NCBI GenBank assembly: GCA_031841125.1
Contig: CM063108.1
Coordinates: forward strand, 23,921,399 to 23,985,398
Origin: Acanthococcus lagerstroemiae
Taxonomy: Eukaryota > Arthropoda > Insecta > Hemiptera > Eriococcidae
DNA length: 64,000 nt
Reading direction: 5' to 3'
Numbering within the stretch: the first letter of the stretch is position 1; the number at the start of each line of letters is the position of its first letter. Below, piece by piece: positions 1 through 64,000 of this stretch. The translations under genes and the position numbers were made by a program. The notes below the pieces were generated by a model, which was not told the origin of the DNA, did no database searches, and worked only from the letters and a program-made list of their open reading frames with translations.

Positions 1-173
1 AGAATCAGCTTTTAAAAAAGGAACAACAGTTTTACAATGTTTGATTCAATGCTACCTGCCAGGGCACACTAATGCCAGAAGGCAATCATCGATTTTCGTA
101 ATTAATTCTTGATGCACTGAAATCTTGTCATGTGAATACGTTCATCACTGAAAGACAGAAACTTACAACTTAC

Positions 174-239
174 CTCGCCATTCACTTCCTTGTTGTACGG
201 GGCTTCAAGTAAAGCTTCTACATCGATATCATCAGCCAT
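174..239 (-). CDS. RBM39: First coding exon of RBM39/Caper-like splicing factor
   Basis: On the minus strand an ATG at 239 opens 22 codons reading MADDIDVEALLEAPY and then NKEVNGE, ending at 174 with a consensus donor (GAG then GTAAGT, GT at 173-172). The first 15 residues match the very conserved start of RBM39/Caper, a U2AF65-like splicing factor and transcriptional coactivator with three RRMs; known family members begin MADDIDIEAMLEAPY. Just upstream, a pyrimidine-rich stretch ending in AG at 256-255 looks like the acceptor of a 5' UTR intron, so the 5' UTR is probably spliced. The SR-rich region and the RRMs would lie left of the window and are not visible. It is too short to stand out as an ORF. 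Identification rests on this short signature only. Confidence 0.78.
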
Positions 240-256
240 GTTCGGCTCCGTCACCT

Positions 257-1360
257 GAAATATAACTGCGGTATGTAAAGAGGCGCTAGACTAGAATACT
301 ACGCCGGGCTTCTCATTGTTTTCAGTCACAGGGTAACAGCGAACTTAAAAATTACGTAATAAAATTAGGTATGAGACAGCATGAAACCGAATATGAAAAA
401 CTGATATCGTGGATGAATTCACTAGTCAGTGCAATGAAGTCCAGTGAATGCATGTGAGCATGGGTCATTTACCAACAGCTGTGATGTGTAGAGGCTGGAC
501 CCGTACATGTAAAAAGTAATCTTTAAACATATTTGAATGGAACATACCTCATACAAACCTTATTCAAAGTAGATTTCTTGCTTGGTAATACAAGAATTTT
601 CACAAAAGAACAAGATTTACAGTAAACTGTAGAGTAAGAGAATTCTCAATTCAATTCCTAATCTTTGGACGCGAAGGCAAGTGAAAGAACATGGAACTGA
701 TAGCAAACATTTATAATATCGAAAATATATCAATATCCAAATATCGAAAATCTTTACAATTTTAAAATGGCTGTAGGCTGTACGCTGCAATAGCTATCGA
801 TGGCACGATGGCAGCAGCAGCATCCCTGAAAATTCTAGTTTCGTGTTTTGTTTTGTTCTATGATTTCGTCATAAGTAAAAGGTGAGATAAGATCCTGTTA
901 TCATTTTCGCGAAATTTCGACTTCCGAGTTGACTAAACTTTAAAAATTTACCCAAATCTGAATTCGGATAATATTCAGAATTTCTGGGACGCTGTCTTCA
1001 AAGTCGAAGATACATTATTAATAATTCTGATTTAACACCAACACCTTGATAACTTGGTTCTCCATCTACATTCTTGAATTTTCAGTTCAGTAAGTAAAGT
1101 TCAAGTAAAATTTAAAATACCAAAGTTCAATCGATATCGCTCACATTCTACTGACGAATCTATGAGAGTTTCCTACGTTAATTTCTTTATGATGGAAATG
1201 CTTCAGTGAATGATCTATATTTAGAAACACTGGGAAACTTGACACAAAAGTTGAGCGTTGTTCATTTATTTTGTGCGGCTAAGTTCCTTGCACTTGTCTT
1301 CATTTTTGATTGTTACTTAATGCACAACCTTAATGTTGGTTTCAATTGATATGTTCGCAG
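257..1360. other. Intergenic stretch between RBM39 and Ran-like gene
   Basis: This is the region between two divergently oriented genes and so probably holds both promoters. I see no ORF with recognisable content, no tandem repeat and no clear TATA or initiator element that I would defend. A sequence ending in TTCGCAG at 1360 looks like a splice acceptor, so a 5' UTR intron of the Ran-like gene probably ends there. Confidence 0.4.
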
Positions 1361-1392
1361 CTGTTGCAAATAATTTCGTGTGTATCACCAGT

Positions 1393-2431
1393 ATGGGCGA
1401 TGATATGCCAACATTCAAATGTGTACTAGTTGGTGATGGAGGCACAGGAAAAACAACATTTGTAAAGAGGCATCTGACCGGCGAATTTGAAAAAAAATAT
1501 GTTGCAACTTTGGGAGTTGAAGTACATCCACTAGTATTTCATACGAATCGAGGGGCTATCCGATTCAACGTTTGGGATACTGCCGGCCAAGATAAATTCG
1601 GTAGATTGCGAGATGGATACTATATTCAAGTAAGTGAATGGTGACTATGAAGTGAAAACGTACCTGAAACTTCGGTATTTCATTATCCTTTCTGTTTTAT
1701 TCTACTATTTACAGTTGCTTCAGAAATCAATAACTCGTTTCTAGTCATACTGGTCCTTCATTATATTTACTGGCAGAATTATGCCCGGCATGAAACTTTC
1801 TTTTCCAGGGACAATGCGTGATTATTATGTTTGATGTAACGAGTCGTGTTACGTACAAAAACGTATCAACTTGGCATAGAGATTTAATTCGCGTTTGTGA
1901 AAACATCCCAATTGTATTATGTGGAAACAAGGTCGACATTAAAGACCGTAAAGTCAAAGCTAAAACTATCACATTTCATCAAAAAAGAATTTACCCGTAA
2001 CTATCCTGAGCTTACTCACGTTGTTAGTCTAGAATGTACCTGTACACGTTTTTTGAATTTTTCGTTATGTGTTATGATTACAGTATTATGACATAAGCGC
2101 TAAAAGTAATTATAACTTTGAAAAACCTTTTCTATGGTTAGCCCGTAAGCTGATTGGTGATCCGAACTTGCAGTTTGTAGCGATGCCTGCCTTAGTTCCG
2201 CCAGAAATTACGATGGATCCTCAGTGGCAAGTTCGAATCGAGAAAGATTTACAGGTAATTTCTGTTCATCAAAGTAGTCTGGACTTATAAACGGTAGAAG
2301 TTCCACTTTTGTTCTGATTGTGTTCGTATACTGATTAGATTGATGGTTGTCAGTAGGTACTTATTATTTATTTATTCGTGTTTTAGGAAGCCCAGAACAC
2401 TGCTCTGCCCGATGACGACGAAGACTTGTGA
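1393..2431 (+). CDS. Ran: Ran-like nuclear transport GTPase, four exons, one frameshift
   Basis: Ran drives nucleocytoplasmic transport and spindle assembly by cycling between GTP and GDP. Exons inferred from frame and splice signals are 1393-1629, 1809-1996, 2084-2254 and 2387-2431, giving about 213 residues against the usual 216. The start is the ATG at 1393 ([17 protein letters not shown]), because the earlier in-frame ATGs precede a likely acceptor at 1360. Visible motifs are the P-loop GDGGTGKT, the switch-II DTAGQ, NKVD, SAK, and an acidic C-terminus ending DDDEDL. Exon 2 is 188 nt, one short of a codon multiple: the A-run at 1981-1986 has six A where seven would keep frame. Switch II reads [11 protein letters not shown] instead of the nearly invariant GQEKFGGLRDG. 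It may be a divergent paralogue, a young pseudogene, or a functional gene with an assembly indel; intact introns argue against a retrocopy. Confidence 0.85.
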
Positions 2432-3170
2432 TGAAACCATCCATGTACTATTGTTTTAGCTAACAATTTGTTTGGACTTTGTTTATGAGGTTAAAAACCT
2501 TTTTTCGTGTATTCGTACTATCTGTTTCAATTTGGAGTGAGGCTTATAGTTTTTTTTTGGTTTTGTTTTTGTTTTTTGTACATTTTTAGTGAGTCGTGAT
2601 TTTTTTTTAAAATTTGATCTTATGTTTTCTGAATGCATTCCTCTTGAGTAATGATCTTGGAGAAAGAAATTTCAAGTATGGTTGTGCTCCTGTGATTTGT
2701 TCAAATTTTGTTGTTGTAACGTATAGTTTGTATCTTAGAAACACCATTGAAAGTAAAGAAAAAGACTGTCTATTAAACTTTTTAATAATGTTGGAAGATT
2801 GATTTGTCACAAGCGTGTAAGAGACTGGGATACTCTCTACCTTGCAAGGACAACAAACCTTGGTGGATTTAGGATGTCGGACCCGGAGCCCCTGAATTGA
2901 ATTTGAAATCGAATACAGCAAGGTTAAGCTAGAAACTATTGTTGGAAGTATTTAGAATTCGGCAATTATTTGATGTTTTCTAATATGTATAACCATATCA
3001 GTATGAACTATGAATAGTTCGAGACTCTGGGACCTGCTGACTGGTTTATGCTAATCTTGTTCATAAACTACAATTGAGATGATGAAATTCTGATAACTTC
3101 AGCGAATGGGAAAAATTGCTCTTTCCTGTTCATATGAGTTGTACTTCAGTAAGCTAATGATCGGACTCTT
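2432..3170. other. Ran-like 3' flank, no gene seen
   Basis: T-rich sequence after the Ran-like stop, including T-runs around 2550-2610, probably holding its 3' UTR. Short ORFs here have no recognisable content. Confidence 0.4.
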
Positions 3171-3179
3171 CATTCATCA

Positions 3180-5240
3180 TTAGAAAACACCATTTGAAAA
3201 ATACTTGCAGAAACAACTTGATTTGAGACAAATTCAAACACGAGTATTTATAAAGAATGAGATGATGCCAAAGGGCCATAAATTTGCTGCACGTGCTAAT
3301 TTGCGATACTTGGTAGGGTTTACAGCGATGGGTTATAATGTCTTTGACCCTAAAACTAGAAAAACAAGATGTATGTAACGTAAAAATAGATAGAGAACTT
3401 CTCTTTGGAGATGACTATCCACCACCAGATACCAATAAGAAATTAGTACTTGATCTATTTGAAGAAATTGAACTTCCCAGCCCTAAGTGTGAATCAAACA
3501 TTAATATGATCAATTCCTTAAATGAAGGGGGTCCACCTTTGAAACAATATAACTCACTTGAACATTTAACTCTTAATAATCAAGGCAATGTATATGAAAA
3601 CCTGATCTTAACAAAAGAAATAAGTCCTCTATCTTCTCCCGTCACAATAGAACTTGATGATGATTAGAAAAATGAGGAAATTGCCACAAACAAGTGCTTT
3701 CTTGGATCTGAAACCAATCTAATAACAAATTTTAGTGAATTTGATAAGACTAATTTCGTATTTCGTACACCTCCTGTTCCTCTCACCTGCTCTCACCTAT
3801 AAACATGCCACTACTGGTCCATCTACAGATAAGCGGTTGGCTGATATAAAACTTGAATTAGAAGCAATTAGTCGGCACGAAGTGTGGGATATCATTCCAT
3901 GCGTCAAGGGAATTAAAAGTGTTCCTTTTAAATTGATATTAACCATTAAGACTAATGGTCAACACAAGGCCTAATTGGTGGCAGTCGAATGTCAAGATAC
4001 TGAAAAATATGTACTCACTTTAATACTGCATCTCCAATCCCCAGTGCATCATCAATTTGATGGTTTTTCACTATTGCAACAAACCATCAATGGGAAACTG
4101 TTCAACTAGTTATTAAAAATGCTTTTTCACATGGTCATATTGATCGTGAAAAATTTGTCTCAATCCCTCAGGGCATTAATATGTTGATCCTCAAAAATTT
4201 GTTGGTAAATTGAATAAAGCCTAATATGGACTGGCTACTGTGCGCCACTTTTTTCAACTAGTTTCAATAAGGTACTAAATGAAAATATGGCAGCCTTAGG
4301 ATTCACTTGAATTGAACTAGTATCTTGCATCTATGGGGAAAAGTATAATTTGAACACTATCCTTCTATTTGTTTATGTGGAAGATATCCCTACTGCTGGA
4401 AGTTTGCCAAGTGCTACAGAAGAACTATGTAGTCTTAAACTGAGGGAAAATTCTTTGAAATAAAGAACTTATGTTTTCCAAAAACATTTGTAGGCATTGA
4501 AATTAAAAAGAGTGAGGACAGTTTGTTTTTTTACACCGACATTTGCATACTACCTTAGTCATTGAGAAATTCCTCTCAGCAAAAGGTTGGCTGAAACTAG
4601 ACCTACTTACGCCTCCCATCTCCCAACACGATCATTTCAAAGTTCCAAACATCACCATTATCCCATTTCCTCAAGCAATTGGAGCCTTAATGTACCATGT
4701 AAATTCCACACGCCTATAGACATAGCGTTTGCTGTGAATCTTCTGGTCAGGTTCCAGTCAGAACCACAACCTTTACATTGGGCTCTAGTTCAGAGAATTC
4801 TAAGCTGCTTTAAAACTACTCATCAACTATGGTCTGTACACTGAAACACAAAATTCGAACACACTTGATGCATAGGTTGATGCGGATCCTGCAGATGATG
4901 CAACCAGGAAATCAACCACAGGATATTTAGTCCAACTTTGTGGCACTACTTTGGTAGTCTGCTGCTCTCAATTGCAGAAATGCAACACGGAATATATTAT
5001 GCACTTGTGAAGCTGAATTTGTAGGGCTAGACAAAGCAGCTCATGAAGTACTATTCCTAGCATAGTTAACTGAAGAAACTTTGGGAGTAAAACTCTTATT
5101 AGCAACTCTGTATTGTGACAGCTTTGCAACACTTCAACAATCAGAACAATATTTTCCAATGGGCGTGGACACCAAAATTAATATTTTACACATTGACTGA
5201 GCAAAATTAGGTTTATTTGGAAGAATAGCGAATTAGGTTG
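3180..5240 (+). pseudogene. Decayed Ty1/copia pol remnant (integrase C-end, RT, RNase H)
   Basis: Translating all plus frames gives copia pol landmarks in the right order. Around 3310-3370 comes the post-integrase GFTAMGYNVFDPKT motif. At 3840-4150 comes the start of reverse transcriptase (AISRHEVWDIIP, then a KARLVAVEC-like stretch, then VQLVIKNAFSHGHIDREKF). At 4690-4800 comes AVNLLVRFQSEPQPLHWALV, and at 4870-5060 comes RNase H (VDADPADDATTRKSTTGYL-like, then a CEAEFVGLDKA-like stretch). The frame changes many times and stops are frequent, so no protein is made. No LTRs were found. The sequence differs clearly from both copia elements at 28.7-38 kb, so it is an independent, older insertion. 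Confidence 0.75.
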
Positions 5241-6400
5241 GTTGGGTATCTACCTGAATTTAAAATGTTACTGTGAAAATTGACAAATTTTATGGTGTAC
5301 TTCGAAGGAATTTTTACATAATATGTATATCATTCAAAAGTTGGTATGAAGCTGAATCGAAACTCACTGGGGAAAAATCGAGTTTCTTACCTCTGTCTAT
5401 TTTGGGTTCACAATTTCGATCCAATATGAGATTGCACTGAAAATCTGATCCAATATTCGAAGTCAGTGGGCCAATGAACCAAGTAATTTTTCAAAGCCAG
5501 TCAATTTTTCTTATTTTGGGCCCAAAATCTGGATTCTGAGCCTAATCTAGGGCCGAATCATACATCGAATGTGACATTCGAAATCAATGACCTTAAAAAA
5601 AAATTGTAAGTATATTTTGTTTACTTGTTCATTCAAGATTCCAAAGCTGCTGGTACATTTGAGCTCTCACCCCATTTTTTGGGAGAGAAAACATTTTTTC
5701 ACTAGAGAAGAACCTAAAAGTTGTGACTTGGAGATACTTTTTGTTTTTATCTTGCGACGGAACAATTCTGCAATAATTGGGGAAAAAAGAAAAGGCGGGG
5801 ATCATATTTGTGAAATACCTTATGTATTATTAAAAAAAAACAAAAAAAAAACTATACTTTTTCTTCTTATTTTTTGCGAGAAATTAATCACAAACTTACT
5901 TATAATTATCGTGACAAACTGTAGAAAAAGAAATGCAGTTTGCAGGCAAAGTTTGGTATTTGCATGGCAAATTTCAATTTGTAACCTGCAGCTGCAGTAT
6001 TGTAATGAATGTCCTCCAAGAACAACCTAAAATCACTCTTTCAATAGGTCCCTTTTCTAGAACATGATATAAAAAGTTGAAACGAACGACGGTTCTCCCA
6101 TTCATTTCACTCAAAGAATCACTAAAACAAGGCGCCAAACCTGATATAGCCAAAGTAAAGATACGACTTAACCTTGATGTGTAGTATACAGTATATTCAA
6201 TAGTACAAAAATAGTCAGTAAGTTTTCTAATATATTATTATATAATAATTCATTATTGATAATTATTTGTTTTCATTTTTTCAGTGGTAAAACAAAAGGA
6301 TATAATAGGTACTATAGTGCAGATACTGTTTATTAATCGATTGGAGGGTATACATATAACATTAGATATAATTTACTTTAGATTATATCCGAACTAGTAT
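5241..6400. other. Gene-free AT-rich stretch
   Basis: No supportable gene. A-runs occur at 5829-5850. Around 5640-5830 the order of motifs (a CCCC..TTTTGGGAGAGAAAA block, an ACTAGAGAAG block, then TTGGGGAAAAAAG and GGGGAT) resembles, in diverged form, the end module of the fold-back element at 9936-13468, especially its internal end near 12110-12280. It may be an old solo end of that family. Confidence 0.35.
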
Positions 6401-6404
6401 AAGG

Positions 6405-8080
6405 GGTGTAATCATCACTATTTTTTTCATTCGCTAGAATCCCTGAGCTTTTTTTTTTTTTTTTTTTTTGCTTTTAGTAGCTCTTCGACTACCTTGTCAT
6501 AACCACTCACTGATGCCACATGAAGAGGGGTTTGGGGTTCGACGAGCATAATCTTTTTCAGTAACTAAAATCCCTGGAGCTTTTAGTAGTTCATTGACTA
6601 CCTTGTAAAGTTGTAATGACCATTTTCTGAGGCCATATAAAGAGGGGTGTGACCAAAATTATCTTTTTTATTAACTAAAATTCCTGGAGCTTTCAGTAGC
6701 TCTTGGACTATTTTGTCACGACCAATTTCTGATACCACATGAAGAGGGGTACGGCCTTCACAATCTTCTTCATTAACTAAGATTCCTGGAGCTTTCAGTA
6801 GCTCTTTGACTACCTTATCATAATCATTCCTTGATGCCACAGGAAGAAAGTTACGACGATCATAATCTTTTTCAGTAAATAAAATCCCTGGAGCTTCTAG
6901 TAGTAGTTCATTGACTACCTTGTAATGACGAGTTCCTGTGGCCTTATGAAGAGGGGTAAGACCTTGATAATCTTTTTTATTAACTAAAATTGCTGGAGCT
7001 TTCAGTAGCTCTTGGACTATTTTGTCACGACCATTTTCTGATGCCACACAAAGAGGTGTACGGCCTTTGCAATCTTCTTCATTAACTAAAATCCCTGGAG
7101 CTTTTAGTAGTTCATTGACTACCTTGTAATGACGAGTTCCTGAGGCCTTATGAAGAGGGGTAAGACCTTGATAATCTTTTTTATTAACTAAAATTGCTGG
7201 AGCTTTCAGTAGCTCTTGGACTATTTTGTCACGACCATTTCCTGATGCCACACAAAGAGGTGTACGGCCTTCGCAATCTTTTTTATTAACTAAAATTCCT
7301 GGAGCTTTCAGTAGCTCTTGGACTATTTTGTCACGACCATTTTCTGATGCCACATGAAGAGGGGTACGGCCTTCACAATCTTCTTCATTAACTAAAATTC
7401 CTGGAGCTTTCAGTAGCTCTTTGACTACCCCGTAATGAATAGTTCCTGAGGCCACATGAAGAGGGGTGCAACCTTGATAATCTTTTTTATTAACTAAAAT
7501 TCCTACAGCTTTCAGTAGCTCTTCAACTACCTTGTCACAACCATTCCCTGATGCCACATGAAGAAGGGTACGACGATCATCTTTTTCAGTAACTAAAATC
7601 CCTGGAGCTTTTAGTAGTTCATTGACTACCTTGTAATGACCATTTTCTGAGGCTACATAAAGAGGGGTGTGACCAAGATTATCTTTTTTATTAACTGAAA
7701 TTCCTGGAGCTTTCAGTAGCTCTTCGACTACTTCTCTACAACCATTTTTTGATGCTAAATGAAGAGGGGTTTCCCTATAAGGTTCTTGGATATTCACATT
7801 AATCCTGTTTTTAAGGCAAACTAGTAAGTTTTTAACCATCAAAGTATTATTATTCAACACTGCCAAATGAAGTGAACTATGCCCTCTATAATCGAGCGCA
7901 TTCACTGGAGCATCATACATCGACAGTAACATACGCTCTATGTATGTTTCACAACATTTACTACACAGATGATCAGGATGAGAATGATACAGTACCAACT
8001 GATGAAGTACATTATTTCCTGGAGTATGTCCGGCTAGAAAAGACAAGGTTTGTAGTGATTTAGGACTAGTGGCAGGGTGG
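6405..8080 (-). CDS. Ankyrin-repeat protein, 3' exon, tail frameshifted
   Basis: A minus-strand open frame from about 8046 to 6598 encodes 12 full ankyrin repeats and a partial thirteenth, each 33-35 residues with the core GxTPLHxASxNG and ELLKAPGILVNxxD. Ankyrin repeats bind proteins; no catalytic domain is visible. The frame runs upstream without an ATG (the apparent first codon at 8046 is TTG) back to a possible acceptor near 8077, so this is probably a downstream exon of a spliced gene whose 5' exons I cannot place. At about 6600 an 8-bp insertion (AAGTTGTA on the plus strand) breaks the repeat frame and gives the stop at 6598. Repeat-coding sequence continues in other frames to about 6405, interrupted by a T-run. 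It is either a gene with a truncated C-terminus or a pseudogene. Confidence 0.7.
6449..6469. repeat. 21-T homopolymer inside the ankyrin repeat array
   Basis: A run of 21 T (A on the coding strand) sits between sequence coding LLKA and sequence matching the following PGIL part of the next repeat. It is an insertion or expansion inside the repeat unit rather than a normal gene tail. Confidence 0.8.
6480..7790 (-). repeat. Tandem ~105-bp ankyrin-coding repeats with higher-order copies
   Basis: Each ankyrin unit is about 102-108 bp and adjacent units are similar at DNA level. Some two-unit blocks are near-identical: the blocks around 6915-7120 and 7125-7330 share long exact stretches, including the CTTGATAATC and TAATGACGAGTTCC segments. 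This points to recent unequal exchange of two-repeat modules. Confidence 0.8.
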
Positions 8081-9357
8081 GGAAGCTAATAATTTCAAAC
8101 ATTTTTGAGCAAATCATGAACAGAACAAATTGCTATCCGGTCCGGTTAACAGTCCTGATTTAGTTATAATTAGATGTACAAGTTGATGATTATTATACTA
8201 CATAGTTTACTGCATAACAACGCAGCGAAAGGTCAATAATCTCAAGATATTATCATTTTATTTAAAATGAATACTTTATACCTAGAAGTTTTGATAAGTG
8301 ATAGATCATTTCTGCAGACTTTTTTGCAAGTATTTAAGTTGTTAAAATAAGTAAATAAAACTTTCAAAGACCATTTTAATATTATTTAAAACGTTTAAGT
8401 TTTTCTCATTATTTCAATGATGTTTAAAACACTGTTTTAAACACTTTCGTTTCAAAACAAAAGGTGTTATAAGCTACATAATATCATCACCGCTGACCGG
8501 CTCAATGAATTCGAACCATTTAAAAATCGAATGCGTATACTCCAAAAATATGAAACAAAATTATAGAATAAATCTACTAAATCTACAATAACCACTTTCA
8601 TTAGTAAAATTAAAAAAGTGAAAACAATGGATAAATATTAATTTGAGTAACTATGTCCGTAAGAGGTTCAATAAAACACGAAAAACAAATAGTGCAAAAA
8701 TGCAATGGATACCACAGCAGTTCAGTCATACGAAGAAACATGGCACAAAAAAAGTATTTAAATGAAATACTGAAAAAAAAAGGAACACGTGTTATTGTCA
8801 TATTACACTTGAACGTTACTTGTTTGAGAAAATTAATACTTATCAGACAGCGTCTGTCAACAGATTGCTTATTTACGTTAAACCGGCACTATCCAAATAG
8901 AATACTGTTAAAAAAAAAAGGAATACGTGTTACTGTCATTTCAAACTTGAACTTCACTAAATCGAGAAAATGAATACCAAGCCGAAAATAACTGCCACCT
9001 GATTGCTTTGATTACTTATTTATGTTAGGACGAGAGGTTATCAATATCACGTCCAGCAAAATGTCTACACGCTCGTTCTCATCTTGTCACCAGGACTCTG
9101 CATATAATCCGAAGATAATCACAAGAATACGAACATTACATACTACATACTTACAACTCATAACAAAACTAGAAGAAAAAAAGAACTTAACCCCATAACA
9201 AAAACTCAACATTAACGTAACAGGAAGACAGAATGGTACTACATCCGTAGCAAACGATGTACAAAAATAAAAATATAATCTGAAATGACGCGAACGTCAA
9301 ATTTGAAAATCACAACCCCTTAGATATTAACCAACAAAATTGAACGCAAACTGAGTC
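8081..9357. other. Gene-free AT-rich stretch with a diverged direct repeat
   Basis: No gene was recognised. Two related segments lie at about 8765-8830 and 8900-8965, sharing AATACTG, then an A-run, then GGAAxACGTGTTAxTGTCAT and an ACTTGAAC block. The short ORF across them simply reflects this duplication. The right end contains the 3' flank of the minus-strand MIF4G gene. Confidence 0.45.
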
Positions 9358-12300
9358 TTACATATTAGAAGTCTTAGGAGGATAGTAGTAATTCAGTGCT
9401 GAGATAGGTAACTGCCAATTAGCTGCTCGCAATTCAAGGAGTTTTAGCAGTGTTTTTTGTACTTGCGGTCCACTTCTGCTTCTCAGAAGCACTTCGCGGA
9501 CGATGTCAAACAGTCTGGCAAACATGTTCGGCAGTTCAAGCTCTATGTCCCGTCCCACCGATGTCAACGCATGATATAAGCATCCGATCTAGAAGAAAAA
9601 TTACAATAACTAGATACGCCAACCGAACAGAACGAAATTCGAACTGAACATGCAATACCGACTTCGAAGGGCGAATGCGTGTCATTCTGCACGAGGATAT
9701 TTTCGCAACATCGGGAAATCAAAACAAGGAAAGTAATTCTTGGCGGAGTGATGGAATCTGGCATCTTCTTCAACTGCATTTTACTCCGTTTAAGCTGCCC
9801 AATAAAAAATAAATAAATAAAAAATGTATCTAGCATACAACAGCCGACAGTGGAACACACGCGAAATTACTGGCACAGCAGATTCGAGGGTGTCAAAGTA
9901 CCGGCTTTTCGAACACACGTATAGTTTTCCTAGGCTATACAGGGTGTTCCACGAAAGTCCCCCCCCCTGTTTTTTCACGAACCGATGGGCAGATCTTCCC
10001 GGGACGAAAATGATTTTCCAGTCGTAACATCTAGTTTCTCCTGAGCTTAAAAAATTTTCTCCCCCTTTCACGGGGGGCTGGAACCTACCACCAACTTCGT
10101 AATCTTAAATAGGAAGGTATGCCTTTATGCACCTCGTTGGAAAGGTCATTTACTCCTAAATACGAATCCGTAGAAAAAAATCAAAATTTATCAATTTTGG
10201 GGGGCAAGGGGCCTAGAGATGACCAAAATTCACCCAGAATCAAAGTGCGGTGACCTATCAAACGAACTATCGAAAATGGGGTTTTCCAGGTCGCTGATTT
10301 CGAATACTGCCTTATTTTTTCGATTTGACTAACCCAGGGGACAGAACATTCAAAAATTTGGGGCAGAAGGGGTTATTTTAAATGTTTTTTATTTTCGCTG
10401 ATACAATGTCTTTATGCACCTTGTTGGAAAGGCCTCTTCCCCCCAAAATTGAATTCGCGTAAAAGATTCAAAATTCATCAATTTTAGGAGGCCAAGGGGC
10501 CTAAAATTGGGGGAAATCCACCCAGAATCAAAGTGTGATGACCTATCGAACGAAATATCAAAAAAGGGGGTTTTCAGGTCGTGGATATCGAATATTGCGT
10601 TATTTTTCCAATTTGACCCATTCAGGGGCAGAAAATTCAAAAATTTGGGGGAGCAGGGATTCATTTTTTTACGTTTTTTATGTTCACTGACACCATGACT
10701 TCATGCACCTTGTTGAAAAAATCTCTTCCCCCAAAATTAGAATCCGTGAAAAAAATTCTGATTTGATCAATTTTAGGGGGCCAGTGGGCCTACAATTGGA
10801 GAAAATCCACCGAGAATATTGTAGTGTGATGACCTAGGATTTTTTGTTCAGAAAGTGATTCGTTCGCTTTTTTTGTTTGCAAACTGTTGGAGAAAATCTG
10901 CAATTATTTTTCTTTCCGTTTCTGATGAACTTCCTTTGAAAATTATCCGGGATTTTTCCTGTATTTTTCTACCTTTGGACATTATTGCAATTTTTTCCCA
11001 AGAATTTCTCATGAAATTCCTTAAAGATTATCGAAGATTATTCTTGCAGATTTTCGATGAATTTCTTCGGAAAACATTTTTCCTGGAGGTTAGTTGTATC
11101 AAAAATTACCGGAATTTGCTTCCGAAAATTTCCAGTGAAATTTCTTGAAAATTCTCGGAGATTTTCACCAAAAATCTTCGATGAATTTCTTCGGAGAACA
11201 TTTTTTCTGAACATTGTTGATACTTCAAAAATCGTCGGAGTTTTTCTCTTAATGAAATTCTACAAAAATTATCAGAATATTTTCCCTAAGAATTTTAAAG
11301 AAATTCTCTGGGAAACATTGGAAATTTTTTCCAGAAATGTCCGATAAGATTCTTCAGTTCAGCATTAAGCTTGTTAATAATAAAAAAAATTGAAAAAACC
11401 CAAGGATTTTTTTCTCAAAAATTTTTGATGTAGTTCCATCAAAAGCATCGGAAAATTTTCCCAAAGAAATTCGATGAAATTTTTCTAAAATCCTCGAACA
11501 TTTTTCCTGAAGATTTTTGATGAAAATCTTCAAAAACGATCGGAGCCTTTCCCCAAATGTTTCCTAATGAAATTCTTCAGAAATTATCGAATGATTTTCC
11601 TAAAGATTAGAATTATTGCAATTTCTCCCCAAAAATTTCTGACAAAATTCCTCAAGAAATTTTTGATGGAATTCCTCGGAGATCATGCAACATTTTCCCT
11701 GAAAATCATTGACAAAATTCTCCAAAACCATTGTAGTTTTCCATCAACTTATTTCCTATGAGATTTTTCCTCCAAAATTTTTAATGAAAATCATTGGAAA
11801 ATTTTCCCAAAGATCTTCGATGAAATTCCCAAATTTCCAAAAGTAAGGTTACAAAAACTGGAGTGACATTTGTGGTATCGATTTTTGACCATTCTAACGT
11901 AAGTTTTTCTTTGAATTTTCTCAGAACAATTAGAAATTCCTAGGTCATCACACTTTGATTCTGGATGGATTTCCCCCAATTATAGGCCCCTTGGCCCCCT
12001 AAAATTGATAAATTTTGAATTTTTTCCGCCGATTCAATTTTGGAGCGGAGAGATCTTTGCAACAAGGTGCATAAGAACATACCTTCCCATTTAAGATTCC
12101 AAAGTTAGTGGTACGTTCCAGCCCCCCAAATATGGGGGAGAAAATTTCTTGTGCCCGCAGGAAACTAGACCACGGTACACGAAGATCGCATTTTGTTTGG
12201 GAGCAATCCGACAATTATTCGAGAAAAAAACAGGGGGGGAGGGTCATTCTCAAAACTCACCCTGCACCTCTTTTAGGTTTTTGATTTTGGATAGGTTTTG

Positions 12301-15300
12301 GCTGGCGTTACACCCCGTTCCCCGAAGTTGATGAATTTGCAATTTTTCTTCACGAATTCATATTTTGGAGGAACTGTCTGATCCAGCGATGTGCATGATG
12401 CCACTTTGATAACTTGAGCTAAGAAACTCAAAAATTTGTCAATTAGAACCACTTTTGGGTCTAAAATTTTGTAAGGCTCTGAAACTCGTTGAATCAGGGG
12501 AAAAATGTGATATCCGGAATCAGCGACCTCGAAAATCGCCTTTTCGATAGTCTTTTTGCTAGGTCATAATACTTCAATTTTGGACGGATTTTGGTCATCT
12601 CTGGACCCCTTACCCCGAAAATTGATAAATTTTGAAATTTTTTTCACGAATTCATACTCTGGAGAAAGTTTTCTATTCAACGATGTCCATGAAGCCACTT
12701 TAATAATCTGCATTCAGAAAGTCAAAAATTTGTGAATAATGGAACCAATTTTAGGTTGAAAATTCGGATTTTAAAACTAAAACGGGTTAAATCGGGAAAA
12801 TAAGGCAATTATTCGAAATCAGCGACCTAGAAAACCCTCTTTTTGATAGTTCGTTTGATAGGTCATCACACTTTGATTCCGGGCGGATTTTGGTCATCTG
12901 TAGGCCCCCTCGCCCCCCAAAATTGACAAATTTCAAAAAAATTTCACGGATTCTACTTTTGGGAGAAAGAGGCCTTTCCAACAAGGTGCATAAAGACATT
13001 GTATCAGCGAAAATGAGAAACATTAAAATAACCCCTTCTGCCCCAAATTTTTGAATGTTCTGCCCCCTGAGTTAGTCAAATCGAAAAAATAAGGCAATTT
13101 TCGAAATCAGCGACCTGAAAAACCCCATGTTCGGTAGTTCGTTTGATAGGTCACCACACTTTGATTCTGGGTGGATTTTAGTCATCTCTAGGTCCCTTAC
13201 CCCCCCAAAATTGATAAATTTTAATTTTTTCCCACGGATTCGTATTTTGGAGTAAATGGCCTTTCCAACAAGGTGCATAAAGGCATACCTTCCTATTTAA
13301 GATTCCGAAGTTGGTGGTAGGTTCCAGCCCCCCGTGAAAGGGGGAGAAAATTTTTTAAGCTCAAGAGAAACTAGACCTTACGACTGGGAAATCATTTTCG
13401 TCCCGGGAAGATCTGCCCATCGGTTCGTGAAAAAACAGGGGGGGGACTTTCGTGGAACACCCTGTATAATTCAGAAACGGTCAATATTTTAAGCGGATAG
13501 TTCGGTGCAACATGGGATCAACTGAATGACAGACTCATGATAACTTGCTGACAGAAATACCACTTGACCATTTCTTACACGAACTCGCTCAGATGCGATC
13601 TACTGAAATAACAGCCAGCTATTTTACCTCTGTATACATTTCTTGCAAGAATACAAGGAACGCCATGAACTTTACGGTATCAGATAAAGCGCTGGTCTTC
13701 TTCGTCTGATACAACATCTGACAAGTGTTCATCACAGAATCTAAATACGCACCGCTTTTATCTCTCTGGAAACATAATAAAGATGTTAAGTTTACCACAA
13801 AAAAGTACGAGAAAGGGTCATCAGAATACCCATAATTTTAATAACCAAATCATCTTACGTCTATGACTGCTACTGATAATTTGGCTGCTGGATATGCAAC
13901 ATCCTTGTCAGTCAATACGTGCTCGACCACTGAGCGGCCCAATATTATTTTATCCTTATCAGTCGTTTGATTGGGATCTGCCGAGCAAGAATCGGAATTA
14001 ATGCCAACGTACTTTTCAACTTTCGATTACAGTAAAGAAATTGAAATATTCACTTTCGACAGCTTGCTTGATAAGACTGCGAAGTTTCGCCGGGAACACG
14101 TGATACTCGGTGAAGGACACTGAGCAGCCCGTAAATGACGCTCCCAACTCCATAGATTTTAACGACGCATCCGCAGCGCTGAGACTCTTCGACCGTTTCA
14201 AATTTCCCGACAACTGTTCTGTACTAGGTACCGTCTTTCTTTCCTTGACGAGATTCGATTTCGGCGCCATTTTTTCCGGCGATGGAACCTTGAACTGCAC
14301 CCTGGAACTCAGATTGCTGTTCTCCTGTAATAATCAAAAGTTGATTATGAGATATTAGGAGAGAACGCCACGTGTTCTTCAATGGTCCGTTTCCAAAACG
14401 CTAATCTTGATTTCAAGACTACTCATCCACGTCGAAAACTAACAAACCCCATCGTAGTTGAAAGATTACAAGCCAATATAGCTAATAATTAATGAAAACT
14501 GCCGCGAACTGCGACATTTTTTGGGAGAGAAGAAATATCGCCTGGCCTTTGACCCTGTTCTAGTTATCTCATATCTCAGACAATTATACTTTCAATTTGT
14601 TGCTATCGCTGATGGGAAGAAAAACGTCCCTTAACAACTACCTGAATGACGAGCATTATCATGCTCTAAAATGCCCTCATTCTGGGTAAACTTATTCGAA
14701 CTGACATCTAAGTTGTAAGACGAGACACGATATTGAAATAAAATTGATGAGGTTGTTCTGATAGATAATATGATTAGGCCAAATGTATGTAAGACGCTCA
14801 TGGTTCCATCTCGTATCTCAAGTTAAGGCATAGCCTCTTCCTGCTATAACTTGTCTGGATGATTCGGCGGATTGATTGATACCGATAAGGCCGTTATACC
14901 CATTACTTAATGCAGATTTTACACCTGTAATCTTGTTGATTCATGTTATTCGCATTAACGTACGGTTGGCCGATGTATCAGCCGTCATAGCTTATTAGTT
15001 CGGAATTTGTCCCTCGTTCCGTGAACTCCTCGCACCATAATTTTCTGTTACCTATGTTTTTTTTTCGCGTTTGTACATATTTTTCTGAGATACCGTCGGA
15101 ACGATCATTTGTTTTCGATTCTCTTAATAAAATTTGAGCATCGATACGTCCATTCTTTCAATTAAGTGTAAGTTAGAAGAAAGCATAACTTTCAACCGGC
15201 TCATATATTTTGTTAAGGGGAACATATGAACACAAGTGAATATGATAAAGCAACTGTCATACGACACAACTGAGCAAAGATAAGAAAATATTTTAAGACA

Positions 15301-18300
15301 CGGAGCAGAAATCGACACCGATACCTTAGCATGTCTCAGTAGTATGTAGCTGAAGAGCTACAGGTTCTGAATTTTGGTAACTATTGGAGAAGTCCAAAAT
15401 GAAAATAAAGCTTGAAATTTACGAACTGCCGTTTTGCAATGATTGGGAACTAAGGCGTTATTGGTATTCAATATTTTTCAAAGTTCTTATCATTCAATAC
15501 CTTTGACATTAAAGTTCTTTGCATAGGTATAAATTCCGTATAGCTTTCAAGTAATGACATATACCTCAGCATACGATAATAAATTTTCAAATGTCACTTG
15601 TGGCTTTCCCTCGAGTGCCTACAGGCAAGATATTCGAATTAATAATTGTAAAGATTTGTACGTTCAGTTTTCATTTCCATTTCAAGTGACCCAGTACAAG
15701 CACTAGAACACTGATCTGATTCTGAAGAACCAGCTCGTAAGCAGGAAGTTCAAACGGGGTATATTTCCCCGGCAACCTGGTCTGCTCTCTTTGTTACCAC
15801 CTCACTCATCATCACTATCACCTCCAAAGATTGTATTAATTTGTCTTCCCTCCAAGTCAAGTGCATCGGAAGGTAAGTCCCTGAAATTCAAGCTTTCCCT
15901 CAAGGAAAAACTTTCTTCGTTCTCAATCGTTTTGTTTACTCTCAAATTCATCTTCCTCTTCTTACTTATTCTTTATTTAGCTGTTTTTTGGAACACTCCT
16001 TTGGAGTTGAACGTCCTCGGACAATAATCTTAGTTTGGCCCGTATAAAGATCCAATGCCATTCAGGACTTACACACAAACTGAAAAGTAATTCAAGATTC
16101 GTTGAAAGTCTACTAGACTTGTTCAGAACTTGATAAAACTCATTAAGACCCATCCGGACTTTCCAAGACACTTTAAAAGCTGTTCAAGATTATCAAAAAT
16201 TATTGAAAATTCTTTGAGGGTTTTCCAGACCTGTGTAACTCTTTTTAAACTTTCAAGACTTTTTCAAAGTACTATAAAACCCAAGACTCGTTTAAAACTT
16301 ATTAGCCTCGAGGAAAACTATTCCACACTTAGGACTGTGTAAAACTTCTCAAGACGGTTCCATACTTGCGTAAGATTGTTTCAAGCATGCAAGAAGCACT
16401 TTACAACTCTTCAAAAATTGTTCAAGACTTCTTAAGATTCTTTCATACTTGTTTGAGACTTGCTCTTATTCTTCGAAAGGCACGTTTGGAACTAGTGAGA
16501 CCTGTTAAGGAGCTTATAGATTTTTGTAAAGCTATTCAAAATTCGCTAACACTTTTCAAGGTTCGTTTTAGATCTCATTGAGATTTCAAAGACTCATCTA
16601 GAATAGTTGAAGAATCTTTTCCCACACTATTATTAGACTTTTCAAAATACAACTCCACTAGACTTTTTAAAAACTCATTTAGCCTTCACGTAGAAGACGC
16701 ATTCCGACATGACCACGACTCTTCTGCTGGTTCAGACTTCTCAAGACTTTTTTCAGGCTTGTGTACAACTGTTATTAACTATGTATAAGACACTTCAAAA
16801 ATTTTAAAGACTCATTCATGACTCTTCCAACCACAAGACTTTTTCAAACTAGTTCAAGACTCACTGAAATTTGTTAAGATTCTCATAAGACACGTTAAGG
16901 CTCTTCCAGCCGCATCGAGATCCGCTTAAACTTCCGCAGACTCGTATGCAATTGGAATCGTCAAGACTCGACCAACCTAGCCTAAAACTCTTCAAGACTT
17001 TACCACACTTGTTCAAGATACCCCACCAGATTTAGGTACAATGCACTCGAGAGAGGGGAGGGGGTCATTAGCTGTTCCCACCTCCCACAAAACTAGGTAC
17101 GAGTATACTGTTTTTCACGCCGTTCTTTTTCCCTCCTTCATTAGTTCAAAATTCATCATGATTGATTTTTTATCGCAAAATTCAAAACTTCCACTGAATT
17201 TTAAAAATACAGGAAATTAAAGTTTTTGCACAATTTAATTTTAGTGTAGCTTTTCAATCAATTAAACGTTTTCAAGTTTACACTATCTGGTATAATAATA
17301 GTTGATACCCGGGATCTAATATCAAATTTTACAGACTAAATTTTTTTGTAAATCTCATTTTTTGGGGGGAGGGGGCAAGTACTTAATTTATTAGCATATA
17401 AATCTAAAATTTTATCGTAAATATGTATTTTTGATGAGTTCTGAATTTTGAATACATTTCAATAAAGGTTAAGATTCTCTGAACAATTTCTGCTTTCTGG
17501 GATACTAATGAAAGTTTAAATTTTGTTCTCAACGTTTATTATATTCCTATACACATTTGTTATTTCCCGAGGAACTTAAAAATGTTTCAGAATTTTAGAT
17601 TTCTTTCTATTTTGAAGTCATAGTTAAATCTTCCACTAAATTCCAAAATTTCAGTAAATGTTCAGATTTTTAAATTTTTAAGTAGGCTGCTGTTCACTCA
17701 CTGAGAATATCAAACACAAAACTCTTTCTGGTTCATTCATGTCCAGTGTCGCAGGGAAACGTACAAAGGTTAGGGTCCTCAATTTCCAACGTTTCACAGA
17801 GGAACCTACAAAAATGTATTGATCTTCCAGTTTCGAAAATTTCAACTCACCAATAACACGTAGCCACTGGATTTGGCACGTTGCAGATCGTAATGGTTAG
17901 AGTTATTTGAACTTGACAGGTTTGGCACAGCCTTTTCACTCCCGTTTGATTTCAGTTGACTAGAATTGGATTTTGACAAATTCAACGTAACATTTCCGCT
18001 GGATTTCGATGAGTTCAACGGATAAATTCTCTCTGACTTGGAAGTGTCTAGGCTATAATGCAAATAAAAATTAATGACAGTCCAAAAACATGAGAACATG
18101 AGGTATCATGTCACGCACTTCGATTTAACAGCGCCATTATTCATGACGAATTCTTTAGCATGCACGTTCAGCTTCCCTTTACCATCGCCAGACCTTAAAC
18201 CTAATAAAGATATACCAAAGCATTAGCCACGGGTAGGATGAAATGTCATCAAACGACGTAATCGATAAATACATGCATATATGTAGTTACAGCTGAACAA

Positions 18301-20117
18301 ATAAAATGAATTGACGTGGCTGAAAAAGCACAAGCACTAGGCAGGCACCACGTTTTAATAGCATTGCCTTCATATGAAATCATCCAAGATGTAGGTAGTA
18401 TACAGATGAGTAATTTTGTAAACAATACTGAACGGAGTGGAATGTGAATTTAATTTTCTCATAGACAAAATTGACTGAATTACGCGATTGCCAGCTTGTA
18501 ACATCCGATCTTCAAACACGTCAGGTGGTAAAATCAGGACGATAGCTGAACAGGATATATAAATTTTGAAGATAGATGGGATTCAAGAGCAAAGAAAAGA
18601 TGTGAGAAAGTTTTGTCAAAATTCATAAAAACAGTACAGTATAAGTATTTATATCGAATTTGGAACAGCATACCAACATTCAACTAGTAATTACCTACAC
18701 TCGAGTTCTACTATCAATGTATGAGCAAAGTCGGATCCAGGATTACGGAATCTCCGAAATTTAGCAGTCGAAAGCAAACAGGAAGCAGCTCAATATTGGA
18801 TATGTTACGTTTTCTATTTATTTTTATAAATCTCCATGCCGAGACATAGCCAGACGGGAGGTTTTCAGGATAGTTCCGCTTCGCACACAAAATACAATTT
18901 CCTAGTTTCTTTAACATCAAGGAACCCTTAGACACTTCTTTGAGGAATGAGTTATTCCTATTTCTCCATCTGAGACTTCTTCTTATTAGAAACGCTTGAT
19001 GGCAACCCTGGTCTACTCTGGCATCACTTTCAGATTATGTGATCAGGCCTCAAGAAAGAGTATCAATCTCAATGTAGATATTGAGTCCAGATGTATTAGA
19101 TAGATTCTTTCTACATGTGCAGGCTACGCTTTCTTGGGGCACGATCACATTCCTCGACACATGAACGAGAAGAAAAATTTGAAAAAAAGTCGAAGGATAT
19201 CAGAAATTAGAATTCAAATACTGATACTCGTAATTCTCTCTTCACTTGGCATCTTCTCTTTCTCGGCTCCCGGTCCCGGTTTCCAGTTTTTGATAGACTG
19301 CAGGCTACGAAATTTAGTTGTAAAACGGCCCTCCAGAAAACCAAAAGCTCAAAGTCTAAAATTCCTGGCAATATCTAAAAGCTAACAGCAGTGATTTTTA
19401 TTAATTTGAATGAAATGCCTTCTGCAGAGAGAAATTAAGACATGAGATACACAAATATACCCCGATGATACGAACTCCACCAAAATGATTCATGAAATAC
19501 CAAAATCTGAGTAAAAATCTACTTACTAGGAGGCTTGTATATTTCCATAGAAGCGTGTTTCCCCTTACTGGAATTCACGGTCGATGGGTCACCATTCGCT
19601 CCCATTTTCTGTAACATTAGGTACTAATTTTATTATATTCATTCGCTTCCTTGCGAAGTATCATGTAACTTATGAGCGTATTCAGCAGCCGATAATCTGA
19701 CTACCTCTTTTAATAATGACACATAGTGTTTCATAAGGTGACTATAAACACAACCTCCGGAGGAGTTCAAGAAGAGAATACAGTGAATTTAAATAAACTA
19801 CGGAACAATAATATCATTATCAATTTACACATCGTACAGCGGGGGGGTGACATGTCAGTATAGCGACACTAATAAAACTTTTTAGAGAAATAATAAGAAC
19901 GTCACAAATAGTTAACATTATGTAAAAATGTAGGTATTCGAAGTACCGCTTACTCGTTCAATCAGAGGTTTGATATGATTATTCGGATTGAGGTCAATGA
20001 CAGGAAGGCTATGTTGCCTGCTAATTGAGTAATTCGAATCGTTTATGTTTTTGAAAATCGAGCCACCCACAGCTGACATCACGTTGAAAATTGCAAACCT
20101 GAGCACTGATTCGTTAT
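9358..20117 (-). CDS. PAM2- and MIF4G-domain translation factor (PAIP1/CTIF/MIF4GD family)
   Basis: Seven coding exons join with compatible phases: 20117-19954, 19608-19527, 18200-18119, 18052-17851, 14324-13859, 13765-13628 and 9588-9358. The predicted start is the ATG at 20079, because the upstream frame is closed, giving about 441 residues. Residues about 79-88, KLNVHAKEFV, fit the PAM2 motif that binds the MLLE domain of poly(A)-binding protein. A serine-rich linker follows. The last 200 residues resemble the MIF4G domain of MIF4GD/CTIF, ending LLELRAANW then NYYYPPK. The family links PABP or cap-binding factors to eIF4A/eIF3 or to histone-mRNA translation. Exon 14324-13859 has 466 nt, one base too many, with a frame break at 14020-14023. 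Without it the frame reads through to a perfect phase match, so an assembly indel is likely. Introns hold a fold-back element and a low-complexity tract. Confidence 0.8.
9936..13468. mobile_element. 3.5-kb fold-back element in the last intron of the MIF4G gene
   Basis: The ends are inverted copies: TATACAGGGTGTTCCACG at 9936 and its complement ending at 13468. Similarity continues inward for at least 700 bp at high identity, including the G/C-runs, the CCCGGGA block and the TTATGCACC block. TA flanks and the ACAGGGTGTTCC start suggest a Tc1/mariner-IS630-type or similar non-autonomous element, but no transposase is visible. The arms are themselves made of about 290-bp modules repeated two or three times. 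A diverged end module in right-end orientation also occurs internally near 11930-12285, so this may be two nested or joined fold-backs. It lies inside the intron between exons 13765-13628 and 9588-9358. Confidence 0.8.
10860..11830 (+). repeat. Degenerate tandem repeat in the loop of the fold-back element
   Basis: The central part is filled with imperfect repeats of 60-90 bp built on phrases such as GATGAATTTCTTCGGA, ACATTTTTCCTGA and AAAATTATCGGA. ORFs here are by-products of this T/A-rich repetition. Confidence 0.6.
14325..16029. other. Intron sequence of the MIF4G gene, no further gene seen
   Basis: Left part of the 3.5-kb intron between exons 18052-17851 and 14324-13859. No protein-like ORF, no transposon ends and no tandem repeat could be supported. 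Confidence 0.4.
16030..17035 (+). repeat. Low-complexity tract built on CAAGACT-like words
   Basis: For about 1 kb the sequence repeats short irregular units of roughly 20-25 bp containing CAAGACT, TTCAAGACTT or AGACTCATT. Units are too diverged for a clean consensus by eye. The tract lies in an intron, and its right two thirds are carried into the duplicated copy (53669-54320), with small unit deletions there, for example between 53756 and 53760. Confidence 0.6.
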
Positions 20118-20183
20118 CTAAATAGAAAATTTAAGAATTACCAACGAACAACACAATGGAAACATAGTTCAGCTTTTACTTAC

Positions 20184-20443
20184 CGATTTCGTTTCGGAAG
20201 TGGTCGAAGTCGCTACAATCGTTCGTATATAGGTCGATTTAGGTCATACAGAACACATGCCGCATTCGTTGAACCTGCATCAACGAATAAGAATACAAAA
20301 TGACAACTGGTAAATATGATACGAAAATAGAACAATACTCACTTAGGTGTGAAACATGGACCATGTAACAAATACTAATGAAGTTTATAAATAATGATAG
20401 CACGTACCTCCGGCGTACCCTCGCGCTCATCTTAGTTCACATC
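20184..20443 (-). promoter_or_regulatory. 5' UTR exons of the MIF4G gene with a spliced upstream ORF
   Basis: Two upstream exons are suggested by splice sites: one ending at 20408 (GAG then GTACGT) and one at 20274-20184 (acceptor TGCAG, donor GTAAGT). Joined, an ATG at 20430 reads about 18 codons across the junction to a TGA. The frame into the main coding exons is closed by a TAA, so this is a short upstream ORF ahead of the ATG at 20079. The promoter should lie just right of 20443. The same arrangement is present in the duplicated copy near 57.5-57.7 kb. Confidence 0.5.
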
Positions 20444-20694
20444 AGATGGTGGTAACGCGGAAGACACGGCCATTGTACGACTCAACTCACTCGGAACTTC
20501 GGTTTTCGAAAGGTATGCGTGAAAGATGGAATTCCTTCGAGTTAGATTTTCGATGTTCATTAAAACCTACGCGCGAAAATCAAGTAACGCCGCGTCGCAG
20601 AATGGCGCAAAAATGTGCTGAAGGTGGCAAAATGGGCCCGCGTATGACTGTGGGCCGGTTCCCGGCTCGCTCGTACTCAGTCGGTACTAGTCGG

Positions 20695-22063
20695 CAGAGA
20701 TGCCGAACGGGTACGAACGACTCGTTCTTCGTTCCTTCAGCTAGCGAACGACGCCGTTCCGTTCTTTTTTCGTTCCGGAACGAGGAACGGAACGAGGGAA
20801 CGGCCGTTCCCTTATCAGTATTATTCCCCTATCATTTCGCCGTAAGCCTGATTGTTTATTTTTATTCGCAATTTGTACAATTTTAATGTCTTTCCGAGGA
20901 GGGGAGGGGGGTTCATGTCAGTTCAAGTTATTTGAGTAACAAAACTTCAGTAGATAATTATAATATATCAGCAAATATTTCCATATTTTTTAAATTATAA
21001 TTTTCGTTCGCATTTTAAAGTTGATTAAATGACGGATGAGTGCAACGAACAGTCGGAAACTGCAGGTCCATGGCCTCAGTTTGTCGAATATTATAAGTTT
21101 ATTCGTGAGGAGGAGGACGAAAAATTTTGTATGCAGAATCATATACAATGCAGTTCCAAATTTTTCCTAAAATAGGCTCTGCATCAGTATATAATGTACT
21201 GAACTGAAATAAAAAATGAAAAGTATTGTAACAAAGTTTGATGGTAGAGAAGAAAGAAAGAGGCGACTTTGTTCTTTTTCTTTTGGTTCACCAAGTTCGA
21301 AGTTCCTTTGACAGAGTTGCCATTTCCTGAGAAAGAATGAGTAAATCTAGTGAAAGATGCATTTTCATGTACTTAAAACTGTAAATTTGTGAAAATATGC
21401 CAGAAAATGCCCTAAGAATTTTAAAAATAGTCGAAAATAATAAGCAACTACCCATAAAATATACAAAAAATGCTTTTCTGAATATATGGCTCATTTTACT
21501 TCAAAGCTTACAGTTTGTAAAGGTAAGTGTTCAGTGAGGCAATGGCAAAAAATATGCAAAAGCATACAAATCTCAACCCTGTTGCGTAGATAGAGAAATA
21601 TTATTTCATAAAAATATGTTTTCACTATCAACAAGAATGGCAAGGAAACAGACTTGACACAAATCATCATTCATTTTCGCCGATAACAACCGATCTCAAA
21701 TCGACAATTAAGGAACATGAGGAGTACCTGAATCTTGAAATTTGTAGGTAACAACAAAGGTGGATTCAGTTTACTCGCAGGTACTTTCTTCATAAAAATA
21801 AAAATAGTGCAACCTCTACCTGCAGCGAATTAAGGTGAAGGCATGAAAAATTCTATTTCCTTCATTAGAAATTAAAATTGTACAAATTGCGAATAAAAAT
21901 AAACAATCAGGCTTACGGCGAAATGATAGGGGAATAATACTGATAAGGGAACGGCCGTTCCCTCGTTCCGTTCCTCGTTCCGGAACGAAAAAAGAACGGA
22001 ACGGCGTCGTTCCCTAGCTGAAGGAACGAAGAACGAGTCGTTCGTTCCCGTTCGGCATCTCTG
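20695..22063. mobile_element. hAT-like non-autonomous element with ~190-bp inverted ends
   Basis: The ends are CAGAGATGCCGAACG at 20695 and its complement ending CGGCATCTCTG at 22063. Inverted similarity extends over about 190 bp (20695-20886 against 21870-22063), including GTTCC-rich blocks. CAGAGATG ends are typical of hAT transposons. An 8-bp target duplication is not seen: the flanks are CTAGTCGG and CTCTGCAG. This fits with the flank loss shown by comparison with copy B. The GC-rich ORF at the left end lies within the inverted repeat and is not a gene. Confidence 0.75.
21029..21175 (+). pseudogene. N-terminal remnant of a hAT transposase
   Basis: A 48-codon ORF starts MTDECNEQSETAGPWPQF and continues VEYYKFI before a stop at 21173. 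It sits just inside the left end of the hAT-like element, where transposase begins in autonomous relatives. The aromatic-rich opening followed by a short charged stretch resembles the run-up to the BED zinc finger of hAT transposases, but the zinc-binding residues and catalytic core are missing. Internal deletion is the natural reading. Confidence 0.45.
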
Positions 22064-22216
22064 CTCTGCAGTCAATTTAATGAAATAATACTGAAGGTCA
22101 GATCAGACCATTCATAAATTCCTAGTTATTAAGGACCTCGTATATTACTGGGTTTGTATTTATTTAAGTTCTTTTTAAATTGGAAAAATATTAATTTTTT
22201 GCTTCGAGGCAGTCTC

Positions 22217-23326
22217 CTCTGTGGGTCGTGTGCTAAACCACTTGGTGTGGAATTCATACGCAGCAGTGGTTGCAGTGGTGGGTACTGCTTTGGAGCCTGT
22301 GCAGGGGTGCAAGTGTCCACTCACAAAGCAAAAAGTACAAAAAAGAAGAGTGAATGGCGCTGTCTAAATTGTAGGTCGCCACTGACCTGTGCTGAGTGTC
22401 GGCAGCTAGTCTCACCGACAAAACCCAAACCCAAATGCAGTGAGTGTAGAAAATCGTACCACCCGCGGTGCACTGGCGTTGACCCAGACCACTGGCAGAC
22501 TCTACCAAGTGCACAGCAGAGCAGATGGATCTGCCCCGCTTGCACCAAATCAACTGCACCTATTTCAGGTGCGAAACGTGGACCCTCCAACTTGGAGGAT
22601 GATGATGACAGCGGCGGACTGTCTGCCAACAAGCCAAAAAAGTGTAAGCCGAGCACCATACCCGAGTTAGGAGACCTGATAACGGAAAACTACGAAGCCA
22701 TAGCCATTGCACTAAACAAAATTACCTTGCTCACTGCGGAGCTTGTCGCAGTCAGAACAACTGTCGCTGCCCAAACAGAAGAAATCAACAGGTTGTCGCA
22801 GGAGAATGAGGAACTCCATAACGAAAACTACCAGCTACTTGACAGGATCAAGGAACTGGAGCAGTACTCCAGGAAAAATAACTGCATACTTAAAGGAGTC
22901 CCAGAAGCAGGTCGGGAGCTGGAGGAGGTGACAGCAAAAAGAATGGTTACTCTGCTGGCTGCTACGGGAGTGACCAACCCAGAAATGGAGATTTCGGCAT
23001 GCCATTGCTTGCCAAAAGGGAAAAATGATATGCACTGGCCGATTATCATTAAGTTTACGCGCAGAATAGCTAAATCAACATTTGTAAAGAAGGCTAAGGA
23101 GGTGAAGCTCTCTACCACTCACCTATCTGGTGAACAGTCGAAACCTACTCCTATATATGTTGAGGAGCACCTCACAAGAAGTAGGGCTAAGTTAGCTGCA
23201 GAGGCGAGAGGGCTGCGCTTTGACGGCCTGGTGGTCCATACCTGGATGAGGGAGGGATGCGTATATGTTCGACGTCGGTTGGGGGGAGAGTTCCCTCAAG
23301 GTGCTCTCTACGAACTGGCTGGCTGA
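22217..23326 (+). CDS. LINE ORF1 protein: PHD-like zinc finger, coiled coil, RNA-binding domain
   Basis: This is the nucleic-acid chaperone/RNA-binding protein of the LINE. The frame opens upstream at an ATG at 22154, but those first 15-20 codons belong to host sequence also present at 58.5 kb. The element's own start codon is probably lost. The N-terminal 110 residues have many Cys/His pairs spaced like a PHD finger (WRCLNCRSPLTCAECR, later CSECRKSYHPRC and WICPACT). Residues about 190-235 form a leucine/glutamate coiled coil (EEINRLSQENEEL). A C-terminal RRM-like part reads NCILKGVPEAG followed by WPIIIKFTRR. It ends 236 bp before ORF2. Confidence 0.75.
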   Translation, partial: LCGSCAKPLGVEFIRSSGCSGGYCFGACAGVQVSTHKAKSTKKKSEWRCLNCRSPLTCAECRQLVSPTKPKPKCSECRKSYHPRCTGVDPDHWQTLPSAQQSRWICPACTKSTAPISGAKRGPSNLEDDDDSGGLSANKPKKCKPSTIPELGDLITENYEAIAIALNKITLLTAELVAVRTTVAAQTEEINRLSQENEELHNENYQLLDRIKELEQYSRKNNCILKGVPEAGRELEEVTAKRMVTLLAATGVTNPEMEISACHCLPKGKNDMHWPIIIKFTRRIAKSTFVKKAKEVKLSTTHLSGEQSKPTPIYVEEHLTRSRAKLAAEARGLRFDGLVVHTWMREGCVYVRRRLGGEFPQGALYELAG

Positions 23327-23561
23327 GTATCGCCAAAAGCTGCTCAGTGAGAGACATAGCGACCTCACTCGCTCCGGGGCTGGGCCTGCGGGTGGTCGGA
23401 CGGAGCGGTCTGCTGATGGGCTACCAGCCAATGCTAATCTTTCCCGTTCGACTGGTGTGATGGAGTGTGACCTGGACGGGTTGGGAACCAATCAGGTTTT
23501 TCCAGATACGGTTGCCACTCCCGGCCGCGGTCAGGCTTCCTCTGCTGTCGAGGGGAGCTAG

Positions 23562-26501
23562 ATGATGGTGCTCTGTTGGTGTCTCCTAATCCTGATCATG
23601 GTTCCCCGTCGGATGAAAAGGGGTTTCTGCTCCTCCCAAATGGGTGACTCCACCCCGAAAGACCAAAAACATATCAATATACTAAACTTCAACATTAGAA
23701 GTATCCGTCGCAACTTTGACACGTTTCTTATAAATTTACACTCCATACCTACAACTTTTGATATTATGGTACTAACCGAAACTTGGATAGAGAAGGAGGA
23801 ACTAAAAAGATATGAAATCCCAGGATACTCTTCATGCATCCAGTCAAGAACTGATGGTAGGAGATCTGGGGGAGTAATTATATACGTAAAAATGGGGGTG
23901 GATTATGTTGTTAATGATACCATTATAAGCACAGGAGATATACTAACACTAACATTAACTTCCCTTTCTCTCTCAGTAATGGCTGTATATCGAAACTGCT
24001 CGTCAAGCGTACATATGTTCTGTAGCGAGTTAGGTCAAATCCTCTCAAAATTATGCAAGAAATCTATCATAGCTGGAGATACGAATATTGACATTTTAGA
24101 CCAAGCAAAAAGTGCAGAATACCTAGACTTGATGTATGCTAATGGCTTCAACTGTATATTCAACATTCCAACTAGGGGCGAACACTGCTTAGATCATATT
24201 TTTGTCAGGGATCCGGGGAATATGGAAAATCAAAACCACACTTGCAGTATCATTCTACCAGGCATAACGGACCACCTTGGCGTATCAGCATCTCTTCCAA
24301 TTTCAAGTAAAAATCTGTCACCTAACAAAATTAAAACCTTTATGAAATTAGATCACAATGGGTTGTACCACAAAATTTTGAATTCAGATTGGAACTGGCT
24401 AGATCACGAGACTGATACAAATGCAGCTTTTTCCAAAACTATTGAAATCATTAGCAAGCATATAACTTCTTGTACCAAGTCGGTCCATCTTAAGACTCAT
24501 CCAAGGAGACCCTGGGTTACCTCCGAACTTATCTCTCTAGCCACACAAAAGGACAAGCTCTATAAGGAAATGAAGAACTCCACATCAAACACAGAACTAA
24601 AAGAACTATTTGTAGCCGCCTCTAAAAAAGTACAAGCGTTAGGCCGACTCCTAAAAAAGGAATATTATAGTGATAGGCTCAGAGAGTGTGCTATTAATAA
24701 TAATAAAAAGAAATACTGGAAAATAATTAATAAAGTTAAAGGCAAAAACGAGGTGAAGATTGAAGAGATAACCGTCAATGGAATGACATACAAGGCATCA
24801 GAGGCCCCTAAAATAGTTGCAAATGAGTTTAATAACTTTTTCTCCTCCATTCCTGACCGCCTACTTTCAAACAATAACTTAAAGACTGAATGTAGTAATG
24901 ATGACATAGCACAACTACTGTCATCCACATCAAACCAAGCCCTTAGTATTAAGTCAATTTCATCATTCGCTATCCTAAACGGAGTAACAAAAATGAAAAA
25001 CTTGGACACTTGCGGAATTGATGGTATTACACTTAGAATAGTTAGAGAAAACATTGAAATATTCGCAGTAATCCTTGCAAAACTCTTCACATTGTCTATT
25101 TCCACTGGCATCTTCCCAAATGTACTTAAGTTAGCATCAGTTACACCATTATTCAAGTCCGGAAAGTCTACAGACCCTTCAAATTACCGCCCCATCGCCC
25201 TAACCTCCACAATATCGAAAATATTTGAACAGTGTATCAGGACCAGACTGATGAAATTCCTTGAAGAAAATCACTTACTCAGTGACGCACAGTTTGGATT
25301 CAGATCAGCTAAAAACACTGAACTGGCTGTCTTTCAACAAGTTACATCAATTTGTCAAGGCTTAGAGCAGGGAAACAAGGTGATGGGTGTGTTTCTTGAC
25401 CTGGCCAAGGCATTCAATACAGTAAACCATTGTCTATTAATAAAAAAATTAGCTAGCATGAAATTAGATAGTAAACTATTAAAGTGGTTCTGGTCCTATC
25501 TCACCAACAGAAGACAAGTTGTGAAAATAAACCATACACTCAGTGACGAATTGCAAATACATCATGGAGTTCCCCAAGGATCTGTCCTGGGACCAGCTCT
25601 CTTTTTGGTCTACATAAATGATATCTCAACACTTAACTTATCTGGACAGGTTACATGTTTTGCAGACGATACTTCAATCCTATACCAAGCCAGATCTATC
25701 AGGGAATTGCAAATCATGTTCCAAAAGGATGAACACATCCTGAGGAATTATTTTAGAAACAACCTACTTTCCTTAAATGCACAAAAAAGCAAGGTTGTGG
25801 TCTTTACCCAGAAAAAAGTTGATGAGAACAGCCTTAAACTCTACCTTCATTCACACGAAAATGATTCAAGCTGTAACTGCTTACCAATAAAAATAGAAGA
25901 AAAAATTAAATATCTAGGATTCACCTTGGACAGAAAACTCACGTGGGCACATCATATTGCCGACCTCTCCAATAGATTGAGGCACCTAAATCGACTTCTG
26001 TACTTCCTAACTGAACACTTTACTAGAGATCACCTGCGAAATATCTACCATGCGCTATATGAATCAGTTCTGACCCACGGCATTGTTATCTGGGGAGGAG
26101 CAGCAACCTCACTAAAGAATCCTCTGAAAGTGGCGCAAAATTACGCACTCAGATCCATTCTTGGTTACAAAAAATCCAGAGATATGAGTACAAAAGATAT
26201 TTACAAAGCAGCAAATGTGAGGCCATTTTTTGAAACATACAAATATCGAGCATCAATATTTGCCTTCAAACACCCGACACTATTTAACATCTCGATGAAG
26301 AGCGGACGAACAAGAACAGGAACAGGTCTAGTAGCCTCTCTCCCAAATTGGAAAAGAACCCACTCAACATGGCAAGCTCGCCATAATATAGCCACCATTT
26401 ACAACTCATTACCTCGTTCCTTACGTAACCAACAGATCAAAATCAGTGAATTCAAAAGAAACGCAAGATGTTCCCTGAAAATAAGAGAAATAAATAAATA
26501 A
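23562..26501 (+). CDS. LINE ORF2: APE endonuclease and reverse transcriptase (979 aa)
   Basis: ORF2 nicks target DNA and copies the LINE RNA by target-primed reverse transcription. The uninterrupted frame begins at ATG 23562. The APE-type endonuclease occupies about residues 28-250, with LNFNIRSI, the catalytic-type LTETW and AGDTNIDIL, and a terminal TDHLGVS. The RT domain occupies about residues 480-760, with ASVTPLFKSGKSTDPSNYRP, the LDLAKAFNTV motif, HHGVPQGSVLGPALF, and the catalytic FADDTS (about 25662). A C-terminal domain follows with YLGFTLDRKLTW and then a histidine/cysteine-poor tail. No stops or frameshifts were seen, so the protein could still be functional. Confidence 0.88.
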   Translation: MMVLCWCLLILIMVPRRMKRGFCSSQMGDSTPKDQKHINILNFNIRSIRRNFDTFLINLHSIPTTFDIMVLTETWIEKEELKRYEIPGYSSCIQSRTDGRRSGGVIIYVKMGVDYVVNDTIISTGDILTLTLTSLSLSVMAVYRNCSSSVHMFCSELGQILSKLCKKSIIAGDTNIDILDQAKSAEYLDLMYANGFNCIFNIPTRGEHCLDHIFVRDPGNMENQNHTCSIILPGITDHLGVSASLPISSKNLSPNKIKTFMKLDHNGLYHKILNSDWNWLDHETDTNAAFSKTIEIISKHITSCTKSVHLKTHPRRPWVTSELISLATQKDKLYKEMKNSTSNTELKELFVAASKKVQALGRLLKKEYYSDRLRECAINNNKKKYWKIINKVKGKNEVKIEEITVNGMTYKASEAPKIVANEFNNFFSSIPDRLLSNNNLKTECSNDDIAQLLSSTSNQALSIKSISSFAILNGVTKMKNLDTCGIDGITLRIVRENIEIFAVILAKLFTLSISTGIFPNVLKLASVTPLFKSGKSTDPSNYRPIALTSTISKIFEQCIRTRLMKFLEENHLLSDAQFGFRSAKNTELAVFQQVTSICQGLEQGNKVMGVFLDLAKAFNTVNHCLLIKKLASMKLDSKLLKWFWSYLTNRRQVVKINHTLSDELQIHHGVPQGSVLGPALFLVYINDISTLNLSGQVTCFADDTSILYQARSIRELQIMFQKDEHILRNYFRNNLLSLNAQKSKVVVFTQKKVDENSLKLYLHSHENDSSCNCLPIKIEEKIKYLGFTLDRKLTWAHHIADLSNRLRHLNRLLYFLTEHFTRDHLRNIYHALYESVLTHGIVIWGGAATSLKNPLKVAQNYALRSILGYKKSRDMSTKDIYKAANVRPFFETYKYRASIFAFKHPTLFNISMKSGRTRTGTGLVASLPNWKRTHSTWQARHNIATIYNSLPRSLRNQQIKISEFKRNARCSLKIREINK

Positions 26502-26876
26502 ACTCCAATGGGTAAAAAAAATATTCTCTATAGACATCGAAATTTCGCAATAAGCAACATCCTACCAACGATCTCACACGAACTGATCACAAATACCAAC
26601 TGCAACAAAGAACATAACAAAACAAATGTAACTATAATACTCTAACTTTAAACAACAGAATTATACAGAGCAATACACTCCACCGGATAACGAAATTCAT
26701 TCTTGTTGCTACAGTAGAACAATGCTCTTGTGAACTTGGAGGATTGTTTAAATGATACAAAATGATTGATCAGCCTTGGTCTGAGGAGGTATCATCTCGC
26801 TCCATTATCCTGTATACTCGGAACAAAAATATGAAAGAACATTAGTACTTCACCAATAAATTAAATTGAATTAAAT

Positions 26877-27370
26877 GGAACCGCGACGCAAAATATACTC
26901 AACCAATTGCATCTTAGATGGCTAAATATTTACCTGAAATACGAATTTTTATCCTTTAACTGACCAACACTACACCGTTTTAATGATAACTACGTTTTCT
27001 TGAAAATACACATGTTGGCTGCTCTGCACCGGGTCCTTGTATGACGTCAAAAAATGTATCCAAATGAACTTGTATCCACTTGACCACGTATCCATTTGGC
27101 CGTGTATCCGTTTGAACTTGTATCCGTTTGAACATGTACTCATTTGACCAGGTATCCAGATGCACCCGAGCCGAAAAATAGATATTCCATTTCTATTTCT
27201 TCGTATACGAGAACGGTGAACTGTTTTTTTCTTTACGTCGATATTTTAACGCATATACCTTTCGAAAGTAACTGATATCGAATTCTTTCCCTGCCGAAAA
27301 ATATCAGGATTTCAGTTTTCTAAATCCGTAGTTGATTTGTATTTCTTTTGCCGAGAACCGCCAACTCATA
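26877..27370. other. 5' flank of the TDP-43-NTD exon with a minisatellite
   Basis: No gene other than the minisatellite described separately. The stretch 27180-27370 directly precedes the ATG at 27371 and probably contains the promoter or 5' UTR; a GATATCG-type word recurs but I cannot name an element. Confidence 0.4.
27056..27167 (+). repeat. Seven tandem copies of a 16-bp unit (GTATCCxxxTGxxCxx)
   Basis: Seven consecutive 16-mers align without gaps, each starting GTATCC (GTACTC in the sixth) and carrying TTTGAAC or a close variant in the middle. The array is exactly 112 bp long and lies about 200 bp upstream of the TDP-43-NTD start codon. Confidence 0.85.
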
Positions 27371-27773
27371 ATGCCTGACGTTCAGATCGCAAATAGCGAA
27401 TTCGAATACGCAGAAAAAATTGCATTACCACTGGAAGATGACGGAACGCTTTTGCTGACCACTGTCGCGGCTTATTTTCCCGGAGCTTCCGGTTTGAAGT
27501 ATCGTAAGGACGGTTGTATACATGGTGTCAAAGTCTCGGATGGCAAATTGCACCCTCCCACAGGCGGATGGAGTGAACTCAGGACTTACATTTGCATGTG
27601 TCCGCCAGGTAAGTCGAACTCGGAAAAAGCATTGGTATTATTTGTTTCGAATATAATTATTATTCTCTCAGCTATTCATTATTGACATTGAAGCTCGCAG
27701 CTGTTGATATATATTCCGTAATTTTGTTACAGTTGGTACCAGTACGATGATGGTGTCGGATTCCGTCGACGTT
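27371..27773 (+). CDS. TDP-43-type N-terminal domain, two exons, start of a split gene
   Basis: Exon 27371-27608 (ATG at 27371, donor GTAAGT) and exon 27733-27773 (acceptor TTACAG, donor GTAAGT) join in phase. They encode about 93 residues. The first 80 align well with the N-terminal domain of TDP-43/TARDBP: LPLEDDGTLLLTTVAAYFPG matches the conserved DDGT and FPGAxGLxYR core, followed by GGW and the tail MCPP. In TDP-43 this ubiquitin-like (DIX-like) domain makes head-to-tail polymers. No RRM or glycine-rich tail follows, so this is not ordinary TDP-43. The second exon ends in phase 0, and the next same-strand helical exon starting in phase 0 is at 40418, beyond the copia composite. I infer it is the amino-terminal module of the gene ending at 47670. 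Confidence 0.72.
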
Positions 27774-28705
27774 GTAAGTAAACCAATCTTGAAACAAACA
27801 CAATTTTTTCAACTGACGAGTGAAGAGATGACTATCAGCTGTTGTAGACTTATCATATCATTATCAACGATGGTACGAGAATTGGCACGAAGAGAAAGTT
27901 ATGGGTTCCTAATTATTCTTCAAAGACGAGAACGAGTCGATTTTTTCTCAGGGCTCTCATCATTGCTATGATCGTAGTCGTAATCGTGACCATGTGAGTC
28001 TTCAGCTTCAATCTTGTTGAAACGTCTCCGGTTTCCTACTGTGGTTTCGTTTTTCCGATTCTATCATGGTTTCTCCGTTCCTAATATTCAAATTTCTCGC
28101 ATCTTCTCTCCATCTTACATAATCGTTCTTGTCATTCGTTTTTGAACGATCGTTGATGTGTGGATGTACGTACACAAGAATTACTTGTAATAATGCTCTC
28201 CTTTAGCGTTGTCTATACCCAATATTGACCAACATTTGTTTTTCGAGATTAGATTAGTTTTTTAGACAAATTTGAAACTTATTTCTCGTACACATCGTTC
28301 AACTGACGTCTGTTTTGTATCATTTCAACGTGATTTCCGATCACATTGTAAAATACCAATGACTTCAATTTGACAATCTCTTCGAGTAATTCATTAAGCG
28401 TGTTTCAGATCCGAATCACGACGAAAAGAAAAAATACGAGTTCTTTTCAGATCCTGATCTCGATAGAAAAAAAATACGGTTTTTTTTTGAATGAGCTATC
28501 CTCGAGAACCATATCATTTCTGTAATTAAATGTTTCAAATTCACTCTTAGAACTTGAAGGTTCTGATGATGTGGTACGTCTACTCGTGAATTTGATGATC
28601 ATGTTTGTCAGCCAAATAAGCGATTTTGATTAACGTGAAAATTTGATTAGGAAGAAAAGGTTTGATGTATGACTCGGATTTGATGAGAAACAATAATTTT
28701 AGGAA
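27774..28705. other. Intron-like sequence related to 38.1-38.6 kb
   Basis: No exon recognised. Positions about 28180-28360 and 28590-28710 are similar to about 38110-38280 and 38440-38552 (same orientation), sharing for example CTTGTAATAATGCTCTCCTTT and GAGAAACAATAATTT blocks. The right end supplies the target site of the outer copia element. Confidence 0.5.
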
Positions 28706-28710
28706 ATAAT

Positions 28711-28944
28711 TGTTGTTATTTGCTCGTTTTCTTTTGGCTTTATCAAAGAATCTTTTTGCCAACTGTATGGAAATACAAACCTTGACACCATCAACCTTGA
28801 GCCTTCTGAATATTTTTGTCTGTGAAAACTGTAATGTTGTTCACGCTGTCGAATTTCATTATTATGTTGCTGTTGTCTTCGAAAATGGAATCGTGAATAT
28901 AAAAAAGTATAAAAATGTAGCACTTTCATTTATTTGCTCTAACA
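28711..28944 (+). repeat. 5' LTR of the outer copia element
   Basis: This 234-bp LTR has TG...CA ends and matches 37719-37952 base for base as far as I can read. The reverse-strand ORF in each copy is a by-product of that identity. Confidence 0.93.
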
Positions 28945-28946
28945 AA

Positions 28947-28960
28947 GGTTATGGGCCCAG
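28947..28960 (+). promoter_or_regulatory. Primer binding site complementary to initiator tRNA anticodon arm
   Basis: GGTTATGGGCCCAG begins two bases after the 5' LTR. It is complementary to the anticodon stem-loop of initiator methionine tRNA (CTGGGCCCATAACC), not to a tRNA 3' end. This is the half-tRNA priming known for Drosophila copia. The inner element has the related GGTTTTGGGCCCAG (34437-34450, minus). Confidence 0.8.
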
Positions 28961-29058
28961 ATTGTGGTCAAAATGATGTATCTTTATGTAATAATGGTTA
29001 GTGCGACTTGTTTTGCCCATGATAATTTCTTCTGAAGTTGTTCGTGTTGTGTGGAGCT

Positions 29059-30868
29059 ATGGCCGCAAGTGTAGTAGACAAAAGCGGTATCAAGCCATTT
29101 GATGGATCCGGTTACGACGCGTGGCGGTTCCGGATGAGATTGCTACTGAGAAAAGAAGGTGTAGAAGAAATTATTGATGAACCCGTTCCGTCTGTCCGAA
29201 ACCAGAGTAACGAGTGGAAGTCAAAAGATGCAAAATGCGCCAACCTCGTGGTGAGTCACTTAGCGGATAACATGCTTGACCTCGTGTGCACTCACAGAAA
29301 TGCCAAAAGTATGTGGACTGCAATTGAGCAGAACTTCAAACGGAGGTCGGATGATAGAATAGTGGAGCTTCGAGATGAGCTCAGTGAAATGCCATTTAAG
29401 TCTGGAGATGACATGAGATCGTTCGTCACAAAATATCGCACCATAGTCAACGAGCTGGGAACCCTAAACTGTGCGATTACAGTGAAACAACACATGCTCA
29501 AGCTACTGAAGAAACTGCCTTCCGATTTCTTCACTATTCGAATGCAGTTGGAGCAAGCTACAGAGATGCCAACCTGGGATGATTTGACAAACCAGTTAGT
29601 AAATGCACACAAAGCAATCTGTGGAACCAAGACAACTACTGCGGCTGCGTTAACAACCCCGGCTGTGCCCAATTCCAGTGAATCTACCGGTAAAGTCGCC
29701 ATGGCTGTCCAGGGTGAGAAGAAAACAGTTGTATGTTACAGATGCAGCAAGCCAGGCCATGTGAAACGAGACTGCAGAGCCCGAAGTGGTAACTTTGTTG
29801 GTAATTCTGGTAATCACGGTGGTAATCCAAAACCTGGTCATTTTAATAATTTCAGGAATGTGCGTTGTTTCAGTTGCAATGGTACTGGTCACGTTGCAAA
29901 AAATTGTCGCGGCTTTAATAATAGTAATTCTAATAATAATCAACGAAATCGTGGTTATGATGGTCGTAACAATCATAACAATGGTAATTATACACGGGAG
30001 TTTCATAATCATGGTAATTATTCTCGAAATTTTCGTAGTCACGATAATCAAAATAATTTTGGTGGTGATTTTCGTAGTAATGAAAACCAACGGAATGTAA
30101 ATAACGCTAATTTAGATCACAATGTGGTAGTTATGAATGTTGGGTGTAAGGATAGTAACACAAAATGTCCGAGTGGTATGCTACAGTTATATCTAGATTC
30201 TGCAAGCTACGACCACATGGTCAATACTGACAAATATTTTGATTGTTTTATTGAGTTGAAACATCCAGTCAGCTTTAAGGCGGCAAATGGTCAGCCTTTG
30301 GTAGCAACTAAGTTAGGCCATATCAAATTTAACCTGAATGGAAGTGAGGCCTATATAAAAAATGTGTATTATGCCGAGAACCTACTCCAGAATCTGCTAT
30401 CGATGGCTAGAATTTGTGATAATGGTCATAAGGTAATTTCATCTGATAAGAGTGCAGAGATAGTGGACCAGAGTAGTGATGGGCAGTATCGATACATTTA
30501 TACATCGATGTTTTCGATACTTTGGAAATTGTGTATCGATGCATCGATACACCTTCTTTATGGAAAATATATCGATGTATCGAGCGATGCATCGATACAT
30601 CGCCCACCACTAGACCAGAGTGGTAGGACGCTTTTAACAGGTATGAGGAAAGGGAACTTGTACGAAGTGTTGATTGAACCGATTATGAGTGGAGGAATGG
30701 TTGCTGCAATAGATAGAGACAGTACCACTTACCTGTGGCATAAGAGACTTGGTCATTTAAACTTTCGTGATTTAAAGTGTATAGGCGATCGGGAAGGACT
30801 TCCCATCAAGTCCATACCAGCTGATGAACTGTGTGAGTACTGTATTTATGGAAAACAATGTAGGAAAC
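29059..30868 (+). CDS. Outer copia Gag, protease and start of integrase
   Basis: The ATG at 29059 (MAASVVDKSGIKPFDGSGYD) is preferred over the earlier in-frame ATG at 29038. Gag occupies about the first 200 codons and has the copia-type Gag helices (YDAWRFRMRLLLRKEGVEEI). Two CCHC zinc knuckles follow, CYRCSKPGHVKRDC (about 29734) and CFSCNGTGHVAKNC (about 29864), then an Asn/Gly-rich spacer. The protease motif is LDSASYDHM (about 30190), slightly unlike the usual DSGAS order. The zinc-binding start of integrase (HKRLGHLNFRDLK, then CEYCIYGKQ) comes before the frame is cut by the inner copia at 30869. A hAT-like miniature element (30474-30612) inserts 49 codons without breaking the frame. Confidence 0.85.
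30474..30612. mobile_element. 139-bp hAT-type miniature element inside copia pol, in frame
   Basis: It starts TAGTGATGGGC and ends GCCCACCACTA, with an exact 8-bp target duplication GACCAGAG at 30466-30473 and 30613-30620. The interior is made of ATCGATGCATCGATACA-type palindromes. Insert plus duplication is 147 bp, a multiple of three, and contains no stop in the pol frame, so the host ORF stays open across it. Confidence 0.88.
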
Positions 30869-31065
30869 TGTGAGAATAATCTATTGATCGATATTTAAAG
30901 AGATCACATTTTTAAGAAAACGTTTATTTAAGAATAACAAAAAACGAAGTCCGCCATCAACAAAAATAACAGCGAAAAAGAAGAAAAACAAAATGTGGCA
31001 GGGTTGCCAATAATCAAACAAAAAAACAACGCGTCAGCACGGTTAGACTGTTGGTTTAACTAACA
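30869..31065 (-). repeat. LTR of the inner copia element (3' LTR in element orientation)
   Basis: A 197-bp direct repeat of 34451-34647 with TG...CA ends. Confidence 0.9.
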
Positions 31066-31098
31066 CTCGCCCCCAACCATGCGCACATTACAAAAAAA

Positions 31099-33430
31099 TT
31101 ACGATAAATTTAAATGTTTCACAAACTTATTAAATTTGTCTGTATTCAAACCTTTTGTAAACACATCAGCAGTTTGCTCTAATGTACTTATGTATTTAAT
31201 TTCTACAATTCCCTCTTTCAACAAATCAGATATAAAATGAAATCTTATGTCAATATGTTTACATCTGCGATTATTTTCAATATTCTTAATCATATTGATG
31301 GTACTCTGATTGTCTTCATAAATAACAGGGGTTGCATACTTAATGTTTAAATCCTTTAGCAAATGTAACAGGTGCAATAATTCACAAGACGCAGTGCAGA
31401 TTGCAACAAATTCACTTTCAGTGCTTGACAAGGTTACAATTGGCTGCTTACGAGAAGAGTAACTGACAACATTATTGAATAGTTTGACACAATATCCAGT
31501 TATTGATCTGCGATCATCTACATCATTGGCAAAATCAGCGTCAACATAACAAGAGACTTTTGCTACGTCACATTGTTCAGAGTAAAAATGCATTTTTAGA
31601 TTCACTGTTGAGATAACATACTTCAACACGCGAAGTAAGTGTTTAAAGTGAGTGTCTGTAGGATTCTGTTGGAATTTTCCAAAATAACTTACAGAAAATG
31701 CTATGTCTGGACGGGATCCAAGCATAATATACATCAGGCAACCAAGCAGTTGCTTATAAGGCATTTTTGTGTTAAGCTCAATATTCTGATTGACCAACAG
31801 GTTTACTTTGCTTTCAATGGAGTACTAACAGGTCGACAATTAATCACATTAAATTTACTTGCAACGTTTTCAATCAAATCCTTTTGATCAATGGTCATTA
31901 CTTTACTTTCTACATTACAGTTTACATTTAGACCGAGAATTTTTGAAACTTTGCCAAGGTCTGTCATTTCAAATTCTACTTTAAGTTTTTCTTTAATCTC
32001 ATTTAATATACTAGGATCATTTGAAGTCAAGAGGATGTCATCAACATAAAAAACAACATACGATAAAAAATTACTCTGCCTTTTAACAAAGAGACAATAA
32101 TCTGCACGAGAACGTTCAAAACCATTTTTGAGTAGGAAGGTAACCAAACGTTCATTCCATGCTTTAGGAGCTTGCTTAAGGCCGTACAGAGATTTTATTA
32201 ATCGACAAACTTTATTATTACTGTTTACTTCTAAGCCACTAGGCAAGGACATATAAATTTCTTCCTCCAATATGCCATTTAGAAAGGCATTTTTAACGTC
32301 TAAGTGATGAACATCCTGATTTTTATCATTACAGACAGTTAAGACGGTACGAATCGTAGTTAACTTTGCAACTGGGACAAAAATGTCATTGTACATTTCA
32401 GAGGTTTGTTCACATCCACGAACAACTAATCTGGCTTTAAAAATGCCATTGTCCTTGATGCGAAAAACCCAACGATTACTTAATACAGGTTTATCAACCG
32501 GCTTGTCAACTAATTCCCAAGTATTATTTTTAATTAAAGCGTTAAGTTCTTCATCAATAGCCGATTTCCAATTATTCCGAAATTTACCTTTTAAAGCTTC
32601 AACGTAGGTGTTAGGAATGTTATTCACAAATGCTTCTACGTTATAAACACAATAGTCACTTGAAATTGAATCATTAGTGTCAAAGTCAGGAATGATAATG
32701 TTTTCAATATCATCTACGTTAACAATAGGAACAGTATTATTTATGTCCTCTGGAATTTTTATGTTGTCAATATTATCCAGATCAAATTTAAAATTACTGT
32801 CAAAAACACTTCGTTCATTAAAAATAATATCTCGACCTTCAATTATTTTTCGTTCATCTGGATTCCATAAGCGATAACCACGCGGACTGTAACCAACAAA
32901 AATTAGCTTCTTACTTTTTAAATCAAATTTACCGTTACAATTGTCCTTTAGTAAATAAGCATCGCATCAAAGATTTTAAACTTTGAAAAATCAATATTAC
33001 GATTGTACCAGGACTTAGCCGCTAATTTTGTATTATTACAGCTAGGTGTACGATTAAAAACGTATGTGGCACACAATATTGCTTCTCCCCACATTTCTAA
33101 ATTCAACTTAGAGCTTGCTAAGAACGACCGAGCCTTTAATAATAACGTATCATTAAGTTTCTCCGCTTTACCATTCATCTGAGGATTATTCTTAATAGTA
33201 TTTTCAATACGAATACCTTTTTCTCGACAAAAATCAATCATTTGTTGGTTAAGATACTCGGTGCCGTTATCACAACGTACGGCACTTACAGGTAAATTAT
33301 GGTGACTGGTTGCTTCATTTACAAACAGCTTGAACTTTTCAAATACTTCACTCTTCGATTTCAACAAATATACGGTAGCAAAGTTAGTGAAGTCGTCTAA
33401 AAAGGTTAAGAAATAACGACTGAGTAGATG
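31099..33430 (-). pseudogene. Inner copia Pol: integrase, RT, RNase H in broken frames
   Basis: Integrase core resumes about 33425 (RYFLTFLDDFTNFATVYLL, then the DNGTEY catalytic stretch and KNNPQMNGKAEKLN) and is cut by a frame break near 32948. RT runs 32627-31803, with RWVFRIKDNGIFKARLVVRG, DVKNAFLNGIL, YGLKQAPKAWNE and the YVDD box. RNase H runs 31797-31099, with SRPDIAFSVSYFG, VDADFANDVDDRRSITGY, the EDN motif and ADVFTKGL. The breaks at 32948 and between 31803 and 31797 mean no full Pol can be made. Confidence 0.85.
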
Positions 33431-34319
33431 CGCTGAACGCTATTTTACTTTTACAATCAGCAACTAAATGACCAAAGCCCGTACACTTATTACAAAGAAT
33501 CGATCTATCTAAATTTTTCGGCTTACGACAGTCATTCATTTTATGACCAGGCAAATTACAATTTAAGCAGCGAATACTAGATTTACCATCGGATTTATCA
33601 CTAGAATTCTGATTGCCACTGGAATTAAAGTTACGTTTAGCGCGATTATTATTACCTTTATAATCACGTGCAGTATTACGATTACAGTTAACAGTTTGAT
33701 TACTTGAATTAGTCGTAGTCATTGCAACTTTATTTGGTTCAGCAGGGTCAGACTTCACAGTTTCAAGATCGAAATCAAGTAGGGTTGACACTACTCCATC
33801 AAAGTCATCGAGCGCCTTCGTTATTCTTAGGATGTCAGCAACCGGTTTATAAGTTGACGGCAAGGAAGATAACAATTTTCTTGAAATTTCTTTATCTTCC
33901 ATTGTTACTGAGGCCTCTTGTAGCAGTCGAACAATCTCACGAAATTTATTAATGTGTTCGGACAGAGAGCCTTTTTCATACTTAATTTCATCGTATTTCT
34001 TTTTAAGTACGGAGATTACTACCTCACTTTCCCGTTTGAAGCATTTTGAAAGAGCCGTCCACATATCAAAAGCAGTGATTGAATTCTTGACAGTTTCAAG
34101 CTGGGAATCAGCAATGGTTTCCACGATCAAGCGTCGGCATTTACAATCCTCATGTATCCATTCATCGGTTCGATTTTTTTTGCTTGTTTGATTGGATATA
34201 TAGGATATTAATTTTTCTTCCTCCAACATTAATTTAACTCGAAAAGACCAGTTGTCATAGTTTCCTCCGTTAAAGAGAGGAATTCGACGCCGATCATTAC
34301 TGGAACTGTTCGCCGCCAT
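33384..34319 (-). CDS. Inner copia Gag
   Basis: This ORF begins MAANSSSNDRRRIPLFNGG at 34319. It shows the copia Gag fold signature (NYDNWSFRVKLMLEEEKLI) and a KxxYDEIKYEKGSLSEHI helix. Two CCHC zinc knuckles (CLNCNLPGHKMNDC and CNKCTGFGHLVADC) come near the end. Immediately after them the frame runs into a deletion junction: protease and the N-terminal part of integrase are absent, and the remaining 15 codons are in the wrong frame for integrase, ending at a stop at 33384. Confidence 0.85.
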   Translation of the reverse strand: MAANSSSNDRRRIPLFNGGNYDNWSFRVKLMLEEEKLISYISNQTSKKNRTDEWIHEDCKCRRLIVETIADSQLETVKNSITAFDMWTALSKCFKRESEVVISVLKKKYDEIKYEKGSLSEHINKFREIVRLLQEASVTMEDKEISRKLLSSLPSTYKPVADILRITKALDDFDGVVSTLLDFDLETVKSDPAEPNKVAMTTTNSSNQTVNCNRNTARDYKGNNNRAKRNFNSSGNQNSSDKSDGKSSIRCLNCNLPGHKMNDCRKPKNLDRSILCNKCTGFGHLVADCKSKIAFSASTQSLFLNLFRRLH

Positions 34320-34450
34320 ACCTCAGGATTACAGCACGATTTTTGATTGCGAAGCCGCGAACATTAAAAAATTAAGTTACGAGAGCTGCGAACGTTGATA
34401 ATTACATTAAGGACACAGCGTAGGTCAAGTCGTGACCTGGGCCCAAAACC

Positions 34451-34647
34451 TGTGAGAATAATCTATTGATCGATATTTAAAGAGATCACATTTTTAAGAA
34501 AACGTTTATTTAAGAATAACAAAAAACGAAGTCCGCCATCAACAAAAATAACAGCGAAAAAGAAGAAAAACAAAATGTGGCAGGGTTGCCAATAATCAAA
34601 CAAAAAAACAACGCGTCAGCACGGTTGGACTGTTGGTTTAACTAACA
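34451..34647 (-). repeat. LTR of the inner copia element (5' LTR in element orientation)
   Basis: A 197-bp direct repeat of 30869-31065; one base differs by my reading. Confidence 0.9.
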
Positions 34648-35601
34648 GAAAGTGAGTTTGATAACTTTACAAAGGATCATGGTATAGATTTTCAACACAG
34701 TGTACCATACAGACCTCAACAGAATGGTCAAGCTGAACGATTAAATCGCACGTTACTTGAGCGAGCTCGTACAGCTTTGTTGGAGAGTGGCTTAAACACC
34801 ACTTATTGGACTCAAGCAGTATTTTACGCTGCGTACACTATTAATAGGTCACCGACAGTAGGAGGCAAGGTACCTGCAGAGTTATGGTTTAATTCAAAAG
34901 TTGACTATAAGATTATGCACCCGTTTGGCTGTGCAGCATATGTGCTGAAAAATAACACTGAATCTAAGCTCAGTTCAAAAAGCAAGAAAATGCGATTTGT
35001 TGGTTATGCACCAGGAAGTTACAGGATCTTAGATGAAAAAAATGGAAAAATTACATTGTCGAGAGATGTAATATTTGATGAAGCGATTGTTTGTGAGCCT
35101 GATCGTGAAGAAGCTAATAGATTTCATGAGATAGACCTGGAGAGAATTGATGACATTCCAATCGTTGGATGTGTGTATACCGTTGAAAAGATGCTGGATA
35201 AGGTACCAGAAAATGTTGGAGAAGCTCGAAGGTCACCTGAGTGGAATTGCTGGAGGGAGGCAATGCAGACTGAGATAGATAGTATCAATGCACAAGAGGT
35301 GTTTGAATTTGTAGAGAGACCCAAAAATGTGACCCCAATCTCAACAAGGTGGCTGTTCAGGAAGAAAAGTGACAAACTATTTAAGGCTAGACTCGTTGCA
35401 AGAGGGTTTGAACAGACAGACTTGGAGTGTGATATCTATGCACCAGTGGCCAAATTGTCTACATTCAGAGTGCTATTAGCAGTGGCTGCCCAAAAGGGGT
35501 ATTATGTTGAGCAAGCAGATGTGAAATGTGCATACTTATATAGTCCACTACAGGAGTTGGTTTACATTGAAATCCCTGAAGGTCTAGTGACAAAGTACTA
35601 G
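34648..35601 (+). CDS. Outer copia Pol, integrase C-half and start of RT
   Basis: Coding resumes after the inner element with ESEFDNFTKDHGIDF, the part just after the second catalytic Asp of integrase, then RPQQNGQAERLNRTLLE carrying the catalytic Glu. So the zinc finger (left of the inner element) and the third acidic residue are kept, while the stretch between them is gone. GYAPGSYRILD and the RT start (WLFRKKSDKLFKARLVARGF, QADVKCAYLYSPL) follow. The frame is interrupted at 35599 by a hAT-like insertion that supplies a stop. Confidence 0.85.
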   Translation, partial: ESEFDNFTKDHGIDFQHSVPYRPQQNGQAERLNRTLLERARTALLESGLNTTYWTQAVFYAAYTINRSPTVGGKVPAELWFNSKVDYKIMHPFGCAAYVLKNNTESKLSSKSKKMRFVGYAPGSYRILDEKNGKITLSRDVIFDEAIVCEPDREEANRFHEIDLERIDDIPIVGCVYTVEKMLDKVPENVGEARRSPEWNCWREAMQTEIDSINAQEVFEFVERPKNVTPISTRWLFRKKSDKLFKARLVARGFEQTDLECDIYAPVAKLSTFRVLLAVAAQKGYYVEQADVKCAYLYSPLQELVYIEIPEGLVTKY

Positions 35602-36309
35602 TGATGGGAATTTTAGGTCATTTAGTATGTCTAGTTCATTCGGTCTCGGTCTTCAGAATGTTTAGGTAAAATGTTTAGTTCATTTAGGTCATTTAGGTCA
35701 TTTAGTTCAAACTGCCCGAAACGCACTGAATAATCTGTCAACACATTTACAAAGCAGTAGTAGTTACACCGCACGGTGATTTAACCTGTTGTGTGCTGTC
35801 TTCCGTAATCTTTTGCTCTTTTGATATTTCTTTTGTGTTTTGTTTGTTTAATATTGATTTACAGGTTTTATGATCATTATTTAAGTTATCTGTATTAAAG
35901 TTACTTAAAATGGGTTTCGCGCCCTAGAAAAAGGACCCATACAACATGGAATTTAAATACTGTTCTACGTAAACATTTCTCCTGGAACGCGTGAATGGAG
36001 ATGAAGGTAGAAGAATATAGGTATGCGCGAGAGTTGGCACGCACCCTTCATTATCCTATTTCAATCTCGGTAATCTGATCATTCTGATCACCGAACATCG
36101 ATGTCGATCATACGGTCTTCTCCGCAGTTCATTTCACATTTCGGTTTCGTTCTCATTCGTTACTTTCTTCATTCAGTTTGTTTCGGTCAATTTCGGTAGT
36201 TCAGTTCATTCTGTGAACTAGGTACTTTAAACGTTTAGGTCTCGGTCGTTTAGTTCAACGTGATGTTTAGTTCAAATGAACTAGTACATGAACTACCGAC
36301 ACATCACTA
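35599..36309. mobile_element. 711-bp hAT-type non-autonomous element in copia RT
   Basis: It begins TAGTGATG and ends CATCACTA, and is flanked by the exact 8-bp duplication CAAAGTAC (35591-35598 and 36310-36317). Subterminal regions repeat TCATTTAGGTCATTTAG-type and TTTAGTTCA words. No transposase ORF was seen. The ends are the same type as the 139-bp element at 30474, suggesting one family of transposase mobilised both. Confidence 0.88.
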
Positions 36310-36317
36310 CAAAGTAC

Positions 36318-37445
36318 AGTAAAGAAGACTATGTTATCAGATTAAAGAAGGCATTGTATGGGTTAAAGCAGGCACCTAGAGCCTGGAATGAACATCTTCA
36401 CGAGTTTCTTGAAAAATTAGGCTTTAAACGATCTTTGGGTGATGCTTGCTTGTATGTTTTGGAAGTTGAAGGACAAGTTATTTATGCTCTGATATTTGTT
36501 GATGATTTTGTAATTGTGAGTAGTAGTGAGTCTTTACTCCAAAAATTCAGAGTTGAAGTATGTGAGAAGTTTACAATGTCAAGTTATGGAGAGATTGGTA
36601 CATTCCTAGGAATTCAGGTGAGGTATGACAGAGAGAGAAAGATTGCTACACTGGATCAAGAAGAACTGATTAAGAAGATGAGTCTGAGGTTTGGAATCAC
36701 TGAAACAACACAATTTGCTCCTATGGAAGAAGGTTTAAGATTGGAACCTGTTGAAGATGAACTTGAGAGGACGAAGTTGCCATACAAGCGCTTATTAGGA
36801 TGTTTAATGTTTTTAATGCTCGGTACTCGACCAGACATCTGTTTTTGTGTGAGCTACTTGAGTCGATTTCAAGACAAGGCGAGTGACACACATTTTCGTC
36901 ACCTAATGAGAGTACTAAAATACTTGCATACTACAAAGAACCAGAAACTTGTGTATGACTGCTCAAGGGAAGAAAGTAAACCAATCACTGGCTACGCTGA
37001 CTCTGATTGGGCCAATGACATTATGGACAGAAAATCCACCTCAGGCTACTGCTTTAAGGTCTTTAATGCCGTTGTAAGTTGGTCCAGTAAGAAACAGTCG
37101 CTGGTAAGTCTGTCAACTGTAGAAGCCGAATATGTTGCCTTGGCAGAGGCCAGTGCTGAACTTTTGTGGTTGAGGAAAATTTTGTGGAGTTTGAATATTG
37201 CTACTGAAGAGTCAGTCATCCATGAAGATAATGTGAACTGTATCAATCACGTCAAGGATATTAATAACGCCTCTAAACGTACCAAACACATTGATGTCAA
37301 ATACCACTTTGTAAAAGATCTAGTTGCAAAAAGGATCATTCGTTTAGAGTATATCTCTACCAGTACGCAGTTAGCCGATATATTTACAAAAGCTTTGTCT
37401 CGACAAGCACTAGAAAAGTTTAAGAGTTTTATTCCTATAAAATAA
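36318..37445 (+). CDS. Outer copia Pol, rest of RT and RNase H
   Basis: The frame continues from the target duplication with KKALYGLKQAPRAWNEH, the catalytic ALIFVDDFVIV box (about 36495), TRPDICFCVSYLSRF, and RNase H motifs YADSDWANDIMDRKSTSGY, VEAEYVALAEA, HEDN and LADIFTKALS. It ends at the stop at 37443. The open frame begins slightly earlier, at 36288, inside the hAT insertion. No other stops or frameshifts were seen. Confidence 0.88.
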   Translation, partial: SKEDYVIRLKKALYGLKQAPRAWNEHLHEFLEKLGFKRSLGDACLYVLEVEGQVIYALIFVDDFVIVSSSESLLQKFRVEVCEKFTMSSYGEIGTFLGIQVRYDRERKIATLDQEELIKKMSLRFGITETTQFAPMEEGLRLEPVEDELERTKLPYKRLLGCLMFLMLGTRPDICFCVSYLSRFQDKASDTHFRHLMRVLKYLHTTKNQKLVYDCSREESKPITGYADSDWANDIMDRKSTSGYCFKVFNAVVSWSSKKQSLVSLSTVEAEYVALAEASAELLWLRKILWSLNIATEESVIHEDNVNCINHVKDINNASKRTKHIDVKYHFVKDLVAKRIIRLEYISTSTQLADIFTKALSRQALEKFKSFIPIK

Positions 37446-37718
37446 GTTTAATGATCAGTTGTATTATTATTATTATTATTTTTTTTTCTTATCACTATAT
37501 TGGTGGTTCTTTTATTGGTTCCTGTTAAATAGAATTAGTGTATCAAGTATTACATTATCCTAAAATATGTATTTGTCAGCATATCAATTTCATACTGCAT
37601 ACACCGTAGTATTTTTATGTTCAATGTTCTAACTTAGATGCCTGTTATCATTTTGCTATACTATTCCATTTTGTTTTTGTTTCTTGTAATTTGTTAGTGT
37701 CAAGGTTTGTGGGGGAGG

Positions 37719-37952
37719 TGTTGTTATTTGCTCGTTTTCTTTTGGCTTTATCAAAGAATCTTTTTGCCAACTGTATGGAAATACAAACCTTGACACCATC
37801 AACCTTGAGCCTTCTGAATATTTTTGTCTGTGAAAACTGTAATGTTGTTCACGCTGTCGAATTTCATTATTATGTTGCTGTTGTCTTCGAAAATGGAATC
37901 GTGAATATAAAAAAGTATAAAAATGTAGCACTTTCATTTATTTGCTCTAACA
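37719..37952 (+). repeat. 3' LTR of the outer copia element
   Basis: Second LTR copy, preceded by the polypurine tract GGGGGAGG (37711-37718) and followed by the target duplication ATAAT. Confidence 0.93.
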
Positions 37953-37957
37953 ATAAT

Positions 37958-40226
37958 TACCGTAATTTTTCGGACGGAAAATACCTCGTGGTAGTAAATT
38001 TCGAAGGAATTCGAATCGTGATTTATGCGATTCATTTTTTAGATATCGATGAAAAAATACAGGTCTGAATCCTCGTTCCGGTTCTCATGTAATTTACGTA
38101 CTCTGTAGAGATACTTGTAATAATGCTCTCCTTTCGCGTTATCTCTACTCAATATTGACCAACATTCGTTTTTCGAGAATAGATTAGTTTTTCAGACAAA
38201 TTTGAAACGTATTTCTCGTACACATCGTTCAACTGACTGTTTCCTATCATTTCGACATGATTTCCGATCACTTCAATTTAACGATCTCTTCGAGTAATTT
38301 ATTGAGCGTTGGGATTTTCATGAAACGAGTAGTATTTTTCATTAAGCTAGAATCTTGTTGGTCTTTAGATAGTATTCGTATCGTTTTTTTTACCTCGTTC
38401 AAGAAATTTTACGTGGTACATCTATTCACGAATTTTATGATCGTGTTTGTCAGACAAATAAGCGATTCTGATGAATGTAGAAATTTGATTGGAAAGAAAA
38501 GGTTCGATGTATGAATCAGATTTATCGAGAAACAATAATTTCGGGAAATAATTACCGTAATTTTTTGGACGGAAAATACCTCGTGTTAGTAAATTTCGAA
38601 GGAATTTGAATCGTGTATCGAGATACGTTTGATTTAGAACAACAACTAAAAATGTAAATTTTCGTAATCGAGTGCGTCAGTCAAGTTGGGGTAGCTGTCA
38701 AAACGTACAGGGAGTTTGTATTGTAATGTACAGGACGAGAGAAAAGTTTGTGATGATAATCTCAATTGAATTTACGTACATACCTACATCATTTTTTTTG
38801 CCATCGATTTTTTCAAAGTTGTGAAATAATTTTTCGTTTTTGTTACTCTCGAACGATGAAATTTTGTTTCGTTTCGTTTGCCATCTCTGTGTATCGTTCT
38901 TCAATACTTTTCTCTCATGAATTATCATTCGTGTACAAATATCTGAATACACATCGTTCAACTGACTGTTTTGTAGCACTTTGCGACGGCGACGTGAATG
39001 TAGGGATATTTTCAGATTCATATCTGGACAAAAAGAAAAGAAATACGCAGGATAAATCAAAAAGGGTATTCAGTTGTTCGTTTTTTGTGAAAGAAGAAGA
39101 AAAAAAAATTATTCATTCTCATTCGTAAACTTTTGTTCTGCTGTCAATTTGTAGGCTAATCATCTCTGGTTGATTGTATGACAGTTCTGATCGAAGCTGC
39201 TACAAATGAACGATGATGAAATTTGAGTTACCATCCTTTTTTACTTACAAAAGTTTCGAAGAGTTTTCTCTTTTTCTTTTTCAAGCTGAAAGGGTACTGT
39301 CTTCGATTTTCCTTAATATTCATAATGAAAATGAGATATTTCAACCATCAAAAATACGATTAATTTCTCGTTAAATTCTCTACATACAGCTTACCATGAA
39401 ACAAAAAGTTGAGTGATGTTTTTTCTGCGTAATAATTGTAAATTATTTCGTTTTTGAAATGAGTAACGGTTCTGTAATGACGAGATTGTTTTTTTTCTTC
39501 GAAATACGTGTTTCGAATACGAGTATCGAAATTCATCAAACTGATATTACCAATAAGCTTCGTCTTGGACAGTACTGAATAGAAAACTTCCGTGTTGTTC
39601 TCTGTCCCTCTGTGTTTTGTAAGTATTATTCCAATTCAAGATTCAACAACAAGGCGTTGTGATTATTATGAATACTCGGGCATTGAACACATATTCATCA
39701 AATTTATTGTCGGAACACATTTATCTAGTTCACTTACATTTCGTAAAAGAAACAATAAACTGTAGTACCGGAATGAAAAGGCGTTATTTTTTCACTGAAG
39801 AGATCGCCTTCCTCAAAATTGTTGTTCCATCACTTCATCCTTAATGATAAAATCTTAGAATCAGTTGAAACTGTTTAGATTGTTTCGATATCAAAATGTC
39901 AAAACACGCGTTTACACGCGTCACTGTGTTGGCGAGTTTGTTTTGTGATACATGCAGTGTGGCCACATTCACTAATATTTCAAACACGAGAGGGAAATTA
40001 CGGGAAATAATTCAGAATGAATTTACGAGAAAAGGAGAGCTAATTAAGAAAAACAAAAAGCGGCATTGAATTCAGCGTGAAAAATACTTCCAGAATCGGC
40101 TACTCTCGTTCTTGCGGTTTTTTGGCTGTTGGGTAGTGTTATATGAAACAAAGTGTTGAGGCACTTTTTTTCGCTATTAGCTGTTTTTGAACAATCTTCA
40201 ATGTGCGAATTAAGTGTTTGCGAGAA
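37958..40226. other. Intron-like stretch of repeated blocks, no clear exon
   Basis: No exon I can defend. Several blocks recur in the window in the same orientation: 38110-38300 resembles 28180-28360; 38560-38690 resembles 43435-43550 (GGAAAATACCTCGTGTTAG block) and 37965-38010; 38705-38890 resembles 45005-45175; 39215-39420 resembles 45600-45805. They behave like duplicated intron parts of the split gene or an old dispersed repeat. Confidence 0.5.
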
Positions 40227-40525
40227 TTTTTGTACTGTATTAGGGAAAGGTATATTTCATATTCAATCTAAAAATGCTTGAGTTTTTGTGACATGTCTAA
40301 GTCATTCATTATCAGATATACATTCGTATGTATCATTGTTTTTAGACATTGAAATTTGTACATTGAAATAGAGTGTATACGCTTCCTTTTTTTCAATACT
40401 TCCCATTTTTATTTCAGCCAGATGCGTTGCAAAGAATAGAAAGGAAACTTGAACAATTAATCGAGCAAAGAATAGAAGAGAAACCAAAGCTGTTGATGGA
40501 AAAATTGGATAAGGTTTATTAATAT
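40227..40525. repeat. Left copy of a 299-bp duplication flanking the RTE LINE
   Basis: Positions 40227-40525 equal 42429-42727 except for one base (AAACCAAAG against AAACTAAAG). The RTE insertion lies exactly between the copies. The block contains the end of an intron, a 96-nt exon (40418-40513) and its donor. Confidence 0.95.
40418..40513 (+). CDS. Helical exon of the split TDP-43-NTD/AAA gene (first copy)
   Basis: A good acceptor (TTTTTATTTCAG) precedes 32 codons rich in Glu, Lys, Leu and Arg (PDALQRIERKLEQLIEQRI and so on), ending LDK before GTTTATT. Both ends are phase 0. The heptad-like Leu/Ile spacing suggests a coiled coil. Its phase fits the TDP-43-NTD exon ending at 27773 and the exon starting at 42793. 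The donor GTTTATT is weak. Confidence 0.6.
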
Positions 40526-42428
40526 TTATTTTAATTTTATTTTAATGCTTTGGCTAGGCGCGCCGCTGCTGCCTAGTCCGCCCATCGCTGAGCATAAGCA
40601 TCCGTCACCCTGGCCCAGGCTATCCTATTTTGTGCAGTTATTGACCAAGATACTCCCACCTCCTTCACTATTTCGTCGAGCCATCGCGTCAGTGGTTTGC
40701 CTTGGTTCCTCTTTTTGTCGTATGGGACCCATTCAGTCAAAGCTAAGTTCCATTTTCTGATTTTATTTCTTGCTAGGTGTCCTGCGTACTTAAATTTTAA
40801 TTTTTTGATGGTGTATCCAACGTTTGTAGCTCTCGTTATTGATTTGATTTTTGTATTTTTAACTTTATGTTTCAGCCGGATTTTTAATATGCTTCGCGGG
40901 ATAGCATTTTGACTTTTTTGTAGCCTTTGTGTTTGACTTTTGGTCAGTGCCCATGTTTGGGCCCCATACGTCAGGACCGGTGTTATGCAGCTCTCTAGAA
41001 TTCGAATTTTCGTTGTTAATTTGGTTGGCCCTTTTAAAATCATTTTGTGGGACCAAAAGGCCCTCCAAGCTTTTGCGATCCTAATTTCTATTTCTTTTGA
41101 GGCTCGGTTGTCCCAGGTAATATTTTGGCCTAGATAGGTATAATTATCCACTTTTTCGATTAACAAGTTATCTGCCTGTATCTCAGTAACGCTTTCATCT
41201 TTTGACATAAGTTTTGTTTTTGACGCGTTAATAGAGAGACCTACTTTGGTACATTCCGTTTTCAATTCGATTAACATTTTTGATAACTCATTTATGTTTT
41301 TGCCAATTAAGATTATATCATCTGCGAAGCGGAGATGGTGGAGCCAGCACCCGTTTATTTTTAACCCTCTACCCTCCCATTTTAGATTGCGAAATATTTC
41401 TTCTAGAATACAATTGAAGATATTGGGTGAAAGAGGGTCCCCCTGTTTGACTCCTCGTAGTATTGGGAAGTACTCGCCTCTCTTATCTAGTCTAACGCAA
41501 GCTTCTGAGTTGTTATAAAGGTGGTGCAGCACATCGATAATTTGGGATGGGACGCCTTGTTTTGTCATCGACTCCCATACGCTAGAGTGTGAAACCGAAT
41601 CGAAAGCTTTGGTGAAGTCGACAAAAACGAAGTTTACTTCAAAGTTATATTCTTTTGACTTTTCAATGATTTGATTGACTGATAAAATATGGTCGACCGT
41701 GGAGAAGTCTCTGCGGAAGCCGGCTTGGTTTATAGGTTGATGGAAATCGAGATTCTTATAAACCCTTTCTTTTAGGATTTTCATAAAAATTTTGCAGACG
41801 TTAGATGACAGATTGATCGGACGATAGTTATTAATATCAGCCTGGTTGCCTTTCTTAAATAACAGAATTATTTCTGTTTTATGCCATTGCATTGGAGTTA
41901 CGCCTGTCATTAAAATAAGGTTGAAAATAACGGTTAAAGGTTTAGCTATTACTTCTTTCAATGTTTTCAGCATGTGGTTCTCAATCTGATCTGGTCCTCC
42001 TATTTTATTTATTTTTAATTGTGAAAGGGTTTTTTCAGTTTCAGTAATAAGAATGGGAGGTACTTTCTCTGTGACATGGTTAGTCTGTCTCTGACCCGGT
42101 GAATTGCTGGGAGACGGCTCTGGGTAAGCTGCGTAGAGATTGCTGTAAAATTCAGTAGCTAAGTTGATAATTTCGTCCCTTTTGGAGGTTAGGGTACCGT
42201 TGTTTTTTATTAGTTTTGGGAGCAAGCGTGTCCCTTTGCTAATTGCCTTCCAGGCTTGTTTAGTGGACCAGTTGGTTTCTATTATTCCAGTGACTTTATC
42301 AAATTCGAATTTTTTGACATCGTTACGTATTTCTCTTCTTATCAATTTATTCATTTCCGCTAATTCTATATTTTCGATTGTTGAGCGCTTTGGTTTCTTT
42401 TTTAGTATAGATCTTTCCTCAATTAAGG
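40526..42428 (-). mobile_element. 5'-truncated RTE-clade LINE
   Basis: On the minus strand the element starts (truncated) at 42428 and ends at 40526 with an A-rich tail containing AAAATAAAATTAAAATAAAT. It carries RT but no endonuclease. It is flanked on both sides by the 299-bp duplication. The near-identity of the flanks implies a very recent insertion. Confidence 0.88.
40573..42354 (-). CDS. RTE reverse transcriptase (ORF2 C-terminal 593 aa)
   Basis: An open frame from 42354 to 40573 without stops. It shows KKGNQADINNYRPINLSSN, the VDFTKAFDSVSH motif, GVKQGDPLSPNIFN, the catalytic LRFADDIILI box (about 41310) and a YLGQNITWD stretch. The C-terminus reads YAGHLARN, then GKPLTRWLDEIVKEVGVSW, typical of RTE-type endonuclease-RT proteins common in arthropods. 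The first Met is internal; the true ORF2 N-terminus with the APE endonuclease is lost by 5' truncation. Confidence 0.88.
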   Translation of the reverse strand: MNKLIRREIRNDVKKFEFDKVTGIIETNWSTKQAWKAISKGTRLLPKLIKNNGTLTSKRDEIINLATEFYSNLYAAYPEPSPSNSPGQRQTNHVTEKVPPILITETEKTLSQLKINKIGGPDQIENHMLKTLKEVIAKPLTVIFNLILMTGVTPMQWHKTEIILLFKKGNQADINNYRPINLSSNVCKIFMKILKERVYKNLDFHQPINQAGFRRDFSTVDHILSVNQIIEKSKEYNFEVNFVFVDFTKAFDSVSHSSVWESMTKQGVPSQIIDVLHHLYNNSEACVRLDKRGEYFPILRGVKQGDPLSPNIFNCILEEIFRNLKWEGRGLKINGCWLHHLRFADDIILIGKNINELSKMLIELKTECTKVGLSINASKTKLMSKDESVTEIQADNLLIEKVDNYTYLGQNITWDNRASKEIEIRIAKAWRAFWSHKMILKGPTKLTTKIRILESCITPVLTYGAQTWALTKSQTQRLQKSQNAIPRSILKIRLKHKVKNTKIKSITRATNVGYTIKKLKFKYAGHLARNKIRKWNLALTEWVPYDKKRNQGKPLTRWLDEIVKEVGVSWSITAQNRIAWARVTDAYAQRWAD

Positions 42429-42727
42429 TTTTTGTACTGTATTAGGGAAAGGTATATTTCATATTCAATCTAAAAATGCTTGAGTTTTTGTGACATGTCT
42501 AAGTCATTCATTATCAGATATACATTCGTATGTATCATTGTTTTTAGACATTGAAATTTGTACATTGAAATAGAGTGTATACGCTTCCTTTTTTTCAATA
42601 CTTCCCATTTTTATTTCAGCCAGATGCGTTGCAAAGAATAGAAAGGAAACTTGAACAATTAATCGAGCAAAGAATAGAAGAGAAACTAAAGCTGTTGATG
42701 GAAAAATTGGATAAGGTTTATTAATAT
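42429..42727. repeat. Right copy of the 299-bp duplication flanking the RTE LINE
   Basis: See 40227-40525; one mismatch. It contains the second copy of the 96-nt helical exon. Confidence 0.95.
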
Positions 42728-43169
42728 AACAGATATTAATTTATGAATAGAGAAATAAAGTTCTTCTAAATTAAATATGTATTATTTTCTAGGATCATAA
42801 CAAACTGGCTGATCTTGAAGCTCTATTTCTAACAAGAAATGTCTCACAACTAATGCTACAAGTACTGAATAAAATTAACACCCGCAGTCAATTTGAAAAC
42901 AGTGTATTTTGTCCTGATAGAAAGAAGAAATCCATTAGACCGAGTAAATTGCACGTAATATAAAACCGCAGGTAGACTCGGAATTATATACCTATGAACA
43001 ATATATTAAAGATAAAAGTGACTTAGTAACGATAGATAAGAAAATTGCAAAACCGCGCAATAAGAAAGGGCATCCTATCACAAGTTTGAAAGAGATTTCT
43101 GCAAAAGATTTTGAAAGTGATTTACAATTGGTCAAAAGTTCCAAAATTATTTCTGATGATGATGTAAAG
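42620..43169 (+). CDS. Helical exons of the split gene (second copy and following)
   Basis: Three blocks read in phase 0. The first, 42620-42715, is the duplicated coiled-coil exon. The second, 42793-42954, has acceptor TTTTCTAG and encodes DHNKLADLEALFLTRNVSQL and so on. The third, 42972-43169, encodes VDSELYTYEQYIKDKSDL and a Lys/Asp-rich stretch ending DDDVK before GTATTT. Between the second and third lie only 17 bp (42955-42971), GTAATATAAAACCGCAG, which contain a stop and begin GT and end AG. The segments are hydrophilic and predicted helical; I know no domain for them. An acidic ORF fragment at about 43268-43325 (EDETGQQNTTCID) may be a further exon. Confidence 0.5.
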
Positions 43170-43935
43170 GTATTTGTGAGACTACGGAAATATGTACTGC
43201 GTGAGTGATGATGAGTTATAATAGGTGTTATTTTTGCAATTTGACTGGCACTAGCAACTACTTAAAAAGAAGACGAGACTGGTCAACAAAATACGACGTG
43301 TATTGATGCGTCAAGTGAACATAACATAACTGATTAGGTACAAATGCAAGTAAATGATAAAACGGTACAGGACAACGACCATGTCAGGCTTGCCAACGGT
43401 GGCCACGAATAACGAATATATTTACAGGGTTACGGAAAATACCTCGTGTTAGTAAATTTCGAAGGAATTTGAATCGTGTATCGAGATACGTTTGATTTAG
43501 AACGACAACCAAAAATGTAAATTTTTGTAATCAAGTTCGTCAGTCAAGTAACACTACTGACGTAATTTGAAAACAAGCTCATGACAAACATTAAGTGTTT
43601 AGCCATAAAAAAAAAATCATTTCTGCTTTTGTATACGAGTTGAAATTTTCATAATTCAGAATCTAAAAGTTAGAATGATCATTTGGTAATTAATTCTCAG
43701 TCACGCGGGAGATTTTTTGTGATTATCAGGGGAATAGGTCTTCGTATCTGATCAATCTACAAGTACATCTTTGTTTTCTTAAATAAACTTGAGTTGAGTC
43801 CTGGGTGATCCTTCTGTGTGAATAATTCAGATTCGATGTGATGAAATAATTTTATTCGTTCGATAAATTAGGTATCGAGAATTCTATGTGTTACAACTTT
43901 TTGTACAATTCAATTCCATTTTTATTGCATTACAG

Positions 43936-44441
43936 GAAGGAACTGTGGTGCTGACGAAGTACATGCTTGAAAGAGATCCTGGTAAGTTTTCCACAGAAGG
44001 ATTCAGTACTCATTTATGCACAAAATTTGAATATAAATTTCTATTATTCAGGAATTAAGGTTTAATAATGAAAATTGCCTGGGAACTATTTGAAAGTTGA
44101 TACTAACTTTTTGCTTTCAGAATTTGAAAAAAAAATTTACCGTATTATTCCTGGGCGAATGCGCAAACGTTATAAACGCAGCCTTAGACAGTTACGACGG
44201 AGAATTATTAAGACAGTTTACCGTACACTGCAATTTGAACGATGATGAATACGCAACATTTAAAGAAGAATTAAAAGGTAGGAATGAACTACGACGTGCA
44301 GAGGCCCACCCGGGTGGTAAAAAGATAGAAAACTTTGGAATAGAAGAAACCAGGAAAAACTTATTATTGTTAAACCTTGAAGGTTTATTTTTCAGTAGGT
44401 ACGACAAAGTACACAATTTCATAATTAATATGAACGTGTAG
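43936..44441 (+). CDS. Exons of the split gene before the AAA exon, one frameshift
   Basis: Exon 43936-43981 (acceptor TTACAG; EGTVVLTKYMLERDP; donor GTAAGT, phase 1) is followed by an exon from 44121 (acceptor CTTTCAG). The second exon reads EFEKK across a run of nine A and then, after a one-base shift, FTVLFLGECANVINAALDSY, DEYATFKEELKGRNE and further charged sequence to a stop at 44439-44441. Eight A would keep the frame. Its right end is uncertain: AAAAG followed by GTAGGA at 44278 could be the true donor. I do not recognise the domain. The order, strand and spacing suggest it belongs with the AAA/nuclease exon 1.4 kb downstream. Confidence 0.5.
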
Positions 44442-44819
44442 ACTGCATCATGTATAGTTTTTTTTGAAGAGAATTCCAATTTTTTGTTTTTTTGAAGAGA
44501 ATTCCGATTTTTTTTCGGAAATATATTTTTATATAGGTAATCATTTTTCATTATTTTTCCTAGGCGTTACTTTTTGCAAAAAATATTAGTAGATACGGTA
44601 AGTACATATCTGTACATTCAGAATTACTAGTGCTGTCCACCCAATAATCTTTGTTATTCTCGAGTATTTTTATAAAGAGTTCTTTTTTTTCGAATTCTTA
44701 CGTATTTTTTAAATAATGATAATAATAATAATTAAGGATGATGTACTCAAGTATTCCTAATAAACAATCTCTAATAAGTTAAACTTCTTCTTGATTTCAT
44801 AAATTTGTAAGTATGAATT

Positions 44820-45000
44820 GAGCACTCAGCTGAATCCTTCTAAGTCATCAATAAATGAAATATAATCAAATTTTTTGTTACTTTGATTTTCTTTTTGTTT
44901 GTCTGGTTTTATGACTAGATTATTATTCAAATTGTTATAAACTTTTCTTGACTTAGTATCTTTAGGTTTTTCTTCTTTACTGGATATAATATGATTGCAT
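44820..45000 (-). pseudogene. C-terminal fragment of the AT-rich HTH-like ORF
   Basis: On the minus strand this reads a tail ending KENQSNKKFDYISFIDDLEG plus FS, about 80% similar to the end of the ORF at 47984-48369 (FDYLSFIDNLEG plus FS). Many differences leave the protein similar, so both came from a coding family. The upstream part is missing here. Confidence 0.55.
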
Positions 45001-45843
45001 TGTCAGGGAGTTTGTATCGTAATGTAGACGACGAGAGAAAAGTTCGTGATGATAATCTCAATTTGAATTTACGTACATACATCATTCTTATCATCGATTT
45101 TTTCGAAGTTGTGAAATAATTTTTCGTTTTTGTTACTCTCGAACGATGAAATTTTGTTTCGTTTCGACTTTTCTCTCATGAATTATCATTCGTGTACGAA
45201 TATCTGAATACACATCGTTCAACTGACTGTTTCGTATCACTTCGTGACGTGAACGTAGGATATTTTTGGATTCATATCTGGACGAAAAGAAAAAAAAATA
45301 CAGGATGTTTTCAGATCCGAATCTCGACGAAAAAAAAAAATGATCTCTTCGAGTAATTTATTGACCGTTGAGATTTTCCCGGAAGTAATTCGAGTAGATT
45401 AGGAGGTATTTTTCGACGTGTAGTGAGAAAATAATTTTCTACTCGCTGATAACAATCTTCGATTATGAATGATCATTTGGTAATTAATTCTCAGTCATTA
45501 CAGATTATAATAATCGTTCTAATTACATCATGAACTTATCAGAAACATTATACACGTAAAAGTAGAGAAATTTTTATGAAATCCAATATGAAATGGAGGA
45601 TGACCAAATTTGAGTTACCATCCTTTCACACTTACACAAAAGTTTCGAAGAGTTTTCTCTTCTTTTTTTTTTTTCAAGCTGAAAGGGTACTGTCTTCGAT
45701 TTTCCTTAGTATACATAACGAAAATTAGATGTTTCAACCATCAAAAATATGATTAATTTCTCGTTAAATTCTCTACATACAGCTTATCATGAAACAAATG
45801 ATGTTTTTTCTGTGTAATAATTCTCAACTATTTCGTTTCATAG

Positions 45844-47670
45844 GTACCAATGAAGAAACCAAAGTTTGTCACCTGTGATGTTGGTCCGGTTTCATTTAAA
45901 GAAATACAGTACTCGAAATACTTTGTAGACAAAACATTAGTAATAAAAGAGGTATTCAACCAGAAATCCAAAGTTATGTTGAATACCACACCCCCGCGGT
46001 TTGGTAAAACCATAAACTTAGATACAGTACGTGAGTTCGTCGAAAAGAAGGTACAAGCCGATGGGACAGTTCATCCACCTGACTCCCTCAATTATTTTGA
46101 AGACACTAATATTTGGAAAGAAGAGGAAATACGAAGACACTTCAGAGAATACATCGTAATAAGTCTTAATTTTGCAGGAGCTCCAACGGATTTAAATTCA
46201 GCTATCAACTGTCTTGAATGGGCTGTAAAATAATCATACTTGAAGCACGATTATCTTCTGAACAGTCCGAAAATAAGTTCAAATTTGAAAGAAGTTTGTC
46301 AACGTTGGTGTAATTACAATAGATGTTCAGGAAAGAAAGATCAGAATGATTTTGGAAGTAGTATACTCTGCCTTAAAAATGCTCTGGAGATGCATCATGG
46401 TGAAGATGAAATGTTCATAATCCTTGTCGATGAGTTTGACCAGATAATTTCAAACTCTATGTTTTGTCTTAATGAAGCCAAGCTCGAAGTAATTGTGAAA
46501 ACTAGAGATTCCATTTTGAAAATCATCAAACACAACGCTGAAAACATTAAATATAGTTTTTTAACCGGGGTTGCAGATATAACATCGATAACCGGGTCGC
46601 TGATTAATAATGATGAACGATTTGCTTTTTTAGACAGTACATGTTTCTTTTCGTACTATGGCTTATTGGAAAGTGAATTCTCAGAGCTCGTTAAAAATGA
46701 AAGTGTTGATGATAATTTTTGTTCAAAATTGAAGGAGTGGTACAATGGATATGAACTCAATAATCAAAACATTTATAACATTTGGTCAGTGATCAAAGCT
46801 GTACGTGCAAAAAGAACTGAAGACTTCTTTTCAAACAAAAGTTTAATCACAGGCATCATACCCATAATCAGAGATCATAAAATGGATGATATTATGAAAC
46901 AAATTTTGATTAAGAAAGCAATTCCATGTACTGATTTGCTAAAAAATTTCATGTCTGTAAAAGATCTTGCAGCTCTAGGCTCGTATTGTAAGGGTCGTGA
47001 TAATTCTATTAGTAATAAAAAAATTGATGGTAATATTTTATTGCAGATACTTTTTCAATTGGGGTATTTAAATAAGACTCCAAACGGACTAATTGTTCCT
47101 AATTTAGCCATTTTAAGTACTCTGAAACGTCTATATGTTTCCACTTTTATGGAGATACATTCTATAATTGACTTAAATGAATGTGCCCGGTCATTTCCTG
47201 TTCACAAATATGATCTTAATGAGTTTAAATTATCAACATTTTGTGAACATTTCAAAGATCTTCTGATTTTCAATACAAAAATACCTCTTAATCACCAGCT
47301 CATTCACTCATTACTTTTTTCCATAATATTACATAGCAATCAGCCATGGACTGTAGTTAGTTTTGAGTGTCCTGTTACAGAAATAGCCCACAGTAATAGG
47401 TGTGACATAGTATTAGGTATATGGAGCTTTGTTATTGTTATTGAGATAAAATACAAACTTTCTGTATCGAAAGCCATGCAGCAAATCATTGATAGATTTT
47501 ACACAGATGTTGTCAAAAATGAATTTATTATAGAAAATTCAAAAGATATCTCTCATATTGTACGGTTTGGTATTGCTGTAAGTAAAGATAGAAAACCCAC
47601 CATGAAGATGGAGATACTCGATTATAAAAATGATAATAATATTGTAAAATCTTTTTCATCGCCGTCTTAA
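45844..47670 (+). CDS. AAA-ATPase-like + PD-(D/E)XK nuclease exon, one in-frame stop
   Basis: A terminal exon (acceptor TTTCATAG before 45844) encodes about 608 residues of the AAA-ATPase_like/PDDEXK_9 architecture. The N-terminal signature is FKEIQYSKYFVDKTLVIKEV. A P-loop variant PPRFGKT lies near 46000, Walker B FIILVDEFDQI near 46425, the sensor-like FLTGVADI near 46560, and EWYNGYELNNQNIYNIWSV near 46735. The C-terminal nuclease has RCDIVL, the EIKYK catalytic motif near 47445, AMQQIIDRFY and FGIAVSKDRK. A TAA at 46231-46233 interrupts the frame between the two ATPase halves; otherwise the frame is open to 47668. The family is common in bacteria and scattered in eukaryotes, often multi-copy; its role is unknown, and selfish or effector functions have been suggested. 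An exon border and AT content like its neighbours argue against bacterial contamination. Confidence 0.82.
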
Positions 47671-47983
47671 AATTTTTCAATGATAATACATGTTTGTTGT
47701 GAAGAATTAAAATATATAGTATTAACAATTTGTATATGTACTGAAATATAGAAAACCATGAAATGTCCTTTTCTAGTTAGATTTGTTATTGGAGTTATTA
47801 CTGATTAAAGCTATTTTGATTATAAGAAGTCAATTTTGAATTATTTATTCCATTTTAGAGTGGAAAAGTCTGAGAATTTTTTCAAACATGTTCCAAAAGT
47901 TCCGTAACTTGATGACAACTTTCAGAAAACAATTGTGACTTGCTAAAAATAAGAAAAATTCTTGATTCCCTAAAATTGAACAC

Positions 47984-48369
47984 TTAGCTGAACCCTTCTA
48001 AATTGTCAATGAATGATAAATAATCAAACTTTTTGTTACTTTGATTTTCTTTTTGTCCATCCGCTTTTATGACTATATTATTATTCAAATTGATATGAAC
48101 TTTTCTTGTGGAATCTTTATCAATTTTATTATCATTGCTATGTGATAGAACTCCAGTTTCAGGTTTTTCAAAAATACCAAAAGTGAATCGTCCATTTTTA
48201 TCTCTATTAATTTTTATAATATTCAGATTTCTTCTATGAGGGATATCATATTTTATTAGATATTTATTAATAGTTTTCAAGCTTATATTATATTTTTCCC
48301 TGAAAGATTTTTAGTATTATTTATAAAATCATATTCTCTCATCAATTTGATTAATGTTGCATGATCCAT
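47984..48369 (-). CDS. Unknown AT-rich ORF with helix-turn-helix-like segment, frameshifted
   Basis: The ATG at 48369 (MDHATLIKLMREYDFINNTK) opens a frame that must shift by one base near 48305 to continue EKYNISLKTINKYLIKYD, a plausible helix-turn-helix with IPHRR after it. A basic stretch and an Asn-rich tail follow, ending FDYLSFIDNLEG plus FS at the stop at 47984. A diverged C-terminal copy at 44820-45000 with mostly conservative changes supports past coding. I do not recognise the family; a transposon or virus-like accessory protein is possible. It is divergent to the ORF at 48499, sharing a 130-bp spacer. Confidence 0.45.
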
Positions 48370-48399
48370 TTATTTATAAAATTTTTGAGAATGGGAAAT

Positions 48400-48488
48400 G
48401 GTAACTGGAATGGAATGGAAAAGGGAAGGGGAAATGGTAAAATGGAATGGAAAGGTAAATGGTTAAAAAAAAAAAAAAAAAAAAAAAA
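48400..48488 (+). repeat. GGAATGG-type purine repeat and 22-A run
   Basis: Irregular repeats of GGAATGG, GGAAAGG and GGTAAATGG fill 48400-48465, followed by an A-run at 48467-48488. They lie between the two divergent AT-rich ORFs. Confidence 0.75.
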
Positions 48489-48498
48489 TTAGATATAA

Positions 48499-49161
48499 AT
48501 GACAAATGAGAAATCTTTAGTTACATTAACTTCAATAGTTAATTCATTTAGCGCAGATGTAAAAGAGGTAATAAGTTTTAATCTCGAAAATTTGAAACAT
48601 TATTATGAGAATCAATGAACATCAGATATTGCTAAATCATATATGGACTTGATCAAAGAATTTCATAAAGGAATTAATGAGAAAAATTTTGATGATGAAA
48701 CTAAAAAGAATTATAGAAAGCTTGTTAATGCAATTTTTGCTCCTGCTTGTGAAGCGAGATGTAATAATATACTCTATCAAAATTTATCAAATGATTTAAT
48801 AAATCTTCTGAATAATAGTAATAGTAAACACTTGGAAGGAGAGAAAAAACAATTGAAAGAAGAAAATGATAGATTGCTTAAAAATTATAATGAAAAATCT
48901 CAAATTAAACCTGTTAAATATGATTCTGGTTTAGATATATCTGTAACAACAAAATCATTTAATTTACTACCAGTTTCAGAATTAATGAAAATTCAAAAGA
49001 AATTAGATGAAATGAAAATAGATTTTGCTAATAAATTCACAAGAGTTGCTGTCAAAGATTCAGATATTCCATCTAAAGATAAAATAGAAAGAATTTATGC
49101 AAAGACTAGTGAGTCAGAAAAATCAGTTATAAATCAAAAACCTAAAAAATCAAAAAATTAA
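48499..49161 (+). CDS. Unknown AT-rich ORF with one in-frame stop (about 220 codons)
   Basis: From ATG 48499 (MTNEKSLVTLTSIVNSFSAD) the frame meets a TGA at 48616, then stays open from 48619 to a stop at 49159-49161. Later parts read NYRKLVNAIFAPACEARCNN, a Glu/Lys/Leu coiled-coil-like stretch (GEKKQLKEENDRLLKNY), SVTTKSFNLLPVSELMKIQK and a Lys-rich end. It looks coding in composition but I recognise no family. The extreme A/T use and the neighbouring divergent ORF suggest a small mobile element or viral insertion rather than a host gene. The TGA makes the present copy defective unless it is an error. Confidence 0.45.
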
Positions 49162-50016
49162 TAGCCTACTTATAGAACTTAAACTTAGAAGTTTAGGTCT
49201 ATTTTGAACATAATATTTGAATGTTCATTTTCAGTATATATTATGTCTATTTTAAGATGTTTTTATGTCTATCTCAGGAGAGTCTATTTTATGTTCATTT
49301 TGAGCATATTTTGAGAAGGGGTTTTATGTCTTATCTTATTCTTAATAAATTTCCTTACAAAAAATATTATATATAAATACTTTGTTGAAGACAAGCTTCA
49401 AGAGCATAATCACTGATTATACATTATAAATGATACTTGTAAGAAAACTTTTAATAAATTTATGACAGAAGAAGGATCAACTTTTAAAGAATATGACGTT
49501 AATGAATTTCTAAGTAAATTAATCTTTACAATAAATTTGTTGGAAAATGGAAAATAATGTAAGTCTGTAAAGGATTAAAAAAATTTTGGTCATAATCAGA
49601 ATTGGTGTAAAGAGTGTAAGAGTAAATCAATGATAGAATATTATGAGAGTATGTCCGCCTGATCATATGCCCGCCTGTCTTTCAACACAATATTATTTCT
49701 ATAGCTAATCTTGATGAATAGTCGTAGGTATGTTCGTTTCTCGTAACTATCATCGATTGACGTCATTATAACGACGCGTAGCCCATAACGTACGTTCAAT
49801 TTCATTTTCGTCTTTCCTGTACGAGTATTTATGATCGATTATATTTGTTTTCTTGTTGAACTGATTTCTGACAATCACTTTTCTATCATTACACTTAAAT
49901 ACGATTCTCATATTGGTGTGAAGAGCAAATTGTATTCTTGACTATGATCAAGAATACAGAATTCAACGCATACCAAACTGATCTAGCCTTTGATTTTCTG
50001 TTTTGAAACTTTCTAG
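49162..50016. other. AT-rich stretch with further decayed coding fragments
   Basis: Positions 49190-49310 repeat TTATGTCTATTTT and ATGTTCATTTT words. Around 49430-49650 plus-strand frames read NDTCKKTFNKFMTEEGSTFK and, after stops and a shift, NWCKECKSKSMIEYYES. The latter resembles a Cys-pair recruiting motif seen in some mobile-element and viral proteins, but it is too short to name. The rest (49680-50016) shows no gene. Confidence 0.4.
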
Positions 50017-50430
50017 GAAGTAATAAAAAACGCCTATCTCCCACTTTACTCTGTGGTGAAAGCGAGACAACGGATTGAAAACAAGGAATCATTGTTTGGA
50101 ATTCATTACCCATACAATCATCGGAAACCAGACAAAAAATCTCAGGTGGTCGCAGTGTATAATTTTCACTTTGAGAAATGGAGCTGGATTTGGGAGGAAT
50201 GTAAAGATAGACGCTGGCTGGCAATGAAAACGGAAATGATAGGAAAAGGAATCCAGAAAGAGGAAGCATGTGGATCAATAGCTAGTATTTTATCTTTAGC
50301 AGGAAATAATTTACATTTTCCAAAAGAATTAGGTGTAGTTAACAATGAAGAAATCTTTCAATGCTTGAACTCTGAAATTGGTATTGATACGATGTCGATT
50401 GACTGTTTTCGAGCATTGTACAAGGATTAA
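50017..50430 (+). CDS. Unknown 3'-terminal exon, about 137 codons
   Basis: After an acceptor (ACTTTCTAG at 50016) the frame reads EVIKNAYLPLYSVVKARQRI, then GIHYPYNHRKPDKKSQVVAV, FEKWSWIWEECKDRRWLAMK and a helical end DTMSIDCFRALYKD before the stop at 50428-50430. GC content is higher than in the adjacent AT-rich ORFs and composition is protein-like. I do not recognise the domain. It could be the last exon of a host gene whose earlier exons were lost to insertions, or part of the same expanded family as the AAA gene. No ATG start is evident. Confidence 0.4.
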   Translation, partial: EVIKNAYLPLYSVVKARQRIENKESLFGIHYPYNHRKPDKKSQVVAVYNFHFEKWSWIWEECKDRRWLAMKTEMIGKGIQKEEACGSIASILSLAGNNLHFPKELGVVNNEEIFQCLNSEIGIDTMSIDCFRALYKD

Positions 50431-50489
50431 AACTAATAATATGTTTTCTGCGTTACTGGTCAATTTCTATGATTATTTATATTTTTCTC

Positions 50490-51251
50490 TTTGTTGTGAA
50501 CCACTCACGGGTGGCTCAAGACCTAGCACTGGCAACAGCAGCTAAGACAGGCGCTAATATTATCCTGCTCAGTGAGCCTCACTGCTTGAGTGGCAGGTTA
50601 TCGCCTACACCCGGGTGGAAAAGGTTCTGTCGGAACTACTCGGCCATCCTTATGGGCAAAGAAATCTGTGCCGCACCTGTCCCCGTAGAATCCGAAAATA
50701 TGGTGGCAATTACAATTGGGGACGTGACCCTAATTAGCGTCTACCTTTCCCCAAACCAGTCAGTCGACCCGGAACTAGACCAACTCAGGAACCTGCTAAC
50801 AAGCTTCCAAAAAGTTATAATTGGAGGTGACTTTAACTGCAGGTGGCCGGCATTCACCAGGCTGCAGATGCGGCAACGCGACGTAGACTTCCGGCACTTA
50901 GTCGAGGGCGAGGGCCTACAGATTAATAATAATGGGTCACCTACCTGCACCCATCAAGGACGACTTACTGTGAACCATTACACGCTGAGCAAAAACGTCC
51001 CCATCCCCAGGTGGGCCATCTTGGACGAAGTGTCCCTCTCCAATCACTGATATATAAGTTTTGGGGTGAGCGTCGCTGCGGCACAGGAGGCCAAACACTA
51101 TATGGTACTGGACACAGAAAAATTGAGAGAGCAGCTGACTGCAACTCCAGCGGAGTCTCCCAAAATAAAAGATAAGAGATCATGCATAGAGGCTGCTAAC
51201 TGGGTGACGAACTTACTGTCCAATGCTGTAGTAAGAGGGGCTAACCATTGA
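50490..51251 (+). pseudogene. R1-like LINE ORF2 fragment: APE endonuclease
   Basis: The frame reads HSRVAQDLALATAAKTGANI, ILLSEPH, a VAITIGDVTLISVYLSPNQ stretch, GGDFNCRWPAF (catalytic Asp/Asn) and the terminal WAILDEVSLSNH. A TGA at 51048-51050 follows at a place where an Arg would fit (a CGA to TGA change). The same frame then continues to 51251. This is the endonuclease of an R1-type LINE. The RT that should follow is absent; the sequence switches to ORF1. Confidence 0.75.
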
Positions 51252-51261
51252 AGGATATGGC

Positions 51262-52368
51262 GGTCTGAAAAATAAGAAGAACCTGAGGTTGAACACCCGC
51301 CTCCGGCCAAACGAAGCACAACCACCATTTGCCACCCCGAGCACAATTGGTTCTGCTGGATTGTTAATAGCCCTGGACAGAACGCGTGAGGATACTGGAG
51401 AAGCATCAAAATCAAGGTATGCCGACACCGCGAAGAAAAAAGTAACCTCAATACCCTTAAACCCTAGAAGGAAAGTGGTAGATAGGAGACAAACCACAAA
51501 TGAGGATAGAAACACAGCCAAAACCAACTCGCCGCAGCGACCAGCAGAATTAAAGAAACTGCTCGTACTACTGCCAGAGCAAGGTAAAGCAACAACAACA
51601 CTGCAGAAACACAAAATCTTCCCGCGATTATATGGAATTCGAAATATCGTTGAATTCAGCAGCGGAGCAGTGCTCTTGTATGTCGAAAAAGAGAAGGAGG
51701 ACGAACTAAAGGCAAGAATTGTAGAAGTTGGTCTCCAGATAAAACGGAAAAAACATGTAGAACAAACCGAAATCAAGCTCCACAATGTAGCCATGTCCTG
51801 TACTTGCGAAGACGTCATGCAGGACATTGAAGCAGCTACAGGAATCAGACCACAGGAGGTACTCCTCTTCCCATACAAGCAAGTCCGATCACAAGGCTCT
51901 GGAGTAGCCATAGTAAAGGGTAACAAAGAACTACTCGACGCCATCGGGACCAAAAAGTCCTTGTTAATCGGATTCAATTGTTGCCGACTTGACACGGAAC
52001 TGGACCTGATGAGATGCAGAACCTGCGGCGTCCTAGGACATACCAAAAACCACTGCCTAGGTCTTCCGCAGACGGTACAAGAGCACATGGCGGAAGCCCC
52101 TCAGGGTTGTCTCGACTGCAGGGTGTTCAACTTCCACCAGTCAACAGCGGGCCTTCCAAAGTCCCGTACTAGGAAGACAGACCACTGCACGGCAGATCGG
52201 AGCTGCCCAACACAAGCATCACTCCTCTGGAAATATATAAGTGCCAGACATCTCCCAGAAGAGAGTAAAACCACAAAACCAACATGACGAACATTCTGCA
52301 GATAAACAACCAGAGATCTCATGCCTCTCTTGCTCTGGCTATCAACCTTGGAGCACAGTCAACAAGAA
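51262..52368 (+). pseudogene. R1-like LINE: ORF1 C-half and first codons of ORF2
   Basis: An open frame to 52287 carries the Gag-like C-terminal half of an R1-type ORF1: a TTTLQKHKIFPRLYGIRNIV region, an RNA-binding-like middle, and CCHC knuckles including CRTCGVLGHTKNHC and a CLDC pair after it. ORF2 begins by an ATGA overlap at 52284 (MTNILQINNQRSHASLALAI), the usual R1 arrangement, and breaks off about 52370. It is a different copy from the endonuclease piece upstream, since both contain the same start of ORF2. Confidence 0.72.
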
Positions 52369-52430
52369 TTGGGTCACACTGGGTGGTAAGCGGCCTCCCG
52401 TAACCCTAGCGGTATAAGAGTGTGACCCAA
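52369..52430. repeat. Inverted repeat TTGGGTCACACT ... AGTGTGACCCAA
   Basis: Twelve-base perfect inverted repeats at 52369-52380 and 52419-52430 enclose 38 bp. They sit where the second R1-like piece ends and the 5' region of the third begins. Confidence 0.85.
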
Positions 52431-52439
52431 GAGTTCTGA

Positions 52440-53668
52440 CCTGTCTCTTCGCCTCACCATTTACCCTCCTCACCCCCTCCTTACACCCCCATCACGTGTA
52501 CTCTTACTCACCCGTGTCATTCACCTCACCCCTGCCAGTAGGTAAAATGGCGCGGCCCACCTGCGTTAAGGTGGGAATTAGGGAATGAAAAAATGTCTAA
52601 AACAAGCAAAACGCCGGCTGGTGCAAGCCCGGTACCTGGTACAGTGGAGGTTGGCTCTGTTGCCTCCACTGGATCGTTAGCATATGAAGCGAGCACACAC
52701 GCCCACTTACCGGAAAAAGAAAAACTGCTAATCCACACCCTATTGCCAGAAAATAGCACCGACACTGAAGACCTCCTGGCGGGAGGCAACAACAAAGAAG
52801 AAGACGTGATTTTGAAAACAACACCAGACAATACAGGCAGCGTCTCTCGGACCTGACGGCGGCGTCCAGGAGAGAGAGCCCAGGAATCAAGGAGGCCATA
52901 CAGCCCCTGGATAGTAACAAACCCCTGAACGGAAATGGAAACAGAGACATGCAGAAGACACTGATGGCAGCATCCACGCCAGTGACAACAACAAAGACGA
53001 AATGGACGCTCCCCGCACCCCCGGCCAAAAAGCTGACCTCCAAAGAGAGGACCAAACTCTTTGAAGAGATTAAGCGTCTGCCGGGGGAAAGCGACCGGGA
53101 TTTCCACAGCCGCCATTCCAAGGAAGGCACTGAGAGAACCAAAAAATTGAAGCAGGCAGAGATGGCAAAGGCGTTGCTGCAGCAGAGCCAGAACTCTAGC
53201 AAGTCGTCTAACTCAGCAACGCCTTACCACAGTGCCCCCTCATCGCCGCTCGTGGGCGGGCCTGAGACTGTCACAAGGCTGTCTAGGCGCTCCAGCCTTG
53301 CTGCGGCTGTCCTTGACGGGCAGATGGTGGCGGCTGCCACATATGAAGAAGAGGCTATAAGAACAACAACAAAGGAGGTGCCCGCACTGCCCACCACCCC
53401 GGATCCTGCAAACCGCCTCCTGCTACTCCAGAACAGACGAAACGCCCCAGGAAAAGGACGAAGGAGAATCAGACTCCGAGTCCCACTGGGGCGGATCCCA
53501 TACAGGAACTGACAGCCGAAAACGCCGTCCTCCGACAGCTGCTTGCCAGGCAGAAAGAAGAAGGTGAAGCATCTCTTCACCAGCTTAGGCAACAGCTGGA
53601 GGAAGAACGTAAGAGAAAGGCTACAGCTGAGAAGGAGGCGGCGGAGACGCGCCGGAAGATGGCTCAGC
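52440..53668 (+). pseudogene. R1-like LINE: 5' UTR and ORF1 N-half
   Basis: A C-rich 5' UTR-like stretch precedes ATG 52593 (MSKTSKTPAGASPVPGTVEV). The frame shifts at about 52850 and again near 53510, but protein-like sequence continues: KLTSKERTKLFEEIKRLPGE, a Ser/Pro-rich region, and a coiled coil (EEGEASLHQLRQQLEEERKR). It is cut at 53668 by the left edge of segmental-duplication copy B. Strong GC bias relative to neighbours. Confidence 0.7.
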
Positions 53669-56600
53669 TAGGACTGTGTAAAACTTCTCAAGACTGTTCC
53701 ATACTTGCGTAAGATTGTTTCAAGCATGCAAGAAGCACTTTACAACTCTTCAAAAATTCATACTTGTTTGAGACTTGCTCTTATTCTTCGAAAGGCACGT
53801 TTGGAACTAGTGAGACCTGTTAAGGAGCTTATAGATTTTTGTAAAGCTATTCAAAATTCGCTAACACTTTTCAAGGTTCGTTTTAGATCTCATTGAGATT
53901 TCAAAGACTCATCTAGAATAGTTGAAGAATCTTTTCCCACACTATTATTAGACTTTTTAAAAACTCATTTAGCCTTCACGTAGAAGACGCATTCCGACAT
54001 GACCACGACTCTTCTGCTGGTTCAGACTTCTCAAGACTATTTTCAGGCTTGTGTACAACTGTTATTAACTATGTATAAGACACTTCAAAAATTTTTAAGA
54101 CTCATTCATGACTCTTCCAACCACAAGACTTTTTCAAACTAGTTCAAGACTCACTGAAATTTGTTGAGATTCTCATAAGACACGTTAAGGCTCTTCCAGC
54201 CGCATCGAGATCCGCTTAAACTTCCGCAGACTCGTATGCAATTGGAATCGTCAAGACTCGACCAACCTAGCCTAAAACTCTTCAAGACTTTACCACACTT
54301 GTTCAAGATACCCCACCACGAGAGAGGGGAGGGGGTCATTAGCTGTTCCCACCTCCCACAAAACTAGGTACGAGTATACTGTTTTTTACGCCGTTCTTTT
54401 TCCCTCCTTCATTAGTTCAAAATTCATCATGATTGATTTTTTATCGCAAAATTCAAAACTTCCACTGAATTTTAAAAATACAGGAAATTAAAGTTTTTGC
54501 ACAATTTAATTTTAGTGTAGCTTTTCAATCAATTAAACGTTTTCAAGTTTACACTATCTGGTATAATAATAGTTGATACCCGGGATCTAATATCAAATTT
54601 TACAGACTAAATTTTTTTGTAAATCTCATTTTTTAGGGGGAGGGGGCAGGTACTTAATTTATTAGCATATAAATCTAAAATGTTATCGTAAATATGTATT
54701 TTTGATGAGTTCTGAATTTTGAATACATTTCAATAAAGGTTAAGATTCTCTGAACAATTTCTGCTTTCTGGGATACTAATGAAAGTTTAAATTTTGTTCT
54801 CAACGTTTATTATATTCCTATACACATTTGTTATTTCCCGAGGAACTTAAAAATGTTTCAGAATTTTAGATTTCTTTCTATTTTGAAGTCATAGTTAAAT
54901 CTTCCACTAAATTCTAAAATTTCAGTAAATGTTCAGATTTTTAAATGTTTAAGTAGGCTGCTGTTCACTCACTGAGAATATCAAACACAAAACTCTTTCT
55001 GGTTCATTCATGTCCAGTGTCGCAGGGAAACGTACAAAGGTTAGGGTCCTCAATTTCCAACGTTTCACAGAGGAACCTACAAAAATGTATTGATCTTCCA
55101 GTTTCGAAAATTTCAACTCACCAATAACACGTAGCCACTGGATTTGGCACGTTGCAGATCGTAATGGTTAGAGTTATTTGAACTTGACAGGTTTGGCACA
55201 GCCTTTTCACTCCCGTTTGATTTCAGTTGACTAGAATTGGATTTTGACAAATTCAACGTAACATTTCCGCTGGATTTCGATGAGTTCAACGGATAAATTC
55301 TCTCTGACTTGGAAGTGTCTGGGCTATAATGCAAATAAAAATTAATGACAGTCCAAAAACATGAGAACATGAGGTATCATGTCACGCACTTCGATTTAAC
55401 AGCGCCATTATTCATGACGAATTCTTTAGCATGCACGTTCAGCTTCCCTTTACCATCGCCAGACCTTAAACCTAATAAAGATATACCGAAGCATTAGCCA
55501 CGGGTAGGATGAAATGTCATCAAACGACGTAATCGATAAATACATGCATATATGTAGTTACAGCTGAACAAATAAAATGAATTGACGTGGCTGAAAAAGC
55601 ACAAGCACTAGGCAGGCACCACGTTTTAATAGCATTGCCTTCATATGAAATCATCCAAGATGTAGGTAGTATACAGATGAGTAATATTGTAAACAATACT
55701 GAACGGAGTGGAATGTGAATTTAATTTTCTCATAGACAAAATTGACTGAATTACGCGATTGCCAGCTTGTAACATCCGATCTTCAAACACGTCAGGTGGT
55801 AAAATCAGGACGATAGCTGAACAGGATATATAAATTTTGAAGATAGATGGGATTCAAGAGCAAAGAAAAGATGTGAGAAAGTTTTGTCAAAATTCATAAA
55901 AACAGTACAGTATAAGTATTTATATCGAATTTGGAACAGCATACCAACATTCAACTAGTAATTACCTACACTCGAGTTCTACTATCAATGTATGAGCAAA
56001 GTCGGATCCAGGATTACGGAATCTCCGAAATTTAGCAGTCGAAAGCAAACAGGAAGCAGCTCAATATTGGATATGTTACGTTTTCTATTTATTTTTATAA
56101 ATCTCCATGCCGAGACATAGCCAGACGGGAGGTTTTCAGGATAGTTCCGCTTCGCACACAAAATACAATTTCCTAGTTTCTTTAACATCAAGGAACCCTT
56201 AGACACTTCTTTCGGGAATGAGTTATTCCTATTTCTCCATCTGAGACTTCTTCTTATTAGAAACGCTTGATGGCAACCCTGGTCTACTCTGGCATCACTT
56301 CTTTCAGATTATCTGATCAGGCCTCAAGAAAGAGTATCAATCTCAATGTAGATATTGAGTCCAGATGTATTAGATAGATTCTTTCTACATGTGCAGGCTA
56401 CGCTTTCTTGGGGCACGATCACATTCCTCGACACATGAACGAGAAGAAAAATTTGAAAAAAAGTCGAAGGATATCAGAAATTAGAATTCAAATACTGATA
56501 CTCGTAATTCTCTCTTCACTTGGCATCTTCTCTTTCTCGGCTCCCGGTCCCGGTTTCCAGTTTTTGATAGACTGCAGGCTACGAAATTTAGTTGTAGAAC

Positions 56601-58553
56601 GGCCCTCCAGAAAACCAAAAGCTCAAAGTCTAAAATTCCTGGCAATATCTAAAAGCTAACGGTAGTGATTTTTATTAATTTGAATGAAATGCCTTCTGCA
56701 GCGAGAAATTAAGACATGAGATACACAAATATACCCCGATGATACGAACTCCACCAAAATGATTCATGAATTACCAAAATCTGAGTAAAAATCTACTTAC
56801 TAGGAGGCTTGTATATTTCCATAGAAGCGTGTTTCCCCTTACTGGAATTAACGGTCGATGGGTCACCATTCGCTCCCATTTTCTGTAACATTAGGTACTA
56901 ATTTTATTATTCATTCGCTTCCTTGCGAAGTATCATGTAACTTATGAGAGTATTCAGCAGCCGATAATCTGACTACCTCTTTTAATAATGACACATAGTG
57001 TTTCATAAGGTGACTATAAACACAACCTCTGGAGGAGTTCAAGAAGAGAATACAGTGAATTTAAATAAACTACGGAACAATAATATCATTATCAATTTAC
57101 ACATCGTACAGCGGGGGGTGACATGTCAGTATAGCGACACTAATAAAACTATTTAGAGAAATAATAAGAACGTCACAAATAGTTAACATTATGTAAAAAT
57201 ATAGGTATTCGAAGTACCGCTTACTCGTTCAATCAGAGGTTTGATATGGTTATTCGGATTGAGATCAATGACAGGAAGGCTATGTTGCCTGCTAATTGAG
57301 TAATTCGAATCGTTTGTTTTTGAAAATCGAGCCACCCACAGCTGACATCACGTTGAAAATTGCAAATCTGAGCACTGATTCGTTATCTAAATAGAAAATT
57401 TAAGAATTACCAACGAACAACACAATGGAAACATAGTTCAGCTTTTACTTACCGATTTCGTTTCGGAAGTGGTCGAAGTCGCTACAATCGTTCGTATATA
57501 GGTCGATTTAGGTCATACAGAACACATGCCGCATTCGTTGAACCTGCATCAACGAATAGGAATACAAAATGACAACTGGTAAATATGATACGAAAATAGA
57601 ACAATACTCACTTGGGTGTGAAACATGGATCATGTAACAAATACTAATGAAGTTTATAAATAATGATAGCACGTACCTCCGGCGTAACCTCGCGCTCATC
57701 TTAGTTCACATTAGATGGTGGTAACGCGGAAGACACGGCCACTGTACGGCTCAACTCATTCGGAACTTCGGTTTTCGAAAGGTATGCGGGAAAGATGAAA
57801 TTCCTTCGAGTTAGATTTTCGATGTTCATTAAAACCTACGCGCGAAAATCAAGTAACGCCGCGTCGCAGGATGGCGCAAAAATATGCTGAAGGTGGCAAT
57901 AAATAGGCCCGCGTATGACTGTGGGCCGGTTCCCGGCTGGCTCGTACTCAGTCGGTACTAGTCACTGAACGACTGTTACGACTGAACCATAGATGATAGA
58001 TTTACTTATCTATTAGTTCAGTGGTACTAGTCGGTACTCAACTACTCATCAGTCATCAGTCATCACCCATGGGCCATGGCACTGCATCAACCGCTGTTAA
58101 ACAAAAACATCCCAAGCGACCATTATTTGTTGACATAATGAGTTATTAAGTATCATGGGAAATTGCGTAAAAAGTAGAATTTTTTAAAATTGGGCCCTCG
58201 GTACAAAATTGTGTATCAAAGTTGAAAAGAGTTTATCAGTAAACGGGCTTTGTTCATCGGTTTTTAATTTCAATGTTTCAGGCAGTTTCATGTTACGTTT
58301 TCTCAAAAAACAGAATTCGTCAATTCGTCCAGGTTCGTCCCTTGGAAGGCTTTTGTTTGCGTCCGCTTATCACGATATCACATAACATGAACGCACTCTG
58401 CAGTCAATTTAATGAAATAATACTGAAGGTCAGTTCACACCATTCATAAATTCCTAGTTATTAAGGACCTCGTATATTACTGGTTTGTATTTATTTAAGT
58501 TCTTTTTAAATTGGAAAAATATTAATTTGCTTCTCACTTCTCAGAGGCAGTCT
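53669..58553. repeat. Segmental duplication, copy B
   Basis: Same orientation as 16330-22216. The junction at 53669 (TAGGACTGTG shared) joins R1-like LINE sequence directly to the middle of an intron of the MIF4G gene. The copy includes the 5' UTR, four 5' coding exons and upstream flank. It lacks the hAT-like foldback and instead has 57964-58395, which is either ancestral flank or unrelated sequence. Confidence 0.9.
55122..57386 (-). pseudogene. Truncated duplicate of the PAM2/MIF4G gene (5' exons only)
   Basis: Counterparts of four coding exons are present: 57386-57225, 56882-56801, 55471-55390 (with the PAM2 motif) and 55323-55122. The first has a 2-bp deletion (162 against 164 nt), which shifts the frame soon after the ATG at 57348. 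The three MIF4G-coding exons are absent because the duplication starts in the preceding intron. Any transcript could at most make a short N-terminal peptide. Confidence 0.85.
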
Positions 58554-59069
58554 CTCAAGTGGTCACGTGGTCACTGAACACTGCTCACTGTGTGTCTGTG
58601 TCTGTCTGTGTGGGTCATCTCATGGGTCTACAAACTACAATTGAAGAATTGATATTATGGGAAAACGGGAGAAAAATTCAAAAGTTCAATCCACTTTTCA
58701 CTTTAGGATGAACAATGAAGTTGAGTTAGAATAATATTATAACTTCACGGTGGATTGTGAGATAAGAGATAACCGTCAGCATGTAAAATTGAAGAAATTG
58801 ATAAACTGATGAATTATCTTCACTGGTGAAGTCATACATTGAACACGCGTGCTTCTTACGTTTTCAGCATTAGCATTCCACTTTACTCTTATCATACATT
58901 TTCAAGTACAGAAGCCTTTTGGAAGTTGTAAGTATCATCAAAACTCGTCTTTCAATGCATTTCTCAGCCTAGAAAAGGTATCACCCGAACTCATCATTTC
59001 ATTATTGTTAGCCAACTTACTAACTACTTCGATCATCTGTATTGCATTGCAGCGTTCGCTGTATTCACC
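57964..59069. other. Flank between duplication B and the ornithine carrier
   Basis: 57964-58395 has no counterpart in copy A; it repeats GGTACTAGTCGG-like words near 57953 and 58023 and a CATCAGTCATCA stretch. 58570-58610 is a GTGT/CTGT-rich simple repeat. A likely acceptor (TTGCATTGCAG at 59052) precedes the carrier ATG at 59070, indicating a 5' UTR intron. No other gene seen. Confidence 0.45.
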
Positions 59070-59990
59070 ATGGACGACGAGTTTGACCCTATTACTACGT
59101 CTCAGTTCAAAGACGGAGTGATCGATTTCATCGCCGGCTCAGTTGGCGGAACCGCAATTGTCTACGTGGGGCAGCCTTTGGACACTGTGAAAGTAAAAAT
59201 GCAAACATTTCCTCAACTGTACAAAGGTATGTTAGACTGTTTCGTTAAAACATATCGAAACGAAGGCGTCGTCAGGGGCCTATACGCCGGGACAGTGCCA
59301 GCCATCACGGCCAACGTAGCCGAAAACTCTATATTGTTCTTGTTTTACGGGTTCTGTCAGAAGCTCATCGCCGCTCTCACCCACACCGGAGATGTCGAGC
59401 AGTTGAGCACGTTATCGAATGCGACCGCCGGGTGTTTCGCGTCGTTTTTCTCCGCTTTCGGCTTGTGTCCCACGGAGTTGATCAAAGTCAAGTTACAATG
59501 TGCTCGTGAAGTGGCATTAGTTTCCGGATCGAAACTCCGAGTCAACGGTTTCGATCTTCTGAAAGACATAGTCAGAAAGGAAGGTGTATCCGGCCTGTTT
59601 CAAGGACTGCAGTCCACGATCGTACGAGAGATGCCTGGATATTTCGTATTCTTCGGGGCGTACGAAGGCACTCGAAGTTTATTGACACCGCCTGGTAAAG
59701 CTAAAAACGAATGCGGGTCCGTGGCTACTATCGTAGCCGGTGCCTCTGCTGGCATTGCACTGTGGAGTGTCATCTACCCCATAGACGTTGTGAAGTCACG
59801 AGTACAAGCTTCAAACGAGAGGAGTAAAGCGACTTTATGGAAATCAATGATGGACATTTCGAGACGCGAAGGTGTACTGTTCCTGTACAGCGGACTACGG
59901 CCTACGTTGATCAGAACAATACCTGCCAGCGCTGTTCTGTTCCTCAGCTACGAGTGGACCAAGAAAGTGTTGTACGGCGTTTGGGGTTGA
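59070..59990 (+). CDS. SLC25A15: Mitochondrial ornithine carrier (SLC25A15/ORNT1 family)
   Basis: It moves ornithine (and citrulline or basic amino acids) across the inner mitochondrial membrane, feeding arginine and polyamine metabolism. The uninterrupted 306-residue ORF has the three-fold carrier structure with signature motifs QPLDTVKVK (35-43), CPTELIKVK (133-141) and YPIDVVKSR (236-244), each preceding a YKG/LYAG- or LFQG/LYSG-type segment. The opening FIAGSVGGTAIVYVGQPLDT and the IVREMPGYFVFFGAYE stretch are typical of ORNT1. Length fits the family (about 300). The coding region has no introns; a 5' UTR intron probably ends at 59052. AATAAA at 60245 is a likely polyadenylation signal. 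Confidence 0.9.
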   Translation: MDDEFDPITTSQFKDGVIDFIAGSVGGTAIVYVGQPLDTVKVKMQTFPQLYKGMLDCFVKTYRNEGVVRGLYAGTVPAITANVAENSILFLFYGFCQKLIAALTHTGDVEQLSTLSNATAGCFASFFSAFGLCPTELIKVKLQCAREVALVSGSKLRVNGFDLLKDIVRKEGVSGLFQGLQSTIVREMPGYFVFFGAYEGTRSLLTPPGKAKNECGSVATIVAGASAGIALWSVIYPIDVVKSRVQASNERSKATLWKSMMDISRREGVLFLYSGLRPTLIRTIPASAVLFLSYEWTKKVLYGVWG

Positions 59991-60142
59991 TGCGAGGTAT
60001 TCGATTCTGAATAATGATTGTGTGGTGGGCTTGGAAGGAAACCGAAGAGATTTTCATGTCGCTTTTTCTACGTTCACTCATCGTAAGCGTTTGGTGATTG
60101 AGATGTGATATGCTAAAATCAATTTAGTGCGTGATATTAGTA

Positions 60143-60498
60143 TTAAGCGGAATTTGTGAAAACGCTGATTTCATGAAATCAGCAGAAAAACTGCGTTACA
60201 AGAATTGCAGTTTCCATCTTTAAACTCATCACGTGAATATTCAGAATAAATACAACCTGTATCTTTACAACCATACGGGAGATGATGCATTCCCGAATTC
60301 AGAAAACAGCGACCAAGTTCACGAAATTGGTAGAAAATTAGCTGTCTAATTCATGTAATCGGTGAGAAAAGTCTACGGAGTTCACTTAATCTGCAAAAAC
60401 GCTGCAGATTTCGCGAACTCAGTTACGGCGTTGTTTACTTCATGAATTATGCAGTCTGCTGAGTTCACGAAATCAGCGTTCTCACAAATCCCGCATAA
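60143..60498. mobile_element. MITE-like element with imperfect inverted ends
   Basis: The ends TTAAGCGGAATTTGTGAAAA and the complement of the right end (TTATGCGGGATTTGTGAGAA) match over about 45 bp, continuing through ACGCTGATTTC and CAGCAGA. Flanks on both sides contain ATTAG. The interior has no ORF. It overlaps the ornithine carrier 3' UTR region and its AATAAA. Confidence 0.65.
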
Positions 60499-61805
60499 CA
60501 TTAGCATTTACTTTGCAACAGAGCTGGTATGTAGTCAGTCATCACTCATTTGTATTCGCATAGACCAGTGAGTAACGAATGAATCCAGCTCGTTGTTGAA
60601 TTTGTTACCTGATATTGTACTTTTATATCGTTTTTATTGTATTATATTGAAGTACAATATACATATTTATTCTTGAAAAACTTTTGAACAAGGTCCTTGA
60701 TGTGGATTGAGGTACCGTGCCGGAACTACCGTAGATTATCCGAATTTGTGGTTCCTTGCAGGTGGTAAAACATTAATTTAATATTTTCACTGAAGGAGGG
60801 TCGGTTAAATTATAGATTAGGGTCACCTCACTGATCAGAATTTTGTTTATTATAATGATTCTGCGTTTGAAGTAGAACTCGGAAGTATAAATTTCAAAGC
60901 GCGCTTGAGCTTTTTTTTAGTTTTAAAAAAACTGTGACAATTCGAAGTTTCACTACTGCACTGCATGCACGTTACATTACCAACCACACTGATCGGAATT
61001 TTTTAAATATATTCTGAATTTCATTTCGAAGTAGAACTACGAACTGCCGATTTCAAATTGGAGGTCACTCTAATATGCAATTTTACCGGAGGGTTTTGTA
61101 AACAACTGACTCCACTATCTTCTCACCCTGTTCTGCTCATAAGATGGCATTGAACAGCTTTCTACCTTCCCCCGGATCATAACTAGAAATTTGTCGCGTT
61201 ATTTAGACATTTATTATTCTTCGAATCAATAGGCTACCCTTGTCTTGTTGGGAGCAGATGAATCTTCGAATTCTCAGTGATGCGAGCTATTGGCACTTAG
61301 AACGTCAAAATGATAGAAATATCTTTTACTTACGTATTGTTTTTGTTTTTGAAAGAATAGCATAACGTTACGTGAATGATCGGGCTTGTTTTGCAATACT
61401 GTTGACATATCTACGATTTTATTGCAGTGCATTTCAAGCTTTTGTATCTTCAAAAAAGGATGTTTACTGTTCACGCGTTCAAATTTATGAATATGCAGCC
61501 CACATTTTGTATTTCTATCTTTTAGTCTTCGTGCCCATACCTGCCCCCCGGCTATTAAATCTGGTAATCAGTTTTTTACATATTTATCTTCAATCATATG
61601 TATGTACCTATGAGAGTTACAAATATTTATGCTAATTGTTTTATCTCATGCATTTCAAGGATGTAAATGCGTCTTTGAAATAAATGGTAATAAATAATAT
61701 TCCTATGCAATCGCGAATAGAGATAGTTTAGCACGTGCAAATATAAGCTGGTCAAGTTCCAAAACTCGCGCTGTCCACTGTTATGTGTTAGGAACAAGCT
61801 TAGTT
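60499..61805. other. Intergenic stretch with a diverged direct repeat
   Basis: No gene. Two related segments at about 60825-60905 and 60985-61065 share ACTGATCxGAATTTT, a TTTGAAGTAGAACT or TTCGAAGTAGAACT block and ATTTCAAA, and look like partial copies of one repeat. The promoter of the esterase gene probably lies right of 61700. Confidence 0.45.
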
Positions 61806-62274
61806 ATGCGGCTCCTCTTGTACTTTTTTCTTGTGTTGAGAATTGGAAATCTCGAAGCTTATATGGCACGATGTGAACCGGTTGTCTCTTTAGACAACGC
61901 CCCGATTGTGAAAGTTCCGAATTTCGGTTCCTTTCGTGGCTCAGCGACCGTTTCGTTGAAAAAGCAGCGGATCATATACCAGTATTTGGGGATACCATAT
62001 GTCGTGCCACCAATGGGACCTCTGCGATTCAAGGTTAGCAGTTAACTTGTTTAATGAAGCAGATGGCAAGTCATAGCGGTTATTGTTAACGAGCTTATGT
62101 AATTCATTTCAGGCTCCTGTGCCCCTGACAAGCTTGAAACCGGATTGTGTGTATGATGCGACCAACTTCAAACAGAAGTGCCCACAGAATGTGAATGGTG
62201 ATAATTCTGCGTACTTGCAAGAGGACTGGGAGGAAGCGGAGGATTGCTTGTATCTGAATGTCTTCGCAGTAACG
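61806..62274 (+). CDS. Type-B carboxylesterase, N-terminal exons 1-2
   Basis: The ATG at 61806 opens a signal peptide (MRLLLYFFLVLRIGNLEA) and the esterase start. The hallmark YQYLGIPYVVPPMGPLRFK ends exon 1 (61806-62033, donor GTTAGC). Exon 2 (62113-62274) begins APVPLTSLKPDC and ends EDCLYLNVFAVT, with the conserved EDCLYLNV cysteine that forms the first disulphide of the fold. Both exons are phase 0. The family includes juvenile-hormone, venom and detoxifying esterases and acetylcholinesterase. The next exons, with the GESAG nucleophile and the Glu and His of the triad, are not found before the C-terminal exon at about 63400. An earlier ORF start at 61785 uses GTG and is not credible. Confidence 0.85.
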
Positions 62275-62829
62275 GTAAAATGAGACTTAATTGTTTGGCC
62301 TCATCTATAACGGTTATGTAAAACAGCTATTTCACCGCAGATAGAATTTGTCCTGCGCAACAGAAATTTGATAAATTGAGGACGATTCTGTTAAAGGGAT
62401 GAGGAGAGGTCTTGGATGCGAAATTTGAGGAATCCACTTCGAAATGAAACCTGCCTTCAATTCTATCTCACAGGGCAATTTTCCTGTATAACATACTCAG
62501 GAATTTTTGAAGTAGGGGGAAGGAGGCAATAACTGATGAAATAATTATAAAAAATGAAACAGAAAACCGAAAAATGTGGACTTATCTTTTATAGAACTAC
62601 CGGTGCTGAACCTACGTTTTGTGTGTGTGGGGGGGATGACCTTGATGTACTTTCTTCCCTCCTTTTCAAAAAACTGAAATTGGTAAATGAGAAATTAAGT
62701 GATTGCAACATCTGAAAAGCTAGTTAAGTTTCTGCATTGACAAGAAAGATAGTAGCTATCCCCTCCCTCGGCTGCCGTGTCTATGGGTAAAACCCAACAT
62801 GAATCAATTCGCTCTAGTAGGCACCAACA
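62275..62829. other. Sequence between esterase exon 2 and the RTE fragment
   Basis: No esterase exon or other gene recognised. A G-run near 62628-62636 is the only low-complexity feature. Confidence 0.4.
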
Positions 62830-63400
62830 GACCAAAAATTCGCTCAGACAATAAGCTCACTCAGAATACTAAAAACCTAATAAAAAGAGAGAGAAAACCT
62901 TAGGAAACTAAAACATGCAACAACTAGGGATAGAATAGAACTGACAGAGATTAGAAAAACAGTTAGGAAAGCTATTCGTGCGGATGTAAGAAAGTATAAC
63001 AACGAAGTAACTAAAGAAATCATAGAAGAAAGCTGGTCAACGAGTAGACTCTAACAAGCCCTGTGCAACAGTAGGAACTTGATAACAAACATTACCGAAA
63101 CAAACAAAACACCCACGTATGCCAGAGACGAAATAAGAAAAGTGGCGACCCAATTCAACGCAGAGCTGTATGACAACAGTAGACCAGTCACTGAAGTAAC
63201 GCTACAGGCGGAGAAAAAATATGAAATCATCCCCTCCACCCTACTTCCCGCTAATGTTACTAAAGCAATAAGATCTATCAATAAGGAAAAACCCTCAGAA
63301 TATCAGCCTGAGAGCATTACGTTCCTTGTATTAGCCTTCGAGTACTACACTCCGCTAGTACATCAGTTTGTAGACGCGTCTGCAACCACGGGAGAACATT
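62830..63400 (+). pseudogene. RTE-like LINE fragment inside the esterase gene
   Basis: Plus-strand frames read an RTE linker/RT start: TEIRKTVRKAIRADVRKYNN, EESWSTSRL, a stop near 63052, then ARDEIRKVATQFNAELYDNS, VTKAIRSINKEKPSEYQPES and TPLVHQFVDASATTG. This parallels the region just before and at the beginning of RT in the RTE element at 40.6-42.4 kb, but it is a different, diverged copy on the opposite strand. Both ends are truncated; the right end abuts esterase C-terminal sequence. Confidence 0.65.
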
Positions 63401-63721
63401 TTCGTGTGTTTCCGCTCCTCGGATTCTGCCGGAAGTTTGTACGTAACATCTCTTGATCTACCAGAGTGGCCAGCAATGTCCACAGTTGTTGGACCATACT
63501 TGCAAATAACCAACAAATTGCGAATAAAGAAAAATTTTTTGAAAGAATATAGACCGAATGCAGTGATTAGAAACTGGATCGGGCCACTTTTGCCTATACT
63601 TCTACTTATCGCTTTTTTTGTGGTACATATATGTTATATGCCTCATAAAACAGCGCTTTTTGAGTTGCTTTTCCCTCCTAATATTGTTTCATATAGTTGT
63701 TATGTTTTAATAATAATGTAG
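63401..63721 (+). CDS. Carboxylesterase C-terminal exon with membrane anchor
   Basis: The frame reads SAGSLYVTSLDLPEWPAMST, then VVGPYLQITNKLRIKKNFLK and a hydrophobic segment IGPLLPILLLIAFFVVHICY before the stop at 63719-63721. The WP...PYLQI...K order is the usual end of insect type-B esterases, and the C-terminal hydrophobic helix would anchor the protein in a membrane. The exact exon start is uncertain because it merges with the RTE fragment near 63400. I take it as the last exon of the gene whose first exons are at 61806-62274. Confidence 0.55.
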   Translation, partial: FVCFRSSDSAGSLYVTSLDLPEWPAMSTVVGPYLQITNKLRIKKNFLKEYRPNAVIRNWIGPLLPILLLIAFFVVHICYMPHKTALFELLFPPNIVSYSCYVLIIM

Positions 63722-64000
63722 GTTATATTTTTATGACGGCTTGAATTCTCCATTCAGTTTGCTATAATAAAGCAGATATTTCTAATGTACTAAAATAATA
63801 GGGTTGCTGGCTGAATGTGTTCTGTGGCTGTATACCAGAATGAGAATCTAGATCCTTTACTGTTTGTCGTATGTGAAAAGAAAATGATGGTAATGAGCAA
63901 AAGATGATTGTTTTGAAAGGTCAGAATGAGTATCTTATACATTCATCAGTAATCAAGTAGGAAATGATCACAATGTTTAGCATTTTCAAGCAAGGGCTCA
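63722..64000. other. 3' flank of the esterase gene
   Basis: Probably 3' UTR and intergenic sequence. No further gene visible before the window ends. Confidence 0.4.

Follow-up and report, generated by a model that had tools for sequence, protein, structure and literature searches.

A decayed AAA-ATPase-like/PD-(D/E)XK-like gene in Acanthococcus lagerstroemiae and paralogues of the gene with SAM or TDP-43_N header exons upstream

The 64-kb stretch of DNA analysed here (the window, C3:23921399-23985398 of a searched genome of 658 Mb in 438 contigs) appears to hold a decayed member of an expanded AAA-ATPase_like/PD-(D/E)XK-like family, in which SAM or TDP-43_N headers lie upstream at several loci and whose product is a predicted nuclease triggered by assembly, a reading to which we give a probability of roughly 0.6. 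The family would belong with the genes that have been described from sap-feeding insects as transfers from bacteria. Its header (SAM or TDP-43_N) would form dimers or head-to-tail filaments, the NTPase would act as the switch, and clustering would turn on the putative nuclease at the C-terminus, by analogy with NLR-like and STAND systems. Because of locus L023, the SAM loci and the exon-exact joints of L013 and L018, it seems, on the level of sequence, that header-NTPase-nuclease genes probably existed in this genome and that their headers were exchanged, the SAM headers being better supported than the TDP-43_N headers. The original prediction of a gene joining a polymerising header to an NTPase-nuclease thereby finds support at L023 (TDP-43_N), at L015, L020 and L027 (with SAM instead) and in the spliced copies L013 and L018, but each header-bearing copy that was read is broken or incomplete, or its splice from header to AAA is only presumed. 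For one split gene running from 27371 to 47670 the details of the prediction are not supported, since the two ends are separated by exons of another family (H) whose phase does not fit the AAA exon. The window contains:

27371-27608 (+): TDP-43_N (ubiquitin/DIX-like) header exon 1, with an ATG at 27371 and donor gtaagt (Pfam PF18694, 9.8e-24)
27733-27773 (+): header exon 2, short, with a phase-0 end and donor gtaagt
29026-37445 (both strands): Copia-type retrotransposon ORFs, the type named from reading of the ORFs
40418-40513 (+): helical exon, first copy, predicted from its splice sites
40519-42428 (-): LINE-type reverse transcriptase insertion, the type named from reading, flanked by a direct duplication of ~290 nt (40227-40518 and 42429-42720)
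42620-42715 (+): second copy of exon 40418, inside the ~290-nt duplication
42793-43169 (+): exon of the helical family H, split by a 17-nt stop-bearing stretch where the L049 counterpart reads through
43936-43981 (+): H-family exon, phase altered relative to L049
44121-44441 (+): H-family exon, probably terminal, with a stop at its end (from matches in the genome and L049)
45679-45843 (+): 3' intron end and acceptor before the AAA exon, alike among AAA paralogues when acceptors are set side by side
45844-46230 (+): AAA-ATPase_like exon, Walker A part (TTPPRFGKT; Pfam 2e-13), its start common to paralogues
46231-46233 (+): in-frame TAA, also in L010, a 98-99% copy
46234-47670 (+): AAA-ATPase_like, Walker B part (ILVDEFDQ; Pfam 6.6e-6), and putative C-terminal PD-(D/E)XK-like region (RCD..EIKYK), from alignment, a model and fold comparison

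The AAA-ATPase-like/PDDEXK exon predicted at 45844-47670 was recovered as one PF09820 exon whose C-terminus is a putative PD-(D/E)XK-like region, matching PF09820 in two pieces (51.1 and 26.5 bits against a cut-off of 26.1), but Pfam gave no match to PF08011 (PDDEXK_9) at E<=1 in 46234-47667. It had been described as broken by a stop, and a single in-frame TAA does part the two Pfam pieces. The identical stop is found in L010 (C3:10.57M), which is 98.7% identical to the window over 45470-48958, and the two AAA copies differ by 13.2 nonsynonymous and 1.8 synonymous changes (two pieces summed), too few to show constraint; with the stop in common and changes without visible constraint, the window's AAA exon is a pseudogene. 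Elsewhere in the window, an ORF of 495 aa at 6598-8085 (-) resembles, by reading, ankyrin repeats.

PF09820 has at least 29 matches in the genome, which we group into at least 26 places. AAA ORFs without interruption lie at C2:1046946, C3:63975140, C2:345794 and C4:14642388. Twenty stretches of ~10 kb (L009-L028) were read, which account for 21 of the 25 places beyond the window; each takes in 5.4-8.0 kb ahead of its (first) AAA match. For TDP-43_N all six frames were searched, for SAM the upstream part of the sense strand. A header, or at least its end, was found in six of these stretches (TDP-43_N at L023, SAM at L015, L020 and L027, a SAM-like header at L018 and a header end only at L013), and neither header in the other 14 within 5.4-8.0 kb upstream. 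A TDP-43-like first exon is lacking in that interval from 19 of the 20 stretches (the window's own header is 18 kb away), but a consistent absence, which would have spoken against the prediction, is contradicted by the remaining one. An intact paralogue carrying header and AAA in one gene, for which a search had been proposed, was not found among the loci read.

In the deep paralogues L011, L016 and L022 synonymous sites are saturated at a dN of 0.36-0.54, which indicates that the family has long been under purifying selection; the nuclease ExK is altered, by alignment, in these three and in L023. Among paralogues with a splice acceptor of the window's type, the AAA exon lacks a conserved start codon, begins in phase 0 and depends on an exon further upstream. 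This acceptor, with similar preceding intron sequence, occurs at the AAA exons of the window, L010, L011, L015, L016, L020, L022, L023 and L024 (45679-45880 has 14 matches in the genome), and the intron end is alike even though, in the deep pairs examined (L011, L016, L022), synonymous sites of the coding part have reached saturation. The common intron end may be a trace of exon exchange. At L017, a stretch (7545-7862) that by eye resembles part of HSP60 lies in frame before the AAA-ATPase_like domain, Pfam giving AAA-ATPase_like only.

The SAM headers at L015, L020 and L027 (SAM_1 at 31.0, 34.1 and 23.4 bits, Pfam cut-off 23 bits) are assigned to the AAA exons by their position upstream, and L015 and L020, being near-copies, represent one event. 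L018, a copy with a SAM-like header that ends after the first part of the NTPase, aligns to L011 exactly without the 156-nt intron of the latter. L013 is 94.9% and 94.6% identical to L015 and L020, respectively, starting exactly at the first base past their acceptor, and the 71 nt ahead of that base are the header end of L018 (71/71 identical), which is all of the header that L013 carries; overall, L013 and L018 are 64.6% identical over 1070 columns, header end included. This identity, together with the joints at the exon boundary in L013 and L018, indicates that a single header end became linked to two distinct AAA paralogues. In the assembly this header DNA has two matches (L018 and L013) and none elsewhere, so that the intron-bearing parent would have been lost, be absent from the assembly or have diverged too far. 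A search for target-site duplications found none at L013 or L018.

For TDP-43_N the prediction of an exon pair without RRMs at 27371-27773 was borne out, in that PF18694 (the TDP-43 N-terminal domain) matches at 9.8e-24 and tblastn with four TDP-43 proteins found no RRM in the 64-kb window. In the splice model the two header exons give an open frame with a phase-0 end, and a short exon follows the TDP-43_N exon at L023, L036 and L037 as well. There are 17 TDP-43_N matches in the genome, five of which, being without a locus, were left out of the survey. Within 1.5-kb flanks, both RRMs are present at L029 (the best match to the TDP-43 gene) and L031, and RRM1 at L030; no RRM was found at L033, L034 and L036-L039, while at L040 a 27-28% alignment reaches into the RRM1 part with no Pfam RRM match. 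L040 has an uninterrupted ORF (676-1902, -) of TDP-43_N and a helical-looking region without a Pfam RRM; this region has five further matches, one of them 40 kb upstream of the AAA at C2:1046946. L036 and L037 lie on different chromosomes and have nearly identical TDP-43_N exons; the 7 nonsynonymous and 0 synonymous changes between these exons are not enough to establish selection.

Only at L023 does TDP-43_N clearly adjoin an AAA exon, the match at C6:21608863 sitting 1 kb upstream of the AAA match at C6:21609949, both on one strand. A splice model with plausible sites, each in phase 0, links the TDP-43_N exon of L023 through an exon of 54 nt to the AAA exon and gives a frame that stays open as far as the AAA stop; there is no in-frame ATG before the TDP-43_N domain, the locus has stops, and no RRM was found with this copy. 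The chance expectation for 17 x 24 pairs on one strand is 0.0003 within 1.1 kb and 0.006 within 18.5 kb. The AAA at C8:43051837 has, 8.6 kb further downstream, the remains of a TDP-43_N domain that contain two stops. L023 also has an ORF (3593-4636, -) that by eye resembles a DNA polymerase piece of a Polinton or virus-like element.

In the window, the 18 kb between header and AAA exon hold transposon ORFs and helical-family exons. Exons 40418 and 42620 are a single exon doubled by the duplication around the LINE-type ORF, with no relatives in the 20 AAA paralogue stretches; at ~290 nt, this duplication (within 40227-42720) exceeds the usual length of target-site duplications. The H exons recur in the genome (13 matches for 42972-43169 and 10 for 44121-44438, window counted), several of them far from any AAA or TDP-43_N match, and L049 (C2:64.73M) keeps counterparts of 42972, 43936 and 44121 in that order, the last running on to a stop that no strong donor precedes. 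For these reasons the H exons at 42793-44441 are read as a separate gene family, broken in the window. The last H exon (44121-44399; L049 136-426, -) has an R-x4-H motif ahead of a Pro that is reminiscent of HEPN RNases, and in the window gave no Pfam match. Among the predicted exon phases, that at 27773 (phase 0) is borne out. From H exons 43936 and 44121 the best donors would pass on phases 1, 1 and 2, while the AAA exon requires phase 0.

Whether header and AAA exon of the window belong together can be read in several ways. About evenly balanced, in our judgement, is the view that three unrelated relics (a TDP-43_N fragment, an H gene and a segmentally duplicated AAA pseudogene) stand side by side in the window by chance, with header-AAA fusion being real only at other loci. 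The H exons in between, out of phase with AAA, and the separation of 18 kb favour it, as does the recurrence of most of 43432-48958 at C3:10.57M and of 43432-45884 at C423, with no TDP-43_N match listed at either, whereas it is opposed by the co-occurrence of TDP-43_N and AAA in L023, by the fitting phase 0 and by an expectation of only 0.006 pairs within 18.5 kb. This view is compatible with the best explanation at the genome level, the decayed family member being our preferred reading; that the window's own TDP-43_N exons were once spliced to its AAA exon is plausible, yet we lean slightly against it.

The recurring segments could instead reflect a single header gene with two alternative last exons, the terminal one of H and the AAA exon downstream, since the 44121 exon and the AAA exon keep order and strand in three near-identical copies and L048 has an intron end like 45679-45880 after a 44121-type exon without AAA. 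This is very improbable, because the three copies stem from duplications of one segment (i.e. one event), H relatives elsewhere have no nearby AAA match and the best H-exon donors are out of phase with AAA. It is also unlikely, albeit less so, that the AAA genes are passengers of mobile elements with incidental neighbours. The ORFs 47984-48310 and 48619-49161 do recur, 80-100% identical and whole or partial, near six other AAA loci that were read (L010, L016, where only a 29-aa piece is present, L021, L022, L023 and L026), and L013 lies between inverted copies of a 59-nt sequence (7266-7324 and about 9362-9420), as if a foldback-type element had captured it, but the exon-exact joints in L013 and L018 point to spliced RNA.

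Animal innate sensors are built as header, NTPase and effector, and the TDP-43 polymerisation domain is not known to occur without RRMs. Headers of two kinds that can self-assemble before AAA genes hint at a home-made, assembly-triggered nuclease family; any defence or selfish role of the header-AAA genes we infer. It is conceivable, at somewhat less than even odds, that phase-0 exon shuffling made an acquired bacterial NTPase-nuclease into a modular family with interchangeable SAM and TDP-43 NTD headers, even one header on different nuclease paralogues, yielding assembly-triggered nucleases in immunity, symbiont control or selfish elements. If true, the header-NTPase-effector design would have re-evolved through exon shuffling from a bacterial NTPase-nuclease and two unrelated self-assembling animal headers, the TDP-43 polymerisation domain would gain a second use, and a role would be suggested for the AAA-ATPase-like transfers of sap-feeding insects, for which the available parts of earlier papers offer at most a possible endosymbiont-related role.

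Of the known systems, DUF1703 (AAA-ATPase-like + PDDEXK_9, i.e. PF09820 + PF08011) has 25 paralogues in Cardinium cCpun, their role being called undetermined in the part of the source available (PMC6387759). As described there, NTPase and nuclease share one chain in a multi-copy family, as here, whereas the present genes belong to an animal, have an intron and are preceded by eukaryotic header exons, and PF08011 is without a match, so that the window protein is assigned to DUF1703 by its NTPase domain only. The parts available of the insect papers report AAA-ATPase-like candidates of bacterial origin in Bemisia, citing psyllid and Coccoidea cases (PMC11800479), name such a gene in psyllids (PMC12203342) and list whitefly genes with variants (PMC6582559). 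These belong to the same named domain family in animals and are multi-copy in whitefly, but SAM or TDP-43_N headers, upstream in the present genome, go unmentioned in the parts available of these three papers and of the Cardinium one. The literature searched, including TDP-43 with SAM, yielded no fusion of TDP-43_N or SAM to an AAA-ATPase-like nuclease. TDP-43 itself has the TDP-43_N domain in common with the window and L023, its RRMs not being found with these copies, and the modelled likeness to the Wolbachia CidB/CinB (CifB/CinB) nucleases would be a fold match only. SAMD9 and the bacterial STAND nucleases (Avs) would be comparable by analogy only. Crinkler/CR effectors have the order header-NTPase-nuclease with an LFLAK-type header; the order is in common, whereas the headers here are SAM or TDP-43_N.
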